DNA from: Cupriavidus basilensis
Lineage (GTDB): Bacteria > Pseudomonadota > Gammaproteobacteria > Burkholderiales > Burkholderiaceae
Assembly (NCBI RefSeq): GCF_000876015.1
Contig: NZ_BBQM01000015.1
Location: 310,001 to 374,000 of the forward strand
Length of the DNA stretch: 64,000 bases
Reading direction: 5' to 3'
The notes under the pieces: generated by a model
Told to the model about the DNA's origin: nothing
Databases searched by the model: none
The model's input: only the letters and a program-made list of their open reading frames with translations
Shown: positions 1-64,000 of the stretch, one piece after another
Layout: each line of letters opens with the position of its first letter
How positions within the stretch are numbered: position 1 is the stretch's first letter
Made by a program: the position numbers and the translations under genes

Positions 1-781
1 TCTGCCCGGCCAGCGCCTGCGCGTCGCCGGTGCGCCGCGCCGGCAGGAAGTTCATCTTGCCGACGAAATCCGCGACGAAGCGCGAGGCCGGGTGGCGGTA
101 GATTTCCGCCGGGGTGCCGATCTGCTCGATCGCGCCGTGGTTCATGACCACGATGCGGTCGGCCATCGTCAGCGCCTCTTCCTGGTCGTGCGTGACCATG
201 ATGGTGGTCAGGCGCAGCGCGGCCTGCAGCTGCTTGATCTGCTGGCGCAGGTGCACCCGCACCTTGGCGTCGAGCGCGGACAGCGGCTCGTCGAGCAGCA
301 GGATGCCAGGCGAAGGCGCCAGCGCCCGCGCCAGCGCGATGCGCTGCTGCTGCCCGCCCGACAGCTGGCCCGGGTGCTTGCCGCCGATGCCGGGCAGGCC
401 GACCAGCGCCAGCAGCTCCTCCACGCGCCGCGCGATGTCGGCGCGCGCCATGCGCCGGTTGACCAGGCCGTAGGCGACGTTCTCGGCCACCGTCAGGTTC
501 GGGAACAGCGCGTAGGACTGGAACAGGATGCCGACGTCGCGCGCGGCGGCCGGCAGGCGCGAGATGTCCACGCCGCGCTTGAACAGCCGCCCGCCGCTGT
601 GCGCCTCCAGCCCGGCGATGATGCGCAGCAGGGTGGACTTGCCGCAGCCGGACGGCCCGAGGAAGCAGAGAAACTCGCCTTCGGCGACGGCCAGGTTGAT
701 GTCGTGCAGGACGTCGGTCCTGCCGAAGCGCTTGGCGATGCGCTCCAGCGAGAGCATCGGTCCGGCGGAGGCTGGGTTCAT
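1..781 (-). CDS. phnT: ABC transporter ATP-binding protein, 2-aminoethylphosphonate-type (partial)
   Basis: This is the ATPase of an importer, cut at its 3' end by the window edge. The translation begins [20 protein letters not shown] and shows Walker A (GPSGCGKST), Q-loop ([13 protein letters not shown]), signature LSGGQQQR, Walker B (LLLDEP) and the switch histidine (VTHDQEEA). This is the order and spacing of PotA/FbpC/PhnT ATPases. The ATG lies 15 nt past the stop of the binding-protein gene, with GCGGGAG as ribosome site, so the two genes form one operon. The phosphonate assignment rests on the neighbouring binding protein. An iron or polyamine importer is the alternative. The permeases would be expected beyond the left edge. 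Confidence 0.85.
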
Positions 782-795
782 GATGCGCTCCCGCT

Positions 796-1941
796 TCAGT
801 TGGGCTTCGGCTCGGACTTGCCGTCGTAGCGCCGGGTCCATTCGTTGGTCAGCCGGGTCTGGTTCTCCACGGCCCTGGCGACGTTGTCGTCGGCCATCAT
901 CGCCTCGGCGTTCGGCGGATAGTTGGGCGGCACCTGGCGCACGTCCGGGTGCGAGACCACGGCCATGAACTTGTTGAACTGCTCGTTGGCCTCCCGGGTG
1001 GTCATCCAGTCCGCCACCACCTTGGCCGCCGCCAGCCTGGGCGTGCCCTTCATGATGGCGGTCGACTCGATGTCCCAGCCGAGCTTGTCCGCCGGCACGA
1101 TGATGTCGATCGGCGCGCCCTTGCTCTTGAGCTGCGGCGCGGTGATGTCGGTCGAGATGCCGATCACGTATTCGCCCGTGGCCGCCAGCTTGCACGGCTT
1201 GGAGCCGCTGTGCGTGTAGAGCGCGATGTTGGCGTGCAGGCCGTCCATGTACTTCCACGCTGCGTCCTCGCCCATGCTCTGCACCCAGTGGTTGACGCCG
1301 AGATAGCCGGTCTGGCTCGAGACCGGGTTGGGCATGGTGATCTGGCCGCGGTAGATCGGCTTGGCCAGGTCCGACCACGTGACCGGGGCCGGCAGGTTGC
1401 GCTTTTTGGCCTCCACGGTGTTGAAGCAGATCATGGTCATCCACGCCTCGTTGCCGGTGTAGACGGGCGGCTTGTTGGCGGTGTCGCGAAAGCGCGGCTT
1501 GAGCTGCGCGTAGCCCTTGGGCTCGTAGGGCTGGATCAGGCCGAGCTTGTTCAGCGCCAGGATGTGCATCGACGGCACGCCCCACAGCAGGTCCGCCTTG
1601 GGCGCGTCCTTCTCCGCGATCAGGCGCGCCAGGATGATGCCGGGGCTGTCGCGCAGCCACGCGATCTGGATCTCGGGGTGCGCCTTCTCGAAGGCGGCCT
1701 TGTAGGGCGCGAGCTGCTCCTTTTCCAGCGTCGTGTACACGGTCAGCGTGGTCCTGGCCTGGGCCAGCGCGGCCGGCGCGTGGGCGGCGCCCGCGGCGGC
1801 GGCGAGGACCGAGGCGGCCAGCAGCAGGCGCGAGGCCAGTCGCGATGTGAGGCGCGACGTGAGGTGCGAAGCCAAGCGCGCAGTCAAGCGCAAGGCCGGG
1901 CGCGCGGGGCGCCGTTCTGGGGTCGGGTTCAGCATGTGCAT
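796..1941 (-). CDS. phnS: ABC transporter periplasmic substrate-binding protein, 2-aminoethylphosphonate-type
   Basis: A 381-aa extracellular binding protein of the type 2 periplasmic family. The N-terminus carries a long Arg/Leu-rich stretch with an internal L-x-S-R repeat, then a hydrophobic core and a likely AQA cleavage site near residue 61. The mature part starts with [19 protein letters not shown] and continues with [10 protein letters not shown] and [14 protein letters not shown] recognise this pattern from the family annotated as putative 2-aminoethylphosphonate-binding PhnS. An ATG two codons in (1935) is an equally good start. It is followed at once by its ATPase. Ligand specificity is inferred from family resemblance; a ferric-iron-binding protein is the main alternative. 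Confidence 0.8.
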
Positions 1942-2026
1942 GGCAGTGGATCCTCTGGTTTTGTACGGCGTTGGCAGGAAGGGATCGTGGTCGCGGCCGG
2001 GCGGGCCGCCGGCGTCGTTGGCCGTG

Positions 2027-3097
2027 TCAGTGGTCGAGCAGCGCGGCCACCACGGCGTCTCCCATCGCCGCGGTGCCGGCCAGCGTGCAGCCGGGCTCGT
2101 GGATGTCGGCGGTGCGCAGGCCGTCGGCCAGCACCCGCCGCACCGCGTCTTCCACGCGCGCGGCGGCTTCGGGCTGGCCGGCGCTGTCGCGCAGCATCAT
2201 GGCGGCCGACAGGATCGAGCCGAGCGGGTTGGCGATGTCCTTGCCCGCGATGTCGGGCGCGCAGCCGTGCACGGGCTCGTACAGGCCCTTGCCCTGCGCG
2301 TTGACCGAGGCCGACGGCAGCATGCCGATCGAGCCCGTCAGCATCGAGGCCTCGTCGGACAGGATGTCGCCGAACAGGTTGCCGGTGACGATCACGTCGA
2401 ACTGGCCCGGGTTGCGCGCCAGCGCCATCGCCGCCGCGTCCACGTAGAGATGCGTCAGCGCGACGTCCGGGTAGTCGCGCGCCACCTCTTCCGTCACCGC
2501 GCGCCACAGCTCCATGCTTTCCAGCACGTTGGCCTTGTCCACCGAGCACAGTTTGCGCCGCCGCCGGCGCGCCGCCTCGAAGCCCGCGCGCACCACGCGC
2601 GCGATCTCGTCCTCGGTGTAGCGCATGGTGTTGATGCCCACGCGGCGGCCGTTTTCCGTCACGATGCCGCGCGGCTCGCCGAAATACAGGTCGGAGGTCA
2701 GCTCGCGCACGATCAGCAGGTCGAGGCCCTCGACGACCTCGCGCTTGAACGACGACGCGCCCGCCAGCTCGCGGAAGGCCACCACGGGCCGGTAGTTGGC
2801 GAACAGGTCCAGCGCCTTGCGCAGCGTCAGCAGCGCGTCGCCGGGGCGCAGGCCGCGCGGCAGCGTCTCGTACTGGAAGCCGCCTTCGGCGCCGAACAGC
2901 ACCGCGTCGGCGCGCCGCACCGCCGCCAGCGTCTGCGCGGGCAGCGGATGCCCGGTCTGGTCGTACGCCGCGCCGCCGACCAGGCATTCGGTCAGTTCGA
3001 AGGAAAGGCCGCGGGATGCCAGCGCGCGCAGGACCTTCACCGCCTGCGCGGTCACTTCGGGTCCGATGCCGTCGCCGCCAAGTACTGCAATTTTCAT
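2027..3097 (-). CDS. leuB: 3-isopropylmalate dehydrogenase-like protein (beta-decarboxylating dehydrogenase)
   Basis: 356 aa starting [18 protein letters not shown], the N-terminus of the isopropylmalate/isocitrate/tartrate dehydrogenase family, and of normal length. Substrate arginines are present in [14 protein letters not shown] and VRELT. The Mg-binding aspartates lie in VDAAAM and [10 protein letters not shown], and the NAD segment is [14 protein letters not shown]. Two places differ from typical LeuB: the usual NLRPV is NYRPV, and the usual LTGGIYFG is LTSDLYFG. A neighbouring 2-hydroxyacid substrate is therefore possible. The upstream reading frame stays open for 79 codons, but the ATG chosen here matches the family start. 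It sits 29 nt after leuD in the order leuC-leuD-leuB. Confidence 0.9.
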
Positions 3098-3126
3098 GTC
3101 AAAAGGCTCGCTGTGGATTTGAGAGG

Positions 3127-3723
3127 TCAGGGAAAGCGGGTCTGCCGGGTCTGCTCGAAGCGGTCGATCGCGCCGGCCATCGACAGCGTCACGTCGATGT
3201 CGTCGAGGCCTTCGAGCAGGCAGTGCTTGCGGAAGGCGTCGATGTCGAAGCCGCACGCGCGGCCGTCGGGCGCCGTCACCTGCTGGCGCGGCAGGTCCAC
3301 GGCGATGCGCGCGCGCGGGATGGCCTCGATGCACGCGAACAGGTGCTCGACGAAGTCCGCCGGCAACACCACCGGCAGCACGCCGTTCTGGAAGCAGTTG
3401 TTGAAGAAGATGTCGCCGAAGCCCGGCGCCAGGATGGCGCGGAAGCCATAGTCGGCCAGCGTGAACACCGCATGCTCGCGCGACGAGCCGCAGCCGAAGT
3501 TGGCGCCGGCCACCAGCACCGAGGCGCCGGCGAACGCGGGCTGGTTGAGCACGAAGCCGGCGCGCGGCCGGCCCTGCGGATCGAAGCGCAGGTCGTGGAA
3601 GCAGTAGCGGCCGTAGTCTTCGCGCACCTTGTGCATGAAGCGGCCCGGCACGATCTGGTCGGTGTTGATGTCGGCCTCGCGCATCGGCGCGGCGATGCCG
3701 TGGACGTGCTCAAACGGCTGCAT
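3127..3723 (-). CDS. leuD: 3-isopropylmalate dehydratase small subunit
   Basis: 198 aa, the swivelling small subunit that pairs with LeuC to interconvert 2- and 3-isopropylmalate or a related hydroxyacid. The start [20 protein letters not shown] and the following [11 protein letters not shown] are hallmarks of LeuD. The family motif around residues 70-90 reads [13 protein letters not shown]. Its start overlaps the end of leuC by 14 bp, which implies translational coupling. Size and motifs are normal. Substrate could differ from isopropylmalate if the whole set is a paralogue of a housekeeping leuCDB elsewhere. Confidence 0.93.
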
Positions 3724-5146
3724 GGATCAGTTCCTCGCGATAGTCGGCCAGGCAGCCGTGCACGGCCGCGGCGGCGGCCATGCCGGGATTGACCAGATGG
3801 GTGCGCACGCCCGGCCCCTGCCTGCCGACGAAGTTGCGGTTGGTGGTGGAGACGCGGCGCTCGCCCGGGCGGCCGATGTCGCCGTTCACGCCGAGGCACA
3901 TCGAGCAGCCCGGCGTGCCCCACTGCATGCCGGCCGCGGTGAACACGCGGTCCAGGCCCTCGGCCTCCGCCTGCGCCTTGACGAGGCCGGAGCCGGGCAC
4001 CACCAGCGCCGGCACCTTCGCGCGGCGCCCGCGGACGACGCTGGCCGCGAGCCGGATGTCTTCGATGCGGCCGTTGGTGCACGAGCCGATGAAGACCCGG
4101 TCGACCGGCAGCCCGAGCAGGGCGCTGCCGGCTTCCAGCCCCATGTAGGCCAGCGCGCGGTCCACCGCGGCGCGGCGGTCCGCGTCGGCGATCTGCGCGA
4201 GCTCGGGAATGCGCTCGTCGATGCCGCAGCACTGCGACGGGTCGGTGCCCCAGGACACCAGGGGCACGATGGCGTCGGCGGCGATCGTCACGGTGCGGTC
4301 GAAGACCGCGCCGGGGTCGCCGCGCAGCGCCAGCCAGGCCGCGCTGCGGGCCGCCCACTCGGCGCCCGCGGGGGCGAAGGGCCGGCCGCGCAGATAGGCG
4401 AGGGTGGTGGCGTCGGGCGCGACCATGCCGGCGCGCGCGCCGGCCTCGATCGAGAGGTTGCACAGCGTCATGCGGCCCTCGACCGACAGCGCCTCGACCG
4501 CCGCGCCGCCATACTCGACGACGTGCCCGGCGGCGCCGCCCACGCCGACCTGGCGGATGAACGCGAGCGCCAGGTCCTTGGCGGTCACGCCCGGCGCGGG
4601 CATGCCGGTGAAGCGCGCCAGCAGCGTCTTCGGCCTGGCCTGCCACAGCGTCTGCGTGGCCAGCACGTGGCTGACCTCGCTGGCGCCGATGCCGAAGCCG
4701 AACGCGCCGAACGCGCCGTGCGTGGAGGTATGGCTGTCGCCGCAGACCACGGTCATGCCCGGCAGCGTCATGCCCTGCTCGGGGCCCACCACGTGGATGA
4801 TGCCCTGGCGCCGGTCGCCGAGGCCGAAGTGGACGATGCCGTTGCGCGCGGCCTGCGCCGCCAGCCCCGCCACCATGTCGCGGCGGTCGTCATCGATCAC
4901 GTCGGCGAGCCGGGTGCTGTGCGACGGCGCGTAGTGGTCCGGGATGGCGACGGTGGCCGCCGGCCGGCGGATCGGGATGCCGCGCCGGCTCAGCGTGTGG
5001 TACGACTCGGCGGGCAGGTCGTCGCTGAGATAGTGGCGGTCGACATAGAGCAGGGTCTGGCCGGACGCCTGCTCGAGGACCACATGGGCTTGCCAGATCT
5101 TCTCGAACAGCGACAGCGGCTGCGCGGCAGGGGAGGGGAGCGGCAT
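3710..5146 (-). CDS. leuC: 3-isopropylmalate dehydratase large subunit
   Basis: 478 aa aconitase-family large subunit. Catalytic and structural signatures are VVCGDSHTSTHGAFGAFGFG, FIGSCTNGRIEDI (first cluster cysteine, about residue 356) and GCSMCLG (about 414 and 417), giving the three cysteines that hold the 4Fe-4S cluster. It is the first gene of a leuC-leuD-leuB run and faces a cyclodeaminase-family gene across a 220-bp divergent region. In Burkholderiales the biosynthetic leuCDB usually has other neighbours, so this may be a second copy working on a related hydroxyacid. That is inference from context. Confidence 0.93.
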   Translation of the reverse strand: MPLPSPAAQPLSLFEKIWQAHVVLEQASGQTLLYVDRHYLSDDLPAESYHTLSRRGIPIRRPAATVAIPDHYAPSHSTRLADVIDDDRRDMVAGLAAQAARNGIVHFGLGDRRQGIIHVVGPEQGMTLPGMTVVCGDSHTSTHGAFGAFGFGIGASEVSHVLATQTLWQARPKTLLARFTGMPAPGVTAKDLALAFIRQVGVGGAAGHVVEYGGAAVEALSVEGRMTLCNLSIEAGARAGMVAPDATTLAYLRGRPFAPAGAEWAARSAAWLALRGDPGAVFDRTVTIAADAIVPLVSWGTDPSQCCGIDERIPELAQIADADRRAAVDRALAYMGLEAGSALLGLPVDRVFIGSCTNGRIEDIRLAASVVRGRRAKVPALVVPGSGLVKAQAEAEGLDRVFTAAGMQWGTPGCSMCLGVNGDIGRPGERRVSTTNRNFVGRQGPGVRTHLVNPGMAAAAAVHGCLADYREELIHAAV

Positions 5147-5366
5147 GGGGCGAATCGGAGGGCTCGTGGGACATGTGTATGGCCAGCATCATGCATAGCG
5201 GCTCCGGCTTCGTATATTGCCGATTCGCGAGGCTGCCAACGCGAATGACGATGGCAGGCCGGCGCGGCGGTGATTACGATGAGTCCCGGTCCGGCGTGGG
5301 GTGCGCCCCGCGCCTCCGCCCCGGTTTTCATCCCCTGCTTTCACCCCTCGCCGCCAGGAGTCCCCG

Positions 5367-6320
5367 TTGCTGCAACCCGATGCCGCCCTGCTCAAATCCC
5401 TGCTACCGTTTCCGCTGCTGATCCGGGCCCTGCGCGAGGCATTCGTCGCCGGCGCCACGGTGCCGCTGCGGCACACGCACGCCATCGGCGAGGCCGGCGC
5501 GCCCGATGCCGGCATCTCGCTGCTGATGCCGGCGTGGGACGCCGAAGGCTTCTACGGCGTCAAGATCGTCAATATCTACGAGGGCAACGCCGCGCGCGGC
5601 CTGCCGGGCCTGCACTCGACGTACATGCTCTACGACGCGCGCACCGGCGTGCCGCTGGCCATGTTCGACGGCAACGAGATCACCTCGCGGCGCACCGCGG
5701 CGGCGGCGGCGCTCGGCGCCGACTTCCTCGCGCGGCCCGACGCGCAGGCGCTGCTGGTGGTCGGCGCCGGCCGCGTGGGCAGCCTGGTGGCGCCCGCGAT
5801 GGCCTGCGTGCGCCCGCTGGAGCGCATCGCGGTGTGGGACGTCGATGCCGAGGCCGCGCAGCGCTGCGCGCACGGCCTGCGCGAACAGGGCTATCCGGCC
5901 GTGGCGGCCGCTGACCTGGAGCCGGCCGCGCGCGCGGCGGACATCGTCAGCTGCGCCACGCTGGCCACCGCGCCGCTGATCCGCGCGGACTGGCTGGCGC
6001 CGGGCAGCCACCTGGACCTGATCGGCAGCTTCACGCCGCGCATGACCGAGGCCGAGCCGGCCTGCTTCGCCGGCGCGGGCGTATGGGTCGACACGGCGGA
6101 GGCAACGGCGAAGTCCGGCGACCTGATCAACGCCTTCGCGGCGGGCTGCCTCGCGCCGGAAGCGATCCGCGGCGACCTCGCGGGCCTGGCCCGCGGCACC
6201 GCCGCCGGACGCGGCGCGGCGCGCGAGCGCACGGTGTTCAAGGCCGTCGGGACGGCGCTGGAGGACCTGGCCGCCGCGCGGCTGGCCTACCAGCAGCTGA
6301 GCGCGGCGCCGCGCGGATAA
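5367..6320 (+). CDS. Ornithine cyclodeaminase / mu-crystallin family protein
   Basis: Chosen start is TTG, because CAGGAG ends 6 nt before it and the product then has the family length (317 aa); ATG at 5301 would add 22 unlikely residues. NAD(P)-dependent enzymes of this family include ornithine cyclodeaminase, delta-1-pyrroline-2-carboxylate reductase and imine reductases. Visible are DARTGVPLAMFDGNEITSRR (about residues 85-105), the Rossmann motif LLVVGAGRVGSL, then IGSFTPRMTE and the late KSGDLI. The following RidA-family gene begins within 33 nt of the stop. An imine or enamine intermediate would suit both enzymes. The exact substrate cannot be read from the sequence. Confidence 0.85.
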   Translation: MLQPDAALLKSLLPFPLLIRALREAFVAGATVPLRHTHAIGEAGAPDAGISLLMPAWDAEGFYGVKIVNIYEGNAARGLPGLHSTYMLYDARTGVPLAMFDGNEITSRRTAAAAALGADFLARPDAQALLVVGAGRVGSLVAPAMACVRPLERIAVWDVDAEAAQRCAHGLREQGYPAVAAADLEPAARAADIVSCATLATAPLIRADWLAPGSHLDLIGSFTPRMTEAEPACFAGAGVWVDTAEATAKSGDLINAFAAGCLAPEAIRGDLAGLARGTAAGRGAARERTVFKAVGTALEDLAAARLAYQQLSAAPRG

Positions 6321-6352
6321 TGTCACTGATACCAACCACGGAGCAAAAACGC

Positions 6353-6709
6353 ATGACTCGCATTCAACGGTTCGAAACCAGCGCCCGGATGTCCCACGCG
6401 GTGGTGCACGGCGATACCGTCTACCTGGCCGGCGCGATCGCCGCCGACCTCGACGGCGACATCGCCGCCCAGTCCGCCGAGGCGCTGGCGGAGATCGAGC
6501 GCGTGCTGGCGCTGGCCGGCAGCGACAAGTCCAGCCTGCTGACGGCGCAGATCTGGCTGAAGGACCTGCCGCGCGATTTCGCCGCGATGAACGCGGTGTG
6601 GGAAGCGTGGGTGCCGGCCGGCCACGCGCCGGCGCGGGCCACCTGCCAGGCGGAGATGGCGGACCCCAGGGTGCTGGTGGAATTCATCGTCACGGCGGCG
6701 CTCGGCTGA
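6353..6709 (+). CDS. RidA/YjgF family (enamine/imine deaminase-like) protein
   Basis: 118 aa starting MTRIQRFETSARMSHAVVHG. Typical family segments are GDTVYLAGAIAADLDGDIAAQ, LAGSDKSSLLTAQIWLKD and PARATCQAEMADPRVLVEFIV. It belongs to the subgroup with the MNAVWEAWV signature rather than to archetypal RidA, whose catalytic Arg environment it only partly keeps. An ATG at 6320 overlaps the stop of the preceding gene (TAATG), but GGAG lies 9 nt upstream of the ATG used here. Role inferred: clearing or processing the reactive product of the cyclodeaminase-family enzyme. Confidence 0.85.
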   Translation: MTRIQRFETSARMSHAVVHGDTVYLAGAIAADLDGDIAAQSAEALAEIERVLALAGSDKSSLLTAQIWLKDLPRDFAAMNAVWEAWVPAGHAPARATCQAEMADPRVLVEFIVTAALG

Positions 6710-6748
6710 CGCGGCGGGGCGCGCGCCCGGCCATCGGGCAGCGCCCGA

Positions 6749-6775
6749 GTGGCGCTTGAGGGTGGCGCTTGAAGG
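6749..6775. repeat. Tandem 13-bp duplication between convergent genes
   Basis: GTGGCGCTTGAGG is followed directly by GTGGCGCTTGAAGG. It lies in the 96-bp gap between ridA and siaD, which are convergent. The rest of the gap is GC-rich with several short inverted repeats and no T-run terminator. Confidence 0.6.
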
Positions 6776-6805
6776 TGGTGCCTGCGGCAGCCCCCGCGGC
6801 AGCGC

Positions 6806-7537
6806 TTAAGGCAGCGCCGCCTCGGACGCCTGGGCGCTGACCACCCGGTTGCGGCCGCTGCGCTTGGCCTCGTAGAGGGCCTCGTCGGCGCGCCCGTAGG
6901 CGTATTCGAAGCTGGTGCCGCGCGGGTTCCAGCTCACGCCGAAGCTCGCCGTCACCTGCAGGTCGGGCGCCTCGGAGAAGGTGTGGTCGGCGATGCGCAC
7001 GCGGATGCGGTTGGCCAGTTCCATCGCGGCGCCGAGCGGGCGCGCCGGCAGCAGCGCGGCGAATTCCTCGCCGCCCACGCGGCCGACCATGCCGGCGTCC
7101 AGCACGGTCTGCGTCAGGCATTCGGTGACGCCGCGGATCACCGCGTCGCCCACCGGGTGGCCCAGCGTGTCGTTGACGCGCTTGAAGTGGTCGATGTCCA
7201 GCACGATCAGCGCCAGGCTGCCGCCGGCCAGGATCAGGCCGGCCTGCTCGATCACCGCGCCGCGGTTGAGCGCGCCGGTCAGGGTGTCGCGCGTGGCGCG
7301 GAACTCGAGCTCGCGCGCCAGTTCCTGCAGGCGCTGGTTGAGCCGGTTCATTTCCAGTTCTTCGCGGTCGCTGCGCCGGATCAGGCGCCGCGTCTCGCGC
7401 ATCAGCCGCTCGTAGTGGCCGATCAGCTCGCCGAGCGTGCGGCGATACGCCTGCGCGCCGGCATCCGGATTGCAGAAGACCGCGCGGGCCCCGGCCACGG
7501 CGCTGTTCTCCAACTCGAAAAGATCGGGCTCGGACAT
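6806..7537 (-). CDS. siaD: Diguanylate cyclase SiaD
   Basis: 243 aa. Residues 1-80 are helical and charged, probably the coiled stalk that binds SiaC. A GGDEF domain fills the rest: RDTLTGALNRGAV, LDIDHFKRVNDTLGH, then active-site GGEEF and YEAKRSGRNRVV. It makes c-di-GMP from two GTP. No RxxD inhibitory site is visible five residues before GGEEF, so product inhibition is probably weak. Last gene of siaABCD, 18 nt behind siaC. In Pseudomonas aeruginosa the unphosphorylated SiaC binds and activates SiaD; the same control is expected here. Confidence 0.92.
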   Translation of the reverse strand: MSEPDLFELENSAVAGARAVFCNPDAGAQAYRRTLGELIGHYERLMRETRRLIRRSDREELEMNRLNQRLQELARELEFRATRDTLTGALNRGAVIEQAGLILAGGSLALIVLDIDHFKRVNDTLGHPVGDAVIRGVTECLTQTVLDAGMVGRVGGEEFAALLPARPLGAAMELANRIRVRIADHTFSEAPDLQVTASFGVSWNPRGTSFEYAYGRADEALYEAKRSGRNRVVSAQASEAALP

Positions 7538-7555
7538 TCGGCGGATCGGCGCGGT

Positions 7556-7945
7556 TCAGGTGGCGGTGGTGGCGTGGTCGATGAACTCGATGGCCGGGAA
7601 GTCGGCGTGCAGCTCCTGCCCGAATTCCAGGATGGTGTCGTCGTCGACGTCGTGGTACCAGTTCACGATCACGCGGTTGCCTTTCTCGGCGGCGTCGTTC
7701 ATGGCATCGAACATGCTGAACAGCACCTTGGTGCTGGAGCTGTTGAAGTAGGTCAGCGCCACGTGGACGGTGACCTCGGTGTCTTCGCACGCGGCCAGGT
7801 ACTTGCGCATGCGCACGATCACGTCGCCGTAGAACACGGCGGCGTTCTCGGGGTAGGACTCGCCCCTGAGCGACAGCGTATGCTGCGCGAAGTCGAAATT
7901 CACCTCGGGCGAGGACGGGGTTGCGGCGATGAACAGGTTTTCCAT
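7556..7945 (-). CDS. siaC: SiaC, DUF1987 anti-/co-activator switch protein
   Basis: 129 aa starting MENLFIAATPSSPEVNFDF, the DUF1987 signature. The stretch LTYFNSSSTKVLFSMFDAM (about residues 64-82) resembles anti-sigma-factor antagonists and holds the Ser/Thr cluster where SiaB phosphorylates this family. Acts in the cytoplasm as the switch between the SiaA/SiaB pair and the SiaD cyclase. It lies between siaB and siaD with gaps of about 20 nt. Which residue is the phosphosite is not decided by sequence alone. Confidence 0.92.
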   Translation of the reverse strand: MENLFIAATPSSPEVNFDFAQHTLSLRGESYPENAAVFYGDVIVRMRKYLAACEDTEVTVHVALTYFNSSSTKVLFSMFDAMNDAAEKGNRVIVNWYHDVDDDTILEFGQELHADFPAIEFIDHATTAT

Positions 7946-7967
7946 GACGTTGTTTTTCTCGTCCTGC

Positions 7968-8537
7968 TCAGATCGTGGCGACCAGGTGGAACATGGTCGA
8001 CGCCGGGTCCGCATCGATCGGCTGGAAGTTGAACTCCAGGGGAGCGCTGGCGTCGCGCGCCACGGTCAGGAAGCCCAGGCCGGCACCCTTGCTGCCTTCG
8101 GGCGACTCCGACCGCATGGTCTCCCGGTAGGCCTGCTTGATCTGGTCCAGCGTCATCGTGCGCAGCGGCTCGAGCGCGGCGCGCAGCTGCGCCACGCGCG
8201 AGATCGCCACGGGGTTGGAGCACATCAGGCGGTAGCGGTCGTCGATCATGCTGATGCATACGGAGCCGTGGCGGAGCTGGTCGGTGTCCTGGGTGGGCGG
8301 CGTCAGCGCGTCCGAGGAGTAATGGACGATATTCTGCGCCATTTCCACGAACGAGGAAAACAGCTTGCGCCGCGTCGAGTTGTCCACGCCGCTGACGGCG
8401 AGCTGCAGCCGCACCGCGTCCGACATGGCGGCGATGATGTTCTGGGAAAAATAGCCGACGTAGTAGAAGATCACGTTGCGTTCCCGGGCCATTTTGAAGA
8501 AGGCCCCATATTCGTTGTCAATCGAAGTACCGTTCAT
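7968..8537 (-). CDS. siaB: SiaB family protein kinase
   Basis: 189 aa, DUF6272-type protein. Segments FYYVGYFSQNIIAAMSD, VEMAQNIVHYSSDALT (an N-box-like helix) and SKGAGLGFLTVARDASAPL (glycine-rich, G-box-like) match a small GHKL-type kinase fold. In P. aeruginosa SiaB phosphorylates SiaC and so blocks SiaD. The gene is 43 nt downstream of siaA. No strong ribosome site is visible before the ATG. The kinase role comes from the family and the conserved gene order. Confidence 0.9.
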   Translation of the reverse strand: MNGTSIDNEYGAFFKMARERNVIFYYVGYFSQNIIAAMSDAVRLQLAVSGVDNSTRRKLFSSFVEMAQNIVHYSSDALTPPTQDTDQLRHGSVCISMIDDRYRLMCSNPVAISRVAQLRAALEPLRTMTLDQIKQAYRETMRSESPEGSKGAGLGFLTVARDASAPLEFNFQPIDADPASTMFHLVATI

Positions 8538-8580
8538 CGGCGTGGTGTCGTTGGCGTTGTTGTCAGGACTTGCTGCCCGC

Positions 8581-9837
8581 TTACTGAACGCGAAAGCAGA
8601 AGAAGGTCAGGTCGTCCCGGCGGTTCTGCTGCCCTTGCCAGGCGCTGTATTGCTCCAGCACGGCCTGATTGATGCGCGCGGCCGGCTCATGCCGGCTGGC
8701 GCGCACCGCTTCGCGGATGCGCCGCTTGCCGAAGGCGATCTCCTTGGGGCCGCCGATCTGGTCGACCAGCCCGTCGGTGGTGACGAACACCACGCTGCCG
8801 GGCACGGTCGGCACCACGCGGTTCTGCCAAGCGAAATCCATGCCCGTGTCGAGGTAGCCGGCGCCCATGCGCTCGCCTTCCACCATCTCGCCGTCCTCGT
8901 CGCCGGGGTGCAGCACGAACAGCGCGCTCTTCGCCCCGGCGAAGGACAGGTGCCGGCTGGCATTGTCGAACCAGAAGAAGGCCGCGTCCAGGCCGTCGTT
9001 GGATTCCGCAGTGTCGCCGTAGCGCTCTTCCTGGCCGAGCATCTGCTTGATGCCGCGGTTGAGCGCCATGAGCAGCGCGCCGGGGTCGCGCGGGCCGCGC
9101 TGCTCGATGGCCTGGGTCAGGATGGAGGAGGCGATCAGCGTCATGAAGGCGCCCGGCACGCCGTGCCCGGTGCAGTCGGCCAGCGCGGCGAACCAGCCGT
9201 CCTCGAACGCCGCGAAGTGATAGAAATCGCCGCCGACCACGTCGCGCGGCTCCCACACCAGCCCGGCGTCGCCGAGCGTGCGGGCCATCGCCTCGCGCGA
9301 GGGCCGCAGCATCGAGCGCTGGATGATGCTGGCGTAGTCGATGCTGTGCATGATCTGGCGGTTCTTCTCGGCCTGCATGTCGGCCACCACCCGCATCAGC
9401 TGCAGGCCGCGCCCCAGGCCGAGGAAACGGCCCTCGCGCGCGACGATGAAGCCGTCCGCCAGCGCCTTCTCGCCGTATTCCACCGCCTTGAAGGTCAGCG
9501 CCTCGATGCTCATGGCCGCGTCCACCACCAGCGGCTCCTTGTCCATGAAGGCGATGCAGCTCTTGCGGTTGTACAGCTCGCGATGGTAGGGCTTGCTCAT
9601 CTGCGACATGAAGATCGCGCGGTTGATGAGCCCGATCGGCCGGTCGTCCTCGGTCACCGGCAGGCTGTCGAGGTCGCGGTGCCTGCCGAAGACGTCCAGC
9701 ACGTCCTGGTTGGTCTGTTCCGTTGTCACCGACGGCGTGGCAACGCACAAGTCTTCCGCGCAAGGCTGGCGGAAGCGGGAACGCGCCGCGCGGGGTTCGA
9801 CCCTGCTGGTATCGGCCGGAGCGTCAGACATCGCCAA
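8581..9837 (-). CDS. siaA: SiaA-like PP2C-family phosphatase with N-terminal CBS-like sensor
   Basis: 418 aa. The C-terminal half is a PP2C/SpoIIE phosphatase: GGDFYHFAAFEDGWFAALAD, DCTGHGVPGAFMT, TTDGLVDQIGG and the final RDDLTFF supply the metal-binding aspartates. It should dephosphorylate SiaC. The N-terminal 150 residues have no membrane segment. They resemble the CBS-pair module found in some GGDEF-EAL proteins (LDSLPVTEDDRPIGLINR, PYHRELYNRKSC, DGFIVAREGRFLGLGRG). Classical SiaA is a membrane HAMP protein, so this version senses something in the cytoplasm. It heads the siaABCD operon. Confidence 0.9.
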   Translation of the reverse strand: MAMSDAPADTSRVEPRAARSRFRQPCAEDLCVATPSVTTEQTNQDVLDVFGRHRDLDSLPVTEDDRPIGLINRAIFMSQMSKPYHRELYNRKSCIAFMDKEPLVVDAAMSIEALTFKAVEYGEKALADGFIVAREGRFLGLGRGLQLMRVVADMQAEKNRQIMHSIDYASIIQRSMLRPSREAMARTLGDAGLVWEPRDVVGGDFYHFAAFEDGWFAALADCTGHGVPGAFMTLIASSILTQAIEQRGPRDPGALLMALNRGIKQMLGQEERYGDTAESNDGLDAAFFWFDNASRHLSFAGAKSALFVLHPGDEDGEMVEGERMGAGYLDTGMDFAWQNRVVPTVPGSVVFVTTDGLVDQIGGPKEIAFGKRRIREAVRASRHEPAARINQAVLEQYSAWQGQQNRRDDLTFFCFRVQ

Positions 9838-9980
9838 GGTATCCGGATTATTTCGAAGTCGCTGATTTTAGAAGTGGCGTATGTCTTCTATGTGACAGTT
9901 TCAAGAAAAGAGGGGATTAAGGGGGGTATCTTTCGCGAATGGCACGGGCGCGCGCCGGCCGCCGCCGGCAGCGCGGCCGC

Positions 9981-10967
9981 TCAGGCGTGGCAGACCAGGC
10001 CGCTTTGCAGCTCGCCGGCCTGGTAGGCGAGGTCGCCGGCGCGCTGCTCGCGCGCCCGCGCCAGGCCGCCGCCGCCGACCCAGTAGCGCACCGCGCGGTC
10101 CAGGTAGGCCGCGGAGTCCGGGTCGGGCTGGCGCAGGCCGATCTGCGCGCCGCCGTCGCCGTCCAGGTCCTGGTCCAGCACCCGGTAGAAGCGCCATTCC
10201 GGCAGGCCCGCCAGCCGCGCCAGCGCCAGCTTGTCCTCGGCCAGCGCCTGGCATTCGCCGGCCATGAAGGCGGCGACCGCGCGGATCGCCGACGCATAGA
10301 CCACCGGGGCCGCATGATAGCGGCTGGCCAGTTCCTGCGCATACGGGCTGCCCTGCGCCACGCACACCGGCCGCCGCGCCAGGTCCCCGGCGCGCCGGTA
10401 GGGGCTGCCGCGCAGCGCGATCAGCCGGCCGCTGCCGCCCGCGTAGGGGCTTGCCACGCGCGGCTCGCCGGCGGCGCCGGGGCGGGCGCCGGCGATGACC
10501 AGGTCCGGCGCCGGCGCGCCGGCGCCGTGCGCGCGGCCGTCCGCGTCCAGCCCGACCAGCTTCACCGGCACCCGCAGGCGCTCGCCCAGGAAACGGGCCA
10601 GGCCGGCGTCGAAATCGTCCGGCCCGGGCGGGTTGGACGCGCCGGGCGGCGCCGGCCGGGCGTACTCGCGCACGCCGACGACCAGCACGCCGCGGCGGCG
10701 CGCCCCGGCCAGCACCGGGCCCTGCGGCAGCGCGTCCCAGCGCGGCTCGGGCTGCAGCCGCTGCAGCAGGTCGAGGGCCGGCGCGGGCAGGCTCTCCACC
10801 GGCAGCCGCAGCGGCAGGCGGCCGAGCACGGCGGGAAGGCCGAGCCAGGCCAGCGCCAGCACCGTCACGGCAGCGGCCAGCGCGGCAACCAGTATAGGCA
10901 GCCGCGGATGACCGCCGCGTGACGCCGCGCGCGGGAGCGGCGGCATGGTGGAAGACACGTCAGGCAT
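9981..10967 (-). CDS. Family 3 solute-binding-like protein with N-terminal membrane anchor
   Basis: 328 aa. A hydrophobic segment at about residues 24-45 (PILVAALAAAVTVLALAW) is followed by a bacterial extracellular solute-binding family 3 layout: GVLVVGVREYARP, DFDAGLARFLGERLRVPVKLV, DLVIAGARPG and RPVCVAQGSPYAQELA. The start ATG overlaps the permease stop by 8 bp (ATGCCTGA), so it is the fourth gene of the ABC operon. A second ATG at 10946 is possible. It is odd for an ABC operon with a type-2 binding protein to carry a second, different one. It could be an accessory receptor. Ligand unknown. Confidence 0.75.
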   Translation of the reverse strand: MPDVSSTMPPLPRAASRGGHPRLPILVAALAAAVTVLALAWLGLPAVLGRLPLRLPVESLPAPALDLLQRLQPEPRWDALPQGPVLAGARRRGVLVVGVREYARPAPPGASNPPGPDDFDAGLARFLGERLRVPVKLVGLDADGRAHGAGAPAPDLVIAGARPGAAGEPRVASPYAGGSGRLIALRGSPYRRAGDLARRPVCVAQGSPYAQELASRYHAAPVVYASAIRAVAAFMAGECQALAEDKLALARLAGLPEWRFYRVLDQDLDGDGGAQIGLRQPDPDSAAYLDRAVRYWVGGGGLARAREQRAGDLAYQAGELQSGLVCHA

Positions 10968-11808
10968 TGAGGGTCAGCCCCCGGCGCCAGCGCGTGAGGC
11001 GGCGCTCGATGCGGGCCAGGATGAAGTTCAGCGCCAGCCCCAGCAGCGCCAGCAGCAGGATGCCCGCATACATGGCCGGGATCTGGAACACCTCCTGCGA
11101 ATTCAGCGTGAGGAAACCCAGCCCGGAATGCGCGCCGATCATCTCGGCGGCGACCAGCGCCGTGATGCAGTAGGTGCCGGCCAGGCGGATGCCGGTGAAG
11201 ATGGACGGCGACGCCGCCGGCAGCACCACCTTGCCGAACACGAACAGGCGCGACGCGCCCATCGAGCGCGCCGAGTTGATCAGCAACTGGTCCACCTGCT
11301 TGACGCCGCTGATGGTGCTCAGCAGCACCGGCCAGAACGAGGCCCAGAAGATGATCGCCACCTTGGACAGCTCGCCGATGCCCAGGAACAGGATGAAGAC
11401 CGGGAACAGCGCGAACGCCGAGGTCTGCCGGAACAGCTGCAGGATGGGGTCGACGATGGCTTCGAGCCGGCTGAACCAGCCCATCAGCAGGCCCAGCGCC
11501 ACGCCCAGGCCGATCGCCAGCAGCAGCCCCCACAGCGAGCGCTGCAGGCTCGCGCCCACGTGCTTGAGCAGCTCGCCGCTCTGCGCCATCTGCCAGATGG
11601 CCGGCAGGATCTGCGACGGCGGGCTCAGGTAGGCCTCGCTGACGATGCCGGCGCGCGGCACCAGCTCCCACAGCAGCAGGAAGCCGACGATGCCGACCAG
11701 GCCCAGCGCGCGGTCGCCCAGGCGGGCGGCCAGCGAAGGGCCGGCAAGCCGGCGGATGGCGGCGGCCGGATGGCGCGCCGCGGAAGTGCTGACGGCGGGA
11801 TCGCTCAC
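10960..11808 (-). CDS. ABC transporter permease, nitrate/sulfonate/taurine type
   Basis: 282 aa, about six membrane segments, BPD_transp_1 family (SsuC/TauC/NrtB type). The cytoplasmic EAA loop is seen at SARSMGASRLFVFGKVVLPAASP. The start is GTG whose last two bases form part of the upstream ATPase stop (GTGA), a classic coupling overlap. The reading frame stays open further upstream, but that part lies inside the ATPase gene. Substrate specificity cannot be assigned; aliphatic sulfonates, nitrate or a pyrimidine are family options. Confidence 0.9.
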   Translation of the reverse strand: MSDPAVSTSAARHPAAAIRRLAGPSLAARLGDRALGLVGIVGFLLLWELVPRAGIVSEAYLSPPSQILPAIWQMAQSGELLKHVGASLQRSLWGLLLAIGLGVALGLLMGWFSRLEAIVDPILQLFRQTSAFALFPVFILFLGIGELSKVAIIFWASFWPVLLSTISGVKQVDQLLINSARSMGASRLFVFGKVVLPAASPSIFTGIRLAGTYCITALVAAEMIGAHSGLGFLTLNSQEVFQIPAMYAGILLLALLGLALNFILARIERRLTRWRRGLTLNA

Positions 11809-12758
11809 AGGACGGCCTTGGCTTCGGTGGTGGCCGCCAGCGGCGCCGGGGTGGCGGCGCGCGCGGCGGATGTGGTGGACGCGGCGGACGTAGCGGACGC
11901 AAGGGACGCGGCAGGCTCGCCCGCCACGCGCTCGCCCGGGTTCGCGGTGGCGCCGAGCGGGCGCGGCACCGCGGCGCTGAACTGGACTTCGTCCTTGAGG
12001 ATGTCCCAGGCCTGCTGGCGCAGTCGCACGAATGCCTCGGAGTTGCGCAGCTCGGGCTGGCGCGGGCGCGGCAGCGGCACGTCGATGATGGCCTTGACCG
12101 CGCCGGGCCGGCGCGTCATCACGGCGATGCGGTCGGACAGGAAGATGGCCTCGTCCAGGCTGTGCGTGATGAAGACGATGGTCTTGCGGTACTGCTCCCA
12201 GATCCGCAGCAGCTCGCCCTGCAGGATCTCGCGCGTCTGCGCGTCGAGCGCGGCGAACGGCTCGTCCATCAGCAGCACCTCGGGCTTGTAGGCCAGCGAG
12301 CGCGCGATCGCCACGCGCTGCTTCATGCCGCCCGAGATCTCGTGCGGGTAGCGCTCGCCGAAGCCTTCCAGCCCGACCAGCTCCAGATGCGCCTGCGCGA
12401 TGCGGCGCCGCTCGGCGCGCTTGACGCCGCGGATCTCCAGCCCGACCTCGATGTTCTGCAGCACCGTGCGCCACGGGAACAGCGCATAGCCCTGGAACAC
12501 CACGCCCTGGTCGCGGCTGATGCCGGCCAGCGGCTTGCCGTCGATGGCGATGTGGCCGCCGGTGCGCTCGGTCAGCCCGGCCAGGATGCTCAGGAAGGTG
12601 GACTTGCCGCAGCCGGACGGGCCCAGCACGGAAAGGAACTCGCCGTTGCGGATGGCGAGGTTGAAGTCCTGCAGCACGGCCACGTTCTCGGGCCGCCCGT
12701 TCTCGCCGCGCACGGCGTAGTCCATCTGCACGCCGCGCGCGAGAATCTTGTCGGTCAT
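11805..12758 (-). CDS. ABC transporter ATP-binding protein, nitrate/sulfonate type, with Ala/Thr-rich tail
   Basis: 317 aa. Walker [11 protein letters not shown]-loop VVFQGYALFPWRTV, signature ISGGMKQR, Walker B VLLMDEPFAALD and switch FITHSLDEA are all intact. SsuB/TauB/NrtD proteins usually end near residue 260-270. This one continues for about 45 residues of Ala/Ser/Thr-rich sequence (ASLASATSAASTTSAARAAT) with no recognisable fold. It lies between the binding protein (13-nt gap) and the permease (GTGA overlap). Confidence 0.92.
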   Translation of the reverse strand: MTDKILARGVQMDYAVRGENGRPENVAVLQDFNLAIRNGEFLSVLGPSGCGKSTFLSILAGLTERTGGHIAIDGKPLAGISRDQGVVFQGYALFPWRTVLQNIEVGLEIRGVKRAERRRIAQAHLELVGLEGFGERYPHEISGGMKQRVAIARSLAYKPEVLLMDEPFAALDAQTREILQGELLRIWEQYRKTIVFITHSLDEAIFLSDRIAVMTRRPGAVKAIIDVPLPRPRQPELRNSEAFVRLRQQAWDILKDEVQFSAAVPRPLGATANPGERVAGEPAASLASATSAASTTSAARAATPAPLAATTEAKAVL

Positions 12759-12771
12759 GATGCGCTGCCTC

Positions 12772-13854
12772 TCAGGCTTTCGCCTGGGCCTTGGCCGCGA
12801 ACGGGTTGAACTCGTTGGTGTAGATGCTGGCGGCCGTCACCTTGCCCTTGGCCAGCTTGCCCTCGGCTTCCAGCACGTCGATGTAGTACTGGATCGGCGG
12901 CTCGGTCACCACCAGGTTGTCCACGTAGGCATAGCGGTCCACGTAGTCGAGCTGCAGCTTGATGCGCTCGGACACCAGCTTGCGCGCGTCCTCGGGGTTG
13001 GCGTTGACCCAGTTGGCGGCCTTGGCCAGCGCCGTCACCACGTCGCGCACCGACTCGGGATGCTCGCGGATGAACTTGCCGTGCGCGCTGTACGGCTGCA
13101 TGCCGCCCAGGCCGCCGTCGAGGTCGAAGTCGCTCCACAGGCGCACCAGCTTGTCGGCGTGGTCGGCGCGGCCCGAGAACGGCGCGTGGATGATGGCCAG
13201 GTCGGTATTGCCGGTGGCCAGCGTCTGCTCGGCCTGGTCGTCGGGGATCACCACGAAGTTGATCTTGGTGACGTCCACGCCCTTCTGGCGCAGGTAGGTC
13301 TTGGTGACGAACTCCGCGCACGCGCCGAAGCTGTTGATGCCGATGGTCTTGCCTTCGAGGTCCTTGGGCTGGCGGATGCCGGAGGCCTTGCGCACGAAGT
13401 ACTTCATGTGCGGCGCGTCCTGCAGCGTCTTGTTGCCGGCCGCCACCACCTTGATGTCGGCGCCGCTGGCCACCGCGGAAATCACCAGCGGCACCATGCG
13501 CGAGCCGAAGTCGATCTCGCCGGTGCCGGTCAGCGGGATGATCTGCGGCGCGGCGACCTTGCCGATGTACTGCGGGCGCGTGTTGGTGCCCTCGAAATAG
13601 CCGAGCTGCTCGGCCAGGTAGACCAGGTCGAAGGTCGGGTTGTCCGGGTAGCGGAAGCGCACCTTGTCGCCCACCTTGGCCACCACCGCCGGCGCGCCGC
13701 CGGCCGCGCCATTTGCCGCGCCGCCGGCCGCCTGCGGCGCGCCTTCGCGCGAGCAGGCCGCCAGCAGGGAGCCGAAGCCGCCGGCGGCGGCCAGCGAGGC
13801 CAGTTGCTTGAGAACGAGGCGGCGGGAGCCGGGGGCGGAGGAGGGCGCTGGCAT
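12772..13854 (-). CDS. ABC transporter substrate-binding lipoprotein, NMT1/SsuA-like
   Basis: 360 aa from the ATG used here; a start further upstream would put 37 Arg-rich residues before the signal. The signal contains SRRLVLKQLASLAAAGG and a lipobox LLAAC, so the mature protein is lipid-anchored or Tat-exported. Body motifs KVRFRYPDNPTFDLVYLAEQ, GKTIGINSFGACAEFVTKTY and DLAIIHAPFSG fit the NMT1/THI5-like periplasmic family. First gene of the four-gene ABC operon and divergent from nothing: the LysR gene upstream runs the same way. Ligand unknown; sulfonate, nitrate or a heterocycle are candidates. Confidence 0.88.
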   Translation of the reverse strand: MPAPSSAPGSRRLVLKQLASLAAAGGFGSLLAACSREGAPQAAGGAANGAAGGAPAVVAKVGDKVRFRYPDNPTFDLVYLAEQLGYFEGTNTRPQYIGKVAAPQIIPLTGTGEIDFGSRMVPLVISAVASGADIKVVAAGNKTLQDAPHMKYFVRKASGIRQPKDLEGKTIGINSFGACAEFVTKTYLRQKGVDVTKINFVVIPDDQAEQTLATGNTDLAIIHAPFSGRADHADKLVRLWSDFDLDGGLGGMQPYSAHGKFIREHPESVRDVVTALAKAANWVNANPEDARKLVSERIKLQLDYVDRYAYVDNLVVTEPPIQYYIDVLEAEGKLAKGKVTAASIYTNEFNPFAAKAQAKA

Positions 13855-14044
13855 TCGAAGTTGTCCTGTCGGAATGTCCTGCCGGCGCGGGAGCGCATGC
13901 ATCCTGCGCGTCGATGGCGGACGGGGATCAGCCCGGAGTATCGGCCAGCGCGGGCGCGCCACCAACGAAGGCTTTCAACTATGAATATCAGGTGGATGCA
14001 GCCGGCGCGCGGCCGGCCTCGCGTCCTCACTCATTTGTCTTCAC

Positions 14045-14932
14045 TCACTTCTTCATCAGCCGCCTGAGCGTCTCCACGAAATCCTGCGCCAGCCGCGACA
14101 GCGGCTCGGTCTGCACATGGAAGATCTGCACCGAGCCGCTGACCTTGGTCCGGACCGGCACCGCCACGATGCCCGGCCAGTCCTGGCCGAACACGGTCAT
14201 GGCGTCCACCAGCGCGATGCCGGCGCCCGCCTGCGCCAGCGCGCGCGCCACGTGGGCCTGTTCCACCTGCACGCGCATGTCGGGCTGGTCGTCCTCGCCG
14301 CCGAACATCTCGCGCACCAGCAGCCCGAACGGCACGTCGGCGCCGTAGCCGATCAGCGGCTCGCCGGCCAGCTCGGCGGGCCGCACCGAGGCGCGCGCGG
14401 CGAGCCGGTGGCCGGCCGGCACCAGCGCCACGATGGGGTTGCGCACCAGCAGCCGCGCGGCCAGGTTGGGGTGCGCCAGCGGCATGTTGGAGATCGCCAG
14501 CTCGACCTGGCCGGACAGCAGCGCGCGCAGCATGTTGGCGGGGATCTGCGTGCGCACCACGATGCGGATGTCGGGGTGCGCCGCGCGGAACGCGGCGATC
14601 GCGCGCGGCAGCACGGTCTGGCCGAGGTTGGGGTTGCACGACACGCGCAGGCTGCCGGTGCGCTTGGCGGCGAGGTCCTCGGCGATCTCGTTGACGCGCT
14701 CGATGCCCTCGTACACGGCATTGACCTCGCCGAGCAGGCGGCGCGCCTCGGGCGTCGGGTAGAGGCGGCCCTTGATGCGCTCGAACAGCGCCAGCCCCAG
14801 GCGCTGCTCGGTGTGCGACATGAGGCGGCTGATGGCCGGCTGCGACACGTAGAGCAGCTTGGAGGCGGCGCTGATCGAGCCGGTGAGCATGACGGCGCGG
14901 AAGACTTCGATCTGCCGGAGATTGAGTTTCAT
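14045..14932 (-). CDS. LysR-family transcriptional regulator
   Basis: 295 aa from MKLNLRQIEVFRAVMLTGSI. The winged helix occupies residues 1-60 (SAASKLLYVSQPAISRLMSH) and the effector-binding domain the rest. Earlier in-frame starts would add 17 unlikely residues. It is divergent from the cyclodeaminase/PhnD-like/Bug set and lies upstream of the ABC operon on the same strand, so it may control either. The best operator candidate lies 51 bp upstream of its start. Confidence 0.92.
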   Translation of the reverse strand: MKLNLRQIEVFRAVMLTGSISAASKLLYVSQPAISRLMSHTEQRLGLALFERIKGRLYPTPEARRLLGEVNAVYEGIERVNEIAEDLAAKRTGSLRVSCNPNLGQTVLPRAIAAFRAAHPDIRIVVRTQIPANMLRALLSGQVELAISNMPLAHPNLAARLLVRNPIVALVPAGHRLAARASVRPAELAGEPLIGYGADVPFGLLVREMFGGEDDQPDMRVQVEQAHVARALAQAGAGIALVDAMTVFGQDWPGIVAVPVRTKVSGSVQIFHVQTEPLSRLAQDFVETLRRLMKK

Positions 14933-14982
14933 CGTGGTCGCGGGGCGGCCGGCGAAGGCCCGCGGCGCGCCCCGCCAGTCCA

Positions 14983-14995
14983 TAACATGATGTTA
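14983..14995. promoter_or_regulatory. LysR-type operator candidate, T-N11-A palindrome
   Basis: TAACATGATGTTA is a perfect 6-1-6 palindrome that fits the LysR T-N11-A rule. It lies in the 277-bp region between the LysR gene and the divergent cyclodeaminase-family gene. The remainder of that region shows no other clear site. Confidence 0.6.
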
Positions 14996-15209
14996 AGTCA
15001 GATGGACAAATAAGCATACGACATTCATGGCCGCGATACCTAAACTTGCTCTCGAAGGCGCCCCACGCCGGGCATTTCCGCCGCGGCGGCAAACGCGCAC
15101 CACAGTGGTTCCGCCGGGCACGCCGATGGGGCGCCGATGCACCGGGCGCCGCGCGCGACGCACCGGGCGCGTGCATTCACTTACTTGAAACCTGAAGACA
15201 GGAGACGGC

Positions 15210-16211
15210 ATGAGCGACATTCATCTGACCTACATCAACGGTCCCGACATCGCCAGACTGGCGATGACCGACGCGGAGATCCTCGATGCGGTCGAGCAGG
15301 GCCTGCTGGCGCAGGGCAACGGGCAGACCGTGATCGAGCCGCGCGTGCACCTGACGCCGGACCCGGCGTTCAACGGGCACTTCAACGTGCTGCGCGGCTA
15401 CGTGGCGCCGCTGGGGCTGGCCGGCGTGAAGATCGTCGGCGACTACGTCGACAACTACAAGCTGGGGCTGCCGTCCGAGATGGCCATGCTCAACCTGTTC
15501 GACCCGCGCACCGGCATGCCGGTGGCGATGATCGACGCCACCTTCATCACCGACGCGCGCACCGGCGCCGTCACCGCGCTCGGCGCGCGCCACCTGGCCC
15601 GCCGCGACAGCAAGGTGCTGGGCCACATCGGCGCGCGCGGCACCGCGTACTGGAACGTGCGCCTGCTCGACAGCCTCTATGACTTCGACGAGATCCGCGT
15701 GCACTCGCGCCGCCCGGAAAGCCGCAACGCCTTCGCCGAGCGCCTGGCGCGCGACCTCGGCAAGAAGATCGTGGTCACGCAGGACTGGGAGTCGTGCGTG
15801 CGCGGCGCCGACATCGTGGTGGAAGCCTCGCGCCTGGAGCGCCCCACGCCGATGCTCAAGACCGAATGGATCAAGCCCGGCGCGTTCGTGGTGCCCTACG
15901 GCACCATGAGCGCGGTCGAGCTGTCGCTGACCGACATCATGGACAAGCTGGTGGTGGACGACTGGGGCCAGTGCAAGGGCGGCGTGCTCGGCTCGCTGCG
16001 CGCGCACGTGGAAGCCGGCAAGCTGTCCGAGCAGACCCTGTACGGCGAGCTCGGCGAGATCGTCGCCGGCCGCAAGCCGGGCCGGCAGAGCGACGCCGAG
16101 ACCAACCTGTTCTGGCACCGCGGCCTGTCGCTGAGCGACATCGCGCTGGGCCACGCCATCCTGAAGAAGGCCGAGCGCATGGGGCTGGGCCAGAAGCTGG
16201 TCTACGCATGA
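15210..16211 (+). CDS. Ornithine cyclodeaminase / mu-crystallin family protein (second copy type)
   Basis: 333 aa, start ATG with AGGAGA about 6 nt upstream. Family segments FNVLRGYVAPLGLAGVKIVG, DPRTGMPVAMIDATFITDAR and ALGARHLARRDSK are clear. The nucleotide-binding turn is unusual: where relatives have GxGxQA this protein has GHIGARGTAYWN, so cofactor contacts may differ. The stop overlaps the next ATG (ATGA). Transcribed with a PhnD-like gene and a Bug receptor and divergent from LysR. Likely acts on an amino acid or imine brought in by that system; substrate unknown. Confidence 0.85.
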   Translation: MSDIHLTYINGPDIARLAMTDAEILDAVEQGLLAQGNGQTVIEPRVHLTPDPAFNGHFNVLRGYVAPLGLAGVKIVGDYVDNYKLGLPSEMAMLNLFDPRTGMPVAMIDATFITDARTGAVTALGARHLARRDSKVLGHIGARGTAYWNVRLLDSLYDFDEIRVHSRRPESRNAFAERLARDLGKKIVVTQDWESCVRGADIVVEASRLERPTPMLKTEWIKPGAFVVPYGTMSAVELSLTDIMDKLVVDDWGQCKGGVLGSLRAHVEAGKLSEQTLYGELGEIVAGRKPGRQSDAETNLFWHRGLSLSDIALGHAILKKAERMGLGQKLVYA

Positions 16212-17026
16212 TCGCCAACGCACGCATGTACTCGGTGGCCGCGCCGGTGGCGCAGGCGTGGCGGGAGCTGTTCGCGCGCGTGGCGCAACGCGCCGGCGTG
16301 GACCTGCCGTACCTGGAGCATGCCGCGCCGGCGCCGGTCAGCGCCCTGTGGGCGCGGCCCGACTGCGGCTGCGTGTTCATGTGCGGCTTCCCCTACGTGA
16401 ATGCCGCGGTGCGGCCGCGCCTGCTGGCCGCGCCGGTGCCCTCGCCCGAACGCTACGGGCAGTGCCCGGTGTATTTCACCGAGTTCATCGTGCGGGCCGA
16501 CGCGCCGGCCGCGGCGCTGGCGGACACCTTCGGCATGCGGCTCGCGCACATGCTGCCGGAGTCCAACTCGGGCTACAACGCGCCGCGCCATTTTCTGCTG
16601 CGCCAGGCCGCGCCCGGCACGCGCGCGCCGTACCGCCCGGCCGACACGCCCACGCCGACGCCCAACGAAGTGATCGACGCCGTGCTCGCCGGCCGCGCGG
16701 ACGTGGGCGTGGTGGACAGCTACGTGCTGGACCTGCTGCGCTTGCATGTGCCCGGGCGCATGGCGCGGCTCAGGACGCTGGCGGTGACGCCGGCGTCGCC
16801 GGTGCCGGCGCTGGTGGCCTCGCCCGCGCTGGGCGACACCGCCGCCGCGCGCATCCGCATGGCGCTGCTCGACCTGCACCGCGACGCCGGCAACGCGGCG
16901 CTGCTGGCCAGTCTGTGCCTGGCGCGCTTCGCGCTGGTGGAAGAGGCCGACTACGCCGTGCTCGCCGGCTACGCGCGCGAGGCCGACGCGGCCGGCTTCG
17001 CGCTGACCGGCACTGGCGTTCCCTGA
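16208..17026 (+). CDS. PhnD-like phosphate/phosphonate-binding domain protein without signal peptide
   Basis: 272 aa starting MIANARMYSVAAPVAQAWRE. The fold is that of PhnD/SsuA-like binding proteins (PF12974 type): FMCGFPYVNAAVRP, ESNSGYNAPRHFLLR, AVLAGRADVGVVDSYVLDLL, and MALLDLHRDAGNAALLASL. No signal peptide or membrane segment is seen, so it should stay in the cytoplasm. That is unusual for this fold and hints at an enzyme partner or sensor rather than an importer part. ATGA overlap with the cyclodeaminase-family gene implies tight coupling. Confidence 0.75.
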   Translation: MIANARMYSVAAPVAQAWRELFARVAQRAGVDLPYLEHAAPAPVSALWARPDCGCVFMCGFPYVNAAVRPRLLAAPVPSPERYGQCPVYFTEFIVRADAPAAALADTFGMRLAHMLPESNSGYNAPRHFLLRQAAPGTRAPYRPADTPTPTPNEVIDAVLAGRADVGVVDSYVLDLLRLHVPGRMARLRTLAVTPASPVPALVASPALGDTAAARIRMALLDLHRDAGNAALLASLCLARFALVEEADYAVLAGYAREADAAGFALTGTGVP

Positions 17027-17091
17027 CCATCGCGCGCCGGCGGCCTGCCGGCGCGCGCCGCCCCGTTTTCCCGACCAACCGAGTATCTGCG

Positions 17092-18048
17092 ATGAAGCGT
17101 TTCCTTTTCACCCTCATGGCGGCCTGCCTGCCGCTGCTGGCAGGCGCGCAAGGCTATCCCGCCAAGCCCGTGCGGCTGGTGGTGCCGTTCCCCGCGGGCG
17201 GTCCCGCCGACGTGCTCGGCCGCGTCGTCGGCGAAGGGCTGTCGAAGGCCTGGGGCCAGAACGTGCTGGTCGACAACCGCGCCGGCGCGGCCGGCAACAT
17301 CGGCGTGGACCAGGTCGCCAAGGCGCCGCCGGACGGCTACACGCTGGCCGTGGTGCCGGTCGGCAACATCGCGGTGAATCCCACGCTGATGCCGAACCTG
17401 CCCTACAAGCAGACGGACCTCGCGCCCGTGGCCATGCTCGCCACCGCCGAGAACGTGCTGGTGGTCAGCGCGGGCGTGCCGGCCAGGACGCTGCCCGAAC
17501 TGCTCAGGCTCGCCGGCCAGAAGCCCGGCGAACTCACCTTCGCCTCACCCGGCGCCGGCAGCCAGGCGCACCTGGCGGGCGAGCTGCTGCAGCTCGACGC
17601 CGGCATCAAGCTGATCCACGTGCCATACAAGGGCGTCAGCCCCGCCATCACCGACCTGGTGGGCGGCCAGGTCACGATGATGTTCGCGCAGCTTTCCTCG
17701 GCGCTGCCCTACATCAAGGCCGGCAAGCTGCGCGCGCTCGGCGTGGCCAGCGCGCGGCGCTCCGCCGTGCTGCCCGACGTGACCACCATCGCCGAGCAGG
17801 GCTTTCCCAAGTTCGAGGCGGTCTCGTGGTACGCGCTGATGGCGCCCGCCGGCACGCCCCGCGACGTGATCCAGCAGCTCAGCCACCAGGCCGGCCAGGT
17901 GCTGGCCAGTCCCGCGCTCAGGGAAAAGCTCGCCGTGGTCGGCATGGACGCCGCCGGCGGCACGCCCGCCGAACTGGCCACGGCCATCCAGAAGGAAAGC
18001 GCGCGCTGGGCCGAGGTCATCCACAAGCGCCATATCACCGTGGACTGA
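17092..18048 (+). CDS. Bug-type tripartite tricarboxylate transporter substrate-binding protein
   Basis: 318 aa, signal peptide residues 1-20 ending AGAQG. The mature start YPAKPVRLVVPFPAGGPADV and the segments DNRAGAAGNIGVDQVAKAPPDGYTL and HVPYKGVSPAITDLVGGQV are hallmarks of Bug receptors (TctC family). It captures a carboxylate or amino acid in the periplasm. No TctA/TctB membrane genes are nearby, which is normal for this expanded family. It closes the cyclodeaminase/PhnD-like operon. Confidence 0.92.
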   Translation: MKRFLFTLMAACLPLLAGAQGYPAKPVRLVVPFPAGGPADVLGRVVGEGLSKAWGQNVLVDNRAGAAGNIGVDQVAKAPPDGYTLAVVPVGNIAVNPTLMPNLPYKQTDLAPVAMLATAENVLVVSAGVPARTLPELLRLAGQKPGELTFASPGAGSQAHLAGELLQLDAGIKLIHVPYKGVSPAITDLVGGQVTMMFAQLSSALPYIKAGKLRALGVASARRSAVLPDVTTIAEQGFPKFEAVSWYALMAPAGTPRDVIQQLSHQAGQVLASPALREKLAVVGMDAAGGTPAELATAIQKESARWAEVIHKRHITVD

Positions 18049-18074
18049 ACACGGCCGACCGGGCGCGCCGGGAC

Positions 18075-18104
18075 TTGCATATGAAAATGCAGACTGGTTA
18101 TGAT
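18075..18104 (+). promoter_or_regulatory. Sigma-70 promoter candidate for the FTDGA-repeat gene
   Basis: TTGCAT and TATGAT are separated by 18 nt, in a locally AT-rich patch about 115 bp before the ATG of the next gene. Confidence 0.45.
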
Positions 18105-18220
18105 GATTTTTATTCCTTTTTAGAATCGTCCGCGGAGGCATAAGCTGTGTGCATCGGATACGGCATCGCGACCCACGATGGATCGGATGGAGCCGTACCC
18201 CTCCGAGGAAAGGAATCATC

Positions 18221-18562
18221 ATGAACACCCAGCGTTTTGTCTCCGTTGCCATTGCCGCCGCACTTGCGGCGGCCTTCGCCGCAGGTAGCGCCCAGGCTTC
18301 CAGTGCCAGGCGGGATGCTTTTACCGATGGCGCGCGCATCGAGCAACGCAGCCCCTTCACCGACGGCGCCAGGGCCGGCAAGGTGGTGCCGCGTGGCGAC
18401 CTGGTCGCCGGCATGGACCTCACCGGCGTATCGGCCACGCCGGCGCGCGCCGGTACCCGCGACCCCTACACCGACGGCGCGCGCATCGACAGGCGCGACC
18501 CGTTCACCGATGGCGCGCGTATCGACAAGCGCGACCCGTTCACCGACGGCGCCCTTGCCTGA
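18221..18562 (+). CDS. Small secreted protein with FTDGA repeats
   Basis: 113 aa. Residues 1-26 are a signal peptide (IAAALAAAFAAGSAQA). The mature part carries five copies of a short unit [D/S]-[P/A]-[F/Y]-T-D-G-A-R-I-x-x-R: AFTDGARIEQRS, PFTDGARAGK, PYTDGARIDRRD, PFTDGARIDKRD and PFTDGALA. A linker of about 24 residues (VVPRGDLVAGMDLTGVSATP) splits copies 2 and 3. No cysteines and no known domain. Strong ribosome site GAGGAAAGG. It has its own promoter candidate and a strong terminator, so it is a single-gene unit. I do not recognise a function. Confidence 0.85.
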   Translation: MNTQRFVSVAIAAALAAAFAAGSAQASSARRDAFTDGARIEQRSPFTDGARAGKVVPRGDLVAGMDLTGVSATPARAGTRDPYTDGARIDRRDPFTDGARIDKRDPFTDGALA

Positions 18563-18645
18563 GCGGCGGCCCGTCTGCGAGCACGCTGGCTGAACCTCGG
18601 CTCGGCCAGCCCGCTTCTTCATAGTGCGCCTGCCGGCGCCTTCAC

Positions 18646-18679
18646 GCCCGCACGATTCTTCTCGTCGTGCGGGCTTTTT
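18646..18679 (+). terminator. Rho-independent terminator
   Basis: GCCCGCACGA and TCGTGCGGGC form a perfect 10-bp stem with a 9-nt loop followed by TTTTT. It ends the FTDGA-repeat transcript. Confidence 0.92.
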
Positions 18680-18729
18680 CATGCCGGCCGCCTATCCTGG
18701 GCGGGTCGGGGGGGCATAGCCCCCCGAGG

Positions 18730-19851
18730 TCAGAAACGCGTGCGCAGGCCCACGCCGGCGCCGGTCCGGGAGCGCGCGCCACCGAACGAGCCTGCCGGGT
18801 TGTTCGGATCCGTGATGGAGCCGCCCGACAGCTTGCTGTAGTCGGCCTCCAGGTAGGCATCGGTGCGCTTGGACAAGCTGTACACGGCGATCGCGTACAC
18901 GGACTGTACCAGGCCCGATACGCCGGGGCGGACCCCCGTCACGTTGTCGCGCATATAGGCCAAAGTCACCTTGACCGCCCCCGGCGATTGATAGGAAACG
19001 CCCACTGCCGCGTACTTGTCGCGCCGCTCGGACGTCTGCGTGCTGGTGCCGAGGACGGTATTGGCATTGCCGCCGATGCTGGTGTTGGCCAGCGGCGTGC
19101 CGCTGCCGCTGGCGCCGATCACGAAGCCGGGCTCGCGCCAGGAGTCGAGGTAATAGCCATGCAGCGTGAAACTGCCGAGCGCGTAGCGGGCGCCGGCCGT
19201 CCACAGGCGCATCGCATTCCCGTTGGCGTCCTTCGATTGCTGGCCGACGGCCCCCGCGTGAAGCGCGTCGACGTCATAGGTGATGGCCAGCTGCACGGTG
19301 CTGCCGCTGGCCATCTGCCCCGCGCGCTCGCCGAACGAGTACTGTGCCTCCACGCCCAGGCCGCCCCATTGCTTGCTGTAGTCGACGGTGTTGTCGTAGC
19401 GCAGTCCCGTCAGCGCCGTCTGCCAGCTCAGTTCCGTGTAGTTGCCGATGGTGATGGGGTCCACGCCGATGACGAAGAGATAGGCCGCACCCATCTGCCG
19501 GCCCAGCTTGATCGTCCCGAAGGTGTCGTTGCCCAGGCCGACCCACGCCTGGCGCCCGAACAGCTGGCCCTGCTGTCCCGCTCGTCCGGTGTCCGGGCCG
19601 AAGCCGCTTTCCAGCGTAAACAGTGCCTTGCTGCCCATGCCCAGATCCTCGGCGCCGCGGATCCCCCACCTGGAGTTGTTGAAGGCGCCCTCGGTCAGGG
19701 CGATCTGGCTGCGGGGCCCGTTGCCGGTGGCCTGGTGGGTGGTGTAGCGAATGCTCGTATCGATGACGCCGTACAGGGTGACGCTCGATTGGGCAACTGC
19801 GCTGCAGGAAATTAAAGATAAACCTGCAAGCGGAATAATGCCGGGTTTCAA
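18730..19851 (-). CDS. Gram-negative porin (porin_4 / OmpC-like)
   Basis: 373 aa trimeric beta-barrel porin. Signal peptide ends SAVAQ; the mature start SSVTLYGVIDTSIRYTTHQA and the segments SRWGIRGAEDLGMGSKALF, GFGPDTG and GRQAWVGLGNDTFGTIKLGRQ are typical. The protein ends in Phe (GLRTRF) as BAM substrates do. The start codon is TTG: an in-frame TAA lies five codons upstream, no ATG fits, and GGGAGAGG is well placed. General diffusion of small anions or nutrients is likely. Confidence 0.93.
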   Translation of the reverse strand: MKPGIIPLAGLSLISCSAVAQSSVTLYGVIDTSIRYTTHQATGNGPRSQIALTEGAFNNSRWGIRGAEDLGMGSKALFTLESGFGPDTGRAGQQGQLFGRQAWVGLGNDTFGTIKLGRQMGAAYLFVIGVDPITIGNYTELSWQTALTGLRYDNTVDYSKQWGGLGVEAQYSFGERAGQMASGSTVQLAITYDVDALHAGAVGQQSKDANGNAMRLWTAGARYALGSFTLHGYYLDSWREPGFVIGASGSGTPLANTSIGGNANTVLGTSTQTSERRDKYAAVGVSYQSPGAVKVTLAYMRDNVTGVRPGVSGLVQSVYAIAVYSLSKRTDAYLEADYSKLSGGSITDPNNPAGSFGGARSRTGAGVGLRTRF

Positions 19852-20138
19852 AATCCTCTCCCTTTATGTGGAAAACAACAAAGAACATTTAGCCGGCGGC
19901 TAAACGAAATATGCTGCGCGAAAGCGCGCGACGGTTATCCGCGGCGCTCCGGCGGGTGGTTTTCCGAGGGGCTATGGCTCGACCGGGCACGGATTCCACC
20001 CGGTCGTCGTCATTCGAGGCGTGCTGGATGCATGGGGGCGTCTGACGTTCGTCGTCCGGCGCTGGCGATCCTCCTGGGCGGAATCGCGCATGGGTCGCGC
20101 CGTTTTTGTTCTTGCTTGCTAGTGTATGGAGTTCATGG

Positions 20139-20155
20139 TTTTCATGTCATGAAAA
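20139..20155. promoter_or_regulatory. Perfect 17-bp palindrome, operator candidate
   Basis: TTTTCATGTCATGAAAA has 8-bp arms around one base. It lies 288 bp upstream of the porin start and 380 bp upstream of the chemoreceptor, inside the AT-rich patch. Confidence 0.4.
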
Positions 20156-20383
20156 AAACGATCCGGGATTATTCGGTTTTTTCTTTATTGTTTATCCGAA
20201 TGTCACGTGCCGATGTCGCTCGATGCCGTTATTTCGTTTTTCCGGGGCGGCGCGTCGTATCGATTATCGAGATCGGCTCCAATGGGCACGCATGGCATGC
20301 GCGCGTTCCCGGCGAGCACGGTGCCGCTGCCTTCCCGCCGTCTTCCCGCTGGTGCTCCGCGCAAGCGACGGACGGCGGGCAAC

Positions 20384-20410
20384 TAAAGGTTTTCCCTGAT
20401 TTGCCGATAA
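20384..20410 (+). promoter_or_regulatory. FliA (sigma-28) promoter for the chemoreceptor
   Basis: TAAAGGTT, 11 nt, GCCGATAA. The consensus is TAAAGTTT-N11-GCCGATAA, so the -10 box is perfect, the spacing exact, and the -35 differs at a single G/T position. The start site would be about 115 nt before the ATG. Confidence 0.85.
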
Positions 20411-20534
20411 GGGATCATCGTCCCAGATGGGCCTCCATCCGGCAGGCGGCAGGCAAAAAGGGCGGACCGGTGTCCATTTTCCTCCCGACGCACCGGCACT
20501 TCGCCACCATTCAATCGCAAATCAGGTAGAAGAA

Positions 20535-22076
20535 ATGAAAAGCTTGGGAATTGGCGTGCGCCTCGGCATTGGCTTCGGCGTAGTGATATTGTTGTCCACC
20601 TTCATGACCGTGCTGGGTATCGTGCGCCTGCAACAGGTCGCCGACCGCACGAACGACATGATGCGGCAGCCGCTGGCCAAGGAACGCATGGTCAGCGACT
20701 GGTACCGCCTGATGCATACCAGCGTGCGCCGCACCACCGCGGTGGCCAAGAGCTCCGACCCGTCGCTGGGCGCGTTCTTCGCGGCGGAGACCAAGGGGTC
20801 GTTCGCCGCCATCGGCGCGCTGCGCGACAAGATCGAGCCGATGCTGACCAGCGACGAGGAAAAGGCCGCGTTCAAGAAGATCCTGACCGTGCGCAATCCC
20901 TACAACGATTCGCGCGAGAAAATCTCCAAGCTCAAGGAGGCCGGCAACGCGGACGAAGCCAACCAGGTGCTGGAGAAGGAATTCGTGCCGGCCGGCGACG
21001 CCTACCTCGCCGAGATCCAGAAGCTGCTCGACATCCAGCGCGCCAGCATCGACGCCACCGCGCTGGAGATCCACGGCATCTACCTGAACGCGCGCAACGG
21101 CATGATCGTGATCGGCGCGCTGGTGCTTGCCATCGGCGTGGCGTTCTCGGTGTGGCTGACGCGCGGCATCACCGGGCCCCTGCACCGCGCCGTCGCCATC
21201 GCGCGCACGGTCGCGGCCGGCAACCTGGGCAGCCGCATCGAGGTGGACAGCAAGGACGAGACCGGCCAGCTGATGCAGGCCCTGTCCGACATGAACGCCA
21301 ACCTGCTGCGCATCATCAGCCAGGTGCGCAACGGCACCGACGCCATCGCCACCGGCACCAGCCAGATCGCCGCGGGCAACACCGACCTCTCCCAGCGCAC
21401 CGAGGAACAGGCATCGTCGCTGCAGGAAACCGCCTCCAGCATGGAAGAGCTGACCAGCATCGTGCGCCAGAACGCCGACAACGCCAAGCAGGCCAGCACG
21501 CTGGCCGTCAACGCGTCGGAGATCGCCGTCGAAGGCGGCGAAGTGGTGGGCCAGGTCGTCACCACGATGGAAGACATCAACGGCGCCTCGCGCAAGGTGG
21601 TGGACATCATCGCCGTGATCGAAGGCATCGCCTTCCAGACCAACATCCTCGCGCTCAACGCCGCGGTGGAAGCCGCGCGTGCCGGCGAGCAAGGCCGCGG
21701 CTTCGCCGTGGTGGCCGGCGAAGTGCGCAGCCTGGCCCAGCGCAGCGCCACCGCCGCCAAGGAAATCAAGGCCCTGATCGGCGACTCCGTCGACCGCGTG
21801 GAAAAGGGCTCCCAACTGGTGGCGCACGCCGGCCAGACGATGGAGCGCATTGTCGGCGCGGTCAAGCGCGTGACCGACATCATGGGCGAGATCAGCGCGG
21901 CCTCGGCCGAGCAGAGCGCCGGCATCGAGCAGGTCAACCAGGCCGTCACGCAGATGGACACCGTGACGCAGCAGAACGCGGCACTGGTGGAACAGGCCGC
22001 GGCAGCCGCCGGCTCGATGGAAGAGCAGGCCCAGCGCCTGAAGGAAGCGGTGGCATCGTTCAGGCTGGCCGCGTAA
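20535..22076 (+). CDS. Methyl-accepting chemotaxis protein
   Basis: 513 aa from [22 protein letters not shown]1 is at residues 5-30, a periplasmic four-helix-bundle sensor at about 31-185, TM2 at about 190-215, HAMP at 215-265 ([20 protein letters not shown]), and the signalling domain follows with the hairpin tip [36 protein letters not shown] written over about residues 355-395. Ends ASFRLAA with no CheR-binding pentapeptide. The tandem [14 protein letters not shown] part resembles Tsr/Tar-type 4HB sensors. The FliA promoter places it in the motility regulon. Ligand unknown. Confidence 0.93.
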
Positions 22077-22085
22077 GCCGTCCGG

Positions 22086-22114
22086 CCCGGCGCGGGGCGC
22101 AACGCCCCGCCGGG
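22086..22114 (+). terminator. GC-rich hairpin after the chemoreceptor gene
   Basis: CCCGGC-GC-GGGGCG pairs with CGCCCCGCCGGG around a CAA loop, leaving a 2-nt bulge. It begins 9 bp after the stop. No T-run follows, so termination would be weak or factor-dependent. Confidence 0.4.
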
Positions 22115-22135
22115 CGCCCCATCCGCGGAAAAAGC

Positions 22136-22163
22136 TTGCATTTTTCCACGGCTGCGATATAGT
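22136..22163 (+). promoter_or_regulatory. Promoter of tRNA-Arg
   Basis: TTGCAT and TATAGT are separated by 16 nt, with a GC-rich discriminator (CGCGGCC) typical of stable RNA promoters, 13 bp before the tRNA. Confidence 0.7.
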
Positions 22164-22176
22164 CGCGGCCTCGCGT

Positions 22177-22253
22177 GCGGCTGTAGCTCAGTTGGATAGA
22201 GTACTTGGCTACGAACCAAGGGGTCGTGGGTTCGAATCCTGCCAGCCGCACCA
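22177..22253 (+). tRNA. tRNA-Arg (anticodon ACG)
   Basis: 77 nt including encoded CCA. The acceptor stem is GCGGCTG/CAGCCGC. The D-arm contains AGCTCAGTTGGATAGAGT, the anticodon stem TTGG/CCAA flanks CTACGAA (anticodon ACG), and the T-arm contains GGTTCGAATCC. It reads CGU/CGC/CGA codons after A-to-I editing. Confidence 0.97.
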
Positions 22254-22279
22254 TCCATTACAGTGACGATGCAAGCAAT

Positions 22280-22317
22280 GGCCCGGAGAGTTGTCGCTCT
22301 CCGGGCCGTTTTTTTTT
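22280..22317 (+). terminator. Rho-independent terminator of tRNA-Arg
   Basis: GGCCCGGAGAG and CTCTCCGGGCC form an 11-bp perfect stem, loop TTGTCG, followed by G and nine T. Confidence 0.96.
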
Positions 22318-22338
22318 GCGCGACCCGCTTCGTTGGCG

Positions 22339-22671
22339 TCAGGCCAGCCGAGACCCGTCCAGCACCCAGAACGCCCAGACGGCAAGAAAGGGCATGGCGC
22401 ACAGCCAGCGAAGACGCCACCCATGTCTTGTGGCAAACAACGCGCAGAGTGCCAGCACGCTGCTCGCCCACAGCGCGGCGACCGAGACCAGATAATGCGC
22501 CTGCGATTGGTATGCCCACATGGCGGCGGCGGGTCCGGCGGCGTCAAACGGATACGCTTCCGGTGCGGTCCAGGCATGCCAGAAGTCGATTGGCATCAGC
22601 GCGGCGATCAGACCGGGCATGATTGCCGCCGCTATCTTAATAGCGAACTTCCAGTTCCATGTCTTTCGCAT
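22339..22671 (-). CDS. Small three-helix membrane protein overlapping the Tlde1 gene (candidate immunity protein)
   Basis: 110 aa starting MRKTWNWKFAIKIAAAIMPG. Hydrophobic helices lie at about residues 9-28, 60-80 and 88-105. Its first 35 bp overlap the 3' end of the L,D-transpeptidase gene in another frame, so it is translated from the same message. The position directly after a Tlde1-type toxin, and the lack of any other partner, make an immunity role the leading guess. A periplasm-facing loop between helices 1 and 2 (about 30 residues) could bind the toxin. No family recognised. Confidence 0.7.
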   Translation of the reverse strand: MRKTWNWKFAIKIAAAIMPGLIAALMPIDFWHAWTAPEAYPFDAAGPAAAMWAYQSQAHYLVSVAALWASSVLALCALFATRHGWRLRWLCAMPFLAVWAFWVLDGSRLA

Positions 22672-23260
22672 AATATAAAAACTCTTTGGCAAACGCTTCC
22701 ATCGAATTCGTAAGATCGATGCATCCAATGGAACCCGGGAACCAGCCGCCATGAATTGTAAAATTGCTGCGTCCGTAGACCTCAGTCCCGGGGTATGGCA
22801 GCAGACCTACGCGCCGGGTGCCCCAGGCCATCGTACAGCCTGGCCATCTTCCGGCCTTGATCTTGATGATGTTGAGCAGGCAAGCGGCTCGATTGAATAT
22901 CCCGGTGTCTTCCCAGCGCTGGAAGTCCCGTTGCAGGGCCGTATATTTTCCTTCGGGGATTGGCCCCACATCTTTTTTCGTCTGATGGATCGGTGCGGTA
23001 TAGCCTTGTTTTCCTGAGGTCGCAGGCCAGAATCTCATATTTCGACCCTCGACCCACTTCAGGTGCGTGCCGTCGAAGAACAACCGTGCCCTGCGGTTCT
23101 GGATCCGCCGATCCATCTCGTCGAGTTCCAGCATCTTGACGATTTCACGCGGCGTCAAGGAGGTTTCGGGCAGGGAGAAGGCGGATCTTTCTCTCAGCAG
23201 ATCTTCGAATGCTTGCCTCAGGTGCTGGTTGCTGTCGATCTCGTATTCCAGATGGCTCAT
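22637..23260 (-). CDS. Tlde1-type (DUF2778) L,D-transpeptidase-like effector
   Basis: 207 aa. The C-terminal half matches Tlde1/DUF2778 proteins: FFDGTHLKWVEG, FWPATSGKQGY, KKDVGPIPEGKYTA, and the catalytic segment FTIHGGWFPGSIGCIDLTNS, where His about 174 and Cys about 183 form the L,D-transpeptidase dyad. Known Tlde1 proteins are type VI secretion effectors that cut or swap peptidoglycan stem peptides. The N-terminal 55 residues are charged and helical with no signal peptide, as for a T6SS cargo. Lower G+C than all neighbours and position next to a tRNA suggest horizontal gain. No VgrG, PAAR or Hcp gene is in the window. Confidence 0.82.
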   Translation of the reverse strand: MSHLEYEIDSNQHLRQAFEDLLRERSAFSLPETSLTPREIVKMLELDEMDRRIQNRRARLFFDGTHLKWVEGRNMRFWPATSGKQGYTAPIHQTKKDVGPIPEGKYTALQRDFQRWEDTGIFNRAACLLNIIKIKAGRWPGCTMAWGTRRVGLLPYPGTEVYGRSNFTIHGGWFPGSIGCIDLTNSMEAFAKEFLYYAKDMELEVRY

Positions 23261-23605
23261 GGGTAGATTCCAGATAGTCCGGCTTTAGGAACATATGTAT
23301 ATGCTGGCTTTGGTAGCGCGCCCGCTCGCTATGGCTGGCCATTTGACTGGAATCGGTGTGAAGAGTAAATCTGACAAATTCCAAAAATAAGGACTCTCAG
23401 GGGATTCTTCGAATCAAGGACCGACGTCGACGCGATTGCCGGAAGAAGGCTGTAGGGCGGCGTCATTGCCAGGCTTCCACGTACGGGAATCGAAAGTGTC
23501 CGCTCATGTGTATTGGTTGGTCCGATCGTCCGCCTTCCCGCACCGACAGCCTCCCAAGCCGATTGCGGTAACATGCGGCCACCGTTTTTTGCCGAAGGAG
23601 AGAAA
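23261..23605. other. AT-richer intergenic stretch upstream of the Tlde1 gene
   Basis: 345 bp between the divergent Tlde1 and lipoprotein genes. Positions about 23330-23400 are far below the local G+C level. Open frames here are short, lack ribosome sites and match nothing I recognise. It must hold both promoters. Confidence 0.5.
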
Positions 23606-23998
23606 ATGTCCCACCGACGCGTATTGCTGTCCGCCGCGCTGGCGCTGGCGGTTTCATGGCTCACGGGATGCGCCAGCGGCGTCAGTCCGGAGTCCATCCA
23701 GGCGAGGGAGCCGGTGCGCGTGCACTCGGCGGCCAGCCCGGCCGCGCTGGTGGCGTGCCTGAAGGGCCGGCTGGGCGATGACGCCAACGTGGTGTCGTAT
23801 CCCGAGCCGGGCAGGGTGGATATCCGCATCGGCAGTACCGACAATTCCGAGTACAGGTATTACCACCTGGTCAGCCTGCGCCGGGGCGGGGAAGGCACGG
23901 AAGTGGAGATCCGCAGCGCGGACGAATGGCATCCGCTGCTCAGTGGCGGCCGCGTGCGCGGCATGGTCGAGGACTGCGCGCCGGCGAAGACGCGCTAG
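23606..23998 (+). CDS. Small lipoprotein, unknown function
   Basis: 130 aa, ribosome site AAGGAGAG 4 nt before ATG. Signal peptide with lipobox LTGC places the lipidated cysteine at residue 22. The mature part has two cysteines (ALVACLKG and VEDCAP) that could pair, and a segment GRVDIRIGSTDNSEYRYYHLVSLR with beta-strand character. No domain recognised. High G+C, like the host backbone. Confidence 0.8.
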   Translation: MSHRRVLLSAALALAVSWLTGCASGVSPESIQAREPVRVHSAASPAALVACLKGRLGDDANVVSYPEPGRVDIRIGSTDNSEYRYYHLVSLRRGGEGTEVEIRSADEWHPLLSGGRVRGMVEDCAPAKTR

Positions 23999-24048
23999 CG
24001 CTGCCGTGCCGGTGCCGCCGCGCCGGCGGCACCGCGGGCGGCGCTGGT

Positions 24049-24423
24049 TCAGGGCTGTATGGTGCGCAGCAGGTGTTCCTGCAGGCGGCTCAGTTCGAGC
24101 GCGATGCCGCCGGGAAAGCCCTGGCGGCCGCCGCGCCGGTCGATCAGCAGGTCGGTGAGGTAGGCCGACAGCACGGCGGGGCTGGCCGCGAGCGCGGCCA
24201 TCTGGTTGCCGATGCGGGCGTAGCCGCGGCACAGTTCCAGCGGCCGCGCGTCGGGCGGCAGCGAGGCCAGCCATTTGAGCGCGGTGTCGGTGAGGACCTG
24301 CGTCCCGGTGCTTTCGGGGCGCCGCATGGTCGGCCAGTCGGGTTCGGCCTGCGTGGGGACCGCGCCGTCCAGTATCTGTTTTGCTTCCTCGATTGAGACG
24401 AACTCGAACGAGAGGGATTCCAT
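24049..24423 (-). CDS. Hypothetical protein
   Basis: 124 aa starting MESLSFEFVSIEEAKQILDG; GGAG sits 5 nt before the ATG. The sequence is soluble and mostly helical (WPTMRRPESTGTQVLTDTAL, RIGNQMAALAASPAVLSAYL). No domain recognised. It lies downstream of pstS on the same strand with a 134-bp gap. Codon use is typical of the genome, which supports it being real. Confidence 0.72.
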   Translation of the reverse strand: MESLSFEFVSIEEAKQILDGAVPTQAEPDWPTMRRPESTGTQVLTDTALKWLASLPPDARPLELCRGYARIGNQMAALAASPAVLSAYLTDLLIDRRGGRQGFPGGIALELSRLQEHLLRTIQP

Positions 24424-24557
24424 GCCAACTCCGGGATCAGGTATGCGCGCCGTCGTGAATCGGCGGCGTCTGATTTTACCGGTATCGGCCGTTTCCGTGC
24501 CTTCTTGAGCCGCGCGGGCCGGACGCCTTCGCGCGGTCTTGCCGGCAGCCCGCCGGC

Positions 24558-25589
24558 TCATTTCATGTTCTCGCTCCAGTAGGCCTCGATCTGCTTGACC
24601 AGCACCGGCGGCAGGGCCACGTAGTGCTCGGCGGTGGCGTCGGCCTGGCCGTCGTTGAGCGCCCAGCGGAAGAACGACAGCGCGTTCTTCGCGCTGGCGG
24701 CATCCCTGGGCGCCTTCGGCATGATGACGAACACCACGCCGGTGATGGGCCACGCCTGCCCGCCGGGCGGATCGGTGATGACCTGGTAGAAGTCCGGCTG
24801 CTGGTTCCAGTCCGCCGACGCCACCGCGGCGCTGAACGTCTCGCGCGAGGGCACGACGTAGGCGCCGTCCTTGTTGCGCAGCGCCGTGTAGGGCAGCTTG
24901 CGCTGGAGCGCGTAGGTCAGCTCGGCATAGCCGATCGCGCCCTTGACGCTCTTGATGTAGGCGGCCACGCCCTCGTTGCCGACCGCGCCCACGCCGGTCG
25001 GCCACTTGATGGTGGTGCCGGCGCCCACGCCGCGCTTCCATTCGCCGCTGACCTCGGACAGGTAGTTGGCCCAGTTGAAGGTGGTGCCGGAACTGTCGCT
25101 GCGATGTACCACCAGGATCTTCTGGTCCGGCAGCGCGAGGCCGGGATTGAGCGCGCCGATGGCGGGATCGTTCCACCTGGCGATCTTGCCGAGGTAGATG
25201 TCGGCCAGCACCTGCCCGGTCAGCCGGACCTGGCCCGGGACCACGCCGTCGAGATTGACGATGGGCACCACGCCGCCGGCCACCAGCGGGAACTGGACCA
25301 GCCCCGAGGCGCGCAGCTCGTCCGGCTTGAGCGGCATGTCCGAGGCGCCGAAGGCAACGTTGGCGGCCTTGATCTGGCGGATGCCGTTGCCCGAGCCGAT
25401 GGCCTGGTAGTTCACCTCCTGCCCGGTCCTGGCGTAGTAGGTCGAGGCCCATTTCAGCAGCAGCGGGTAGACGAAGGTCGAGCCGGCGCCGGTGATGTCG
25501 CCCGCCTGCGCCAGCAGCGCGCCGCCGGCGAGCACGCATGCCAGGGTGGCCCGTTGCCATGCCTTTTGCCAAGATCGGGAGCAGGTCAT
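24558..25589 (-). CDS. pstS: Phosphate ABC transporter substrate-binding protein PstS
   Basis: 343 aa periplasmic phosphate-binding protein. Signal peptide ends AQAGD. Phosphate-site motifs are GAGSTFVYPLLLKWASTYY, GSGNGIRQI, FGASDMPL and RSDSSGTTFNWANYLS. No pstC, pstA, pstB or phoU lies nearby, so it is an orphan paralogue. It may serve a distant Pst system or act as a scavenger or sensor. No Pho box was evident in the upstream bases that I could check by eye. Confidence 0.93.
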   Translation of the reverse strand: MTCSRSWQKAWQRATLACVLAGGALLAQAGDITGAGSTFVYPLLLKWASTYYARTGQEVNYQAIGSGNGIRQIKAANVAFGASDMPLKPDELRASGLVQFPLVAGGVVPIVNLDGVVPGQVRLTGQVLADIYLGKIARWNDPAIGALNPGLALPDQKILVVHRSDSSGTTFNWANYLSEVSGEWKRGVGAGTTIKWPTGVGAVGNEGVAAYIKSVKGAIGYAELTYALQRKLPYTALRNKDGAYVVPSRETFSAAVASADWNQQPDFYQVITDPPGGQAWPITGVVFVIMPKAPRDAASAKNALSFFRWALNDGQADATAEHYVALPPVLVKQIEAYWSENMK

Positions 25590-26022
25590 GTCGGCGGCCT
25601 CCTTCGTATGCGGGCGGAGCAGATGTCTGCGCGGGCCGCCGTGCTATCCGCTGCGCGGCGGCGATGCGCAGCGGGGCAATCGGCTTCCTCTCATGCTAGC
25701 AGTCGCGCGCGAATTTCCAACAGGTGTTTTGCCGGCGCCGCGCGCAGCTTGCCGTGCGGCGGGTTGTCGAGGTCGAAGTGGTCGCAGGCATCGTCGCGGG
25801 TGTCGATGCGCTGGCAGACGCAGCGGTGCAGGGCATCGCCGATGCGTGCGCGCGTTGCGGTCTTCCAATCGTTCGTGGCCGGTCACGCTGATGAACCGCG
25901 GCGGGATGTCGGTCCTGCCTGCCGGCGCGCCGCATCCAGCCACGCAGCCGGCCACGTATCCGGCCACGCAGCCGGGCGCGGCGGGCGTTCTTCCCGCCCG
26001 CGCCCGTGCCGCGCAGCGCGCA
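25590..26022. other. Region between pstS and the double-glycine peptide gene
   Basis: 433 bp. It contains a 63-codon stretch with coding character but no start (listed separately) and otherwise GC-rich sequence with GTATCCGGCCACGCAGCCGG-type short repeats near 25940-25980. No other gene supported. Confidence 0.5.
25691..25882 (-). pseudogene. Start-less coding-like remnant
   Basis: An open frame of 63 codons with codon use like real genes here. Its translation includes RIGDALHRCVCQRIDTRDD and ACDHFDLDNPPHGKLRAAPA, unlike the low-complexity shadows in other frames. A TGA closes it upstream and no ATG, GTG or TTG start with a ribosome site is present. It may be the tail of a broken gene. Family not recognised. 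Confidence 0.35.
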
Positions 26023-26214
26023 TCACTTCGGCGTGGGCATGTGCAGCTGGCCATCGTCGCCGAGCACCAGCCCCTGCCACGTGGCGGGCTTGCCCGACAA
26101 TTCCCAGGCCGCGATCTGCACCGGGGTCCTGCCGATGCCGCCTTTCACGGCTTGCATCGCTTCGCGGTCGAGCGCTTCCGCGGCGGGAAGGTCCTTGATT
26201 TCGAGGGTGTCCAT
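26023..26214 (-). CDS. Small peptide precursor with double-glycine leader (bacteriocin/RiPP-like)
   Basis: 63 aa. Residues 1-26 read MDTLEIKDLPAAEALDREAM then QAVKGG, the layout of double-glycine leaders cleaved by C39 peptidase-ABC exporters (EL..L...M..V.GG). The predicted core is residues 27-63: IGRTPVQIAAWELSGKPATW followed by QGLVLGDDGQLHMPTPK. It has no cysteine, so disulfide or lanthionine bridges are excluded. Clear ribosome site (CGGAGAA). A long hairpin precedes it in the 5' UTR. No exporter, peptidase or modification gene is in the window. Leader-like N-termini also occur in uncharacterised Burkholderiales small proteins, so toxin function is not shown. Confidence 0.72.
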   Translation of the reverse strand: MDTLEIKDLPAAEALDREAMQAVKGGIGRTPVQIAAWELSGKPATWQGLVLGDDGQLHMPTPK

Positions 26215-26232
26215 GATGGTTCTCCGTGACGG

Positions 26233-26277
26233 GTCATGTTGGCGGCGGGCCAACGGTGTGGCCCGCCTGACCATGAC
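26233..26277 (-). promoter_or_regulatory. Nested inverted repeat in the 5' UTR of the double-glycine peptide gene
   Basis: Inner arms GGCGGGCC and GGCCCGCC are separated by 8 nt; outer arms GTCATG and CATGAC flank them with 4-5 unpaired bases per side. It ends 18 nt before the ATG, just upstream of the ribosome site, so it can act as an RNA stem or as an operator. Confidence 0.55.
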
Positions 26278-26441
26278 AACGCACGGTCCGTGCCGGTGGC
26301 GCGGCGCCGGCATTTGTGGCGCATGCCCGCCCTGGCGCGCGGGGGCCGCGCGTTTGCGCCGCGGAACAGGCGGGCCGCGCCCAACAGGCGCCGCTGCGGT
26401 GACGGTGGCCGGCCAACAGCGCCGCCGCCGGCCGGATGCCC

Positions 26442-27137
26442 TCAGGACAGGTTGGCGCGGAAGAAGGCCGCGGTGCGGTCGTTGGCGGCCTGCGCGGAGG
26501 CCGCGTCGAAATGCACGCCGTTGTTGCGCGCGAACGCATGCGAGCAGCCGGGGTAGGTGTGTATCTCGATATGGGACCGCGGCGACAGCGCGGCGATGAT
26601 CCGCGTCCAGGTTTCGCGCGGCACGAATTCGTCGGCTTCCGCGATATGCATCAGCAGCGGCTGGCGGATGTTGCCGGCCTCGCCGAGGTACTGGTCGATG
26701 CCGACGCCGTAGTACACCGTCACGGCATCGGCGTCCGTGCGCGCCGCGGTGAGGAAGGCGAGCAGCCCGCCCAGGCAGAAGCCCACCGCGCCGACCTTGC
26801 CGCCGGCGCCGTCCAGCGCGCGCGTGTAGCGGATGGTGGCGTCGATGTCGCGCACGCCCGCCGGCACGTCGAAGCCGTTGTAGAGCTTGAATGCCTTGTC
26901 CCACTCGGCCTGGGTGGCGTCGGTCAGTTCCACGCCGGGCTCCTGGCGCCAGTAGAGATCGGGGCAGATGGCCACGTAGCCTTGCGCGGCGAAGTCGTCG
27001 CAGGTCTTGCGCATGTCCGCGTTGATGCCAAAGATCTCCTGGATCACCACGATCGCCGGCGCCTTCGCCGCCGCCGGCCGCGCCAGGTAGGCGGCAAAGG
27101 TCCCGTCCGCCGTGCTTATCTTCACCATTTCGCCCAT
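26442..27137 (-). CDS. Dienelactone hydrolase family protein
   Basis: 231 aa alpha/beta hydrolase. The catalytic triad is visible: Cys in VGAVGFCLGGLLAF (about residue 121), Asp in HIAEADEFVP (about 169) and His in PGCSHAFARN (about 200). VVIQEIFGIN near residue 35 is the family oxyanion segment. The start MGEMVKIS has GGGAG 9 nt upstream; earlier in-frame Met codons are unlikely. Carboxymethylenebutenolidase is the archetype, but most members have other esters or lactones as substrate. Divergent from the DGPF/ECF42 cassette. Confidence 0.92.
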   Translation of the reverse strand: MGEMVKISTADGTFAAYLARPAAAKAPAIVVIQEIFGINADMRKTCDDFAAQGYVAICPDLYWRQEPGVELTDATQAEWDKAFKLYNGFDVPAGVRDIDATIRYTRALDGAGGKVGAVGFCLGGLLAFLTAARTDADAVTVYYGVGIDQYLGEAGNIRQPLLMHIAEADEFVPRETWTRIIAALSPRSHIEIHTYPGCSHAFARNNGVHFDAASAQAANDRTAAFFRANLS

Positions 27138-27406
27138 CGTCGTGCTCCCGTTCGAGATTCGATGCAGTCGCCCGGGGCAGCCTGCGCCGGACGTGCGAAT
27201 AGGATTATTGGCGGCCTGCGCCGGACCGCAAGGGAAAACCGGCACGCCGGCCCGCCGCGTCGTGTCGCGTCCTGCCGTCGGCATCCTCACTGCAATTAAC
27301 GGCCAGGAAGCGAGGGGGGCCGCGCAGGTGGCCGGCCGCTTGCGGCCGGCACCGGGGGCGTGCAGGATGGGGGCCTGTCCAATCCCGACAGGCGCTGGAG
27401 ACCCGT

Positions 27407-27760
27407 ATGCCGTACATGCTGCTGATCGTGGAACCTGTCGGCCAGCGCGCCGCGCGCACCGAGGAGGCGGGCCGGCAGGCCTACGCGAGCATGACGCAGT
27501 TCGCCGGCCGCCTGACCGAGCGCGGCGTGCTGCTGGGCTGCAATTCGCTCACCTCGGATGCCCGGGGCGTGCGCGTGCAGGTGCGCGAAGGCCGCCGCGA
27601 CCTGCTCGACGGTCCGTTCGCGGAGGCCAAGGAGATGGTCGGCGGTTATTTCCTGCTCGACTGCGCCAGCCAGGACGAGGCCATCGCCATCGCCGCCGAA
27701 TGTCCGGCCGCAAGCTGGTGCACGGTGGAAGTGCGCGAAGTGGGGCCGTGCTTTACGTGA
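27407..27760 (+). CDS. YCII-family DGPF protein (first copy)
   Basis: 117 aa, YCII-related fold with the DGPF signature in RRDLLDGPFAEAKEMVGGYF. The opening PYMLLIVEPVGQRA and the end WCTVEVREVGP are typical. Such proteins regularly sit beside ECF42 sigma factors. GGAG lies 8 nt before the ATG. Upstream is an inverted repeat GCCTGTC-N7-GACAGGC (27373-27393) that overlaps the likely promoter. Enzymatic activity is unknown for the family. Confidence 0.88.
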   Translation: MPYMLLIVEPVGQRAARTEEAGRQAYASMTQFAGRLTERGVLLGCNSLTSDARGVRVQVREGRRDLLDGPFAEAKEMVGGYFLLDCASQDEAIAIAAECPAASWCTVEVREVGPCFT

Positions 27761-27847
27761 AGCTCCACGCGGCTGCATGGGCGGCATGGGCGGAGGTGGA
27801 TGCTTCTAGGTAATTACCCTGGGTTCGCGGGATTTTCGCGCGCGCGC

Positions 27848-27874
27848 TGTCGATCCTGCCGCGCGCGGCGCGTC
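27848..27874 (+). promoter_or_regulatory. ECF-type promoter candidate (possible ECF42 autoregulation)
   Basis: TGTCGA and CGTC are separated by 17 nt, about 100 bp before the second DGPF gene. From memory, the motif reported for ECF42 targets has TGTCGA in the -35 and CGA/TC in the -10. Confidence 0.4.
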
Positions 27875-27971
27875 GTGCCGGCATGTGCCGCGGCACCGGG
27901 CCGGTCACAGGACCGACCGCAATGCCGGTGCCGCCGGCTTCCGACCGACGGTCAACCCGAGGAGCGATGCA

Positions 27972-28385
27972 ATGCGATTCATGATCCTGGTGAAAGCCAC
28001 CCAGGCCAGCGAAGCCGGCCAGATGCCCGAGGAAAGCCTCATTGCCGCGATGGCGGCCTATCACGAGCAACTGGCCAGGGCCGGCGTGCTGCTCGACGGC
28101 GCCGGGCTCAAGCCCAGCGCGGCCGGCTGGCGCATCCGCCATGCCGGCGGCCGGCGCACGGTGACGGACGGCCCGTTCGCGCAGACCAACGAACTCGTGG
28201 CCGGCTACACCCTGATCCAGGTGCGCAGCCGCGAGGAAGCGATGGAGTGGGCGCGCCGCTTTCCCGCGCCGCACGGCGAGACGGCCGACGGCGAGATCGA
28301 GGTGCGTCCGCTCTATGAACTGGAGGACTTCGCGCCCGGCCCCGCCGTGGACCGCTTCCGCGCGCTCGGCATGGGCCAGCGCTGA
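27972..28385 (+). CDS. YCII-family DGPF protein (second copy)
   Basis: 137 aa, start MRFMILVKATQASEAG with GAGGAG upstream. The DGPF signature appears in TVTDGPFAQTNELVAGYTLI. C-terminal tail EVRPLYELEDFAPGP is longer than in the first copy. Belongs with the VOC and sigma genes in one run; 63 bp separate it from the VOC gene. Confidence 0.9.
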   Translation: MRFMILVKATQASEAGQMPEESLIAAMAAYHEQLARAGVLLDGAGLKPSAAGWRIRHAGGRRTVTDGPFAQTNELVAGYTLIQVRSREEAMEWARRFPAPHGETADGEIEVRPLYELEDFAPGPAVDRFRALGMGQR

Positions 28386-28448
28386 AGGCGCCGAAGCGGA
28401 CGCGAGCGCAACGAGCGCAACGCACATCACGAGCACCACGAGGACATC

Positions 28449-28856
28449 ATGCACAAGCAAATCTACGTCAACCTCGCCGTGGCCGACCTGCCGCGCGCGA
28501 TGGATTTCTTCAAGGGCCTGGGCTTTGCCTTCAACCCGCGCTTCACCGACGGCAACGCGGCCTGCATGGTCATCGGCGAGAACATCCACGCCATGCTGCT
28601 GACCGAGGCCTTCTTCAAGAGCTTCACCACGCGCGCGCTGTGCGACACCGCGCACAGCACCGAGGTGCTGATCTGCCTGTCGTGCGAGAGCCGCGCCGAG
28701 GTCGATGCGCTGGTCGCCAAGGCGCTGGCCGCCGGCGCCCGCGTGCCGCGCGCGCCGCAGGACCACGGTTTCATGTACGGCCACGGCTTCGAGGACCTGG
28801 ACGGCCATATCTGGGAACTGGTGTACATGGAGCCGCAGGCCGCGGACCCGGCCTGA
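28449..28856 (+). CDS. VOC (glyoxalase/bleomycin-resistance) family protein
   Basis: 135 aa with two beta-alpha-beta-beta-beta units: KQIYVNLAVADLPRAMDFFK at the start and GFEDLDGHIWELVYMEP at the end, the latter holding the metal-ligand Glu of the fold. The reaction is not predictable. Its TGA is followed directly by the ATG of the sigma factor gene, so both are co-translated. Confidence 0.88.
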   Translation: MHKQIYVNLAVADLPRAMDFFKGLGFAFNPRFTDGNAACMVIGENIHAMLLTEAFFKSFTTRALCDTAHSTEVLICLSCESRAEVDALVAKALAAGARVPRAPQDHGFMYGHGFEDLDGHIWELVYMEPQAADPA

Positions 28857-30152
28857 ATGCCCCGGGGCGGCAGGATGACGGCGATTCCCCCGGCGCACCG
28901 CGCGATCGAGGCCGTATGGCGCATCGAATCCGCCAGGGTCATCGCCCACGTGGCGCGCGTGGTGCGCGACGTGGGCCTGGCCGAGGAACTGGCGCAGGAC
29001 GCCTTGCTGGCCGCGCTGGAGCGCTGGCCGGAAAGCGGCGTGCCGGACAACCCCGGCGCGTGGCTGATGACCACGGCCCGGCACCGCGCGCTGGACCACC
29101 TGCGCCGGCAGGCGCTGCACGCGCGCAAGCACGAGCAGATCGGCCATGAGCTCGACGCGCTGGAGGCCCGCATAGTGCCCGACTTCGTCGATGGGCTCGA
29201 CGCGGCCCGCGAGGACGACATCGGCGACGACCTGCTGCGCCTGGTCTTCACCGCCTGCCATCCGGTGCTGTCGCGCGAGGCGCGCGTGGCCATGACCCTG
29301 CGCCTGCTCGGCGGCCTCACCACCGCCGAGATCGCGCGCGCGTTCCTCACGCCGGAGCCCACCATCGCCCAGCGCATCGTGCGCGCCAAGCGCGCGCTGG
29401 GCGCGGCGCGCGTGCCGTTCGAGGTGCCGGGGCCGCAGGCGCGCGCGGCGCGCCTGGCGTCGGTGCTGGAGGTGATCTACCTGATCTTCAACGAAGGGTA
29501 TGCCGCCACCGCCGGCAGCAACTGGATGCGTCCCGCGCTGTGCGAGGAAGCGCTGCGCCTGGGCCGCACGCTGGCCGGCCTGATGCCGGACGAAAGCGAG
29601 GTGCACGGACTGGTGGCGCTGATGGAGATCCAGGCCTCGCGCACGCACGCGCGCGTCGACGCGCAGGGCCGGCCGGTGCTGCTGCCCGACCAGGACCGCG
29701 GCCGCTGGGACCCGCTGCTGATCCGGCGCGGCCTGCACGCGCTGGCGCGCGCGCGGGCGCTTGGCGGCGCGCTCGGCCCCTACGCGCTGCAGGCCGCGCT
29801 GGCCGCCTGCCACGCGCGCGCGCCGAGCGCGGCCGAGACCGACTGGGCGCGGATCGCCGCGCTGTATGACGCGCTCGCGCGGGTCATGCCGTCGCCGGTG
29901 GTGGAGCTGAACCGCGCGGTGGCGGTGGGCATGGCCTTCGGCCCGGCGGCCGGGCTGGAGATCGTCGATGCGCTGGCCGCGGGGGGCGCGCTGGAAAACT
30001 ATCACCTGCTGCCCAGCGTGCGCGGCGACCTGCTGTCGAAGCTGGGCCGCTTCGCGCAAGCGCGCGCCGAGTTCGAACGCGCCGCCGGCATGACCCGCAA
30101 CGCGCGCGAGCGCGAACTGCTGCTGGCGCGGGCGCGCGCGGCGCGGGGGTGA
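28857..30152 (+). CDS. ECF42-group RNA polymerase sigma factor with C-terminal TPR-like domain
   Basis: 431 aa. Region 2 (HVARVVRDVGLAEELAQDAL, then NPGAWLMTTARHRALDHLRR) and region 4 (LRLLGGLTTAEIARAFLTPE, AQRIVRAKRALGAA) fill residues 15-190. The long helical C-terminal domain (NEGYAATAGSNWMRPALCEE onwards, DUF6596/SnoaL-free type) marks group ECF42. These lack an anti-sigma factor, and the C-terminal extension controls activity. An ATG at 28875 is a possible alternative start. Linked to two DGPF proteins as in other genomes. Confidence 0.92.
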   Translation: MPRGGRMTAIPPAHRAIEAVWRIESARVIAHVARVVRDVGLAEELAQDALLAALERWPESGVPDNPGAWLMTTARHRALDHLRRQALHARKHEQIGHELDALEARIVPDFVDGLDAAREDDIGDDLLRLVFTACHPVLSREARVAMTLRLLGGLTTAEIARAFLTPEPTIAQRIVRAKRALGAARVPFEVPGPQARAARLASVLEVIYLIFNEGYAATAGSNWMRPALCEEALRLGRTLAGLMPDESEVHGLVALMEIQASRTHARVDAQGRPVLLPDQDRGRWDPLLIRRGLHALARARALGGALGPYALQAALAACHARAPSAAETDWARIAALYDALARVMPSPVVELNRAVAVGMAFGPAAGLEIVDALAAGGALENYHLLPSVRGDLLSKLGRFAQARAEFERAAGMTRNARERELLLARARAARG

Positions 30153-30201
30153 GGGCAGGCGCCCGCCACCACCACAAGCCCCCGCCAGACCATCGCACCG
30201 C

Positions 30202-30918
30202 CTACTGCGCCACGATGCCCGGCCGCGCCATCCGCGTGTACACCAGCAGGCGTCCCTTGTAGGCGTCCTGGTCGGTGCCGGCGGGACGGTCCAGCCGCTG
30301 CTCCGCCAGCGAGAAACCGAGCGCCGCCATCCACCGGTTGAAGGCCGGGCGGTTGCCGCGGTCGGGGTCGACGATCCAGACCTCCGCGGCCGCGCTGGCG
30401 TGGCTGTCGATGTAGCGCGCGAGCCTGCCGTCGGTGTCGCGCTCGTAGAGCAGGTCGCTGCCGATGATCAGGTCGAAGTCGCCCGCCACGTTCTGCACGC
30501 CTGCCAGGCTCGGGTCGCTGCCGTCGGCCGCGCCCCAGTGGCCGTGCCGGTATTTCATCGGCGCGAGGCCGTTGATGCGCGCGTTCTCCGCCAGGAAGGG
30601 GCCGGCCATCGGGTGGCAGTCGCTGGCGGTCACGTCGGCGCCGCGGCGGTGCGCGACCAGGCTGGCCAGCGCCGTGCCGCAGCCGATCTCGAGGATGCGC
30701 TCGGCCGGGTCCACCGGCCGCGCGGCGATGCGTTCGGCCAGCAGCGCGCCGGACGGCCACAGCATGCCGAACAGCGGCCACGCGGCGGAGGAAATGCCCA
30801 TGCGTTCGGCGTCGCCGTGGGGATCGTGGAACTGCTGCTGGTCCAGCAGGCAGCGGATGACCAAATCGGGCGCGCCCGCGATGGCAACGCGCTCTTGCTT
30901 GGTTTGATACCCGGGCAT
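30202..30918 (-). CDS. Class I SAM-dependent methyltransferase (methyltransferase_16-like)
   Basis: 238 aa. Motif I is RILEIGCGTALASLVAHRRG (residues 73-92), the acidic end of strand 2 is DVTASDCHP, and motif post-I/II is DFDLIIGSDLLYERD. The N-terminal LWPSGALLAERI matches the protein-lysine/EEF2-type methyltransferase group. Cytosolic, substrate unknown. Convergent with the sigma gene (49-bp gap). It follows liuD on the same strand after 172 bp and may be read through from it. Confidence 0.85.
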   Translation of the reverse strand: MPGYQTKQERVAIAGAPDLVIRCLLDQQQFHDPHGDAERMGISSAAWPLFGMLWPSGALLAERIAARPVDPAERILEIGCGTALASLVAHRRGADVTASDCHPMAGPFLAENARINGLAPMKYRHGHWGAADGSDPSLAGVQNVAGDFDLIIGSDLLYERDTDGRLARYIDSHASAAAEVWIVDPDRGNRPAFNRWMAALGFSLAEQRLDRPAGTDQDAYKGRLLVYTRMARPGIVAQ

Positions 30919-31090
30919 GGGGAGAGGGGGAGGCCGGGAACCGGCCCCGCTAGAGGGAGGGAGCGGGCAGTATGCCCGAAATACCCCGCCGTGGGCCGGA
31001 ATTCGCCGTCAAATGCGCGCAAAAGCCGCGCCGCAGGCACCCCGTGGATGCCCGCGGCGCAGCAAGGCACAGGCCATGCCGGGCAAGGCG

Positions 31091-33115
<2,025 letters not shown>

Positions 33116-33155
33116 GCTGGTGGTCCTCTTGTCTTTTCCTTGCGTGCGGCGTGCC

Positions 33156-33941
33156 TCAGACCTTCCAGGCGGGCGCGCGCTTCTCCAGGAAGGACTTCAC
33201 GCCTTCCCGCCCTTCGTCCGAAGCGCGGATCGCGGCAATGCGCTCCGCCGTCTGCGCCAGCAGGTCGTCGTCGACCGGCCGCCCGGCCACCTCCTGCACC
33301 AGCCGTTTGCTCTCGCGCACCGCGTTCGGGCTGTTGGCCGCCAGCGTGGCGGCCAGCTCGGCCACCTTGGCGTCCAGCGCGGCGGCGGCCACCACCTCGT
33401 GCACGAAGCCCAGCCGCAGCGCCTCGGCCGCGCCGAAGCGCTCGGCGGTGATGAAGTAGCGGCGCGAGGCCTGCTCGCCCAGCGCGCGGATCACGTAGGG
33501 GCTGATGGTGGCCGGCAGCAGGCCCAGGCGCGCCTCCGACAGGCAGAAGGTCACGCCCTCGGCCGCCACCGCGATGTCGCACGCCGCCACCAGCCCCACG
33601 CCGCCGGCGTAGGCGTCGCCGTGGATGCGCGCGATCACCGGCTTGGGGCAGGACCAGATGGTGTGCAGCATCTGCGCCAGCGTCAGCGCGTCGGAGCGGT
33701 TCTCGTCGTGCGAGTAGCCGGCCATCTTCTTCATCCAGTTCAGGTCGGCGCCGGCGCAGAAGGCCGGGCCGTTGCCGGCCAGCACGATGGCGCGCACCGA
33801 GGGCTCGCTGCCCAGCGCGCGGAAGGCGCCGGTCAGCTCGGCGATCACGGTTTCGTTGAAGGCGTTGCGCACGTCGGGCCGGTTCAGCGTGACGGTGGCC
33901 ACGTGCTGCGCGGTGGTGACGGTGAGGGTGGTGAATTCCAT
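33156..33941 (-). CDS. liuC: Methylglutaconyl-CoA hydratase (enoyl-CoA hydratase family)
   Basis: 261 aa crotonase fold. Oxyanion-hole segments are IVLAGNGPAFCAGADLNWMK (residues 57-76) and HGDAYAGGVGLVAACDIAVA, with the catalytic Glu in SEARLGLLPATISPYV. It hydrates 3-methylglutaconyl-CoA to HMG-CoA. Lies between liuB and liuD with gaps of about 40 nt, in the usual gene order. Confidence 0.92.
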   Translation of the reverse strand: MEFTTLTVTTAQHVATVTLNRPDVRNAFNETVIAELTGAFRALGSEPSVRAIVLAGNGPAFCAGADLNWMKKMAGYSHDENRSDALTLAQMLHTIWSCPKPVIARIHGDAYAGGVGLVAACDIAVAAEGVTFCLSEARLGLLPATISPYVIRALGEQASRRYFITAERFGAAEALRLGFVHEVVAAAALDAKVAELAATLAANSPNAVRESKRLVQEVAGRPVDDDLLAQTAERIAAIRASDEGREGVKSFLEKRAPAWKV

Positions 33942-33985
33942 TTCGGTGTCCTGTGGCGGTGCGTGGGCGTGGGCGGGGCAGGGCG

Positions 33986-35593
33986 TTACATGCGGAACAC
34001 GCCGAACTTCATCTCGCCGATCGGCGCGTTGAGGCTGGCCGACAGGCCCAGGCCCAGCACCGTGCGCGTCTGCGCGGGGTCGATCACGCCGTCGTCCCAC
34101 AGGCGCGCGCTGGCGTAGTAGGGATGGCCCTGGTGCTCGTACTGGTCGCGGATCGGCTGCTTGAACTTGTCTTCTTCCTCGGCGCTCCAGGCGCCGCCGC
34201 GGGCCTCGATGCCGTCGCGGCGCACCGTGGCCAGCACGCTGGCGGCCTGCTCGCCGCCCATCACCGAGATGCGCGCGTTCGGCCACATCCACAAGAAGCG
34301 CGGCGAATACGCGCGCCCGCACATGCCGTAGTTGCCCGCGCCGAACGAGCCGCCGATGATGACCGTGAACTTGGGCACCTGCGCCGTGGCCACCGCCGTC
34401 ACCATCTTGGCGCCGTTGCGCGCGATGCCTTCGTTCTCGTACTTGCGGCCCACCATGAAGCCGGTGATGTTCTGCAGGAACACCAGCGGGATCTTGCGCT
34501 GGCAGCACAGCTCGATGAAGTGCGCGCCCTTGAGCGCCGACTCCGAGAACAGGATGCCGTTGTTGGCGATGATGCCGACCGGGTAGCCCCAGATCCGCGC
34601 GAAGCCGCACACCAGCGTGGTGCCGTAGCGCGCCTTGAACTCGTCGAAGTCGGAATCGTCCACGATGCGCGCGATGACCTCGCGCACGTCGTAGGGCTTG
34701 CGCGTGTCGGTGGGGATCACGCCGTACAGCTCCTCCACCGGGTAGCGCGGCGGCAGCGGCTCGTGCAGGCGGATCTGGTCCGGCTTGCGGCGGTTCAGGT
34801 GCTGCACGATATTGCGCGCCAGCGACAGCGCGTGCGCGTCGTTCTGCGCGAAGTAGTCCGCCACGCCGGACAGGCGCGTGTGCACGTCGGCGCCGCCCAG
34901 GTCCTCGGCGCTCACTTCCTCGCCGGTGGCCGCCTTCACCAGCGGCGGGCCGCCCAGGAAGATGGTGCCCTGGTTCTTGACGATGATGGACTCGTCGCTC
35001 ATGGCCGGCACGTAGGCGCCGCCCGCCGTGCACGAGCCCATCACCACCGCGATCTGCGGGATGCCCTGCTTGGACAGGTTGGCCTGGTTGTAGAAGATGC
35101 GGCCGAAGTGGTCGCGGTCGGGGAACACGTCGTCCTGGTTGGGCAGGTTGGCGCCGCCCGAGTCCACCAGGTAGATGCAGGGCAGGTTGTTCTGCTCGGC
35201 GATCTCCTGCGCGCGCAGGTGCTTGCGCACGGTCAGCGGGTAATAGGTGCCGCCCTTGACGGTGGCGTCGTTGCAGACGATCACGCATTCCTGCCCGGCG
35301 ATGCTGCCGATGCCGGTGATGATGCCCGCGCCCGGCGCGGCATCGTCGTACATATCGTAGGCCGCCAGCTGCGACAGCTCCAGGAACGGCGTGCCCGGGT
35401 CCAGCAGCTGCTGCACGCGCTCGCGCGGCAGCATCTTGCCGCGCGACAGATGCTTGGCGCGCGCGTCCTCGCCGCCGCCTTCGGCCAGTTTGGCGATCCT
35501 GGCCTTGAGGTCGTCGACCAGCGCCTGCATGGCGTCGGCATTGGCGCGGAACGATTCCGAGCGCGCATTGAGTTTGGTTTCGAGCGTGGGCAT
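33986..35593 (-). CDS. liuB: Methylcrotonyl-CoA carboxylase carboxyltransferase beta subunit
   Basis: 535 aa, typical length. Carboxyltransferase signatures include [60 protein letters not shown] and [20 protein letters not shown], the last two forming the oxyanion holes. Ends FGVFRM as in other LiuB proteins. It moves the carboxyl group from biotin to 3-methylcrotonyl-CoA. Confidence 0.95.
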
Positions 35594-35636
35594 GGGTCTG
35601 GGTATCTCGTATCAGGGGTCGCGCTGGCGAGCGGCC

Positions 35637-36818
35637 TTACATCGTCTCGGCGTACAGTTCGCGCCCGATCAGCATGCGGCGGATTTCCGAGGTGCCCGCG
35701 CCGATCTCGTACAGCTTGGCGTCGCGCCACAGCCGGCCCACCGGGTATTCGTTGATGTAGCCGTTGCCGCCCAGGATCTGCACCGACTCGCCCGCCATCC
35801 ACGTGGCCTTCTCCGCCGTGTACAGGATCACCGCCGCGCAGTCCTTGCGCACCTGCCGCACGTGCTCGCGGCCCAGCGCGTCGAGGTTCTTGCCCACCGT
35901 GTACAGGTAGCTGCGCGCCGCCTGCAGGGTGGTGTACATGTCCGCCACCTTGCCCTGGATCAGCTGGAACTCGCCGATGCTCTGGCCGAACTGCCTGCGG
36001 TCGTGGATGTAGGGCGTGACCACGTCCATGCACGCCTGCATGATGCCGACCGGCCCGCCCGAGAGCACCGCGCGTTCGTAGTCCAGCCCGCTCATCAGCA
36101 CGCGCGCGCCGCCGTTCTCGGCGCCGAGGATGTTCTCCACCGGCACTTCCACGTCCTCGAACACCAGCTCGCCGGTGTGCGAGCCGCGCATGCCGAGCTT
36201 GTCCAGCTTCTGCGCCACCGAGAAGCCCTTCATGCCCTTCTCGACGATGAACGCGGTCATGCCGCGCGCGCCCAGGTCCGGCTCGGTCTTGGCGTAGACC
36301 ACCAGCACGTCGCAGTCCGGGCCGTTGGTGATCCACATCTTGGTGCCGTTGAGCACGTAGCGGTCGCCCTTGAACTCGGCGCGCAGCTTCATGCTGACCA
36401 CGTCGGAGCCGGCATTGGGCTCGCTCATGGCCAGCGCGCCGATCCAGTCGCCCGAGACCAGCTTGGGCAGGTACTTGGCTTTCTGCGCGGCGCTGCCGTT
36501 GCGGTGGATCTGGTTCACGCACAGGTTGGAGTGCGCGCCGTAGGACAGGCCGACCGAGGCCGAGGCGCGGCTGATTTCCTCCATCGCCACCATGTGGGCG
36601 AGGTAGCCCATGCTGGCGCCGCCGTATTCCTCGGCCACGGTGATGCCGAGCACGCCGAGGTCGCCCATCTTCTTCCAGGCGTCCATCGGGAACTGGTCGG
36701 TGCGGTCGATCTCGGCGGCGCGCGGGGCCAGCTCGGCCTGCGCCCAGTCGCGCACGCTCGCGCGCAGCATGTCGATGTCTTCGCCGAGGTGGAAGTTCAG
36801 GCCGGGGAGTTCTGTCAT
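35637..36818 (-). CDS. liuA: Isovaleryl-CoA dehydrogenase
   Basis: 393 aa acyl-CoA dehydrogenase. FAD-site segments are [19 protein letters not shown] and [18 protein letters not shown]. The catalytic Glu lies in [20 protein letters not shown], the position peculiar to isovaleryl-CoA dehydrogenases, and [20 protein letters not shown] closes the active site. It oxidises isovaleryl-CoA to 3-methylcrotonyl-CoA. First dedicated gene of the liu pathway here, downstream of the synthetase. Confidence 0.95.
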
Positions 36819-36924
36819 GTCGGTGCTCGTCGTCTTGTGGGAAGGGGCCGCCGGCAGCGGGCGGCCTTGCGTCGAATGGAAATGGGGGAAAGCGGCAATG
36901 CGGGCCGGGAATCAGGCGGCGGAA

Positions 36925-38649
36925 TCAGGCCGTCCTGACCACGGCCAGCCCGAGTTCCTGCGTCATGCGCTCGCGCATCACGAACTTCTGCACCTTGCCG
37001 GTGATCGTCATCGGCATCTCGGCGACGAAGCGGATATAGCGCGGGATCTTGTAGTGCGCGATCTGGTCGCGGCAGAACGCGCGGATGTCGTCTTCCGTGG
37101 CGCTCTCGCCCGGCTTGAGCACGATCCACGCGCACACTTCCTCGCCGTACTTCGGGTCCGGCACGCCGAACACCTGCACGGCCTGCACCTTGGGGTGGCG
37201 GAACAGGAATTCCTCGATCTCGCGCGGGTAGATGTTCTCGCCGCCGCGGATCAGCATGTCCTTCACGCGGCCGACGATGTTGCAGTAGCCTTCCTCGTCG
37301 AGGGTGGCGAGGTCGCCGGTATGCATCCAGCCGTCGCGGATCGCCTCGCGCGTGCGCGGCTCGTCGTCCCAGTAGCCCTGCATCACGGAATAGCCGCGCG
37401 TGCACAGCTCGCCCGTCTCGCCCACCGGCACGATGCCGCCGGCGCCGTCCACGATCTTCACTTCGAGGTGCGGCTGCACGCGGCCCACCGTGGTCACGCG
37501 CTTTTCCAGCGGGTCCGTGGTGGCGCTCTGGAACGACACCGGGCTGGTCTCCGTCATGCCGTAGGCGATCGTCACCTCTGCCATGTGCATCTGCGCGATC
37601 ACGCGCTTCATGGTCTCGATGGGGCAGGGCGAGCCCGCCATGATGCCGGTGCGCAGCGTGGAGAAATCGTACCTGGCAAAGTCGGGGTGGTCGAGCTGCG
37701 CGATGAACATGGTCGGCACGCCGTGCAGCGCGGTGCAGCGTTCCTCGCTCACCGCGGCCATCGTCGCCACCGGGTCGAACGCCTCGCCCGGGAACACCAT
37801 GCAGGCGCCCGTGGAGACGCAGGCCAGCACCGCCAGCACCATGCCGAAGCAGTGATAGAACGGCACCGGGATGCACAGCTTGTCCTGCTCGGAGAAGCGC
37901 ATCGCCATCGCGATGAAGCGCGCGTTGTTGACGATGTTCCGGTGCGTCAGCGTGGCGCCCTTGGGCGCGCCGGTGGTGCCGCTGGTGAACTGGATGTTGA
38001 TGGGGTCGTAGCGGTCCAGCGAGGCGCTGATGGCGTCCAGCTCGCCCTTGATGGCATGCGTGCCATGCGCGAGCAGCGCATCGTAGTTGAGCATGCCCGG
38101 CGTGCGCTCCGCGCCCATGCGGATCACCCAGCGCAGCGCCGGCAGGCGCGCGGCCTGCAGGTGGCCGGGCTCGCTCGTGGCCAGCTCCGGCGCCAGCGTC
38201 TGCAGCATCTCCAGGTAGCGCGAGGTCTTGAACGACTCCGCCGCGACGATGGCCTTGCAGCCGACCTTGTTGAGCGCGTATTCCAGCTCCGACAGCCGGT
38301 ACGCCGGGTTGATGTTGACCAGCACCAGCCCCAGGCGCGCGGTGGCGAACTGCGTCACCAGCCACTCCACCCGGTTCGGCGCCCAGATGCCGATGCGGTC
38401 GCCGCGCACCAGTCCCAGCAGGCGCAGGCCGCCGGCCATCGCGTCGACCACCTGCGAGAACTCCAGCCAGGTCCAGCGCACCCCCTGCTCGCGGAACACC
38501 ACCGCCTCGCGGTCGGGGAAGCGCGCCACCGTCCCGGCCAGCAGCGCCGGCACCGTCAGCTCGGACAAGGGCGTGTCGGTCTCGCCCCGTACGTGGGACA
38601 GGCCCGCCACGGGCAATGTCGATGGGCCAGCCGCACCCTGCATGGTCAT
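36925..38649 (-). CDS. AMP-binding acyl-CoA synthetase of the liu operon
   Basis: 574 aa from ATG; GGAG is 6 nt upstream. A TTG four codons earlier is less likely. ATP/AMP motifs are [29 protein letters not shown] and [20 protein letters not shown], and the catalytic Lys is in [13 protein letters not shown]. Such enzymes in liu loci activate medium or branched fatty acids. It leads the operon, 106 bp before liuA, behind a divergent control region shared with a TetR regulator. Confidence 0.92.
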
Positions 38650-38705
38650 ACTCGTCTCCAAAGCGCTGTCGCTATCTTGTCCGGATCCCGGTTTCCTGAG
38701 TCGGG

Positions 38706-38720
38706 CTCAACTTAGTTGAG
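38706..38720. promoter_or_regulatory. Palindromic operator candidate before the liu operon
   Basis: CTCAACTTAGTTGAG has perfect 6-bp arms around TTA, 57 bp upstream of the acyl-CoA synthetase start. Related half sites (CTCAAG at 38726 and TTGAGTTGAG at 38833) lie nearby. Confidence 0.55.
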
Positions 38721-38909
38721 TGCGGCTCAAGTTCCGGGCTGCGCATATTTTTGGGTTGCCAGGCCTGTTGTTTTCATGTTGGGCCAGCCGCGCTGACAGG
38801 AAAAGTACACGCTGCGCCCAAAAAATGCAACCTTGAGTTGAGTAAAGATCAATTACAATGCCGTGACACGCGCCAAGGCCCGCGCGGGCGGCCCGGCGGC
38901 GCCGTTTCT

Positions 38910-38942
38910 TGTTGCGTCGCAACATGCGCGCCGCACTATAAT
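38910..38942 (+). promoter_or_regulatory. Promoter of the TetR gene with overlapping palindrome
   Basis: A perfect TATAAT (38937-38942) is preceded by TTGCGT at 19 nt. The palindrome TGTTGCGTCGCAACA (38910-38924, 7-bp arms) covers that -35, which suits autorepression. Confidence 0.6.
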
Positions 38943-38974
38943 CAGCGCCTTCCGGCATGCGAGGTAACAGGTCG

Positions 38975-39694
38975 ATGGACGACATCACGGTGCGGCGCCG
39001 CCTTCCCGCGGGCGCCAAGGCGGAACAGCGCATCCGCGACATTCTGCGCGTGAGCCGCGAAGTCTTCGCCGAGCTCGGCTACGAGCGCGCCACCACCACC
39101 GAGATCGCCCAGCGCCTGGGCATCTCCGAAGCCACCGTCTTCACCTATTTCCACGGCAAGCGCGAGCTCTGCGCGCGCGTGATCGAAGACTGGTACGACG
39201 AAATCATCGGCGTGGTGGAGGCGGGCCTGCCGCGCGGCCAGAGCACCAAGGCCCAGCTCGAGTTCTACGTGCGCACCCATCTGCGGCTGTTCCTGATCCA
39301 GGGCACCGGCCTGTGCGCGCTGGTGCTCTCCGAAGGCCGCGCCAAGGGGCCGGGGCTGGGCGAGGTGTTCGTGCCGCTGCAGCGCCGCTACACCGCGCCG
39401 CTGATGGACCTGCTGGCCCGCGCCCGCGAGAGCGGCGAGATCCGCGCCGACCTGCCCCTGAGCCTGCTGCGCTCGGCCATCCTCGGGCCGATGGAGCATA
39501 TCCTGTGGGACGCCATCGCCCGCCAGCGGGAAGTGGACATCGAGCGGGACATCGAGCGCACCGCGCGCGACCTCGTCGCGCTGCTGTGGCCGGCGCTGCT
39601 GCCGCCGGACCTGGACACGGCGGCGCTGCGGGAGTTCTACGGCGAGGTCGGGGCGGCGCTGCGGCGCGCCGGCGGCACCCTGGGCCAGCCCTAG
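38975..39694 (+). CDS. TetR-family regulator of the liu operon
   Basis: 239 aa from MDDITVRRRLPAGAKAEQRI. An ATG at 38957 would leave a very short leader after the TATAAT box, so the later start was chosen. The helix-turn-helix is TTTEIAQRLGISEATVFTYF (about residues 42-61), followed by the usual GKRELCARVI. The C-terminal ligand domain is helical. Divergent from the acyl-CoA synthetase and liuABCD; an acyl-CoA effector is a reasonable guess. Confidence 0.9.
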   Translation: MDDITVRRRLPAGAKAEQRIRDILRVSREVFAELGYERATTTEIAQRLGISEATVFTYFHGKRELCARVIEDWYDEIIGVVEAGLPRGQSTKAQLEFYVRTHLRLFLIQGTGLCALVLSEGRAKGPGLGEVFVPLQRRYTAPLMDLLARARESGEIRADLPLSLLRSAILGPMEHILWDAIARQREVDIERDIERTARDLVALLWPALLPPDLDTAALREFYGEVGAALRRAGGTLGQP

Positions 39695-40027
39695 GCGCGG
39701 CTGTGGCGGCCCGCCGCCGCCATCGCGCCCGCGCGGCGCGCGGCGGCGGTGCTGTATGCATATCCAGTGGCGCGGCATGTGAAAGCCAGCAACAAAGAGC
39801 GGCGCCGGAACGCGCCCGGCCCTTCCCACGCGGACACCTGCATGAGAGCATGCAGGCTTTGCTGTCCATGCGGCCCCGGCGGGGTTTCGCCGGGGCCGGC
39901 CCGGCGCCATGCCGGGAAGCACATTTGAAGGACCACCGAGGTTCGCAGGGCCGGGGGATTCGCCCGGGTTCCGCCGCGGTCATAAGAAAGAACGATCGGT
40001 GCCAGATTTTTTTTGCGGGGTCAGACA
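39695..40027. other. Intergenic region with consecutive hairpins before the c-di-GMP module
   Basis: 333 bp after the TetR gene. It contains three adjacent perfect hairpins (listed separately), then an AT-rich tail with a run of eight T just before the next start. No coding frame supported. Confidence 0.5.
39837..39916 (+). other. Cluster of three perfect hairpins
   Basis: CCTGCATG-AGAG-CATGCAGG (39837-39856), GGCCCCGGCG-N6-CGCCGGGGCC (39872-39897) and CCCGGC-GCCAT-GCCGGG (39900-39916). No T-run follows, so this is either a factor-dependent end for the TetR transcript or a folded leader for the downstream operon. Confidence 0.5.
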
Positions 40028-40822
40028 GTGACAAGACACGGACTAGGCGGGCTACTTCTTGCGCTGTGCTGCCTGGGCAATGCCCAGGCAAGCGGTCCGG
40101 ACTGCGCGCGGCCGTTTACGCTCGCGCTGCACGATCATGGCCTGCTCTATTCGCTCGACACCGATACCGGCATCGACAAGGACTTCGCCGACGAGATGAT
40201 CCGGCGCAGCGGATGCCAGATCCGGGTCAGCCTGATGTCGCGCGCGCGCATCTGGAAACTGATCGAGTCCGGCGCGCTCGATTTCAGCCTGTCCGGCATC
40301 GCCAACGCCGAGCGCAACCAGTACGCCGCCTTCGCCTGGTACTTCAGCAACAAATACTATCTGCTGGTGCGCAAGGACGCCGGCATCCAGAAGCTGTCCG
40401 ACTTCGCCTACAACGACCGCTTCCAGCTCGGCGTCATCCGCAGCTTCCGCTACAGCAGGTCCGCCAACCAGCTGGTGGACCGGCTCGCCGCCGCCAACCG
40501 CGTCAGCCAGGCCGGCGGCCTCGAGCCGCTCTACGAGGCGCTGGCGCGCCGGCGCATCCAGGGCATGATCATCGAACCGTTCGACTATCCGGCGCTCGAC
40601 GCCAAGCACATCCGCGACGTCACCTCGGTGGTCGAGTTCAACGACCCGCCCGTGCTGCATGGCCTGATCATGTCGAAGAAGGCGCTGCCGCCGGCCGAGC
40701 AGGAGAAATGGCGCGCGCTGGTCGACGACATGCGCGCCGACGGCACCGTGCGCCGGATCTTCGCCAAGTATTTCAAATCCGACATGGTCGACGCCATGAC
40801 CGAATTCAAGTCGCCGCTGTGA
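40028..40822 (+). CDS. Periplasmic family 3 solute-binding protein (sensor-linked)
   Basis: 264 aa from GTG (TTG at 40013 is the alternative). Signal peptide GLGGLLLALCCLGNAQA. The family 3 layout is clear: FTLALHDHGLLYSLDTDTGI, DKDFADEMIRRSGCQIRVSL, IWKLIESGALDFSLSGIANA and FAWYFSNKYYLLVRKDAGIQ. Two Cys (about 26 and 60) may form a disulfide. Its stop overlaps the GTG start of a CHASE-GGDEF-EAL gene. The pairing suggests that it hands a ligand to that membrane sensor rather than to an ABC permease; none is near. Confidence 0.85.
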   Translation: MTRHGLGGLLLALCCLGNAQASGPDCARPFTLALHDHGLLYSLDTDTGIDKDFADEMIRRSGCQIRVSLMSRARIWKLIESGALDFSLSGIANAERNQYAAFAWYFSNKYYLLVRKDAGIQKLSDFAYNDRFQLGVIRSFRYSRSANQLVDRLAAANRVSQAGGLEPLYEALARRRIQGMIIEPFDYPALDAKHIRDVTSVVEFNDPPVLHGLIMSKKALPPAEQEKWRALVDDMRADGTVRRIFAKYFKSDMVDAMTEFKSPL

Positions 40823-43617
40823 GCGCAGTCCGCCTTATCCTGCTGCCCTTGCTGATCCTGGCCGCCGGGCTCGGCGTGACCTGGGCGGTGTGGGACCACG
40901 ACCAGCAGGCCTCCCGCCATGAAGTGCGCAGCCAGTTCAACTTCGCGCTGGGCGACGCCGTCGGCCGCATCGAGCAGCGCATGGCCACCTACGAGCAGAT
41001 GCTGCGCGGCGTGCACGGCATGTTCGCCGTGAGCGGCACGCTGGACCGCGACCAGTTCCACGACTACCTCAAGGCCATCAACCTCGACGCCAACCTGTCC
41101 GGCGTGCAGGCGGTCGGCGTGGTCAAGTGGGTGCCGGCCGCAGACAAGGACGCCCACGTCGCCGCGCTCGGCGGCACCGGCGTGGCCGGCTACGGCATCC
41201 ATCCCGGCGGCCGGCGCGAGGCCTACGCCCCCATCGTCCAGCGCGAGCCGCCCGCCGACGGCGATCCCCCCGTGCTCGGCTTCGACACGTGGTTCAACCC
41301 GGAGCGCCGGCTCGCCCTGCAGCGCTCGCGCGACTCGGGCTCGGCGATCGTCTCCGGCAAGGTCCAGCTGGCCGTGGACACCCGCGGCGACGAGGAACCC
41401 GGCTTCGTCATGTACCTGCCGGTGTACCGCCGCGGCCTGCCGCAGGAAACCGCGGCGCAGCGGCGCGACAGCCTGGTCGGCTGGGTCTACGCCTCGTTCC
41501 GCATGCGCGAGGTCATCGCCAGCCTCTACGGCGAGCAGCCGCCCGGGATCTCGCTGGCGCTCTACGACGGCGTGGAGCCGTCGGCGACGGCGCTGCTCTA
41601 CCGCTCGCCCGAGGCCGGCGGCAGCAGCACGGACGCCGTGCTCTCCGCCAACGAATACCTGGTGGTGGGCGGGCACGACTGGATGCTCTCCATGACCGCC
41701 CACAAGGCCTTCGAAGAGCGCTTCGGGCGCAACTCGCAGGCGGTGATCGCCTGGACCGGCACGGGCCTGAGCCTGCTGCTCGCGCTGCTGGCCTGGGCGA
41801 TGGCCAGCGGCCGCAGCCGCGCCATGCGGCTGGCTTCGCTGATGACCCGCGAACTGCGCGAAAGCGAAGAGAAGTTCCGCGCGCTGGCCGACTGCACCGT
41901 CAACCTGGAGGTCTGGTGGGGGCTGGGCGGCCGGCCGCGCTGGATCAATCCCTCCGTCAAGGAATACACCGGCTACACCGTGGAAGAATGCATGGCGATG
42001 CGCGACCTCGCCGGCACGCTGATCCACCCCGAGGACATGCCGCGCGTGGCGCCCGAGCTGCTCAAGGGCCAGCACGGCCTGCGCGGCAACAACCTGGAAT
42101 TCCGCTGCCTGCGCAAGGACGGCTCGGTGCTGTGGCTGTCCGTCTCCTGGGGCCCGATCCACGACGCGCGCGGCGTGTTCACCGGCTTTCGCATCAGCGG
42201 GCGCGACATCACCGAGCGCAAGCTGCTCGACGCCGAGCGCAAGATCGCCGAGGACAAGATCCGCGAGCTGGCCTTCTTCGACGCGCTCACGCGCCTGCCC
42301 AACCGCACCCTGCTGGCCGACCGCCTCAAGCAGGCCATCGCGGTCAGCGCGCAGAGCGGCGCCTCCGGCGCGCTGCTGTTCATCGACGTCGACAACTTCA
42401 AGACCCTCAACGACACGCTCGGCCACGACAAGGGCGACCTGCTGCTGCAGCAGGTCGCGCAGCGCCTGTCCGCCAGCGTGCGCGAAGGCGACACGGTGGC
42501 GCGCGTGGGCGGCGACGAATTCGTCGTGGTGCTCGGCAACCTCAGCGGCAACCGGCAACTCGCGGCCAGCGAGACCGAGGCCGTCGGCGAGAAGATACGC
42601 ACCATCCTCGGCAAGATCTACCATCTCGACGGCGTGGAATACCGCAGCACCGCCAGCATCGGCGTGACGGTGTTCAACGGCCACCATGCCTCCATCGACG
42701 AGCTGCTCAAGCAGGCCGACCTCGCCATGTACAAGTCGAAGGAGCGCGGGCGCAACGCCATGCGCTTCTTCGATCCAGCCATGCAGACCGTGGTGGTGGC
42801 GCGCGCCGCGCTCGAAGCCGGCCTGCGCAAGGCCGTCGACGAAGACCTGCTGCTGCTGCACTACCAGGCGCAGGTCACGGTCGACAACCGCATCACCGGC
42901 GCGGAAGCGCTGGTGCGCTGGCAGCATCCCGAGCGCGGCATCATCTTCCCCGCCGAATTCGTTCCGCTGGCCGAGGAAGCCGGGCTGATCCACGCGCTCG
43001 GGGACCGCGTCCTGCGCGCCGCCTGCCTGCAGCTGGCGCGCTGGTCGGTCCAGCCCGACCTCGCTCACCTCACCATCGCCGTCAACGTCAGCGTCCACCA
43101 GTTCCGCGAGCCGGACTTCGTCGCGCGCGTGCTGGCCGTGATCGGCGAGACCGGCGCCGACCCGCGCCGGCTCAAGCTCGAACTCACCGAAAGCGTGCTG
43201 GTGGACAACGTGGAAGACATCGCCGAGAAAATGCACGCGCTCAAGGACTCCGGCGTGGTGTTCTCGCTCGACGATTTCGGCATCGGCTACTCCTCGCTCT
43301 CCTACCTCAAGCGCCTGCCGCTCGACCAGCTCAAGATCGACCGCTCCTTCGTGCGCGACATCCTCGTCGACCCCAACGATGCCGCCATCGCCAAGACCAT
43401 CGTCGCGCTCGGCAAGAGCCTGGCCCTGGAGGTGATCGCCGAAGGCGTCGAGACCGCCGCCCAGCGCGATTTCCTCGCCGACGCCGGATGCCACGCCTAC
43501 CAGGGCTACTTCTTCTGCCACCCCGTGCAGGTGGAAGGCTTCGAAGCGTTCGTGCGCCGCTTCAGCCAGCGGCACCGCCAGGCGGCGGCGCCCGCAAGAG
43601 AGCAGGTGGACGGCTGA
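40819..43617 (+). CDS. CHASE-PAS-GGDEF-EAL membrane c-di-GMP enzyme
   Basis: 932 aa starting at a GTG that shares GTGA with the previous stop. TM1 residues 4-24, periplasmic CHASE domain about 70-270 (VQAVGVVKWVPAADKDAHVA, GFVMYLPVYR), TM2 about 307-330, PAS/PAC about 350-467 ending in ISGRDITERK, GGDEF about 484-645 with intact GGDEF at about 565 and an RxxD site (REGD) just before it, and EAL about 665-910 with EALVRWQHP and DDFGIGYSSLSYLKRLPLDQ. Both synthesis and breakdown motifs look intact, so it can be bifunctional. Confidence 0.94.
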   Translation: MSAVRLILLPLLILAAGLGVTWAVWDHDQQASRHEVRSQFNFALGDAVGRIEQRMATYEQMLRGVHGMFAVSGTLDRDQFHDYLKAINLDANLSGVQAVGVVKWVPAADKDAHVAALGGTGVAGYGIHPGGRREAYAPIVQREPPADGDPPVLGFDTWFNPERRLALQRSRDSGSAIVSGKVQLAVDTRGDEEPGFVMYLPVYRRGLPQETAAQRRDSLVGWVYASFRMREVIASLYGEQPPGISLALYDGVEPSATALLYRSPEAGGSSTDAVLSANEYLVVGGHDWMLSMTAHKAFEERFGRNSQAVIAWTGTGLSLLLALLAWAMASGRSRAMRLASLMTRELRESEEKFRALADCTVNLEVWWGLGGRPRWINPSVKEYTGYTVEECMAMRDLAGTLIHPEDMPRVAPELLKGQHGLRGNNLEFRCLRKDGSVLWLSVSWGPIHDARGVFTGFRISGRDITERKLLDAERKIAEDKIRELAFFDALTRLPNRTLLADRLKQAIAVSAQSGASGALLFIDVDNFKTLNDTLGHDKGDLLLQQVAQRLSASVREGDTVARVGGDEFVVVLGNLSGNRQLAASETEAVGEKIRTILGKIYHLDGVEYRSTASIGVTVFNGHHASIDELLKQADLAMYKSKERGRNAMRFFDPAMQTVVVARAALEAGLRKAVDEDLLLLHYQAQVTVDNRITGAEALVRWQHPERGIIFPAEFVPLAEEAGLIHALGDRVLRAACLQLARWSVQPDLAHLTIAVNVSVHQFREPDFVARVLAVIGETGADPRRLKLELTESVLVDNVEDIAEKMHALKDSGVVFSLDDFGIGYSSLSYLKRLPLDQLKIDRSFVRDILVDPNDAAIAKTIVALGKSLALEVIAEGVETAAQRDFLADAGCHAYQGYFFCHPVQVEGFEAFVRRFSQRHRQAAAPAREQVDG

Positions 43618-43748
43618 TTGCGTGCCAGGGCGCGCTTCGTTCCCGATGCATCAATCCCCGTAGACGCGCTGCGGCACGAGCCAGCGGCCGGCGCGGCGCG
43701 CTGTCGATGACGGGCTTGTCCGCGCCAACGGCGCCGGAAGGCGCTGCC

Positions 43749-44108
43749 TCAGCGCGGCGCCGAACAGGCCGTCCCGGAGCCCGGGCGGCAGCCGGCATCG
43801 CACACCACCGCGCCCGAACTGTCCAGGCTCGCGCCGCCGCCCGCCGTGCTGGAACACATCACGTTCCCCTTCATGTCCACCGCGCAGCGGCCCACGCCGC
43901 AGCGCGCGTCACCTTCCCGGTCCAGCGCGATCCCGCCGCCATCCCTGGCGCAGCGGACCTCGCCCGAGCGCGTCATCATGCAGGCGCTGTTGCCGGGGCA
44001 ATTGACCGCGCCCCGGAAATCCGGCGCGCAGTTGGCGGCCAGCGCCGCCTGCGCGGCGGCGGCAAGTGCCAGGGTAAGTAACAGTTTCTTGGTCAGCGCG
44101 ACTGCCAT
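43749..44108 (-). CDS. Small cysteine-rich secreted protein with an internal repeat
   Basis: 119 aa. Signal peptide ends LAAN near residue 25. The mature part has ten cysteines, an even number that allows five disulfides. A unit of about 27 residues is repeated: SGEVRCARDGGGIALDREGD-ARCGVGRC and KGNVMCSSTAGGGASLDSSG-AVVCDAGC. GAGGGG lies 9 nt upstream of the ATG. Convergent with the GGDEF-EAL gene after 131 bp that hold nothing else I can name. No family recognised. Confidence 0.8.
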   Translation of the reverse strand: MAVALTKKLLLTLALAAAAQAALAANCAPDFRGAVNCPGNSACMMTRSGEVRCARDGGGIALDREGDARCGVGRCAVDMKGNVMCSSTAGGGASLDSSGAVVCDAGCRPGSGTACSAPR

Positions 44109-44794
44109 TTTGTGATTCCCCTCGATGCTTTTGTTTTTCTGGCTCTGGGCCCGGTTCGGGCCGGGGGCATTGTACTGGGGTTGGGCAAGCGCGGACCTCC
44201 CGCTTCCGGGTTTCTCCCCGGTGGCCCCCTCTAAAGGGGTATGCCGGACGCGGGGCCGGAAATGCCGGAAATGGCCGGAGCACGCCCGGCGCGAGGCCGC
44301 GCAGGCCATGCATCGACGCCCCCCGGGCAGGTGAAAGGCCGCCGGAATACCGGGATCGCGGTGGATGCGGACCGCAGGCGCCCGGGCGCGCAATGGCCCT
44401 CACATCGACGGCGGCTCGTGGTCTTCCCGGGCGCCGGCTGCGCTTCTGTGGCGGACAGGCCAAAAAGATCGGGAAAAGTTGACGCGATTCCTGTAGCACC
44501 GCTGCAGTGCCGGCGCGCCCGGCATGCGTGCACGGTACCGCTCCGCGCACCCAAAACGATCGCTTTTCCCGGCTCTGGCGCGGCCCCATGCCCCTTCTTT
44601 GCGCTTATTTCTCCATGCCGGGGAGACGCGGAAACACGCCTGTCGGTATGCATAGGAGTTTGCTATGCAGTGCATTCGAAAATATTTATTTTCCTTTAAT
44701 TGGGCGGTGTTAGATTTCACCGGCGCCTGCAAGCCGAGGCGAGTCCATCACCGAATTCGCATCCGGACACCCGTCGATTCAAGGAGTGTTTTTC
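44109..44794. other. Long intergenic region upstream of the ABC/NTA-type operon
   Basis: 686 bp. The first half is GC-rich with short hairpins (for example CCCC-TCTAAA-GGGG near 44229). The last 150 bp are AT-rich and hold an inverted repeat (listed separately) and presumably the operon promoter. No coding frame has a ribosome site and codon bias together. Confidence 0.55.
44649..44669. promoter_or_regulatory. Inverted repeat operator candidate before the ABC/NTA-type operon
   Basis: TGCATAG and CTATGCA are perfect 7-bp arms separated by 7 nt, 126 bp upstream of the first gene and next to an AT-rich stretch. Confidence 0.5.
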
Positions 44795-45895
44795 ATGGCA
44801 GATACCGCCACCAAGATCAATGACGTCGCAAGGACTTCTGCCATGCCGCGCGACATCAAGATGCGCGCGCTCCGGCTGTCGAAGCGTTACGGCGGCACCA
44901 CGGCCCTGCACCCCGTCGATCTCGATGTGCGTACCGGCGAGCTGCTGACGCTGCTGGGCCCCTCCGGGTCGGGGAAGACCACCTTGCTGCAGATCATCTG
45001 CGGGCTGGTCGAACCCAGCTCGGGCGAGCTGTTCATCGATGGCGTCGACCGCACCCATGCGCCTTCGCACCAGCGCGATGTGGGCGTGGTGTTCCAGAAC
45101 TATGCCTTGTTCCCGCATCTCTCCGTGTACGAGAACATTGCCTTCCCGCTGCAAATGCGCCGGGTGGACCGCGACGCCATCCGCGCCAAGGTGATGCGCG
45201 TGCTCGAGATGGTGGGGCTGGGCAGTTTCTCGGCGCGTTTCCCGCGCGAACTCTCCGGCGGCCAGCAGCAGCGCGTGGCGCTGGCACGCTGTCTGGTGTA
45301 CCAGCCGTCGCTGGTGCTGATGGACGAATCGCTGTCGGCGCTGGACCGCAAGCTGCGTGAAAGCATGCAGGTGGAGATCAAGCGCATCCACCGCGAGACC
45401 GGCACCACCATCATTTTCGTGACGCACGACCAGGAAGAGGCGCTGGCGCTGTCGGACCGGGTCTGCCTGATGAATGCCGGGCGAATCGAGCAGATCGGCA
45501 CGCCCGCCGAAATCTACGAGCAGCCGCAAAGCACCTTCGCCGCCGACTTCATCGGCATCTCCAACAAGATCAGGGGCCGCGTCGCCGGCGACGGCTGGCT
45601 CTCGAGCGTCGACGGCAGGATCCCGGTGCCGGCGGCCGACAGCGCGCGCGCGCTGTCGGCCGAGGCGACCATCAGCATCCGCCCCGAGTACATCGAGCTG
45701 GTGGAGCAGGGCGGCTACGTCGATGGGGAAGTCATCGAGCAGATCTACGCCGGCTCCGAGACCCGCCTGCTGGTGAAGCTTGGCAGCGGCACCGTGATGA
45801 CCGTGCGCCAGGCCGCCGGCAGCCGCGCGCGCCACGTCGGCGCGACCGTCTCGCTGCAATGGCGCGAGAGCCATTCGCGCCTGCTCGAAAAATGA
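44795..45895 (+). CDS. ABC transporter ATP-binding protein, spermidine/putrescine type
   Basis: 366 aa; AAGGAG is 8 nt before the ATG. Walker A GPSGSGKTT, Q-loop VVFQNYALFPHLSV, signature LSGGQQQR, Walker B LVLMDESLSALD (Ser replaces the usual Pro after DE) and switch [19 protein letters not shown] domain follows at about 280-360 (ATISIRPEYIELV, GSGTVMTVRQAAG). PotA/CUT1-like. First gene of the transporter-monooxygenase operon. Confidence 0.93.
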   Translation: MADTATKINDVARTSAMPRDIKMRALRLSKRYGGTTALHPVDLDVRTGELLTLLGPSGSGKTTLLQIICGLVEPSSGELFIDGVDRTHAPSHQRDVGVVFQNYALFPHLSVYENIAFPLQMRRVDRDAIRAKVMRVLEMVGLGSFSARFPRELSGGQQQRVALARCLVYQPSLVLMDESLSALDRKLRESMQVEIKRIHRETGTTIIFVTHDQEEALALSDRVCLMNAGRIEQIGTPAEIYEQPQSTFAADFIGISNKIRGRVAGDGWLSSVDGRIPVPAADSARALSAEATISIRPEYIELVEQGGYVDGEVIEQIYAGSETRLLVKLGSGTVMTVRQAAGSRARHVGATVSLQWRESHSRLLEK

Positions 45896-45955
45896 AAGTC
45901 GTCTCAAAGGGGAGTGCCTTGATCCATCCTGCTCGTCAACTATCTGGGGCCTGAA

Positions 45956-47023
45956 ATGAACAAGAAATTGAATAGTCGCCGCGAATTCATCAAGACCGCC
46001 GCCGTCACGGGCGCCGTCGCCGCCGCCCCCATGCTGTGGCTGCCGCGTGCCTCCGCCGCCGAAGCCCTGACCGTCGCCGACAACGGCGGCGCGCTTGGCC
46101 CGGCCATGCGCAAGGCCTTCTACGACCCGTTCGAGAAGGAAACCGGCATCCGCGTCATCAACGTCGCCCACGAATCCGATCCCGTGACGCAGTTCAAGCT
46201 GGTGGTCGACTCCGGCTCCGGCATCTGGGACGTGGCGATGGTCACCCCCGACAACGTGCTGCGCCTGACCAGCGCCAAGAACTACGTCGCGCCGCTCGAC
46301 AACGCGCCCGGCGACGGCAAGAACATCCTGCCCGGCATGCTCACCGCGAACTGGTTCGGCTTCTCGGTCTACGGCGTCGTCATGGGCTACCGCAGTGACA
46401 GGTTCCCCAAGGGCGGTCCGCAGAGCTGGCGCGATTTCTGGGACACCGCGCACTTTCCCGGACGCCGCGGCCTCTTCCGCTCGCCCAGCGGCACCCTCGA
46501 GCTGGCCCTGCTGGCCGATGGCGTGGCGCCCCAGGACCTCTATCCGCTCGACATCGACCGCGCGATGAAGTCGCTCAGCAAGATCCGCAAGTCGGTTTCG
46601 GTGTGGTGGTCCAACGGCGCGCAGAACACCCAGCTGCTGCAAAGCGGCGAGGTCGATCTCTCGGACACCTGGAACTCGCGCGCGCTGGCCGCCATCGCCT
46701 CGGGCGCCCCGGTGAAGATCGTCTGGCAGGGCACCTACAACGTCGACGGCTGGTCGATCGTGGCCGGCACCAAGAAGCTCAAGCAGGCACAGCAGTTCGT
46801 GCGTTTCTGCATGCGCGCGGACCGCCTCGCCGAATACGGCACCCTGTCCGGCAACGGCCCCACCAATACCGAATCGATCAAGCTGATCGACCAGAAGCGC
46901 GCCGAGCTGCTTACCACCTATCCCAAGAACCTCGAGGGACTGCGCCGTCGCGACACCGCCTGGTGGGGCAAGAACTACGACGTCGCCAACGAGCGGTTCC
47001 AGGAGTGGCTGATCCAGGGTTGA
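45956..47023 (+). CDS. Tat-exported ABC substrate-binding protein, PotD-like
   Basis: 355 aa. The N-terminus has a twin-arginine signal: SRREFIKTAAVTGAVAAAPM, likely cleaved after ASA. The mature part TVADNGGALGPAMRKAFYDP, FEKETGIRVINVAHESDPVT and WDVAMVTPDNVLRL fits the spermidine/putrescine or Fe3+ binding family. SDTWNSRALAAIASG and DGWSIVAGTKKLKQAQQFVR form the far side of the cleft. Cargo unknown; the monooxygenase next to it suggests an amine or aminocarboxylate. Confidence 0.9.
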   Translation: MNKKLNSRREFIKTAAVTGAVAAAPMLWLPRASAAEALTVADNGGALGPAMRKAFYDPFEKETGIRVINVAHESDPVTQFKLVVDSGSGIWDVAMVTPDNVLRLTSAKNYVAPLDNAPGDGKNILPGMLTANWFGFSVYGVVMGYRSDRFPKGGPQSWRDFWDTAHFPGRRGLFRSPSGTLELALLADGVAPQDLYPLDIDRAMKSLSKIRKSVSVWWSNGAQNTQLLQSGEVDLSDTWNSRALAAIASGAPVKIVWQGTYNVDGWSIVAGTKKLKQAQQFVRFCMRADRLAEYGTLSGNGPTNTESIKLIDQKRAELLTTYPKNLEGLRRRDTAWWGKNYDVANERFQEWLIQG

Positions 47024-47082
47024 TCCGGGCCCGACCCTGGCGGTCCGGCGAACAAGCAAGGCAGATTTGAAGGAGTGGTAAC

Positions 47083-48426
47083 GTGAACGATCGACAAATA
47101 CATCTGGGCCTGTTGACGCATCCTACCGGTGCGCATCCGGCCTCCTGGCTCAAATCCAGCGCGCCGCGCGACGCGGCCACCGACATCGATTACTACCGGC
47201 GGATCGCCGCCACGGCCGAGCAGGGGCTGTTCGACCTCTTCTTCATCGCGGACACGCCCGCTGCCCGCACCGAGAAGCTGCATATCCATTGCCGCAACCC
47301 GGAGTTCATGAACCGCTTCGAGCCGATCACGCTGCTGTCGGCCCTGGCCGGCTCGACGCAGCATATCGGCCTGGGCGCCACCGCCTCGACCAGCTTCTAC
47401 GAGCCCTACAACATCGCCCGCCTGTTTGCTTCGCTGGACCATATCTCGCACGGCCGCGCGGGCTGGAACGTGGTGACGTCGGCCAACGACTATGCGGCGC
47501 GCAACTACGGGCTGGACAAGCTGCCGCCGCACGACGACCGCTACGTGCGGGCGCGCGAGTTCTACAAGGTGGTCGAAAGCCTGTGGGATACCTGGGAAGA
47601 CGATGCCTTCGTCCAGGACAAGGAACAGTGCATCAACTTCGATCCCGGCAAGTTCCACATCACCGACCATTCCGGGAAATATTTCAAGGTCTACGGAGGC
47701 CTCAACATCCGCCGCACGCCGCAGGGGCGTCCGGTGATCATTCAGGCCGGTTCGTCGGAGGTGGGCAAGCAGTTCGCCGCCGAGACCGCCGAGGTCGTGT
47801 TCGCCTCGGACCCGACCCTGCCCCAGGCCAGGAAATTCTATGCCGACCTGAAGGGGCGCCTGCCGCAGTTCGGGCGCAGCGCCGATTCCCTGAAGATCCT
47901 GGCCGGACTCTCGGTGGTGGTGGGCGAGAGCCAGGCGGAAGCCGAAGACAAGTACCAGGAACTGCAGCGCATGATCCATCCGGACGTGGGCCGCATGCGC
48001 CTGGGCGCGGATCTCGAAGCCGACCTGACCAGCCTGCCGCTGGATGAGCCGGTGCCGGTGGAGATGATTCCGCAGAAGTCCAACTTCCACCAGGCTTATT
48101 TCAATCAGATCGCCGGCATGATCCGCGAGCAAAAGCTGACGCTGCGCCAGCTCTATTCCAGCTATGAACGTGGCAAGGTGACTCTGTGCGGCACCGCCGC
48201 GCAAGTGACCGACCACATGATGGAGTGGATGGAAAGCGGGGCGGCGGACGGCTTCATGCTGAGCTTCCACGTACTGCCCGACGACCTGCACAACTTCGTG
48301 GGCATGGTGGTGCCCGAGATGCAGCGCCGCGGCGTCTATCGCAAGGCCTACAGCGGCGCCACGCTGCGCGAGCACCTGGGGCTGGCGCGTCCCGTCAACC
48401 GGCATGTCGATGCCGTTACCGCATAA
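47083..48426 (+). CDS. LLM-class flavin-dependent monooxygenase, NtaA/SnaA/DszA family
   Basis: 447 aa, TIM-barrel luciferase-like enzyme of the nitrilotriacetate-monooxygenase group: QIHLGLLTHPTGAHPASWLK, GLFDLFFIADTP, FEPITLLSALAGSTQHIGLG, ISHGRAGWNVVTSANDYAAR and GRPVIIQAGSSEVGKQFAAE. It uses reduced FMN and O2 to attack C-N or C-S bonds. The reductase partner is encoded 2.6 kb downstream in the same operon. Ends with GATLREHLGLARP, typical of the group. Substrate unknown. Confidence 0.93.
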   Translation: MNDRQIHLGLLTHPTGAHPASWLKSSAPRDAATDIDYYRRIAATAEQGLFDLFFIADTPAARTEKLHIHCRNPEFMNRFEPITLLSALAGSTQHIGLGATASTSFYEPYNIARLFASLDHISHGRAGWNVVTSANDYAARNYGLDKLPPHDDRYVRAREFYKVVESLWDTWEDDAFVQDKEQCINFDPGKFHITDHSGKYFKVYGGLNIRRTPQGRPVIIQAGSSEVGKQFAAETAEVVFASDPTLPQARKFYADLKGRLPQFGRSADSLKILAGLSVVVGESQAEAEDKYQELQRMIHPDVGRMRLGADLEADLTSLPLDEPVPVEMIPQKSNFHQAYFNQIAGMIREQKLTLRQLYSSYERGKVTLCGTAAQVTDHMMEWMESGAADGFMLSFHVLPDDLHNFVGMVVPEMQRRGVYRKAYSGATLREHLGLARPVNRHVDAVTA

Positions 48427-48435
48427 GGTGCAGCC

Positions 48436-50238
48436 TTGTCCATTGCCGAGCATCCGGGGCAACGCATGAAAGTGCCGACCGACGTAGTCCTCGACCGCAC
48501 CGCCGCCCGCGCCAGACCCTGGCGTCCGGGGCCGTTGTGGCTGGCCCTGCCGGGCGGCCTGTTCCTGGCGATCTTCCTGCTGTTGCCGTCGTTCCGGATC
48601 TTTCCGCTGAGCCTGTTCGACAGCCAGGGGGCACTGTCGTTTGCCGCCTTTGCCCGTTTCTTCGGCCCCAGTGTCTACCGGCAGGTTTTGCTCAACACCT
48701 TTGCCACGGCCGTCGAGACCACCGCCATCTGCCTGCTGATCGGCTACCCGGTGGCGTACTGGCTGTCCAACCTGTCCAGGCGCTCGCAGCAGATCCTGTC
48801 GCTGTTCGTGCTGCTGTCGTTCTGGAGCAGCACGCTGGTGAAGAACTTTTCCTGGCTGATCCTGCTGGGGCGGGGCGGCTTCGTCGAGCGCATGGCGCAG
48901 GCCGCGGGCCTGGACTGGTCGCAGTTCCTGTTCAACCGCAACGTGGTGGTGTTCGCGATGTCGCACACCTTGCTGCCGCTGGCCGTGGTGACCATGCTGC
49001 CGGTGATGAACCAGATCGACCGCCGCCTGACCATGGCCGCGTCGACCCTCGGCGCCGATCGCGCCAATGTGTTCTGGCGCATCTTCTTCACGCAGTCGAT
49101 CCGCGGCGTGGCCGCGGCCGGGCTGCTGGTGTTCATCAGCGCGCTCGGCTTCTTCGTCACCCCGTCCTTCCTGGGCAGCCCCAAGGAAATGATGCTGGGC
49201 CAGTTGATCATCGTGCAGATCAACGAGCTGCAGAACTGGCAGATGGGCAGCGCGCTGGCGGTGGTGCTCGTCATCACCGCGCTGGTGAGTTGCGTGGTCT
49301 ACGACCTGGTGTTCGGCCTGTCGTCGCTGGCCGGCAGCGACAGCAAGCAATCCAGCTCGCGGCATCGCCACCTGCGCAGGTTCGGGCTGGGCCTGGTCTA
49401 TGCGCTGGGCCGCGCGTCGGGCTGGATCGTGTCCGCGTACGACCGCCACGTCGCCCGCATGGTCAAGATCCCGCTGCTCCCGGTGTTTTCCTGCGTGGTG
49501 ATTGCCATCCTGCTGCTCCCCATCCTGGCCATCGTGCCGATGTCGTTCACGGATGGGCAGTTCCTGACTTTCCCGCCGCAGGGCCTGAGCCTGAAGTGGT
49601 ACGAGGTCTATCTTGAGTCGCCGCTCTGGATCAATGCCACGCTGCGATCCTTCGGCATCGGCTTCCTGGTGGCGATCGCGACCTGCATTCTGGGTTCGCT
49701 GGCGGCGCTGGGCATGGCGCGCTCGAGCGGCCGGGTGGCCGGCGGCATCTTCTTCCTGTTCCTGCTGCCGATGATCGTGCCGTCGATCGTGATCGCGATG
49801 GCGCTGTTCTACCTGTGCGCCCAGATCTCGCTGGTGGCGACCAATACCGGCATCGCCATCGGCCATATCGTCATCGCCATGCCGATGGTGTTCGTGATCC
49901 TGCTGACGACCTTCAAGGGGCACGACTGGTCCATCGATCAGGCGGCGGCCACGCTGGGCGCCAACCGCTTCCAGGTATTCATGCGCATCACGCTGCCTTC
50001 GGTGAAGAACGGCCTGGCGGCGGCCTTCGTGATCGGCTTCCTGACCTCCTTCGAAGAACTGACGATTGCCCTCTTCATGGGCGGCGGCGTCAAGTCGACC
50101 CTGCCCAAGCAGCTGTGGGACGACATCCTCCTGCAAGCCAATCCCACGCTCGCGGCGGCATCGTCGATCGTGCTGTTCGTGGTCGTGATGCTGTTCGCGG
50201 TGCTGCAACTGGTGCGGCCGCGGGCGCGGGCTGCTTGA
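48436..50238 (+). CDS. Fused double permease of the ABC transporter (PotB-PotC type)
   Basis: 600 aa with about 12-13 membrane helices. Two BPD_transp_1 domains are joined in one chain, each with an EAA-type loop: AASTLGADRANVFWRIFFTQ (about residue 197) and AAATLGANRFQVFMRITLPS (about 505). A basic linker near residues 300-345 lies between them. Relatives usually have two separate genes. Start TTG has AAGGTG upstream; ATG 48466 is the alternative. It completes the importer begun by the ATPase and PotD-like genes. Confidence 0.9.
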   Translation: MSIAEHPGQRMKVPTDVVLDRTAARARPWRPGPLWLALPGGLFLAIFLLLPSFRIFPLSLFDSQGALSFAAFARFFGPSVYRQVLLNTFATAVETTAICLLIGYPVAYWLSNLSRRSQQILSLFVLLSFWSSTLVKNFSWLILLGRGGFVERMAQAAGLDWSQFLFNRNVVVFAMSHTLLPLAVVTMLPVMNQIDRRLTMAASTLGADRANVFWRIFFTQSIRGVAAAGLLVFISALGFFVTPSFLGSPKEMMLGQLIIVQINELQNWQMGSALAVVLVITALVSCVVYDLVFGLSSLAGSDSKQSSSRHRHLRRFGLGLVYALGRASGWIVSAYDRHVARMVKIPLLPVFSCVVIAILLLPILAIVPMSFTDGQFLTFPPQGLSLKWYEVYLESPLWINATLRSFGIGFLVAIATCILGSLAALGMARSSGRVAGGIFFLFLLPMIVPSIVIAMALFYLCAQISLVATNTGIAIGHIVIAMPMVFVILLTTFKGHDWSIDQAAATLGANRFQVFMRITLPSVKNGLAAAFVIGFLTSFEELTIALFMGGGVKSTLPKQLWDDILLQANPTLAAASSIVLFVVVMLFAVLQLVRPRARAA

Positions 50239-50287
50239 TCTGGTGCTCCCCCGACATGAGACGCACTGCAACCGGCAAGCAACAACA

Positions 50288-51013
50288 ATGAACGAACATC
50301 AACTCCGCATCGACCTGGCCGCGTGCTTTCGGCTCTTTGCCCGCCTGGGCATGCATGAGGCCGTAGCCAACCATTTCAGCGCGGCCGTCTCGCCGGACGG
50401 CAAGCGCTTCCTGATGAACCGCAAGTGGCAGCATTTCTCGACCATCCGCGCCAGCGACCTGCTGCTGCTGGATGCCGACAGCCCGCCGCAGACTGCCGCC
50501 GCCGGCACCGTCGACCCGACCGCGTGGGCAATCCACGGCCAGCTGCACCGCCGCGCCCCGCATATCCGGGTGGCCCTGCATCTGCACCCGGTCTACGCCA
50601 CCGCCATCTCGACCCTGGAAGACCCCGCCATCAAGCCCATCGAGCAGAACACGGCGCGCTACTTCAACCGGGTGGCCGTCGACGGCAACTTCGGCGGCAT
50701 GGCCGATACCGAAGACGAAGGGGCACGGCTGATCGCGCAGCTGCAGGGAAAGTCGCGCCTGATGATGGGCAACCACGGCGTGCTGGTGACGGCGGCCAGC
50801 ATCGGCGAAGCCTTCGACGACATGTACACGCTGGAGCGCGCCTGCCAGATCCTGGCCATCGCCTACGCCACCTGCCAGCCCCTGAAGGTGCTGTCGAACG
50901 AGGTGGCTGAAAAGACCGCGCAAGACTGGGAGGGCATCCGCGATTTCTCGGTGGCCCACTTCGAAGAGATGAAACGCATCCTGGATCGCGAGGACCCATC
51001 CTATGCTCACTGA
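50288..51013 (+). CDS. Class II aldolase/adducin family protein
   Basis: 241 aa from MNEHQLRIDLAACFRLFARL. Zinc ligands are provided by VALHLHPVYATAI and a later His; MGNHGVLVTAASIGEAFDDM is the family active-site helix. Such enzymes cleave or decarboxylate small hydroxy-keto acids. Its 3' end overlaps the flavin reductase gene by 11 bp. Weak ribosome site, so coupled translation from the permease gene (50-nt gap) is plausible. Confidence 0.9.
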   Translation: MNEHQLRIDLAACFRLFARLGMHEAVANHFSAAVSPDGKRFLMNRKWQHFSTIRASDLLLLDADSPPQTAAAGTVDPTAWAIHGQLHRRAPHIRVALHLHPVYATAISTLEDPAIKPIEQNTARYFNRVAVDGNFGGMADTEDEGARLIAQLQGKSRLMMGNHGVLVTAASIGEAFDDMYTLERACQILAIAYATCQPLKVLSNEVAEKTAQDWEGIRDFSVAHFEEMKRILDREDPSYAH

Positions 51014-51524
51014 AACCACAAGCCGCGCGCCCGCGCACAGGGCCGCCGCCACGCAGCAGGAGTTCCGCAACGCGATGGCGCGGATCGCCGCCACCGTGCA
51101 CATCGTCACCACCGACGGGGAACACGGCTACGCGGGCTTCTCCGCCTCCGCGGTATGCAGCATCACCGATACTCCGCCGACGGTGCTGGTGTGCCTCAAC
51201 CGCGGCTCGTCGGCCTATGCGACCACGGTGGGCAACGGCATCGTCTGCATCAATACCCTGGCCGCCGACCAGCAGGAGATGTCGGCCGCCTTCGCCGGAA
51301 AGACGCCCATGCCGGAGCGCTTCTCGCATGGAAGCTGGACCCGCTGCGAAGGGTATGCGCCGGCGCTGGACGGCGCGGCAATGTCCCTGCACTGCAAGAT
51401 CATCGGCAGCTCCACCGTGGGTACGCACGATGTCCTGCTATGCGAGGTGCTGCACATCGACGACCGCGATATCGAGACCTGCCTGCTGTACTACCAGCGC
51501 CGATATCACGCGCTCTCGAGCTGA
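51003..51524 (+). CDS. Flavin reductase (NtaB/HpaC family)
   Basis: 173 aa. FMN-reductase fold: EFRNAMARIAATVHIVTTDG, GYAGFSASAVCSITDTPPTV, GNGIVCINTLAADQQEMSAA and VGTHDVLLCEVLHI. It supplies reduced FMN to the LLM monooxygenase of the same operon. Overlap with the aldolase gene indicates coupled synthesis. Confidence 0.92.
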   Translation: MLTETTSRAPAHRAAATQQEFRNAMARIAATVHIVTTDGEHGYAGFSASAVCSITDTPPTVLVCLNRGSSAYATTVGNGIVCINTLAADQQEMSAAFAGKTPMPERFSHGSWTRCEGYAPALDGAAMSLHCKIIGSSTVGTHDVLLCEVLHIDDRDIETCLLYYQRRYHALSS

Positions 51525-51595
51525 GGACTGGCCATACCGGCGCGGCGGCCCGAGACCGCCATGCATCCTGCCCATCCACCGCAAGCAACCAACGC

Positions 51596-52513
51596 ATGAC
51601 CGCACTCGTTTTCACCGACAAGGCCGCGCTGCACTATGCACCGGCCATCAGCCGGATTGCCCCGGAGCTGGACATCTGCACCCTGGACGACCCCGCGTCG
51701 GCACGCGCGGAAGTGGCCATCAGCTGGGCGCCGCCGGCCGAGAGCTATGCGCGGCTGCCGGGCCTGCGACTGATCCACAGCATCGGTGCCGGCGCCGATC
51801 GCATCATCTCGTCGGCATCGAACCTGCAGGTCCCGATCTGCCGCATCGTCGATGCAAGCCAGGCGCGGAGCATGGCGCAGTACGTGGTCTGGGGGGTGCT
51901 GAACCGCCATCGCGGGTTCGACGGCATCCGCGCCAATCAGCGCGCCGTCCAGTGGCAGCGCGTGCCCGGGCAGAGCGCCCCCGGCACGGTGGTGGGGATC
52001 ATGGGCATGGGCCTGATGGGAAAGACCGTGGCGACACTGCTGCTGCAACTCGGCTTCACGGTGCGCGGCTGGTCGCGCCGGGGCACCGAGATGGCAGGCG
52101 TGCAAGGCTACGCGGAGGGGCAGCTGGACGAATTCCTGGCGGGCACCCAGATCCTGGTCTGTCTGCTGCCACTGACGCCGGCCACGCGGCAGATACTGTC
52201 GCGCGATCTGTTCGCCCGGCTGGCCGAGGACGCCTACGTGATCCACGTCGGCCGCGGCGACCAGCTGCATGTGGGCGACCTGCTGGCGGCGGTGGACGCC
52301 GGCCGGCTCGGCGGCGCCTTGCTGGATGTGTTCCCGGTCGAGCCGTTGCCGGCCGATGACGGCTTGTGGCGGCATGAAAAGATCATCGTCACGCCGCATG
52401 TCGCCGCGATATCGGATGCCGGCGTGGTGGCCACGCAGATAGTGGACAACGTACGGCGCCTGTCCGATGGCCAGCCCTTGCAACACCAGGTGCAGCATGC
52501 GCTGGGATATTGA
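51596..52513 (+). CDS. D-2-hydroxyacid dehydrogenase (GhrA-like)
   Basis: 305 aa from MTALVFTDKAALHYAPAISR. NAD(P) motif VVGIMGMGLMGKTVATLLLQ (Gly-rich, about residues 133-152), then LVCLLPLTPATRQILSRDLF, and the catalytic His in VTPHVAAISDAG. Substrate-site Arg in VIHVGRGDQLHVGDLLAAVD. Likely reduces glyoxylate or hydroxypyruvate-type products of the monooxygenase pathway, which is inference. Convergent with the LysR gene. Confidence 0.9.
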   Translation: MTALVFTDKAALHYAPAISRIAPELDICTLDDPASARAEVAISWAPPAESYARLPGLRLIHSIGAGADRIISSASNLQVPICRIVDASQARSMAQYVVWGVLNRHRGFDGIRANQRAVQWQRVPGQSAPGTVVGIMGMGLMGKTVATLLLQLGFTVRGWSRRGTEMAGVQGYAEGQLDEFLAGTQILVCLLPLTPATRQILSRDLFARLAEDAYVIHVGRGDQLHVGDLLAAVDAGRLGGALLDVFPVEPLPADDGLWRHEKIIVTPHVAAISDAGVVATQIVDNVRRLSDGQPLQHQVQHALGY

Positions 52514-52549
52514 TCGCGCGCACGCGGCCGCGGCCATCCCGCGCGGCGG

Positions 52550-53467
52550 TCAGTCGATGCGCATCTTGCGGATGTGGCTTTCGCAGAATGCCGCCAGCCT
52601 GGTGACGATCTTGCGCGGCTTCATCGCCTGCGACTGGGCAATGCCGAGCGTGGTCGCCTTGACCTCTTCCTTGAAGCGCTTGACGACGAATTCGTCACCG
52701 CCCACGGTGCGTGTCGACTTGAGCGGGAAGTTGAGAATGCTGAAGCCGAGTCCGCAGGCCACCATGCCGCGCACGACTTCAGGCTGGGACGAGCGAAAGG
52801 CAGTGACCGGACGCCGGCCCAGGGTGTCGAAGAGGGAGGAGAAATACTCGCGGCTATGCGGCAAGTCGAGCATCACATAGGGCTCATCGAGCAAGGACGC
52901 CAGCGACACCTTGCGCGCGTTGGCGAAGCGATGGGTCCTGGGCAGGATGGCGTAGGGCGGCAGCGAGACCAGCGGCGTGAAATGGATGTCGTCGTCGATA
53001 TCGAGGCTGTAGGTCAGGGCAATGTCGATGGAACCGTCGCGAAGGCCGCTCAACAGCGTGTCCTGATGGGCCTCGGTGGTCTGGATGGAGATCGACGGGT
53101 TCTCCGCCACGAAGCGGCTGATGATGCCGGGCATGAGCGGCGGCGCCAGCGACACCATGCAGCCCAGCGCGATCGAGCCGGTCATGCCTTCGTCCAGTTC
53201 GGCCGCCGCCAGTTGCAGTTCTTCGGCGTTCTTGAGCAGGTTGCGCGCGTTGCCCAGCAGATCCCGCCCCGACTGCGTCAGCGACAGGCCGCTGGCGTGA
53301 TGGCGAATGAAGAGCTGGACGCCGATCGCCGCCTCGAGCTCGGCCAGCGCGGTCGAGATGGAGGGTTGGGAGATGTGCAGGCGCCTGGCCGCGCCCGTGA
53401 AGGAGAGTTCCTCGGCGGCCACCACGAAGTAGCGTAGCTGGCGCAGCGAATAGCGAAGTGGATTCAT
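52550..53467 (-). CDS. LysR-family transcriptional regulator
   Basis: 305 aa. HTH at residues 8-65 (SFTGAARRLHISQPSISTAL). Effector domain includes GMTGSIALGCMVSLAPPLMP and GMVACGLGFSILNFPLK. It faces the flavoprotein-RidA-DUF1028 genes and its back is to the transporter operon, so it likely governs the whole catabolic block. Two inverted repeats lie in the 204-bp divergent region. Confidence 0.93.
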   Translation of the reverse strand: MNPLRYSLRQLRYFVVAAEELSFTGAARRLHISQPSISTALAELEAAIGVQLFIRHHASGLSLTQSGRDLLGNARNLLKNAEELQLAAAELDEGMTGSIALGCMVSLAPPLMPGIISRFVAENPSISIQTTEAHQDTLLSGLRDGSIDIALTYSLDIDDDIHFTPLVSLPPYAILPRTHRFANARKVSLASLLDEPYVMLDLPHSREYFSSLFDTLGRRPVTAFRSSQPEVVRGMVACGLGFSILNFPLKSTRTVGGDEFVVKRFKEEVKATTLGIAQSQAMKPRKIVTRLAAFCESHIRKMRID

Positions 53468-53537
53468 CTCGATGACGGATCTGGTTGGAGAACTGGAACG
53501 GAACAGACGGTTGACCGGTATTGAATAGCTTTTTTGG

Positions 53538-53571
53538 ATTCAGATCGAATATTACATAGATTTCTGATCTA
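53538..53571. promoter_or_regulatory. Paired LysR-type operator candidates
   Basis: ATTC-AGATC-GAAT (53538-53550) and TAGAT-TTCTG-ATCTA (53557-53571). Two sites one helical turn or so apart is the usual LysR recognition plus activation site layout. Confidence 0.5.
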
Positions 53572-53671
53572 CCCACGAATTTGCCCCCGAGCGGGGGGCA
53601 CAGGCGGTTCCACGTCCCGTACCGGGACATCTGATGCTCATGAAATGCGTCATTTATCAAAGGAGGCAGCG

Positions 53672-55021
53672 ATGTCTGCGCAAACAGAGTCAATCGATAC
53701 GCTGATCATCGGCGCCGGCCAGGCAGGTATCGCCATGAGCGAGCATCTCACGCGGCTCAAGGTCCCGCACGTGATACTCGAGCGGGATCGTATCGCCGAG
53801 CGGTGGCGCAGCAGGCGCTGGGATTCGCTGGTCGCCAATGGCCCGGCCTGGCACGACCGCTTCCCCAACCTCGAGTTCGACAACGTGGACCCGGACGGCT
53901 TTGCCGCCAAGGAACAGGTGGCCGACTACTTCGAGCGATACGCGCGGCAGTTCGGCGCGCCCGTGCGCACCGGCGTCGAGGTCCTGGGCGTCGAGCGCCG
54001 CGACGGACAACCGGGCTTCGTGGTCGATACGAGCTCCGGGCGCTTTCATGCGCTCCGCGTCGTGGTGGCCACGGGCGCGTTCCAGCGCCCGGTGATCCCC
54101 GCCATCGCGCCCGTGGATGCGGGCCTGACGCAATTGCATTCGGCGTACTACAAGAATCCCGCGCAGCTGCCCGCCGGTGCGGTACTGGTGGTCGGCGCCG
54201 GTTCGTCGGGGGTACAGATCGCCGACGAACTGCATCGTTCGGGACGCGAGGTCTATCTCTCGGTCGGCGCGCATGACCGCCCGCCGCGCACCTATCGCGG
54301 CCGCGACTTTTGCTGGTGGCTGGGCGTGCTCGGCGAGTGGGACAAGGAAATCGCGGTGCCCGGCCGCGAACACGTGACCATTGCCGTCAGCGGCGCCTAT
54401 GGCGGCCAGGCCATCGATTTTCGCCGGCTCGCGCACGGCGGCATGAAACTGGTCGGGCTGACCAAGGCCTTCGACAACGGCGTGGCCAGCTTCGAAGGCG
54501 ACCTCGCCGCCAACCTTGCGCGTGGCGACCAGAGCCTGATGGCCATGCTGGACGCCGCCGACGCCTATGCGGCGCGCAACGGCCTGGACCTGCCGGAGGA
54601 TCCGCAGGCACGCTACATCCCGCCCGACCCGGATTGCGTGCGCAACCCCATCGCCAGCCTGGACCTGGCCCAGGCCGGCGTGAAGACCATCATCTGGGCC
54701 ACCGGCTATGCGGTCGACTACGACTGGCTGAAGGTGGATGCCTTCAACGAGCAAGGCAAGCCGCAACACCAGCGCGGCGTATCCAGCGAGCCCGGCGTCT
54801 ATTTCCTGGGCCTGCCGTGGCTGTCCCGGCGCGGCTCATCGTTCATCTGGGGCGTGTGGCACGACGCCAAGCACGTCGGCGACCACATCGCCAACCAGCG
54901 CAAGTACCTCGCCTACGACGTCGCCCTGCGCGCCAGGGCGGCGCCGCGCCCGCGCGAGGTCGCCAGCACCACCATCGCCCCAGAGGCGCCATTGCAAACC
55001 ACCTTCGCAGGAGCGAAATGA
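53672..55021 (+). CDS. FAD/NAD(P)-binding flavoprotein monooxygenase (CzcO-like)
   Basis: 449 aa; AAAGGAGG precedes the ATG. FAD motif TLIIGAGQAGIAMSEHLTRL at residues 9-28, NAD(P) motif VLVVGAGSSGVQIADELHRS at about 172-191, and the hinge motif IIWATGYAVDYDWL near 330. RWRSRRWDSLVANGPAW and HSAYYKNPAQLPAG are typical of class B-like monooxygenases and YUC-type enzymes. It likely oxygenates an amine or carbonyl compound. The stop overlaps the RidA start. Confidence 0.9.
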   Translation: MSAQTESIDTLIIGAGQAGIAMSEHLTRLKVPHVILERDRIAERWRSRRWDSLVANGPAWHDRFPNLEFDNVDPDGFAAKEQVADYFERYARQFGAPVRTGVEVLGVERRDGQPGFVVDTSSGRFHALRVVVATGAFQRPVIPAIAPVDAGLTQLHSAYYKNPAQLPAGAVLVVGAGSSGVQIADELHRSGREVYLSVGAHDRPPRTYRGRDFCWWLGVLGEWDKEIAVPGREHVTIAVSGAYGGQAIDFRRLAHGGMKLVGLTKAFDNGVASFEGDLAANLARGDQSLMAMLDAADAYAARNGLDLPEDPQARYIPPDPDCVRNPIASLDLAQAGVKTIIWATGYAVDYDWLKVDAFNEQGKPQHQRGVSSEPGVYFLGLPWLSRRGSSFIWGVWHDAKHVGDHIANQRKYLAYDVALRARAAPRPREVASTTIAPEAPLQTTFAGAK

Positions 55022-55461
55022 TGCCGACGCACCATCGCATACGCATGTTCAACACCAAGGACACCTATCCCAATCAGGCGCTTGACAATGACCTGTGCCA
55101 GGCGGTGCGGGCCGGCAATACCGTCTATGTCCGCGGACAGATCGGCACCGATTTCGACGGCAATCTGGTCGGGCTGGGCGATCCGCGCGCGCAGGCCGAG
55201 CAGGCGATGAAGAATGTGAAGCAGCTGCTCGAGGAAGCCGGCAGCGACCTGAGCCACATCGTCAAGACCACCACCTACATCACCGACCCGCGCTACCGCG
55301 AGCCGGTCTACCAGGAAGTGGGGAAGTGGCTCAAGGGCGTGTTCCCGATCTCGACGGGCCTGTGCATCAGCGCCCTCGGCCAGCCGCAGTGGCTGATGGA
55401 GATCGACGTGATTGCCGTCATTCCCGAGAACTGGACGGCGAAGCCGGCGCAAGGAGCCTGA
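55021..55461 (+). CDS. RidA family protein
   Basis: 146 aa starting MPTHHRIRMFNTKDTYPNQA. The ATG directly before it (55018) overlaps the previous stop as ATGA; AGGAG is 7 nt before the ATG used and 4 nt before the other. Segments VRAGNTVYVRGQIGTDFDGN, EQAMKNVKQLLEEAGSDLSH and PISTGLCISALGQPQWLMEI. Probably hydrolyses enamine or imine by-products of the amine-oxidising flavoprotein next door. Confidence 0.9.
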   Translation: MPTHHRIRMFNTKDTYPNQALDNDLCQAVRAGNTVYVRGQIGTDFDGNLVGLGDPRAQAEQAMKNVKQLLEEAGSDLSHIVKTTTYITDPRYREPVYQEVGKWLKGVFPISTGLCISALGQPQWLMEIDVIAVIPENWTAKPAQGA

Positions 55462-55462
55462 C

Positions 55463-56140
55463 ATGACATTTTCCATCGTCGGCCGCTGCCCGCAGACCGG
55501 GCAACTCGGTATCGCCATCAGCTCTTCGAGCATCTCCGTCGGCGCGCGCTGCCCCTGGGTACGCGCGGGCGTCGGCGCGGTGGCCACACAGAACGTCACG
55601 CTGCCCGCGCTGGGCCCGGAGATCCTGGACCTGCTGGAAACCGGCAAGTTGCCGCCGGCGCAGGCGTTGGACCAGGCGCTGGCCGCCCGTGAGTGGAGCG
55701 AGTACCGCCAGGTCGCCGTCATCGACCAGCAGGGAAGGACGGCGTTCTTCACCGGCAAGGAAGCACTGGGCCTGAGCCATGCCGTTGCCGGCCAACAATG
55801 CCTCGCCGCCGGCAACATGCTGGCGGACCGGCGGGTGGCCGACGTCATGGTGGCGGCCTTTGAGCAATCCGAGGGCGCCTTGGGCGACCGCCTGCTGCAC
55901 GCCATGCACGCCGCCGTGAAGGCCGGCGGCGAAGCCGGACCGGTTCATTCGGCCGCGCTCAAGATCGCCGGTACGCAAACCTGGGCGCTGGTGGACCTGC
56001 GCGTGGACTGGACCGATGACGATCCAGTCACCGTGCTGGACGCGCTGTGGCGGAGGTATCAGCCGCAGATGCAGGACTACGTGACGCGGGCGCTCAATCC
56101 GCTCGCCGCGCCCAGTTACGGCGTGCCGGGCGACGAGTGA
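55463..56140 (+). CDS. DUF1028 family protein (Ntn-hydrolase-like)
   Basis: 225 aa starting MTFSIVGRCPQTGQLGIAIS; AAGGAG is 7 nt upstream. The first residues, with Thr2 after Met removal, resemble Ntn hydrolases. SISVGARCPWVRAGVGAVAT and ALVDLRVDWTDDDPVTVLDA are family hallmarks. Found often beside RidA genes; role not established. Last gene of the flavoprotein set. Confidence 0.92.
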   Translation: MTFSIVGRCPQTGQLGIAISSSSISVGARCPWVRAGVGAVATQNVTLPALGPEILDLLETGKLPPAQALDQALAAREWSEYRQVAVIDQQGRTAFFTGKEALGLSHAVAGQQCLAAGNMLADRRVADVMVAAFEQSEGALGDRLLHAMHAAVKAGGEAGPVHSAALKIAGTQTWALVDLRVDWTDDDPVTVLDALWRRYQPQMQDYVTRALNPLAAPSYGVPGDE

Positions 56141-56158
56141 GGCGGTGCCGGCGGTGCG

Positions 56159-56179
56159 CGCCTCGATGGTATCGAGGCG
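56159..56179. terminator. Perfect hairpin between convergent DUF1028 and argC genes
   Basis: CGCCTCGAT-GGT-ATCGAGGCG, 9-bp arms, 18 bp after the DUF1028 stop. No T-run on either side, so it is a weak or bidirectional terminator at best. Confidence 0.5.
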
Positions 56180-56247
56180 GCTCACGTCGGCCGGCAACAA
56201 TCGTCGGCATATGGTTGCGGCCGAACGTCAGCTCAGGCCATCGGCCG

Positions 56248-57177
56248 CTATTGCCGCGTGAGCATCAGGTTCAGGTTCTGCACCGCTGCGCCGGATGCGC
56301 CTTTGCCAAGATTGTCGAAAACCGCGGACAGCAGGACGTGCCCGTGTTCCATGTTGGGAAATACGCTCAGGCGCATGTCGCTGGTGCCGTTCAGCGCCTG
56401 CGGATCCAGGTGCTTCAGGGCGCGCGATTCGTGCAGCGGCGTGACACTTACGTGGGCCGCCTCGGCATAGTGGCGTGCGAGGCATGCGTGCAACGCGGCG
56501 CCATCCACGTCGGGTGCCAGCAGCCGCAGCGTCAGGGGGACCGTCAGCACGATGCCCTGGCGGAACGCCCCAATCGCGGGGACGAAGATGGGACGCTGCG
56601 CGAGCCCGGCGTGCTGCTGGATCTCCGGGGTGTGCTTGTGCGCGAGTTCCAGGCCATATACCTGGTATGAAGGCGCGTTGACGGCTCCCGGTCCCTCATA
56701 TTCCTCCACGCCGGCACGCCCGCCTCCGGAGTAGCCGGACACCGCATGAATGCTGACGGGGTAGTTGCCCGGTATGAGCCCGGCCTGCAACAGGGGGCGC
56801 AGCAAGCCGATGGCGCCGGTCGGATAACAACCGGGATTGGTGACCCGACGCGCGTTCGCGATGCGCTCGGCCTGTCCCGGCGCCATTTCCGGAAATCCGT
56901 ATGTCCAGTCCGGCCGCGTGCGGTGGGCGGAACTGGCGTCGATGACTCTGACGGCGGGATTGACAATGGCGTCCACCGCCTCGCGCGCGGCGGCATCGGG
57001 CAAGCAGAGGATGGCGATGTCGCAGGCGTTGATGGCTTGCGCGCGGCGCCGCGGATCTTTGCGTTCCGCGGCGGCAAGCGTGAGCAGTGCGAGGTCGGTC
57101 CGGTTGCGCAGCCGTTCGTGGATTTGCAGCCCGGTGGTGCCTTGGTCGCCGTCGATGAAAACAACAGGAGAGCGCAT
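56248..57177 (-). CDS. argC: N-acetyl-gamma-glutamyl-phosphate reductase, type 2
   Basis: 309 aa, short ArgC form. NADP segment [20 protein letters not shown], catalytic Cys in [19 protein letters not shown] (about residue 117), then [18 protein letters not shown] and [20 protein letters not shown]. It reduces acyl phosphates to semialdehydes in arginine synthesis. No other arg gene is adjacent and a LysR gene is divergent, so it may be a catabolic paralogue in this region. Confidence 0.93.
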
Positions 57178-57277
57178 ACGGGGAATACTCCGGTGACTGT
57201 GGGTTGTGACAAGGAGAACGAGCCCCTATGTTCTCCGGACCGCTAGAATAGAGAAAGTTGAATTTGATAACGTTAAT

Positions 57278-57294
57278 ATTCAGTTTTCCTGAAT
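57278..57294. promoter_or_regulatory. LysR-type operator between argC and lysR
   Basis: ATTCAG-TTTTC-CTGAAT, perfect 6-bp arms, containing a T-N11-A core. It lies 12 bp before the LysR start and 100 bp from argC, in an AT-rich patch, so it suits autorepression and argC control. Confidence 0.65.
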
Positions 57295-57306
57295 CTGGAT
57301 GCCGAC

Positions 57307-58191
57307 ATGCGAGAGATCAGCCTGGACCGTCTGCGCACGCTGGTCGCCATTGCCGACCGTGGCTCATTTGCCGATGCGGCGCGCGCACTGCACCTGGCGC
57401 CGCCCACGGTCAGCCTCCACATCGCCGAACTCGAAGACCGCATTGGGGCGCCGCTCCTGTCACGGAAGCGCGGGCATGTCAGGCCGTCGGCGATAGGCGA
57501 GGTGCTGGTGGAGCGCGCGCGCCGGCTGCTGGCCGATGCGGAGCAGGCGTTGGACGATATTCAACGCCAGGTGCAGGGGCTCGAAGGGCGCGTGCGGCTC
57601 GGCGCGTCGACCGGCGTGATCGCGCACCTCTTGCCGCAGGCGCTCGAAGCGCTGCGCCAGCACCATCCCGCCATCGACATTCAGATTGCGGTGCTCACTT
57701 CGCATGAAACGCTGTCCCGACTGGCGGATGGAACGCTCGATGTCGGGCTGGTCGCACTGCCTCAGCCCCCGGTGGCCGGACTCGTGATAAAGCCCTGGCG
57801 CCGCGACCCCGTGATGGCCTTTGTGCCGGCGCACTGGCGGTGCCCGGCCCGCGTCACGCCGGAATGGCTCGCCGCCCAGCCTCTCATTCTCAATGACGCG
57901 ACCACGCGCCTCTCGCGCCTGACCGCGGAATGGTTCGCGGCCGGAGGGCAGCATCCCGCGCCGCGCATTCAGCTCAACTACAACGACGCGATCAAGAGCC
58001 TGGTGGCGGCAGGCTATGGCGCGGCGCTGTTGCCCCATGAGGCCACCACGCCATTGCTCGACGGGCGCATTGTCATGCGTCCGCTGCGCCCGGCGTTGTG
58101 GCGCCGGCTCGGTATCGCGCATCGTGCCGGGTACGTTGAGCGTTCCACGCAGCACGTACTCGATGTGTTGTGGGATCTGCGATTGACGTAG
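57307..58191 (+). CDS. LysR-family transcriptional regulator
   Basis: 294 aa. HTH: ADAARALHLAPPTVSLHIAE (residues 20-40). Effector part: GRVRLGASTGVIAHLLPQAL and NDAIKSLVAAGYGAALLPHE. ArgP/IciA-like in outline but ligand not known. Divergent from argC, which is its most likely target. Confidence 0.92.
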   Translation: MREISLDRLRTLVAIADRGSFADAARALHLAPPTVSLHIAELEDRIGAPLLSRKRGHVRPSAIGEVLVERARRLLADAEQALDDIQRQVQGLEGRVRLGASTGVIAHLLPQALEALRQHHPAIDIQIAVLTSHETLSRLADGTLDVGLVALPQPPVAGLVIKPWRRDPVMAFVPAHWRCPARVTPEWLAAQPLILNDATTRLSRLTAEWFAAGGQHPAPRIQLNYNDAIKSLVAAGYGAALLPHEATTPLLDGRIVMRPLRPALWRRLGIAHRAGYVERSTQHVLDVLWDLRLT

Positions 58192-58502
58192 GCGTTGCCG
58201 TTTGCCGTTGGCTGTTTACTGTTTGCCGCTTCGGTTCGTTCTCGCCGCGACGGCAGCCTTGTTGCACGCCACGACGAACGGATACCGATGAAGACATCCA
58301 TGAAATCGCGTGGGGCGGAGCAGGCGGCCGCGAGGCTGTTCTGCGACGAAGGGATTCGCGCAACCGTCATCGAGCGGCAGTCGCCACCGCGGGCGTCGTC
58401 ACGCCGGCGTGCCGCGGTCCGGTCCGTTTCAGGGCTGGCCGGGCGAGAGAAGTCCCGCCGAAGGTCGCGCACGGCACGCGGATGGTGGGAACGAGGTCTG
58501 CG
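58192..58502. other. Gap between two LysR genes with a gene remnant
   Basis: 311 bp between a plus-strand and a minus-strand LysR gene that converge. It carries what looks like the N-terminus of a TetR regulator without its remaining domains. No terminator with a T-run is seen. Confidence 0.5.
58288..58383 (+). pseudogene. TetR-family N-terminal remnant
   Basis: The frame from ATG reads MKTSMKSRGAEQAAARLFCD then EGIRATVIERQS. The ARLFCDEGIRATVIE part matches the first helices of TetR regulators (typically RLFYREGIRATGVD). The helix-turn-helix and ligand domain are lost; the frame then runs into Arg/Ser-rich sequence overlapping the next gene. Confidence 0.4.
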
Positions 58503-59438
58503 CTACGTCGGAATACCGAGTGCCGCGACCAGCGTCGTCCGCCGCACGCGCGGCAGCAGCATCCGGATAAAGTCGAAGGCGAACGGTTTGAGCAAGTGAT
58601 CCCGTCGAACCATGACCATAGCCGTCGAGGCAGGGAAAATATGCCCGGCTTCGATGCAGCGCAGCCTCGGATCCGGGTCGTCTTCCATCGCCATCTTGTT
58701 CAGCGCGGCGATGCCGACGCCTTGCGCCACGTAGGCCTTCATCACGTCCACGTCCATGGCGCGCATCACGATGCGGGGCTGTAGCCCGTGCATCTGGAAC
58801 GCACGCTGCACCACGGCGCCGGACGTGAATTTCTCGTCGTGCACAATCCACGGCCAGTCGGCCAGATCCCTGATCTTGATCTCGCCCAGTGCCAGCAGCG
58901 GGTGCCCCCGCGGCACGACGAGGCAGCGCTCCATCTCGTAGGCGCGAAGCGAAAGGATATCGGGTGCGGCGTTCGACGGCATGGTGCTCAGGCCGATGTC
59001 GATGCTGCCGTCGCGCACGCCGGCGTGGATTTCGGGCGGCGTGCCGACCGAGTACTCCAGCTGGACGTGAGGGTAGGTGCGCAGGAAGCGCCCGGTGACG
59101 GGCAGCAGCCGGTAGCGCGCATGAACATGCGTGGTGCCCAGGCGGATCGTGCCGCGCGCCTGCCCGCCTTGCCCGTTGTCGCGCAGGCCGCGCAATGCCT
59201 GCGAGTCCTGCAGGATGCGGCCCGCAAGCGAATAGGCCTCGCGTCCGGCATCGGTCAGCCCCACCAGCCGATTGCCGCGCCTCGCGAAGACCACGATGCC
59301 CAGTTCGTTTTCGAGCGCGCGCACCATCTTGCTCACGCCTGGCTGGGTGGTGAAGAGCGCCTCGGCCGTGCGTGAAACGCTGAAGCCGTTGGCCACGATC
59401 TGGCGGATGCAGTGAAGTTGCTGGAAGGTCATCGACAT
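58503..59438 (-). CDS. LysR-family transcriptional regulator (CysB/Cbl-like)
   Basis: 311 aa. HTH: FSVSRTAEALFTTQPGVSKM (residues 19-38), the CysB-type GVSKMVRALENELGI form. Effector domain: GTTHVHARYRLLPVTGRFLR, DGSIDIGLSTMP and KAYVAQGVGIAALNKMAMED. Divergent from the lyase/Bug/MmgE genes, which it probably controls. Confidence 0.93.
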   Translation of the reverse strand: MSMTFQQLHCIRQIVANGFSVSRTAEALFTTQPGVSKMVRALENELGIVVFARRGNRLVGLTDAGREAYSLAGRILQDSQALRGLRDNGQGGQARGTIRLGTTHVHARYRLLPVTGRFLRTYPHVQLEYSVGTPPEIHAGVRDGSIDIGLSTMPSNAAPDILSLRAYEMERCLVVPRGHPLLALGEIKIRDLADWPWIVHDEKFTSGAVVQRAFQMHGLQPRIVMRAMDVDVMKAYVAQGVGIAALNKMAMEDDPDPRLRCIEAGHIFPASTAMVMVRRDHLLKPFAFDFIRMLLPRVRRTTLVAALGIPT

Positions 59439-59483
59439 GGCGGCACGGGGAGTCTCGGCACAATGGCCATATTATGCAATGCA

Positions 59484-59499
59484 GGCAATGATTGATGCC
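59484..59499. promoter_or_regulatory. Weak operator candidate before the lyase gene
   Basis: GGCA-N8-TGCC within an AT-rich part of the 134-bp LysR/lyase divergent region. Short arms, so only a suggestion. Confidence 0.25.
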
Positions 59500-59572
59500 A
59501 ATTAATTCATTTGACGGCATGAACTGACGGGACGCACATTAGCGGCAACATAACTCCGTTCCATGTGCCTCC

Positions 59573-61066
59573 ATGTCAGCACCATCCGCACCTTCTGCAC
59601 CGTCCGCACCATCCGCACCTTCCGGCCACGCCAGCGCCGCCTACGCCGTCAAGGACGTCAACGAAGCCTTCCGCGGTGGTGCGCGGGTTCCGGCATTCCT
59701 CGGCCAGATCAACCAGGCCTCCCTCGTCATGCTCACCGAGCGCGACGTCATCGGCGCGCAGGATGCCCGCGCGATTGCGCAGGCCATCCTGGCCCTCGAG
59801 AACGAAGCGCCAGCCGCACGCCCCTCGGGCGACTATCTCGACTACGAGCGCCGGCTGGCGGCGCTGGCCGGCCCGTCGGCGTCGCTGGTGCATGCCGGCC
59901 GCAGCCGGCAGGACATTGCCTCCACGCTCTCGCGCATGAACCTGCGAGCCGACCTGCTCGATGCGCACGCGGGCCTGGGCGACATGCGGCGCGGGCTGCT
60001 GAAGTTGGCGGGGGACCACGTGCGCACGGTCATTCCTGCCTACACGCACGGCGTGCAGGCCCAGCCCACGACGCTGGCGCACTACCTGCTGGCCGTCGTC
60101 GCCGCGCTGGGCCGGCAGCAACAGCGGCTGGAGCAGGCCTATGCGCGCATCAACCTCAGTCCGCTGGGCGCGGCCGCCCTGGCGGCGTCGAGCTTCCCTG
60201 TCGACCGCGAACGCCTGGCCAGCCTGCTGGGCTTTGGCGGCATCGTGCGCAACACCTACGACGCGAACCATCTTGCCTCGGTGGACAGCAGCCTGGAACT
60301 GGCATCCGTGCTTGCCAGCTGCGCCGTGCAGATCAGCCAGTTTGCGCAGGACCTGCATTCGCAGTACCTCACGCCTCATCCCTGGCTCACGATGCGCGGG
60401 GGCGAACTCATGGGCATCAGCAGCCTGATGCCCCAGAAGCGCAATCCGGCCGCCCTGGAGCAGTTGCGGGCGCAGAGCAGCCTGCTGCTCTGCGAGATGC
60501 AGGGGCCGTTCCTCGTCGCCCACAACGTGCGGACCGGCATGTTCGACTACCGCGCCTACGACCCGCTGTCCTCCAAGCGCTTCGTGGCGCTGTTCGCGCT
60601 TTTCACGCGGATCGTCGACAGCCTCGTGGTCGACGCGCAGCAGGCCCGCCGCGAGGTGGATGCGGACTATTCCACGGTCACGGAGATTGCCGACGTGCTC
60701 ATGCAGCAGGCCCGCGTGCCTTTCCGCCTCGGCCACCATTTCGCCTCGCTCCTGACCGATTTCGGCCGCGAACGGCGGCTGCGCCTGGCGGAGATCTCCT
60801 ACGAACAGGCCTGCGCGCTTTACCGCGAACAGGCCGGCGCGGAACTCCCGATCGACGCCGTGCAGTACAACCAGTGCGTGGATGCCGAGCAGATGATCCT
60901 GCGGCGCCGTGGCGCGGGCGGACCCCAGCCAGACGAGGCGATGCGCATGCTGGACGAGGAGCGCGCGGCAGCCGAAGCCGCCGGCGTCTGGAACGCGCAG
61001 GCCCGGCAGGCTCTCGCCCGGGCCGGCGACGAACTTCTTGCGCTCACGCGCGCGCGGGCCGGCTGA
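59573..61066 (+). CDS. Argininosuccinate lyase-like C-N lyase
   Basis: 497 aa of the aspartase/fumarase superfamily. Substrate segment AGRSRQDIASTLSRMNLRAD near residue 107, catalytic base region IPAYTHGVQAQPTTLAHYLL near 155 and the mobile signature MGISSLMPQKRNPAALEQL near 280 (catalytic Ser kept; the usual GSS is ISS). It should release fumarate from an N-substituted aspartate. No arginine gene context: the neighbours are a LysR, a Bug receptor and an MmgE/PrpD protein. Iminodisuccinate or EDDS-type substrates are inferred candidates. The N-terminus begins with a Ser-Ala-Pro repeat. Confidence 0.88.
   Translation: MSAPSAPSAPSAPSAPSGHASAAYAVKDVNEAFRGGARVPAFLGQINQASLVMLTERDVIGAQDARAIAQAILALENEAPAARPSGDYLDYERRLAALAGPSASLVHAGRSRQDIASTLSRMNLRADLLDAHAGLGDMRRGLLKLAGDHVRTVIPAYTHGVQAQPTTLAHYLLAVVAALGRQQQRLEQAYARINLSPLGAAALAASSFPVDRERLASLLGFGGIVRNTYDANHLASVDSSLELASVLASCAVQISQFAQDLHSQYLTPHPWLTMRGGELMGISSLMPQKRNPAALEQLRAQSSLLLCEMQGPFLVAHNVRTGMFDYRAYDPLSSKRFVALFALFTRIVDSLVVDAQQARREVDADYSTVTEIADVLMQQARVPFRLGHHFASLLTDFGRERRLRLAEISYEQACALYREQAGAELPIDAVQYNQCVDAEQMILRRRGAGGPQPDEAMRMLDEERAAAEAAGVWNAQARQALARAGDELLALTRARAG
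59574..59625 (+). repeat. Ser-Ala-Pro codon repeat at the lyase N-terminus
   Basis: Imperfect tandem 9-bp units (TCNGCACCN form) encode five SAP triplets right after the start codon. Such runs can change length by slippage in whole codons. Confidence 0.6.
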
Positions 61067-61122
61067 GCGGCGCCGCTTATCCGAAATCGGAACAATCCAA
61101 CCAAATAAAACGAAAGGAGACC

Positions 61123-62103
61123 ATGCCAATCCTCAACCTTCGTCCCCTGCGCCGCGCCGCGGTCGCCGTGGCGGCGCTTGTGCTCAGCGCCGCCGCGCAC
61201 GCGGAGTACCCCGACCACCCCATTCGCCTCGTCCTCCCGTACGCCTCGGGCGGCGGCGCCGACACCGTCGGCCGGCCGATGGCCGTTGCCCTGTCCAAGC
61301 AGCTCGGCGCCACGGTCATCGTCGACAACCGGGGCGGAGCGAGCGGCGGCATCGCCATGTCCCTGGTGGCCCACGCCAAGCCGGACGGCTACACGCTGGC
61401 GTTGGCCCTGACAGCCCAGGCGGCCATCAACCCGGGACTCGTCAAGCGGCTCTCCTATGATCCCGTCAAGGACTTCGAGCCGATCTCGCTGCTGGCGCAG
61501 GCGCCGTACTTTCTGGCCGTCTCGCCGAGCCTCGGCGTCAAGACGCTGCCCGAGTTCATTGCGCTGGTGCGCAAGAATCCCGGCAAGTTCTCCTACGGTT
61601 CCTCCGGCACCGGCAGCGGCCTGCACCTGTCGATGGAACTGCTCAAGTCGATGGCCGGGCTGGACATGGAGCACATCCCCTACCAGGGCGCCTCGCCGGC
61701 CTATACCGACCTGATGGGTGGGCGCCTGCAAGCCGTGTTCGCCGGCTTCGGCAGCGGCGGCAGTTTCCTGCAGGCAGGCAAGATGGTGGCGCTGGGCGTC
61801 ACCACCGCCCAGCGCTCTCCCGCGCATCCCGAAGTTCCGACGATCGCCGAGGCCGGCGTGCCGGGGTACCAGTCCTATGTCTGGTACGCCTTGCTGGCGC
61901 CCAAGGGCACGCCCCAGCCCATTCTCGACAAGTTGCAGCGCGCCGCCGTCGCGGCGCTGAAGGATCCCGAGGTGCAGAAGCTGTTCATGGTCGACGGCGT
62001 GCAGCCGATCGGCTCCTCGCCGCAGGAGCTGTCGGCCTTCATGCGCAAGGAGACGGTCAAGTGGCGGGAAGTCATCCAGCGCGCCGGCATCGAACCGGAA
62101 TGA
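61123..62103 (+). CDS. Bug-type tripartite tricarboxylate transporter substrate-binding protein
   Basis: 326 aa; AAAGGAGA is 6 nt before the ATG. Signal peptide ends AAHAE. The mature part YPDHPIRLVLPYASGGGADT, DNRGGASGGIAMSLVAHAKP-DGYTL and HIPYQGASPAYTDLMGGRL is typical of the family. Placed between the lyase and MmgE/PrpD genes (56-bp and 217-bp gaps), it probably binds their di- or tetracarboxylate substrate. Confidence 0.93.
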   Translation: MPILNLRPLRRAAVAVAALVLSAAAHAEYPDHPIRLVLPYASGGGADTVGRPMAVALSKQLGATVIVDNRGGASGGIAMSLVAHAKPDGYTLALALTAQAAINPGLVKRLSYDPVKDFEPISLLAQAPYFLAVSPSLGVKTLPEFIALVRKNPGKFSYGSSGTGSGLHLSMELLKSMAGLDMEHIPYQGASPAYTDLMGGRLQAVFAGFGSGGSFLQAGKMVALGVTTAQRSPAHPEVPTIAEAGVPGYQSYVWYALLAPKGTPQPILDKLQRAAVAALKDPEVQKLFMVDGVQPIGSSPQELSAFMRKETVKWREVIQRAGIEPE

Positions 62104-62178
62104 GCGCTCGACCTGAATGCCGGGCGAGGCGAAGCGCCGCGTTCCATTCGCGCGCCTCGCATTCCGTCCCGGGCTTCA

Positions 62179-62223
62179 GGCATTGAAGGCATTGAAGGCG
62201 TTGCGGGCAACCCGGGCAACCCG
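62179..62223. repeat. Short tandem repeats upstream of the MmgE/PrpD gene
   Basis: GGCATTGAA occurs twice in tandem, followed by GGCAACCCG twice in tandem. The function is not apparent. Confidence 0.5.
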
Positions 62224-62320
62224 GGGCCATAAGCATTCAAGGCATCGACGCGCGTGGCGCGTCATCCATCCACCTGCCGGCGAGCAGGCTTTTTTCGAAC
62301 GAAACCAGGAGTACGAATTC

Positions 62321-63679
62321 ATGCACCTTTCAGCCAGCGAGAAGATCGCCGCCTTCGCGGTCGGCTTCGACGCCTCGGCGATTTCCGCCGAGGCCCGCGC
62401 CGCCGCAGCACGCGCGCTCTACGACACCATCGCCGTCGCAGTGGGCGGCGCGCATGAGCCCGCGTCCGCGCGGGTGCTGGACTATGCGCGCGGCCAGGGC
62501 ACCAACGCCGCGCGCATGGCCACGGTCTGGGCCACCGGCGAGCGCCTGCCCGTCGAGATGGCCGCGCTGGTCAATGGCACGATGGGCCACGTGCTCGATT
62601 TCGACGACGTCAGCTCCCCGCTGCGCGGCCATCCGAGCGTTGCGATGTTCCCCGCGGTGGTGGCCCTGGGCGAGGGGCTCGGCAGTGCCGGCCGCGCGGT
62701 GCTCGACGCCTGCGTGGTGGGCCTGGAGGTGACCGTCCGCATCGCGCGCGCCATCGTGGACGACCAGTACGCCAAGGGTTGGCACTCCACCGTCTCGATC
62801 GCCGCCTTCGGCACGACCGCCGCCTGCGCGCGCCTGTTGGGGCTCGACCAGCAGCGCACGATTCATGCGCTGGGCATCCTCGTGTCGCAGATCGCGGGAA
62901 CCCGGGAGAACTTCGGCACGATGGGCAAGGCCTTCCAGGCGGGACAGGCGAATGCGATCGCGCTCCGGTCCGTGCTGCTGGCCGACGCGGGTCTGGATGC
63001 ATCGCCCGCGGCGCTGGACGGCAAGCAGGGCTACGCGGTGCTCTATGCCGACGGCCAGGATCTGCACGCGGAGCTCGACCGCCTGGGCGAGCTGCCGTTG
63101 GAGATCGAACGTTCGGGGCTCGACATCAAGAAGTATCCGCTGTGCTATGCCACCCACCGGGCGATTCAGGGCATGCTCGACATCCGGCGCGAAACGCCGT
63201 TCACGCTCGACGACGTGGAGCGCGTGGACGTGAAGACGAACTACCGCGCCACGGTGCCTCTCATCCACGATCGCCCGCGCACGGGTCTCGAAGCCAAGTT
63301 CAGCATGCAGTACGCCATGGCGGCGGCCATTTGCGATGGCGCGGTAAATCTGGCGAGCTTTCGCGACGAGCCGGTTCTGCGGCCCGAGATCCAGGCCTTC
63401 TTCGACCGGGTGCACCTGAGCCAGGGCGAACCGCCGACCTTCCCGCGCTGGGCCGAAGTCGCCGTTCACCTGCGCGACGGCCGCCGGCTGGCGATTCGCG
63501 TGGAGGCCCTTCGCGGCAGTGCGCAGCTGCCGCTCACCGATGACGAACTGATCGAGAAGGCGACGGATTGCTTCGCCTACGGCCGCAAGGCGCCTGGCGA
63601 TGCCGGGCGGCTCGGTCAGGCCTGCTTCCACCTGGAAAGGCTGCCGCTGCAGGCCGTGCTGGACTCGCTGCGCGGCTAG
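62321..63679 (+). CDS. MmgE/PrpD family protein (possible epimerase or dehydratase)
   Basis: 452 aa, two-domain MmgE/PrpD fold: ALYDTIAVAVGGAHEPASAR, ALVNGTMGHVLDFDDVSSPL, RGHPSVAMFPAVVALGE, KGWHSTVSIAAFGTTAACAR and FSMQYAMAAAICDGAVNLAS. CCAGGAG precedes the start. The family includes 2-methylcitrate dehydratase, cis-aconitate decarboxylase and iminodisuccinate epimerase. With an ArgH-like lyase and no prp genes beside it, an epimerase that prepares the lyase substrate is the most coherent guess. Ends the transcript before a strong hairpin. Confidence 0.9.
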   Translation: MHLSASEKIAAFAVGFDASAISAEARAAAARALYDTIAVAVGGAHEPASARVLDYARGQGTNAARMATVWATGERLPVEMAALVNGTMGHVLDFDDVSSPLRGHPSVAMFPAVVALGEGLGSAGRAVLDACVVGLEVTVRIARAIVDDQYAKGWHSTVSIAAFGTTAACARLLGLDQQRTIHALGILVSQIAGTRENFGTMGKAFQAGQANAIALRSVLLADAGLDASPAALDGKQGYAVLYADGQDLHAELDRLGELPLEIERSGLDIKKYPLCYATHRAIQGMLDIRRETPFTLDDVERVDVKTNYRATVPLIHDRPRTGLEAKFSMQYAMAAAICDGAVNLASFRDEPVLRPEIQAFFDRVHLSQGEPPTFPRWAEVAVHLRDGRRLAIRVEALRGSAQLPLTDDELIEKATDCFAYGRKAPGDAGRLGQACFHLERLPLQAVLDSLRG

Positions 63680-63707
63680 GGCCGCCGCGCATCCCCGATG
63701 GAGAGCC

Positions 63708-63730
63708 TCGCGGCGCCCCATGCGCCGCGA
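63708..63730 (+). terminator. Hairpin after the MmgE/PrpD gene
   Basis: TCGCGGCGC-CCCAT-GCGCCGCGA, perfect 9-bp arms, 28 bp after the stop. No T-run, so efficiency is uncertain. Confidence 0.5.
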
Positions 63731-63763
63731 TAGTCACCTGTCCGGCGCCGGCCAGTTACCTAC

Positions 63764-63777
63764 GTAGAGATCTCTAC
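63764..63777. promoter_or_regulatory. Perfect 14-bp palindrome upstream of chrB
   Basis: GTAGAGATCTCTAC lies 39 bp before the chrB start, where an operator of this chromate-sensing regulator would be expected. Confidence 0.55.
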
Positions 63778-63816
63778 AACATTGAAGCGCAAGCGATGGC
63801 CCGCTAAGCTGGGTGC

Positions 63817-64000
63817 ATGACTGCGCTTCCATTTCCCTCCCAATGGGTGCTGCTGGTTGCCAGCCTGCCCACTTCGGCCGCCACGGCCCGCATGCGCCTC
63901 TGGCGCGGCATCAAGGCGCTTGGCGCGGCCGCGCTGCGCGACGGGGCCTATCTGCTGCCCGATCTGGCCGGCGTGCGTGAGCCGTTGCAGGCGCTTGCGT
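63817..64000 (+). CDS. chrB: Chromate resistance regulator ChrB (partial, N-terminus)
   Basis: 61 codons before the window edge, starting MTALPFPSQWVLLVASLPTS. The stretch ATARMRLWRGIKALGAAALR and DGAYLLPD is the ChrB N-terminal signature. ChrB represses or senses for the chromate efflux protein ChrA, which should lie to the right. The preceding genes are unrelated catabolic genes, so a new unit begins here. Confidence 0.85.
   Translation, partial: MTALPFPSQWVLLVASLPTSAATARMRLWRGIKALGAAALRDGAYLLPDLAGVREPLQALA

Follow-up and report, generated by a model that had tools for sequence, protein, structure and literature searches.

A candidate uptake-and-cleavage unit for N-substituted succinates in Cupriavidus basilensis: an ArgH-superfamily lyase paired with a Bug receptor

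The closest described systems and the gene row

Fumarate-releasing lyases acting on N-substituted aspartates serve as biocatalysts and account for the breakdown of some chelators, and few natural examples have, to our knowledge, been characterised. Iminodisuccinate (IDS) lyase occurs in strain BY6 and in Ralstonia SLRS7; the lyase trees described below cover ArgH and EDDS lyase as reference enzymes. The solved structures nearest to the proteins studied here are the EDDS lyase of Chelativorans sp. BNC1 (PDB 6g3d, 6rx8) and the IDS epimerase of Agrobacterium tumefaciens BY6 (PDB 2hp0). In the former, residues R112, N113, Q159, N288, D290 and Y320 lie close to the substrate (PMC12363623). Catalytic residues are proposed for the latter in two reports (PMC12290011, PMC7347537), the first of which notes that BlastP retrieved just one IDS-epimerase sequence. 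It also proposes a His/Tyr two-base inversion at C2 for (S)-(R)-methylsuccinate isomerase, which belongs to the MmgE/PrpD family, as does one of the proteins considered below (PMC12290011).

We analysed a stretch of 64,000 nucleotides (the window) on contig C48 of a 7.8 Mb genome. An earlier note had taken four genes of the window for a possible IDS or EDDS-type catabolic cassette, in which a LysR gene faces an ArgH-like lyase, a Bug receptor and an MmgE/PrpD protein. Pfam domains confirm the four genes at the places claimed, and the LysR and lyase genes are indeed divergent, with 134 bp between them. A literature search returned no report of such a unit, nor of argininosuccinate lyase, MmgE and a tripartite tricarboxylate transporter together. 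The features are as follows.

56248-57177, minus strand: argC of the second type (N-acetyl-gamma-glutamyl-phosphate reductase; TIGR01851, 404 bits against a cutoff of 230), a neighbour outside the unit
58503-59438, minus strand: LysR-type regulator (Pfam LysR_substrate and HTH_1)
59484-59521, no strand: candidate LysR operator, a 38-bp intergenic block in common with the Variovorax locus L045 (alignment)
59573-61066, plus strand: ArgH-superfamily lyase, 497 aa, probably cytoplasmic (Pfam Lyase_1, 124 bits)
61123-62103, plus strand: Bug/TctC periplasmic substrate-binding receptor (Pfam PF03401 TctC, 247.7 bits against a cutoff of 27)
62273-62288, plus strand: terminator-like hairpin, then CTTTTTT, in the Bug-MmgE gap (hairpin search)
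62321-63679, plus strand: MmgE/PrpD-family protein with an epimerase/isomerase-type active site (Pfam, 187 bits for the N domain and 103 for the C domain)

The last of these (MmgE hereafter) probably starts at the ATG at 62321, which has an AGGAG ribosome-binding site upstream; the mechanical open reading frame begins at 62117. The lyase and Bug genes are separated by 56 bp, and the Bug and MmgE genes by 217 bp that contain the hairpin and its six T residues. The hairpin is weak evidence, with three terminator-like sites in 5.7 kb against 2.8 expected in shuffles and a fold z-score of -0.14 for the region 62240-62310.

The surroundings were said to be free of arginine and methylcitrate genes. 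The first statement is contradicted by the argC, at a distance of 1.3 kb from the LysR gene; the second holds. The genome's true prpD adjoins an AcnA-type aconitase gene on another contig, C52. Another LysR gene (57307-58191) adjoins the argC, and positions 53534-56140 hold a row of flavin monooxygenase-like and RidA-like genes, both called by eye, and a DUF1028 gene found by profile match. Downstream of the lyase-Bug pair in a relative, L227, there are likewise genes for an FAD monooxygenase and for a protein resembling RidA, the latter under its Pfam cutoff.

The lyase and its pairing with a Bug receptor

The window lyase shares its fold and catalytic signature with ArgH, and differs from it in model score, motif and clade. 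It scores 217.8 bits on the argH model TIGR00838 (217.1 in the genome-wide search), below the cutoff of 279.5, whereas the genome's true argH, encoded elsewhere, reaches 606 bits. In the alignment, the ArgH substrate motif Y[NS]KDxQEDKE is present in 4/4 ArgH rows and absent from the window lyase and its clade. The lyase falls outside ArgH in trees, and joining its wider clade to ArgH was rejected (p 0.006). An identity as argininosuccinate lyase is ruled out by the sub-cutoff score, the missing motif, the separate clade and the true argH elsewhere, so that the grouping with ArgH which the earlier note had named as its refutation is not what we see in silico.

The proposed kinship with EDDS lyase survives in part. 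EDDS lyase is the nearest solved structure both by sequence, at 30% identity, and by predicted fold, but forcing it into the narrow clade of the window lyase was rejected (p-AU 1.6e-7). Placing it as sister to the wider lyase clade gave a p-AU of 0.119; its row forms a long branch, which takes a place on the ArgH side when the trees are unconstrained. Only two of the six substrate-near residues are identical in the window lyase (R112 and N288), the others being changed (Asn113 to Gln, Gln159 to His, Asp290 to Ala and Tyr320 to Met), and the window lyase carries a motif of its own, HNxRTGMFDYRxYDP, unlike EDDS lyase. On sequence grounds, we assign it to an uncharacterised clade of the fumarase superfamily. 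Its N-terminus (59573-59650) is a low-complexity Ser-Ala-Pro repeat not found in aligned relatives, and the structural model has a pLDDT below 50 over residues 1-32.

Lyase matches at E 1e-95 or better occur in 27 of 399 genomes from the order to which the window belongs. These comprise its own, 21 at 53-59% identity and five at 43-45%; a search of 35 further genomes in the genus, one of them 54% complete, found no relative above 37% identity. The gene is thus sparse across genomes and was therefore probably acquired. Another divergent row of LysR / lyase - Bug - Bug is present in the same genus (L184 on G003:C1, lyase at 8657-10213); this lyase is 33% identical to that of the window, is kin to L024-L028 and scores 381 on the argH model, above the cutoff of 279.5.

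A scan of GTDB species genomes, considered for the best 80 of at least 588 confirmed loci, contained the window-type loci L044-L050. Counting L044, L048 and L049 once each with their duplicates L217, L229 and L220, there are 25 distinct lyase relatives (L029, L030, L045, L046, L047, L050 and L212-L230), with flanks of 0.2-10 kb, such that part of the negatives among them reflects short contigs. A same-strand Bug gene, at least 50% identical to that of the window, lies no more than 360 bp behind the lyase in 11 of the 25 (L030, L045, L213, L216, L220 and L225-L230). The paired gene of L228 is cut by the contig end, and that of L045 (11488-12407) is split over two frames by a frameshift or a sequencing error. 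No other full-length Bug match at these loci exceeds 45% identity to the window Bug, and L215 has an 86-residue fragment (51% identity) 5.9 kb off. The conserved unit is the lyase plus Bug. Further neighbours of the lyase vary between relatives, so that they do not reveal a pathway.

The window Bug is of the same family as its PDB matches, namely 2dvz, the terephthalate-binding protein 8hka and BugD (2f5x), with E values down to 1e-74. No TctA gene was found within the window; the genome has five. The best NCBIfam models of the LysR protein are those of the CysB family, nearest the CysB/Cbl subfamily, all below cutoff (274 bits against 402 for PRK12684). A LysR gene is kept in the same place in one of the 25 relatives, Variovorax L045, where it is 54% identical. 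Between that locus and the window, the intergenic block is identical at 25 of 38 positions, a value reached by 0/500 dinucleotide shuffles for a length picked after the alignment was seen; the best 30 bp have 20 identities (4/500 shuffles) and the best 20 bp have 14 (86/500).

A sister branch of the window-type enzymes, the outer lyases, is represented in the same genome by L032 (C52:260928-262265). Its rows in the alignment read RSSQD or RSRQD instead of RSRND. A signal-peptide-like N-terminal extension was called in 24 of 27 outer lyases (L013-L022, L031, L032, L051-L053, L055-L058, L060, L091, L132, L133 and L231, the last counted by identity and not by tree), against 1 of 25 window-type rows and 0 of 9 ArgH-side rows, by a simple rule limited to that extension and with two window-type rows having no start in reach. 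The outer lyases are thus apparently exported, to judge from their N-termini, and the use of an external compound would be in keeping with both arms, the exported one and the cytoplasmic one linked to a receptor.

The reading that we prefer, with a probability of roughly 0.55, is that LysR / lyase - Bug forms a regulated uptake-and-cleavage unit for an exogenous N-substituted succinate, which the MmgE may or may not serve. The Bug receptor would bind this compound, an amino acid or amine with an N-succinyl group, in the periplasm, and import would probably proceed via a TctAB permease encoded elsewhere. The cytoplasmic lyase would then carry out an elimination of the kind typical of the aspartase/fumarase superfamily, giving the free amine and fumarate, and the fumarate would enter the TCA cycle; the bond broken could be C-S or C-O instead of C-N. 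The LysR protein would turn the unit on from the common intergenic region. Several observations count against this reading. The paired Bug is missing in 14 of the 25 relatives, some of them on short contigs, and the LysR is common to one relative only. Bug genes are very common in some genomes, so that a neighbouring one may be there by chance, one of the same type less so. Finally, the L045 lyase has a Thermus ArgH as its closest PDB sequence match, not EDDS lyase. A bolder and rather doubtful extension would set the lyase apart from both ArgH and EDDS lyase in a third functional branch that scavenges N-succinyl compounds from outside the cell and has an exported (periplasmic) arm and a Bug-recruiting cytoplasmic arm; in this strain an epimerase-type MmgE would have joined it, making all substrate stereoisomers usable.

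The MmgE/PrpD-family protein

The window MmgE scores 37.3 bits on the PrpD model PRK09425, for which the cutoff is 575 and the genome's true PrpD reaches 892. An identity as 2-methylcitrate dehydratase PrpD is ruled out by score and trees; the methylcitrate role, also named beforehand as a refutation of the cassette, does not emerge in silico. The best solved match is IDS epimerase (34% identity, E 1.5e-65), followed by B. subtilis IRG1. All seven of the IDS-epimerase residues H85, D88, H99, Y145, H150, K198 and K266 are kept, as H90, D93, H104, Y150, H155, K203 and K270 respectively. These residues are non-specific: among 40 family rows, His occupies the H99 place in 40 and the H150 place in 37, Lys the K198 place in 39 and Tyr the Y145 place in 28, and a member of the window protein's own clade, L145, has Ser at the Y145 place. 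By its active site, the MmgE would suit C2 deprotonation of a succinate-like acid, and might either epimerise the lyase substrate or work on an unrelated dicarboxylate. Its fold predicted without an alignment had a mean pLDDT of 37.

In the tree, the window MmgE falls into a clade with support 100/100 together with L035, L130 and L143-L145 of the same family, and IDS epimerase into another (100/99) with L042 and L043, which are 42-43% identical to it. Holding the two clades together was not rejected (p 0.114); free trees separate them. The claimed relation to IDS epimerase stands as regards the nearest solved relative and the retained catalytic residues; a common clade is less likely. The closest IDS-epimerase homologues are 38.6% identical in plasmids and 42-43% in G040, and a search of 398 genomes from the phylum gave best values of 33-35%, with G342 first and the window's own MmgE second. 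The G040 proteins (L187 and L188 on G040:C1), the nearest found, are encoded close to Bug genes and without a lyase, and no lyase was found near L042 or L043. The copies L155 and L160 in the genus have an acyl-CoA-dehydrogenase-like gene as their neighbour and, on this context read by eye, were assigned to methylsuccinate isomerase; they are 27% identical to the window MmgE and distant from it in the tree.

The association of the MmgE with the lyase is not conserved, and its gene is a strain-specific neighbour. An MmgE gene follows the lyase in 0/25 relatives, eight further MmgE queries having been added for distant ones, and is found at 0/14 outer-clade lyase loci; among the best 80 of at least 588 lyase loci, the one MmgE match is at L117, a true argH, about 7 kb off. 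Searched from the other side, with flanks of about 9 kb, 0/5 distinct nearest MmgE relatives have a lyase nearby. Of these relatives, L134 and L130/L149 adjoin PrpF and Bug genes, L130/L149 also a PEP-mutase-family gene, and L146-L148 lie beside CoA-transferase and hydratase-like genes. Lyase, Bug and MmgE occur in one row in the window's own genome alone among those searched. The single four-gene unit envisaged earlier is not supported as such; its lyase-Bug portion remains, and the place of the MmgE in it is doubtful in view of the 217-bp gap, the hairpin and the lack of conservation. At L227 and L228 a different MmgE (31-32% identical to that of the window) is encoded on the opposite strand, at distances of 3.5 and 5.1 kb upstream of the lyase. 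It is the last gene of a divergent row of Bug, CitE-like, CoA-transferase-like and MmgE genes (10570-15026 and 3854-8534, respectively) that adjoins the lyase-Bug pair, and the CitE-like protein matched the citE and itaconate lyase RipC models, both below cutoff. These rows are a weak hint that MmgE-type and lyase enzymes may meet.

Other readings and what the locus means

An even chance attaches to the reading that the MmgE is functionally unconnected with the lyase and catalyses the isomerisation or dehydration of a branched or tricarboxylic acid, which is compatible with the uptake-and-cleavage unit that we prefer. The neighbourhoods of its five nearest relatives and the long gap with its hairpin suggest as much, and the operator-like block is not repeated upstream of the MmgE gene. 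Set against this are its position as the last, co-directional gene of the same row, the company of lyase and MmgE at L227 and L228, and the chance-level number of terminators; moreover, the suggested function depends on the gene context of relatives, none with a known activity.

We regard as unlikely the chelator cassette first proposed, in which the MmgE epimerises stereoisomers of IDS or an EDDS-type compound and the lyase yields aspartate and fumarate. It draws on EDDS lyase and IDS epimerase as nearest solved structures, on the retained epimerase residues and on the two sister relations that were not rejected (p 0.119 and 0.114). However, the identities are low, each window protein belongs to a clade of its own, the epimerase residues recur widely across the family and most of the EDDS substrate-near residues are replaced, in addition to the missing MmgE in lyase relatives. 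What stands of the proposed substrate is a weak sequence kinship with nothing specific to IDS, and IDS is one possible substrate among others.

CysB-type regulators have many roles in this bacterial group, which weakens a further and very improbable reading, in which the lyase splits a succinylated sulfur compound and the regulator senses sulfur supply. The kinship of the LysR to CysB/Cbl models is matched by the presence of the CoM-synthesis lyases XcbC/XcbD among the weaker NCBIfam matches of the window lyase, but all of these models are far below cutoff. A TauD-type dioxygenase gene lies behind the lyase in L029, and L046 has a further TauD-like gene at a distance of about 7 kb, but in the remaining relatives with gene starts read by eye the lyase is not followed by TauD. 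A second argininosuccinate lyase tied to the nearby argC can hardly be entertained despite the superfamily fold, given the evidence against ArgH above and given that no ArgC match was found in the best 80 of at least 588 loci or in the 25 relatives.

A clade that repeatedly pairs with a receptor and has a sister branch bearing signal peptides would yield new enzymes and a clue to their natural substrates. In such genomes, membership of the ArgH or MmgE/PrpD family need not make a protein an argininosuccinate lyase or a methylcitrate dehydratase.
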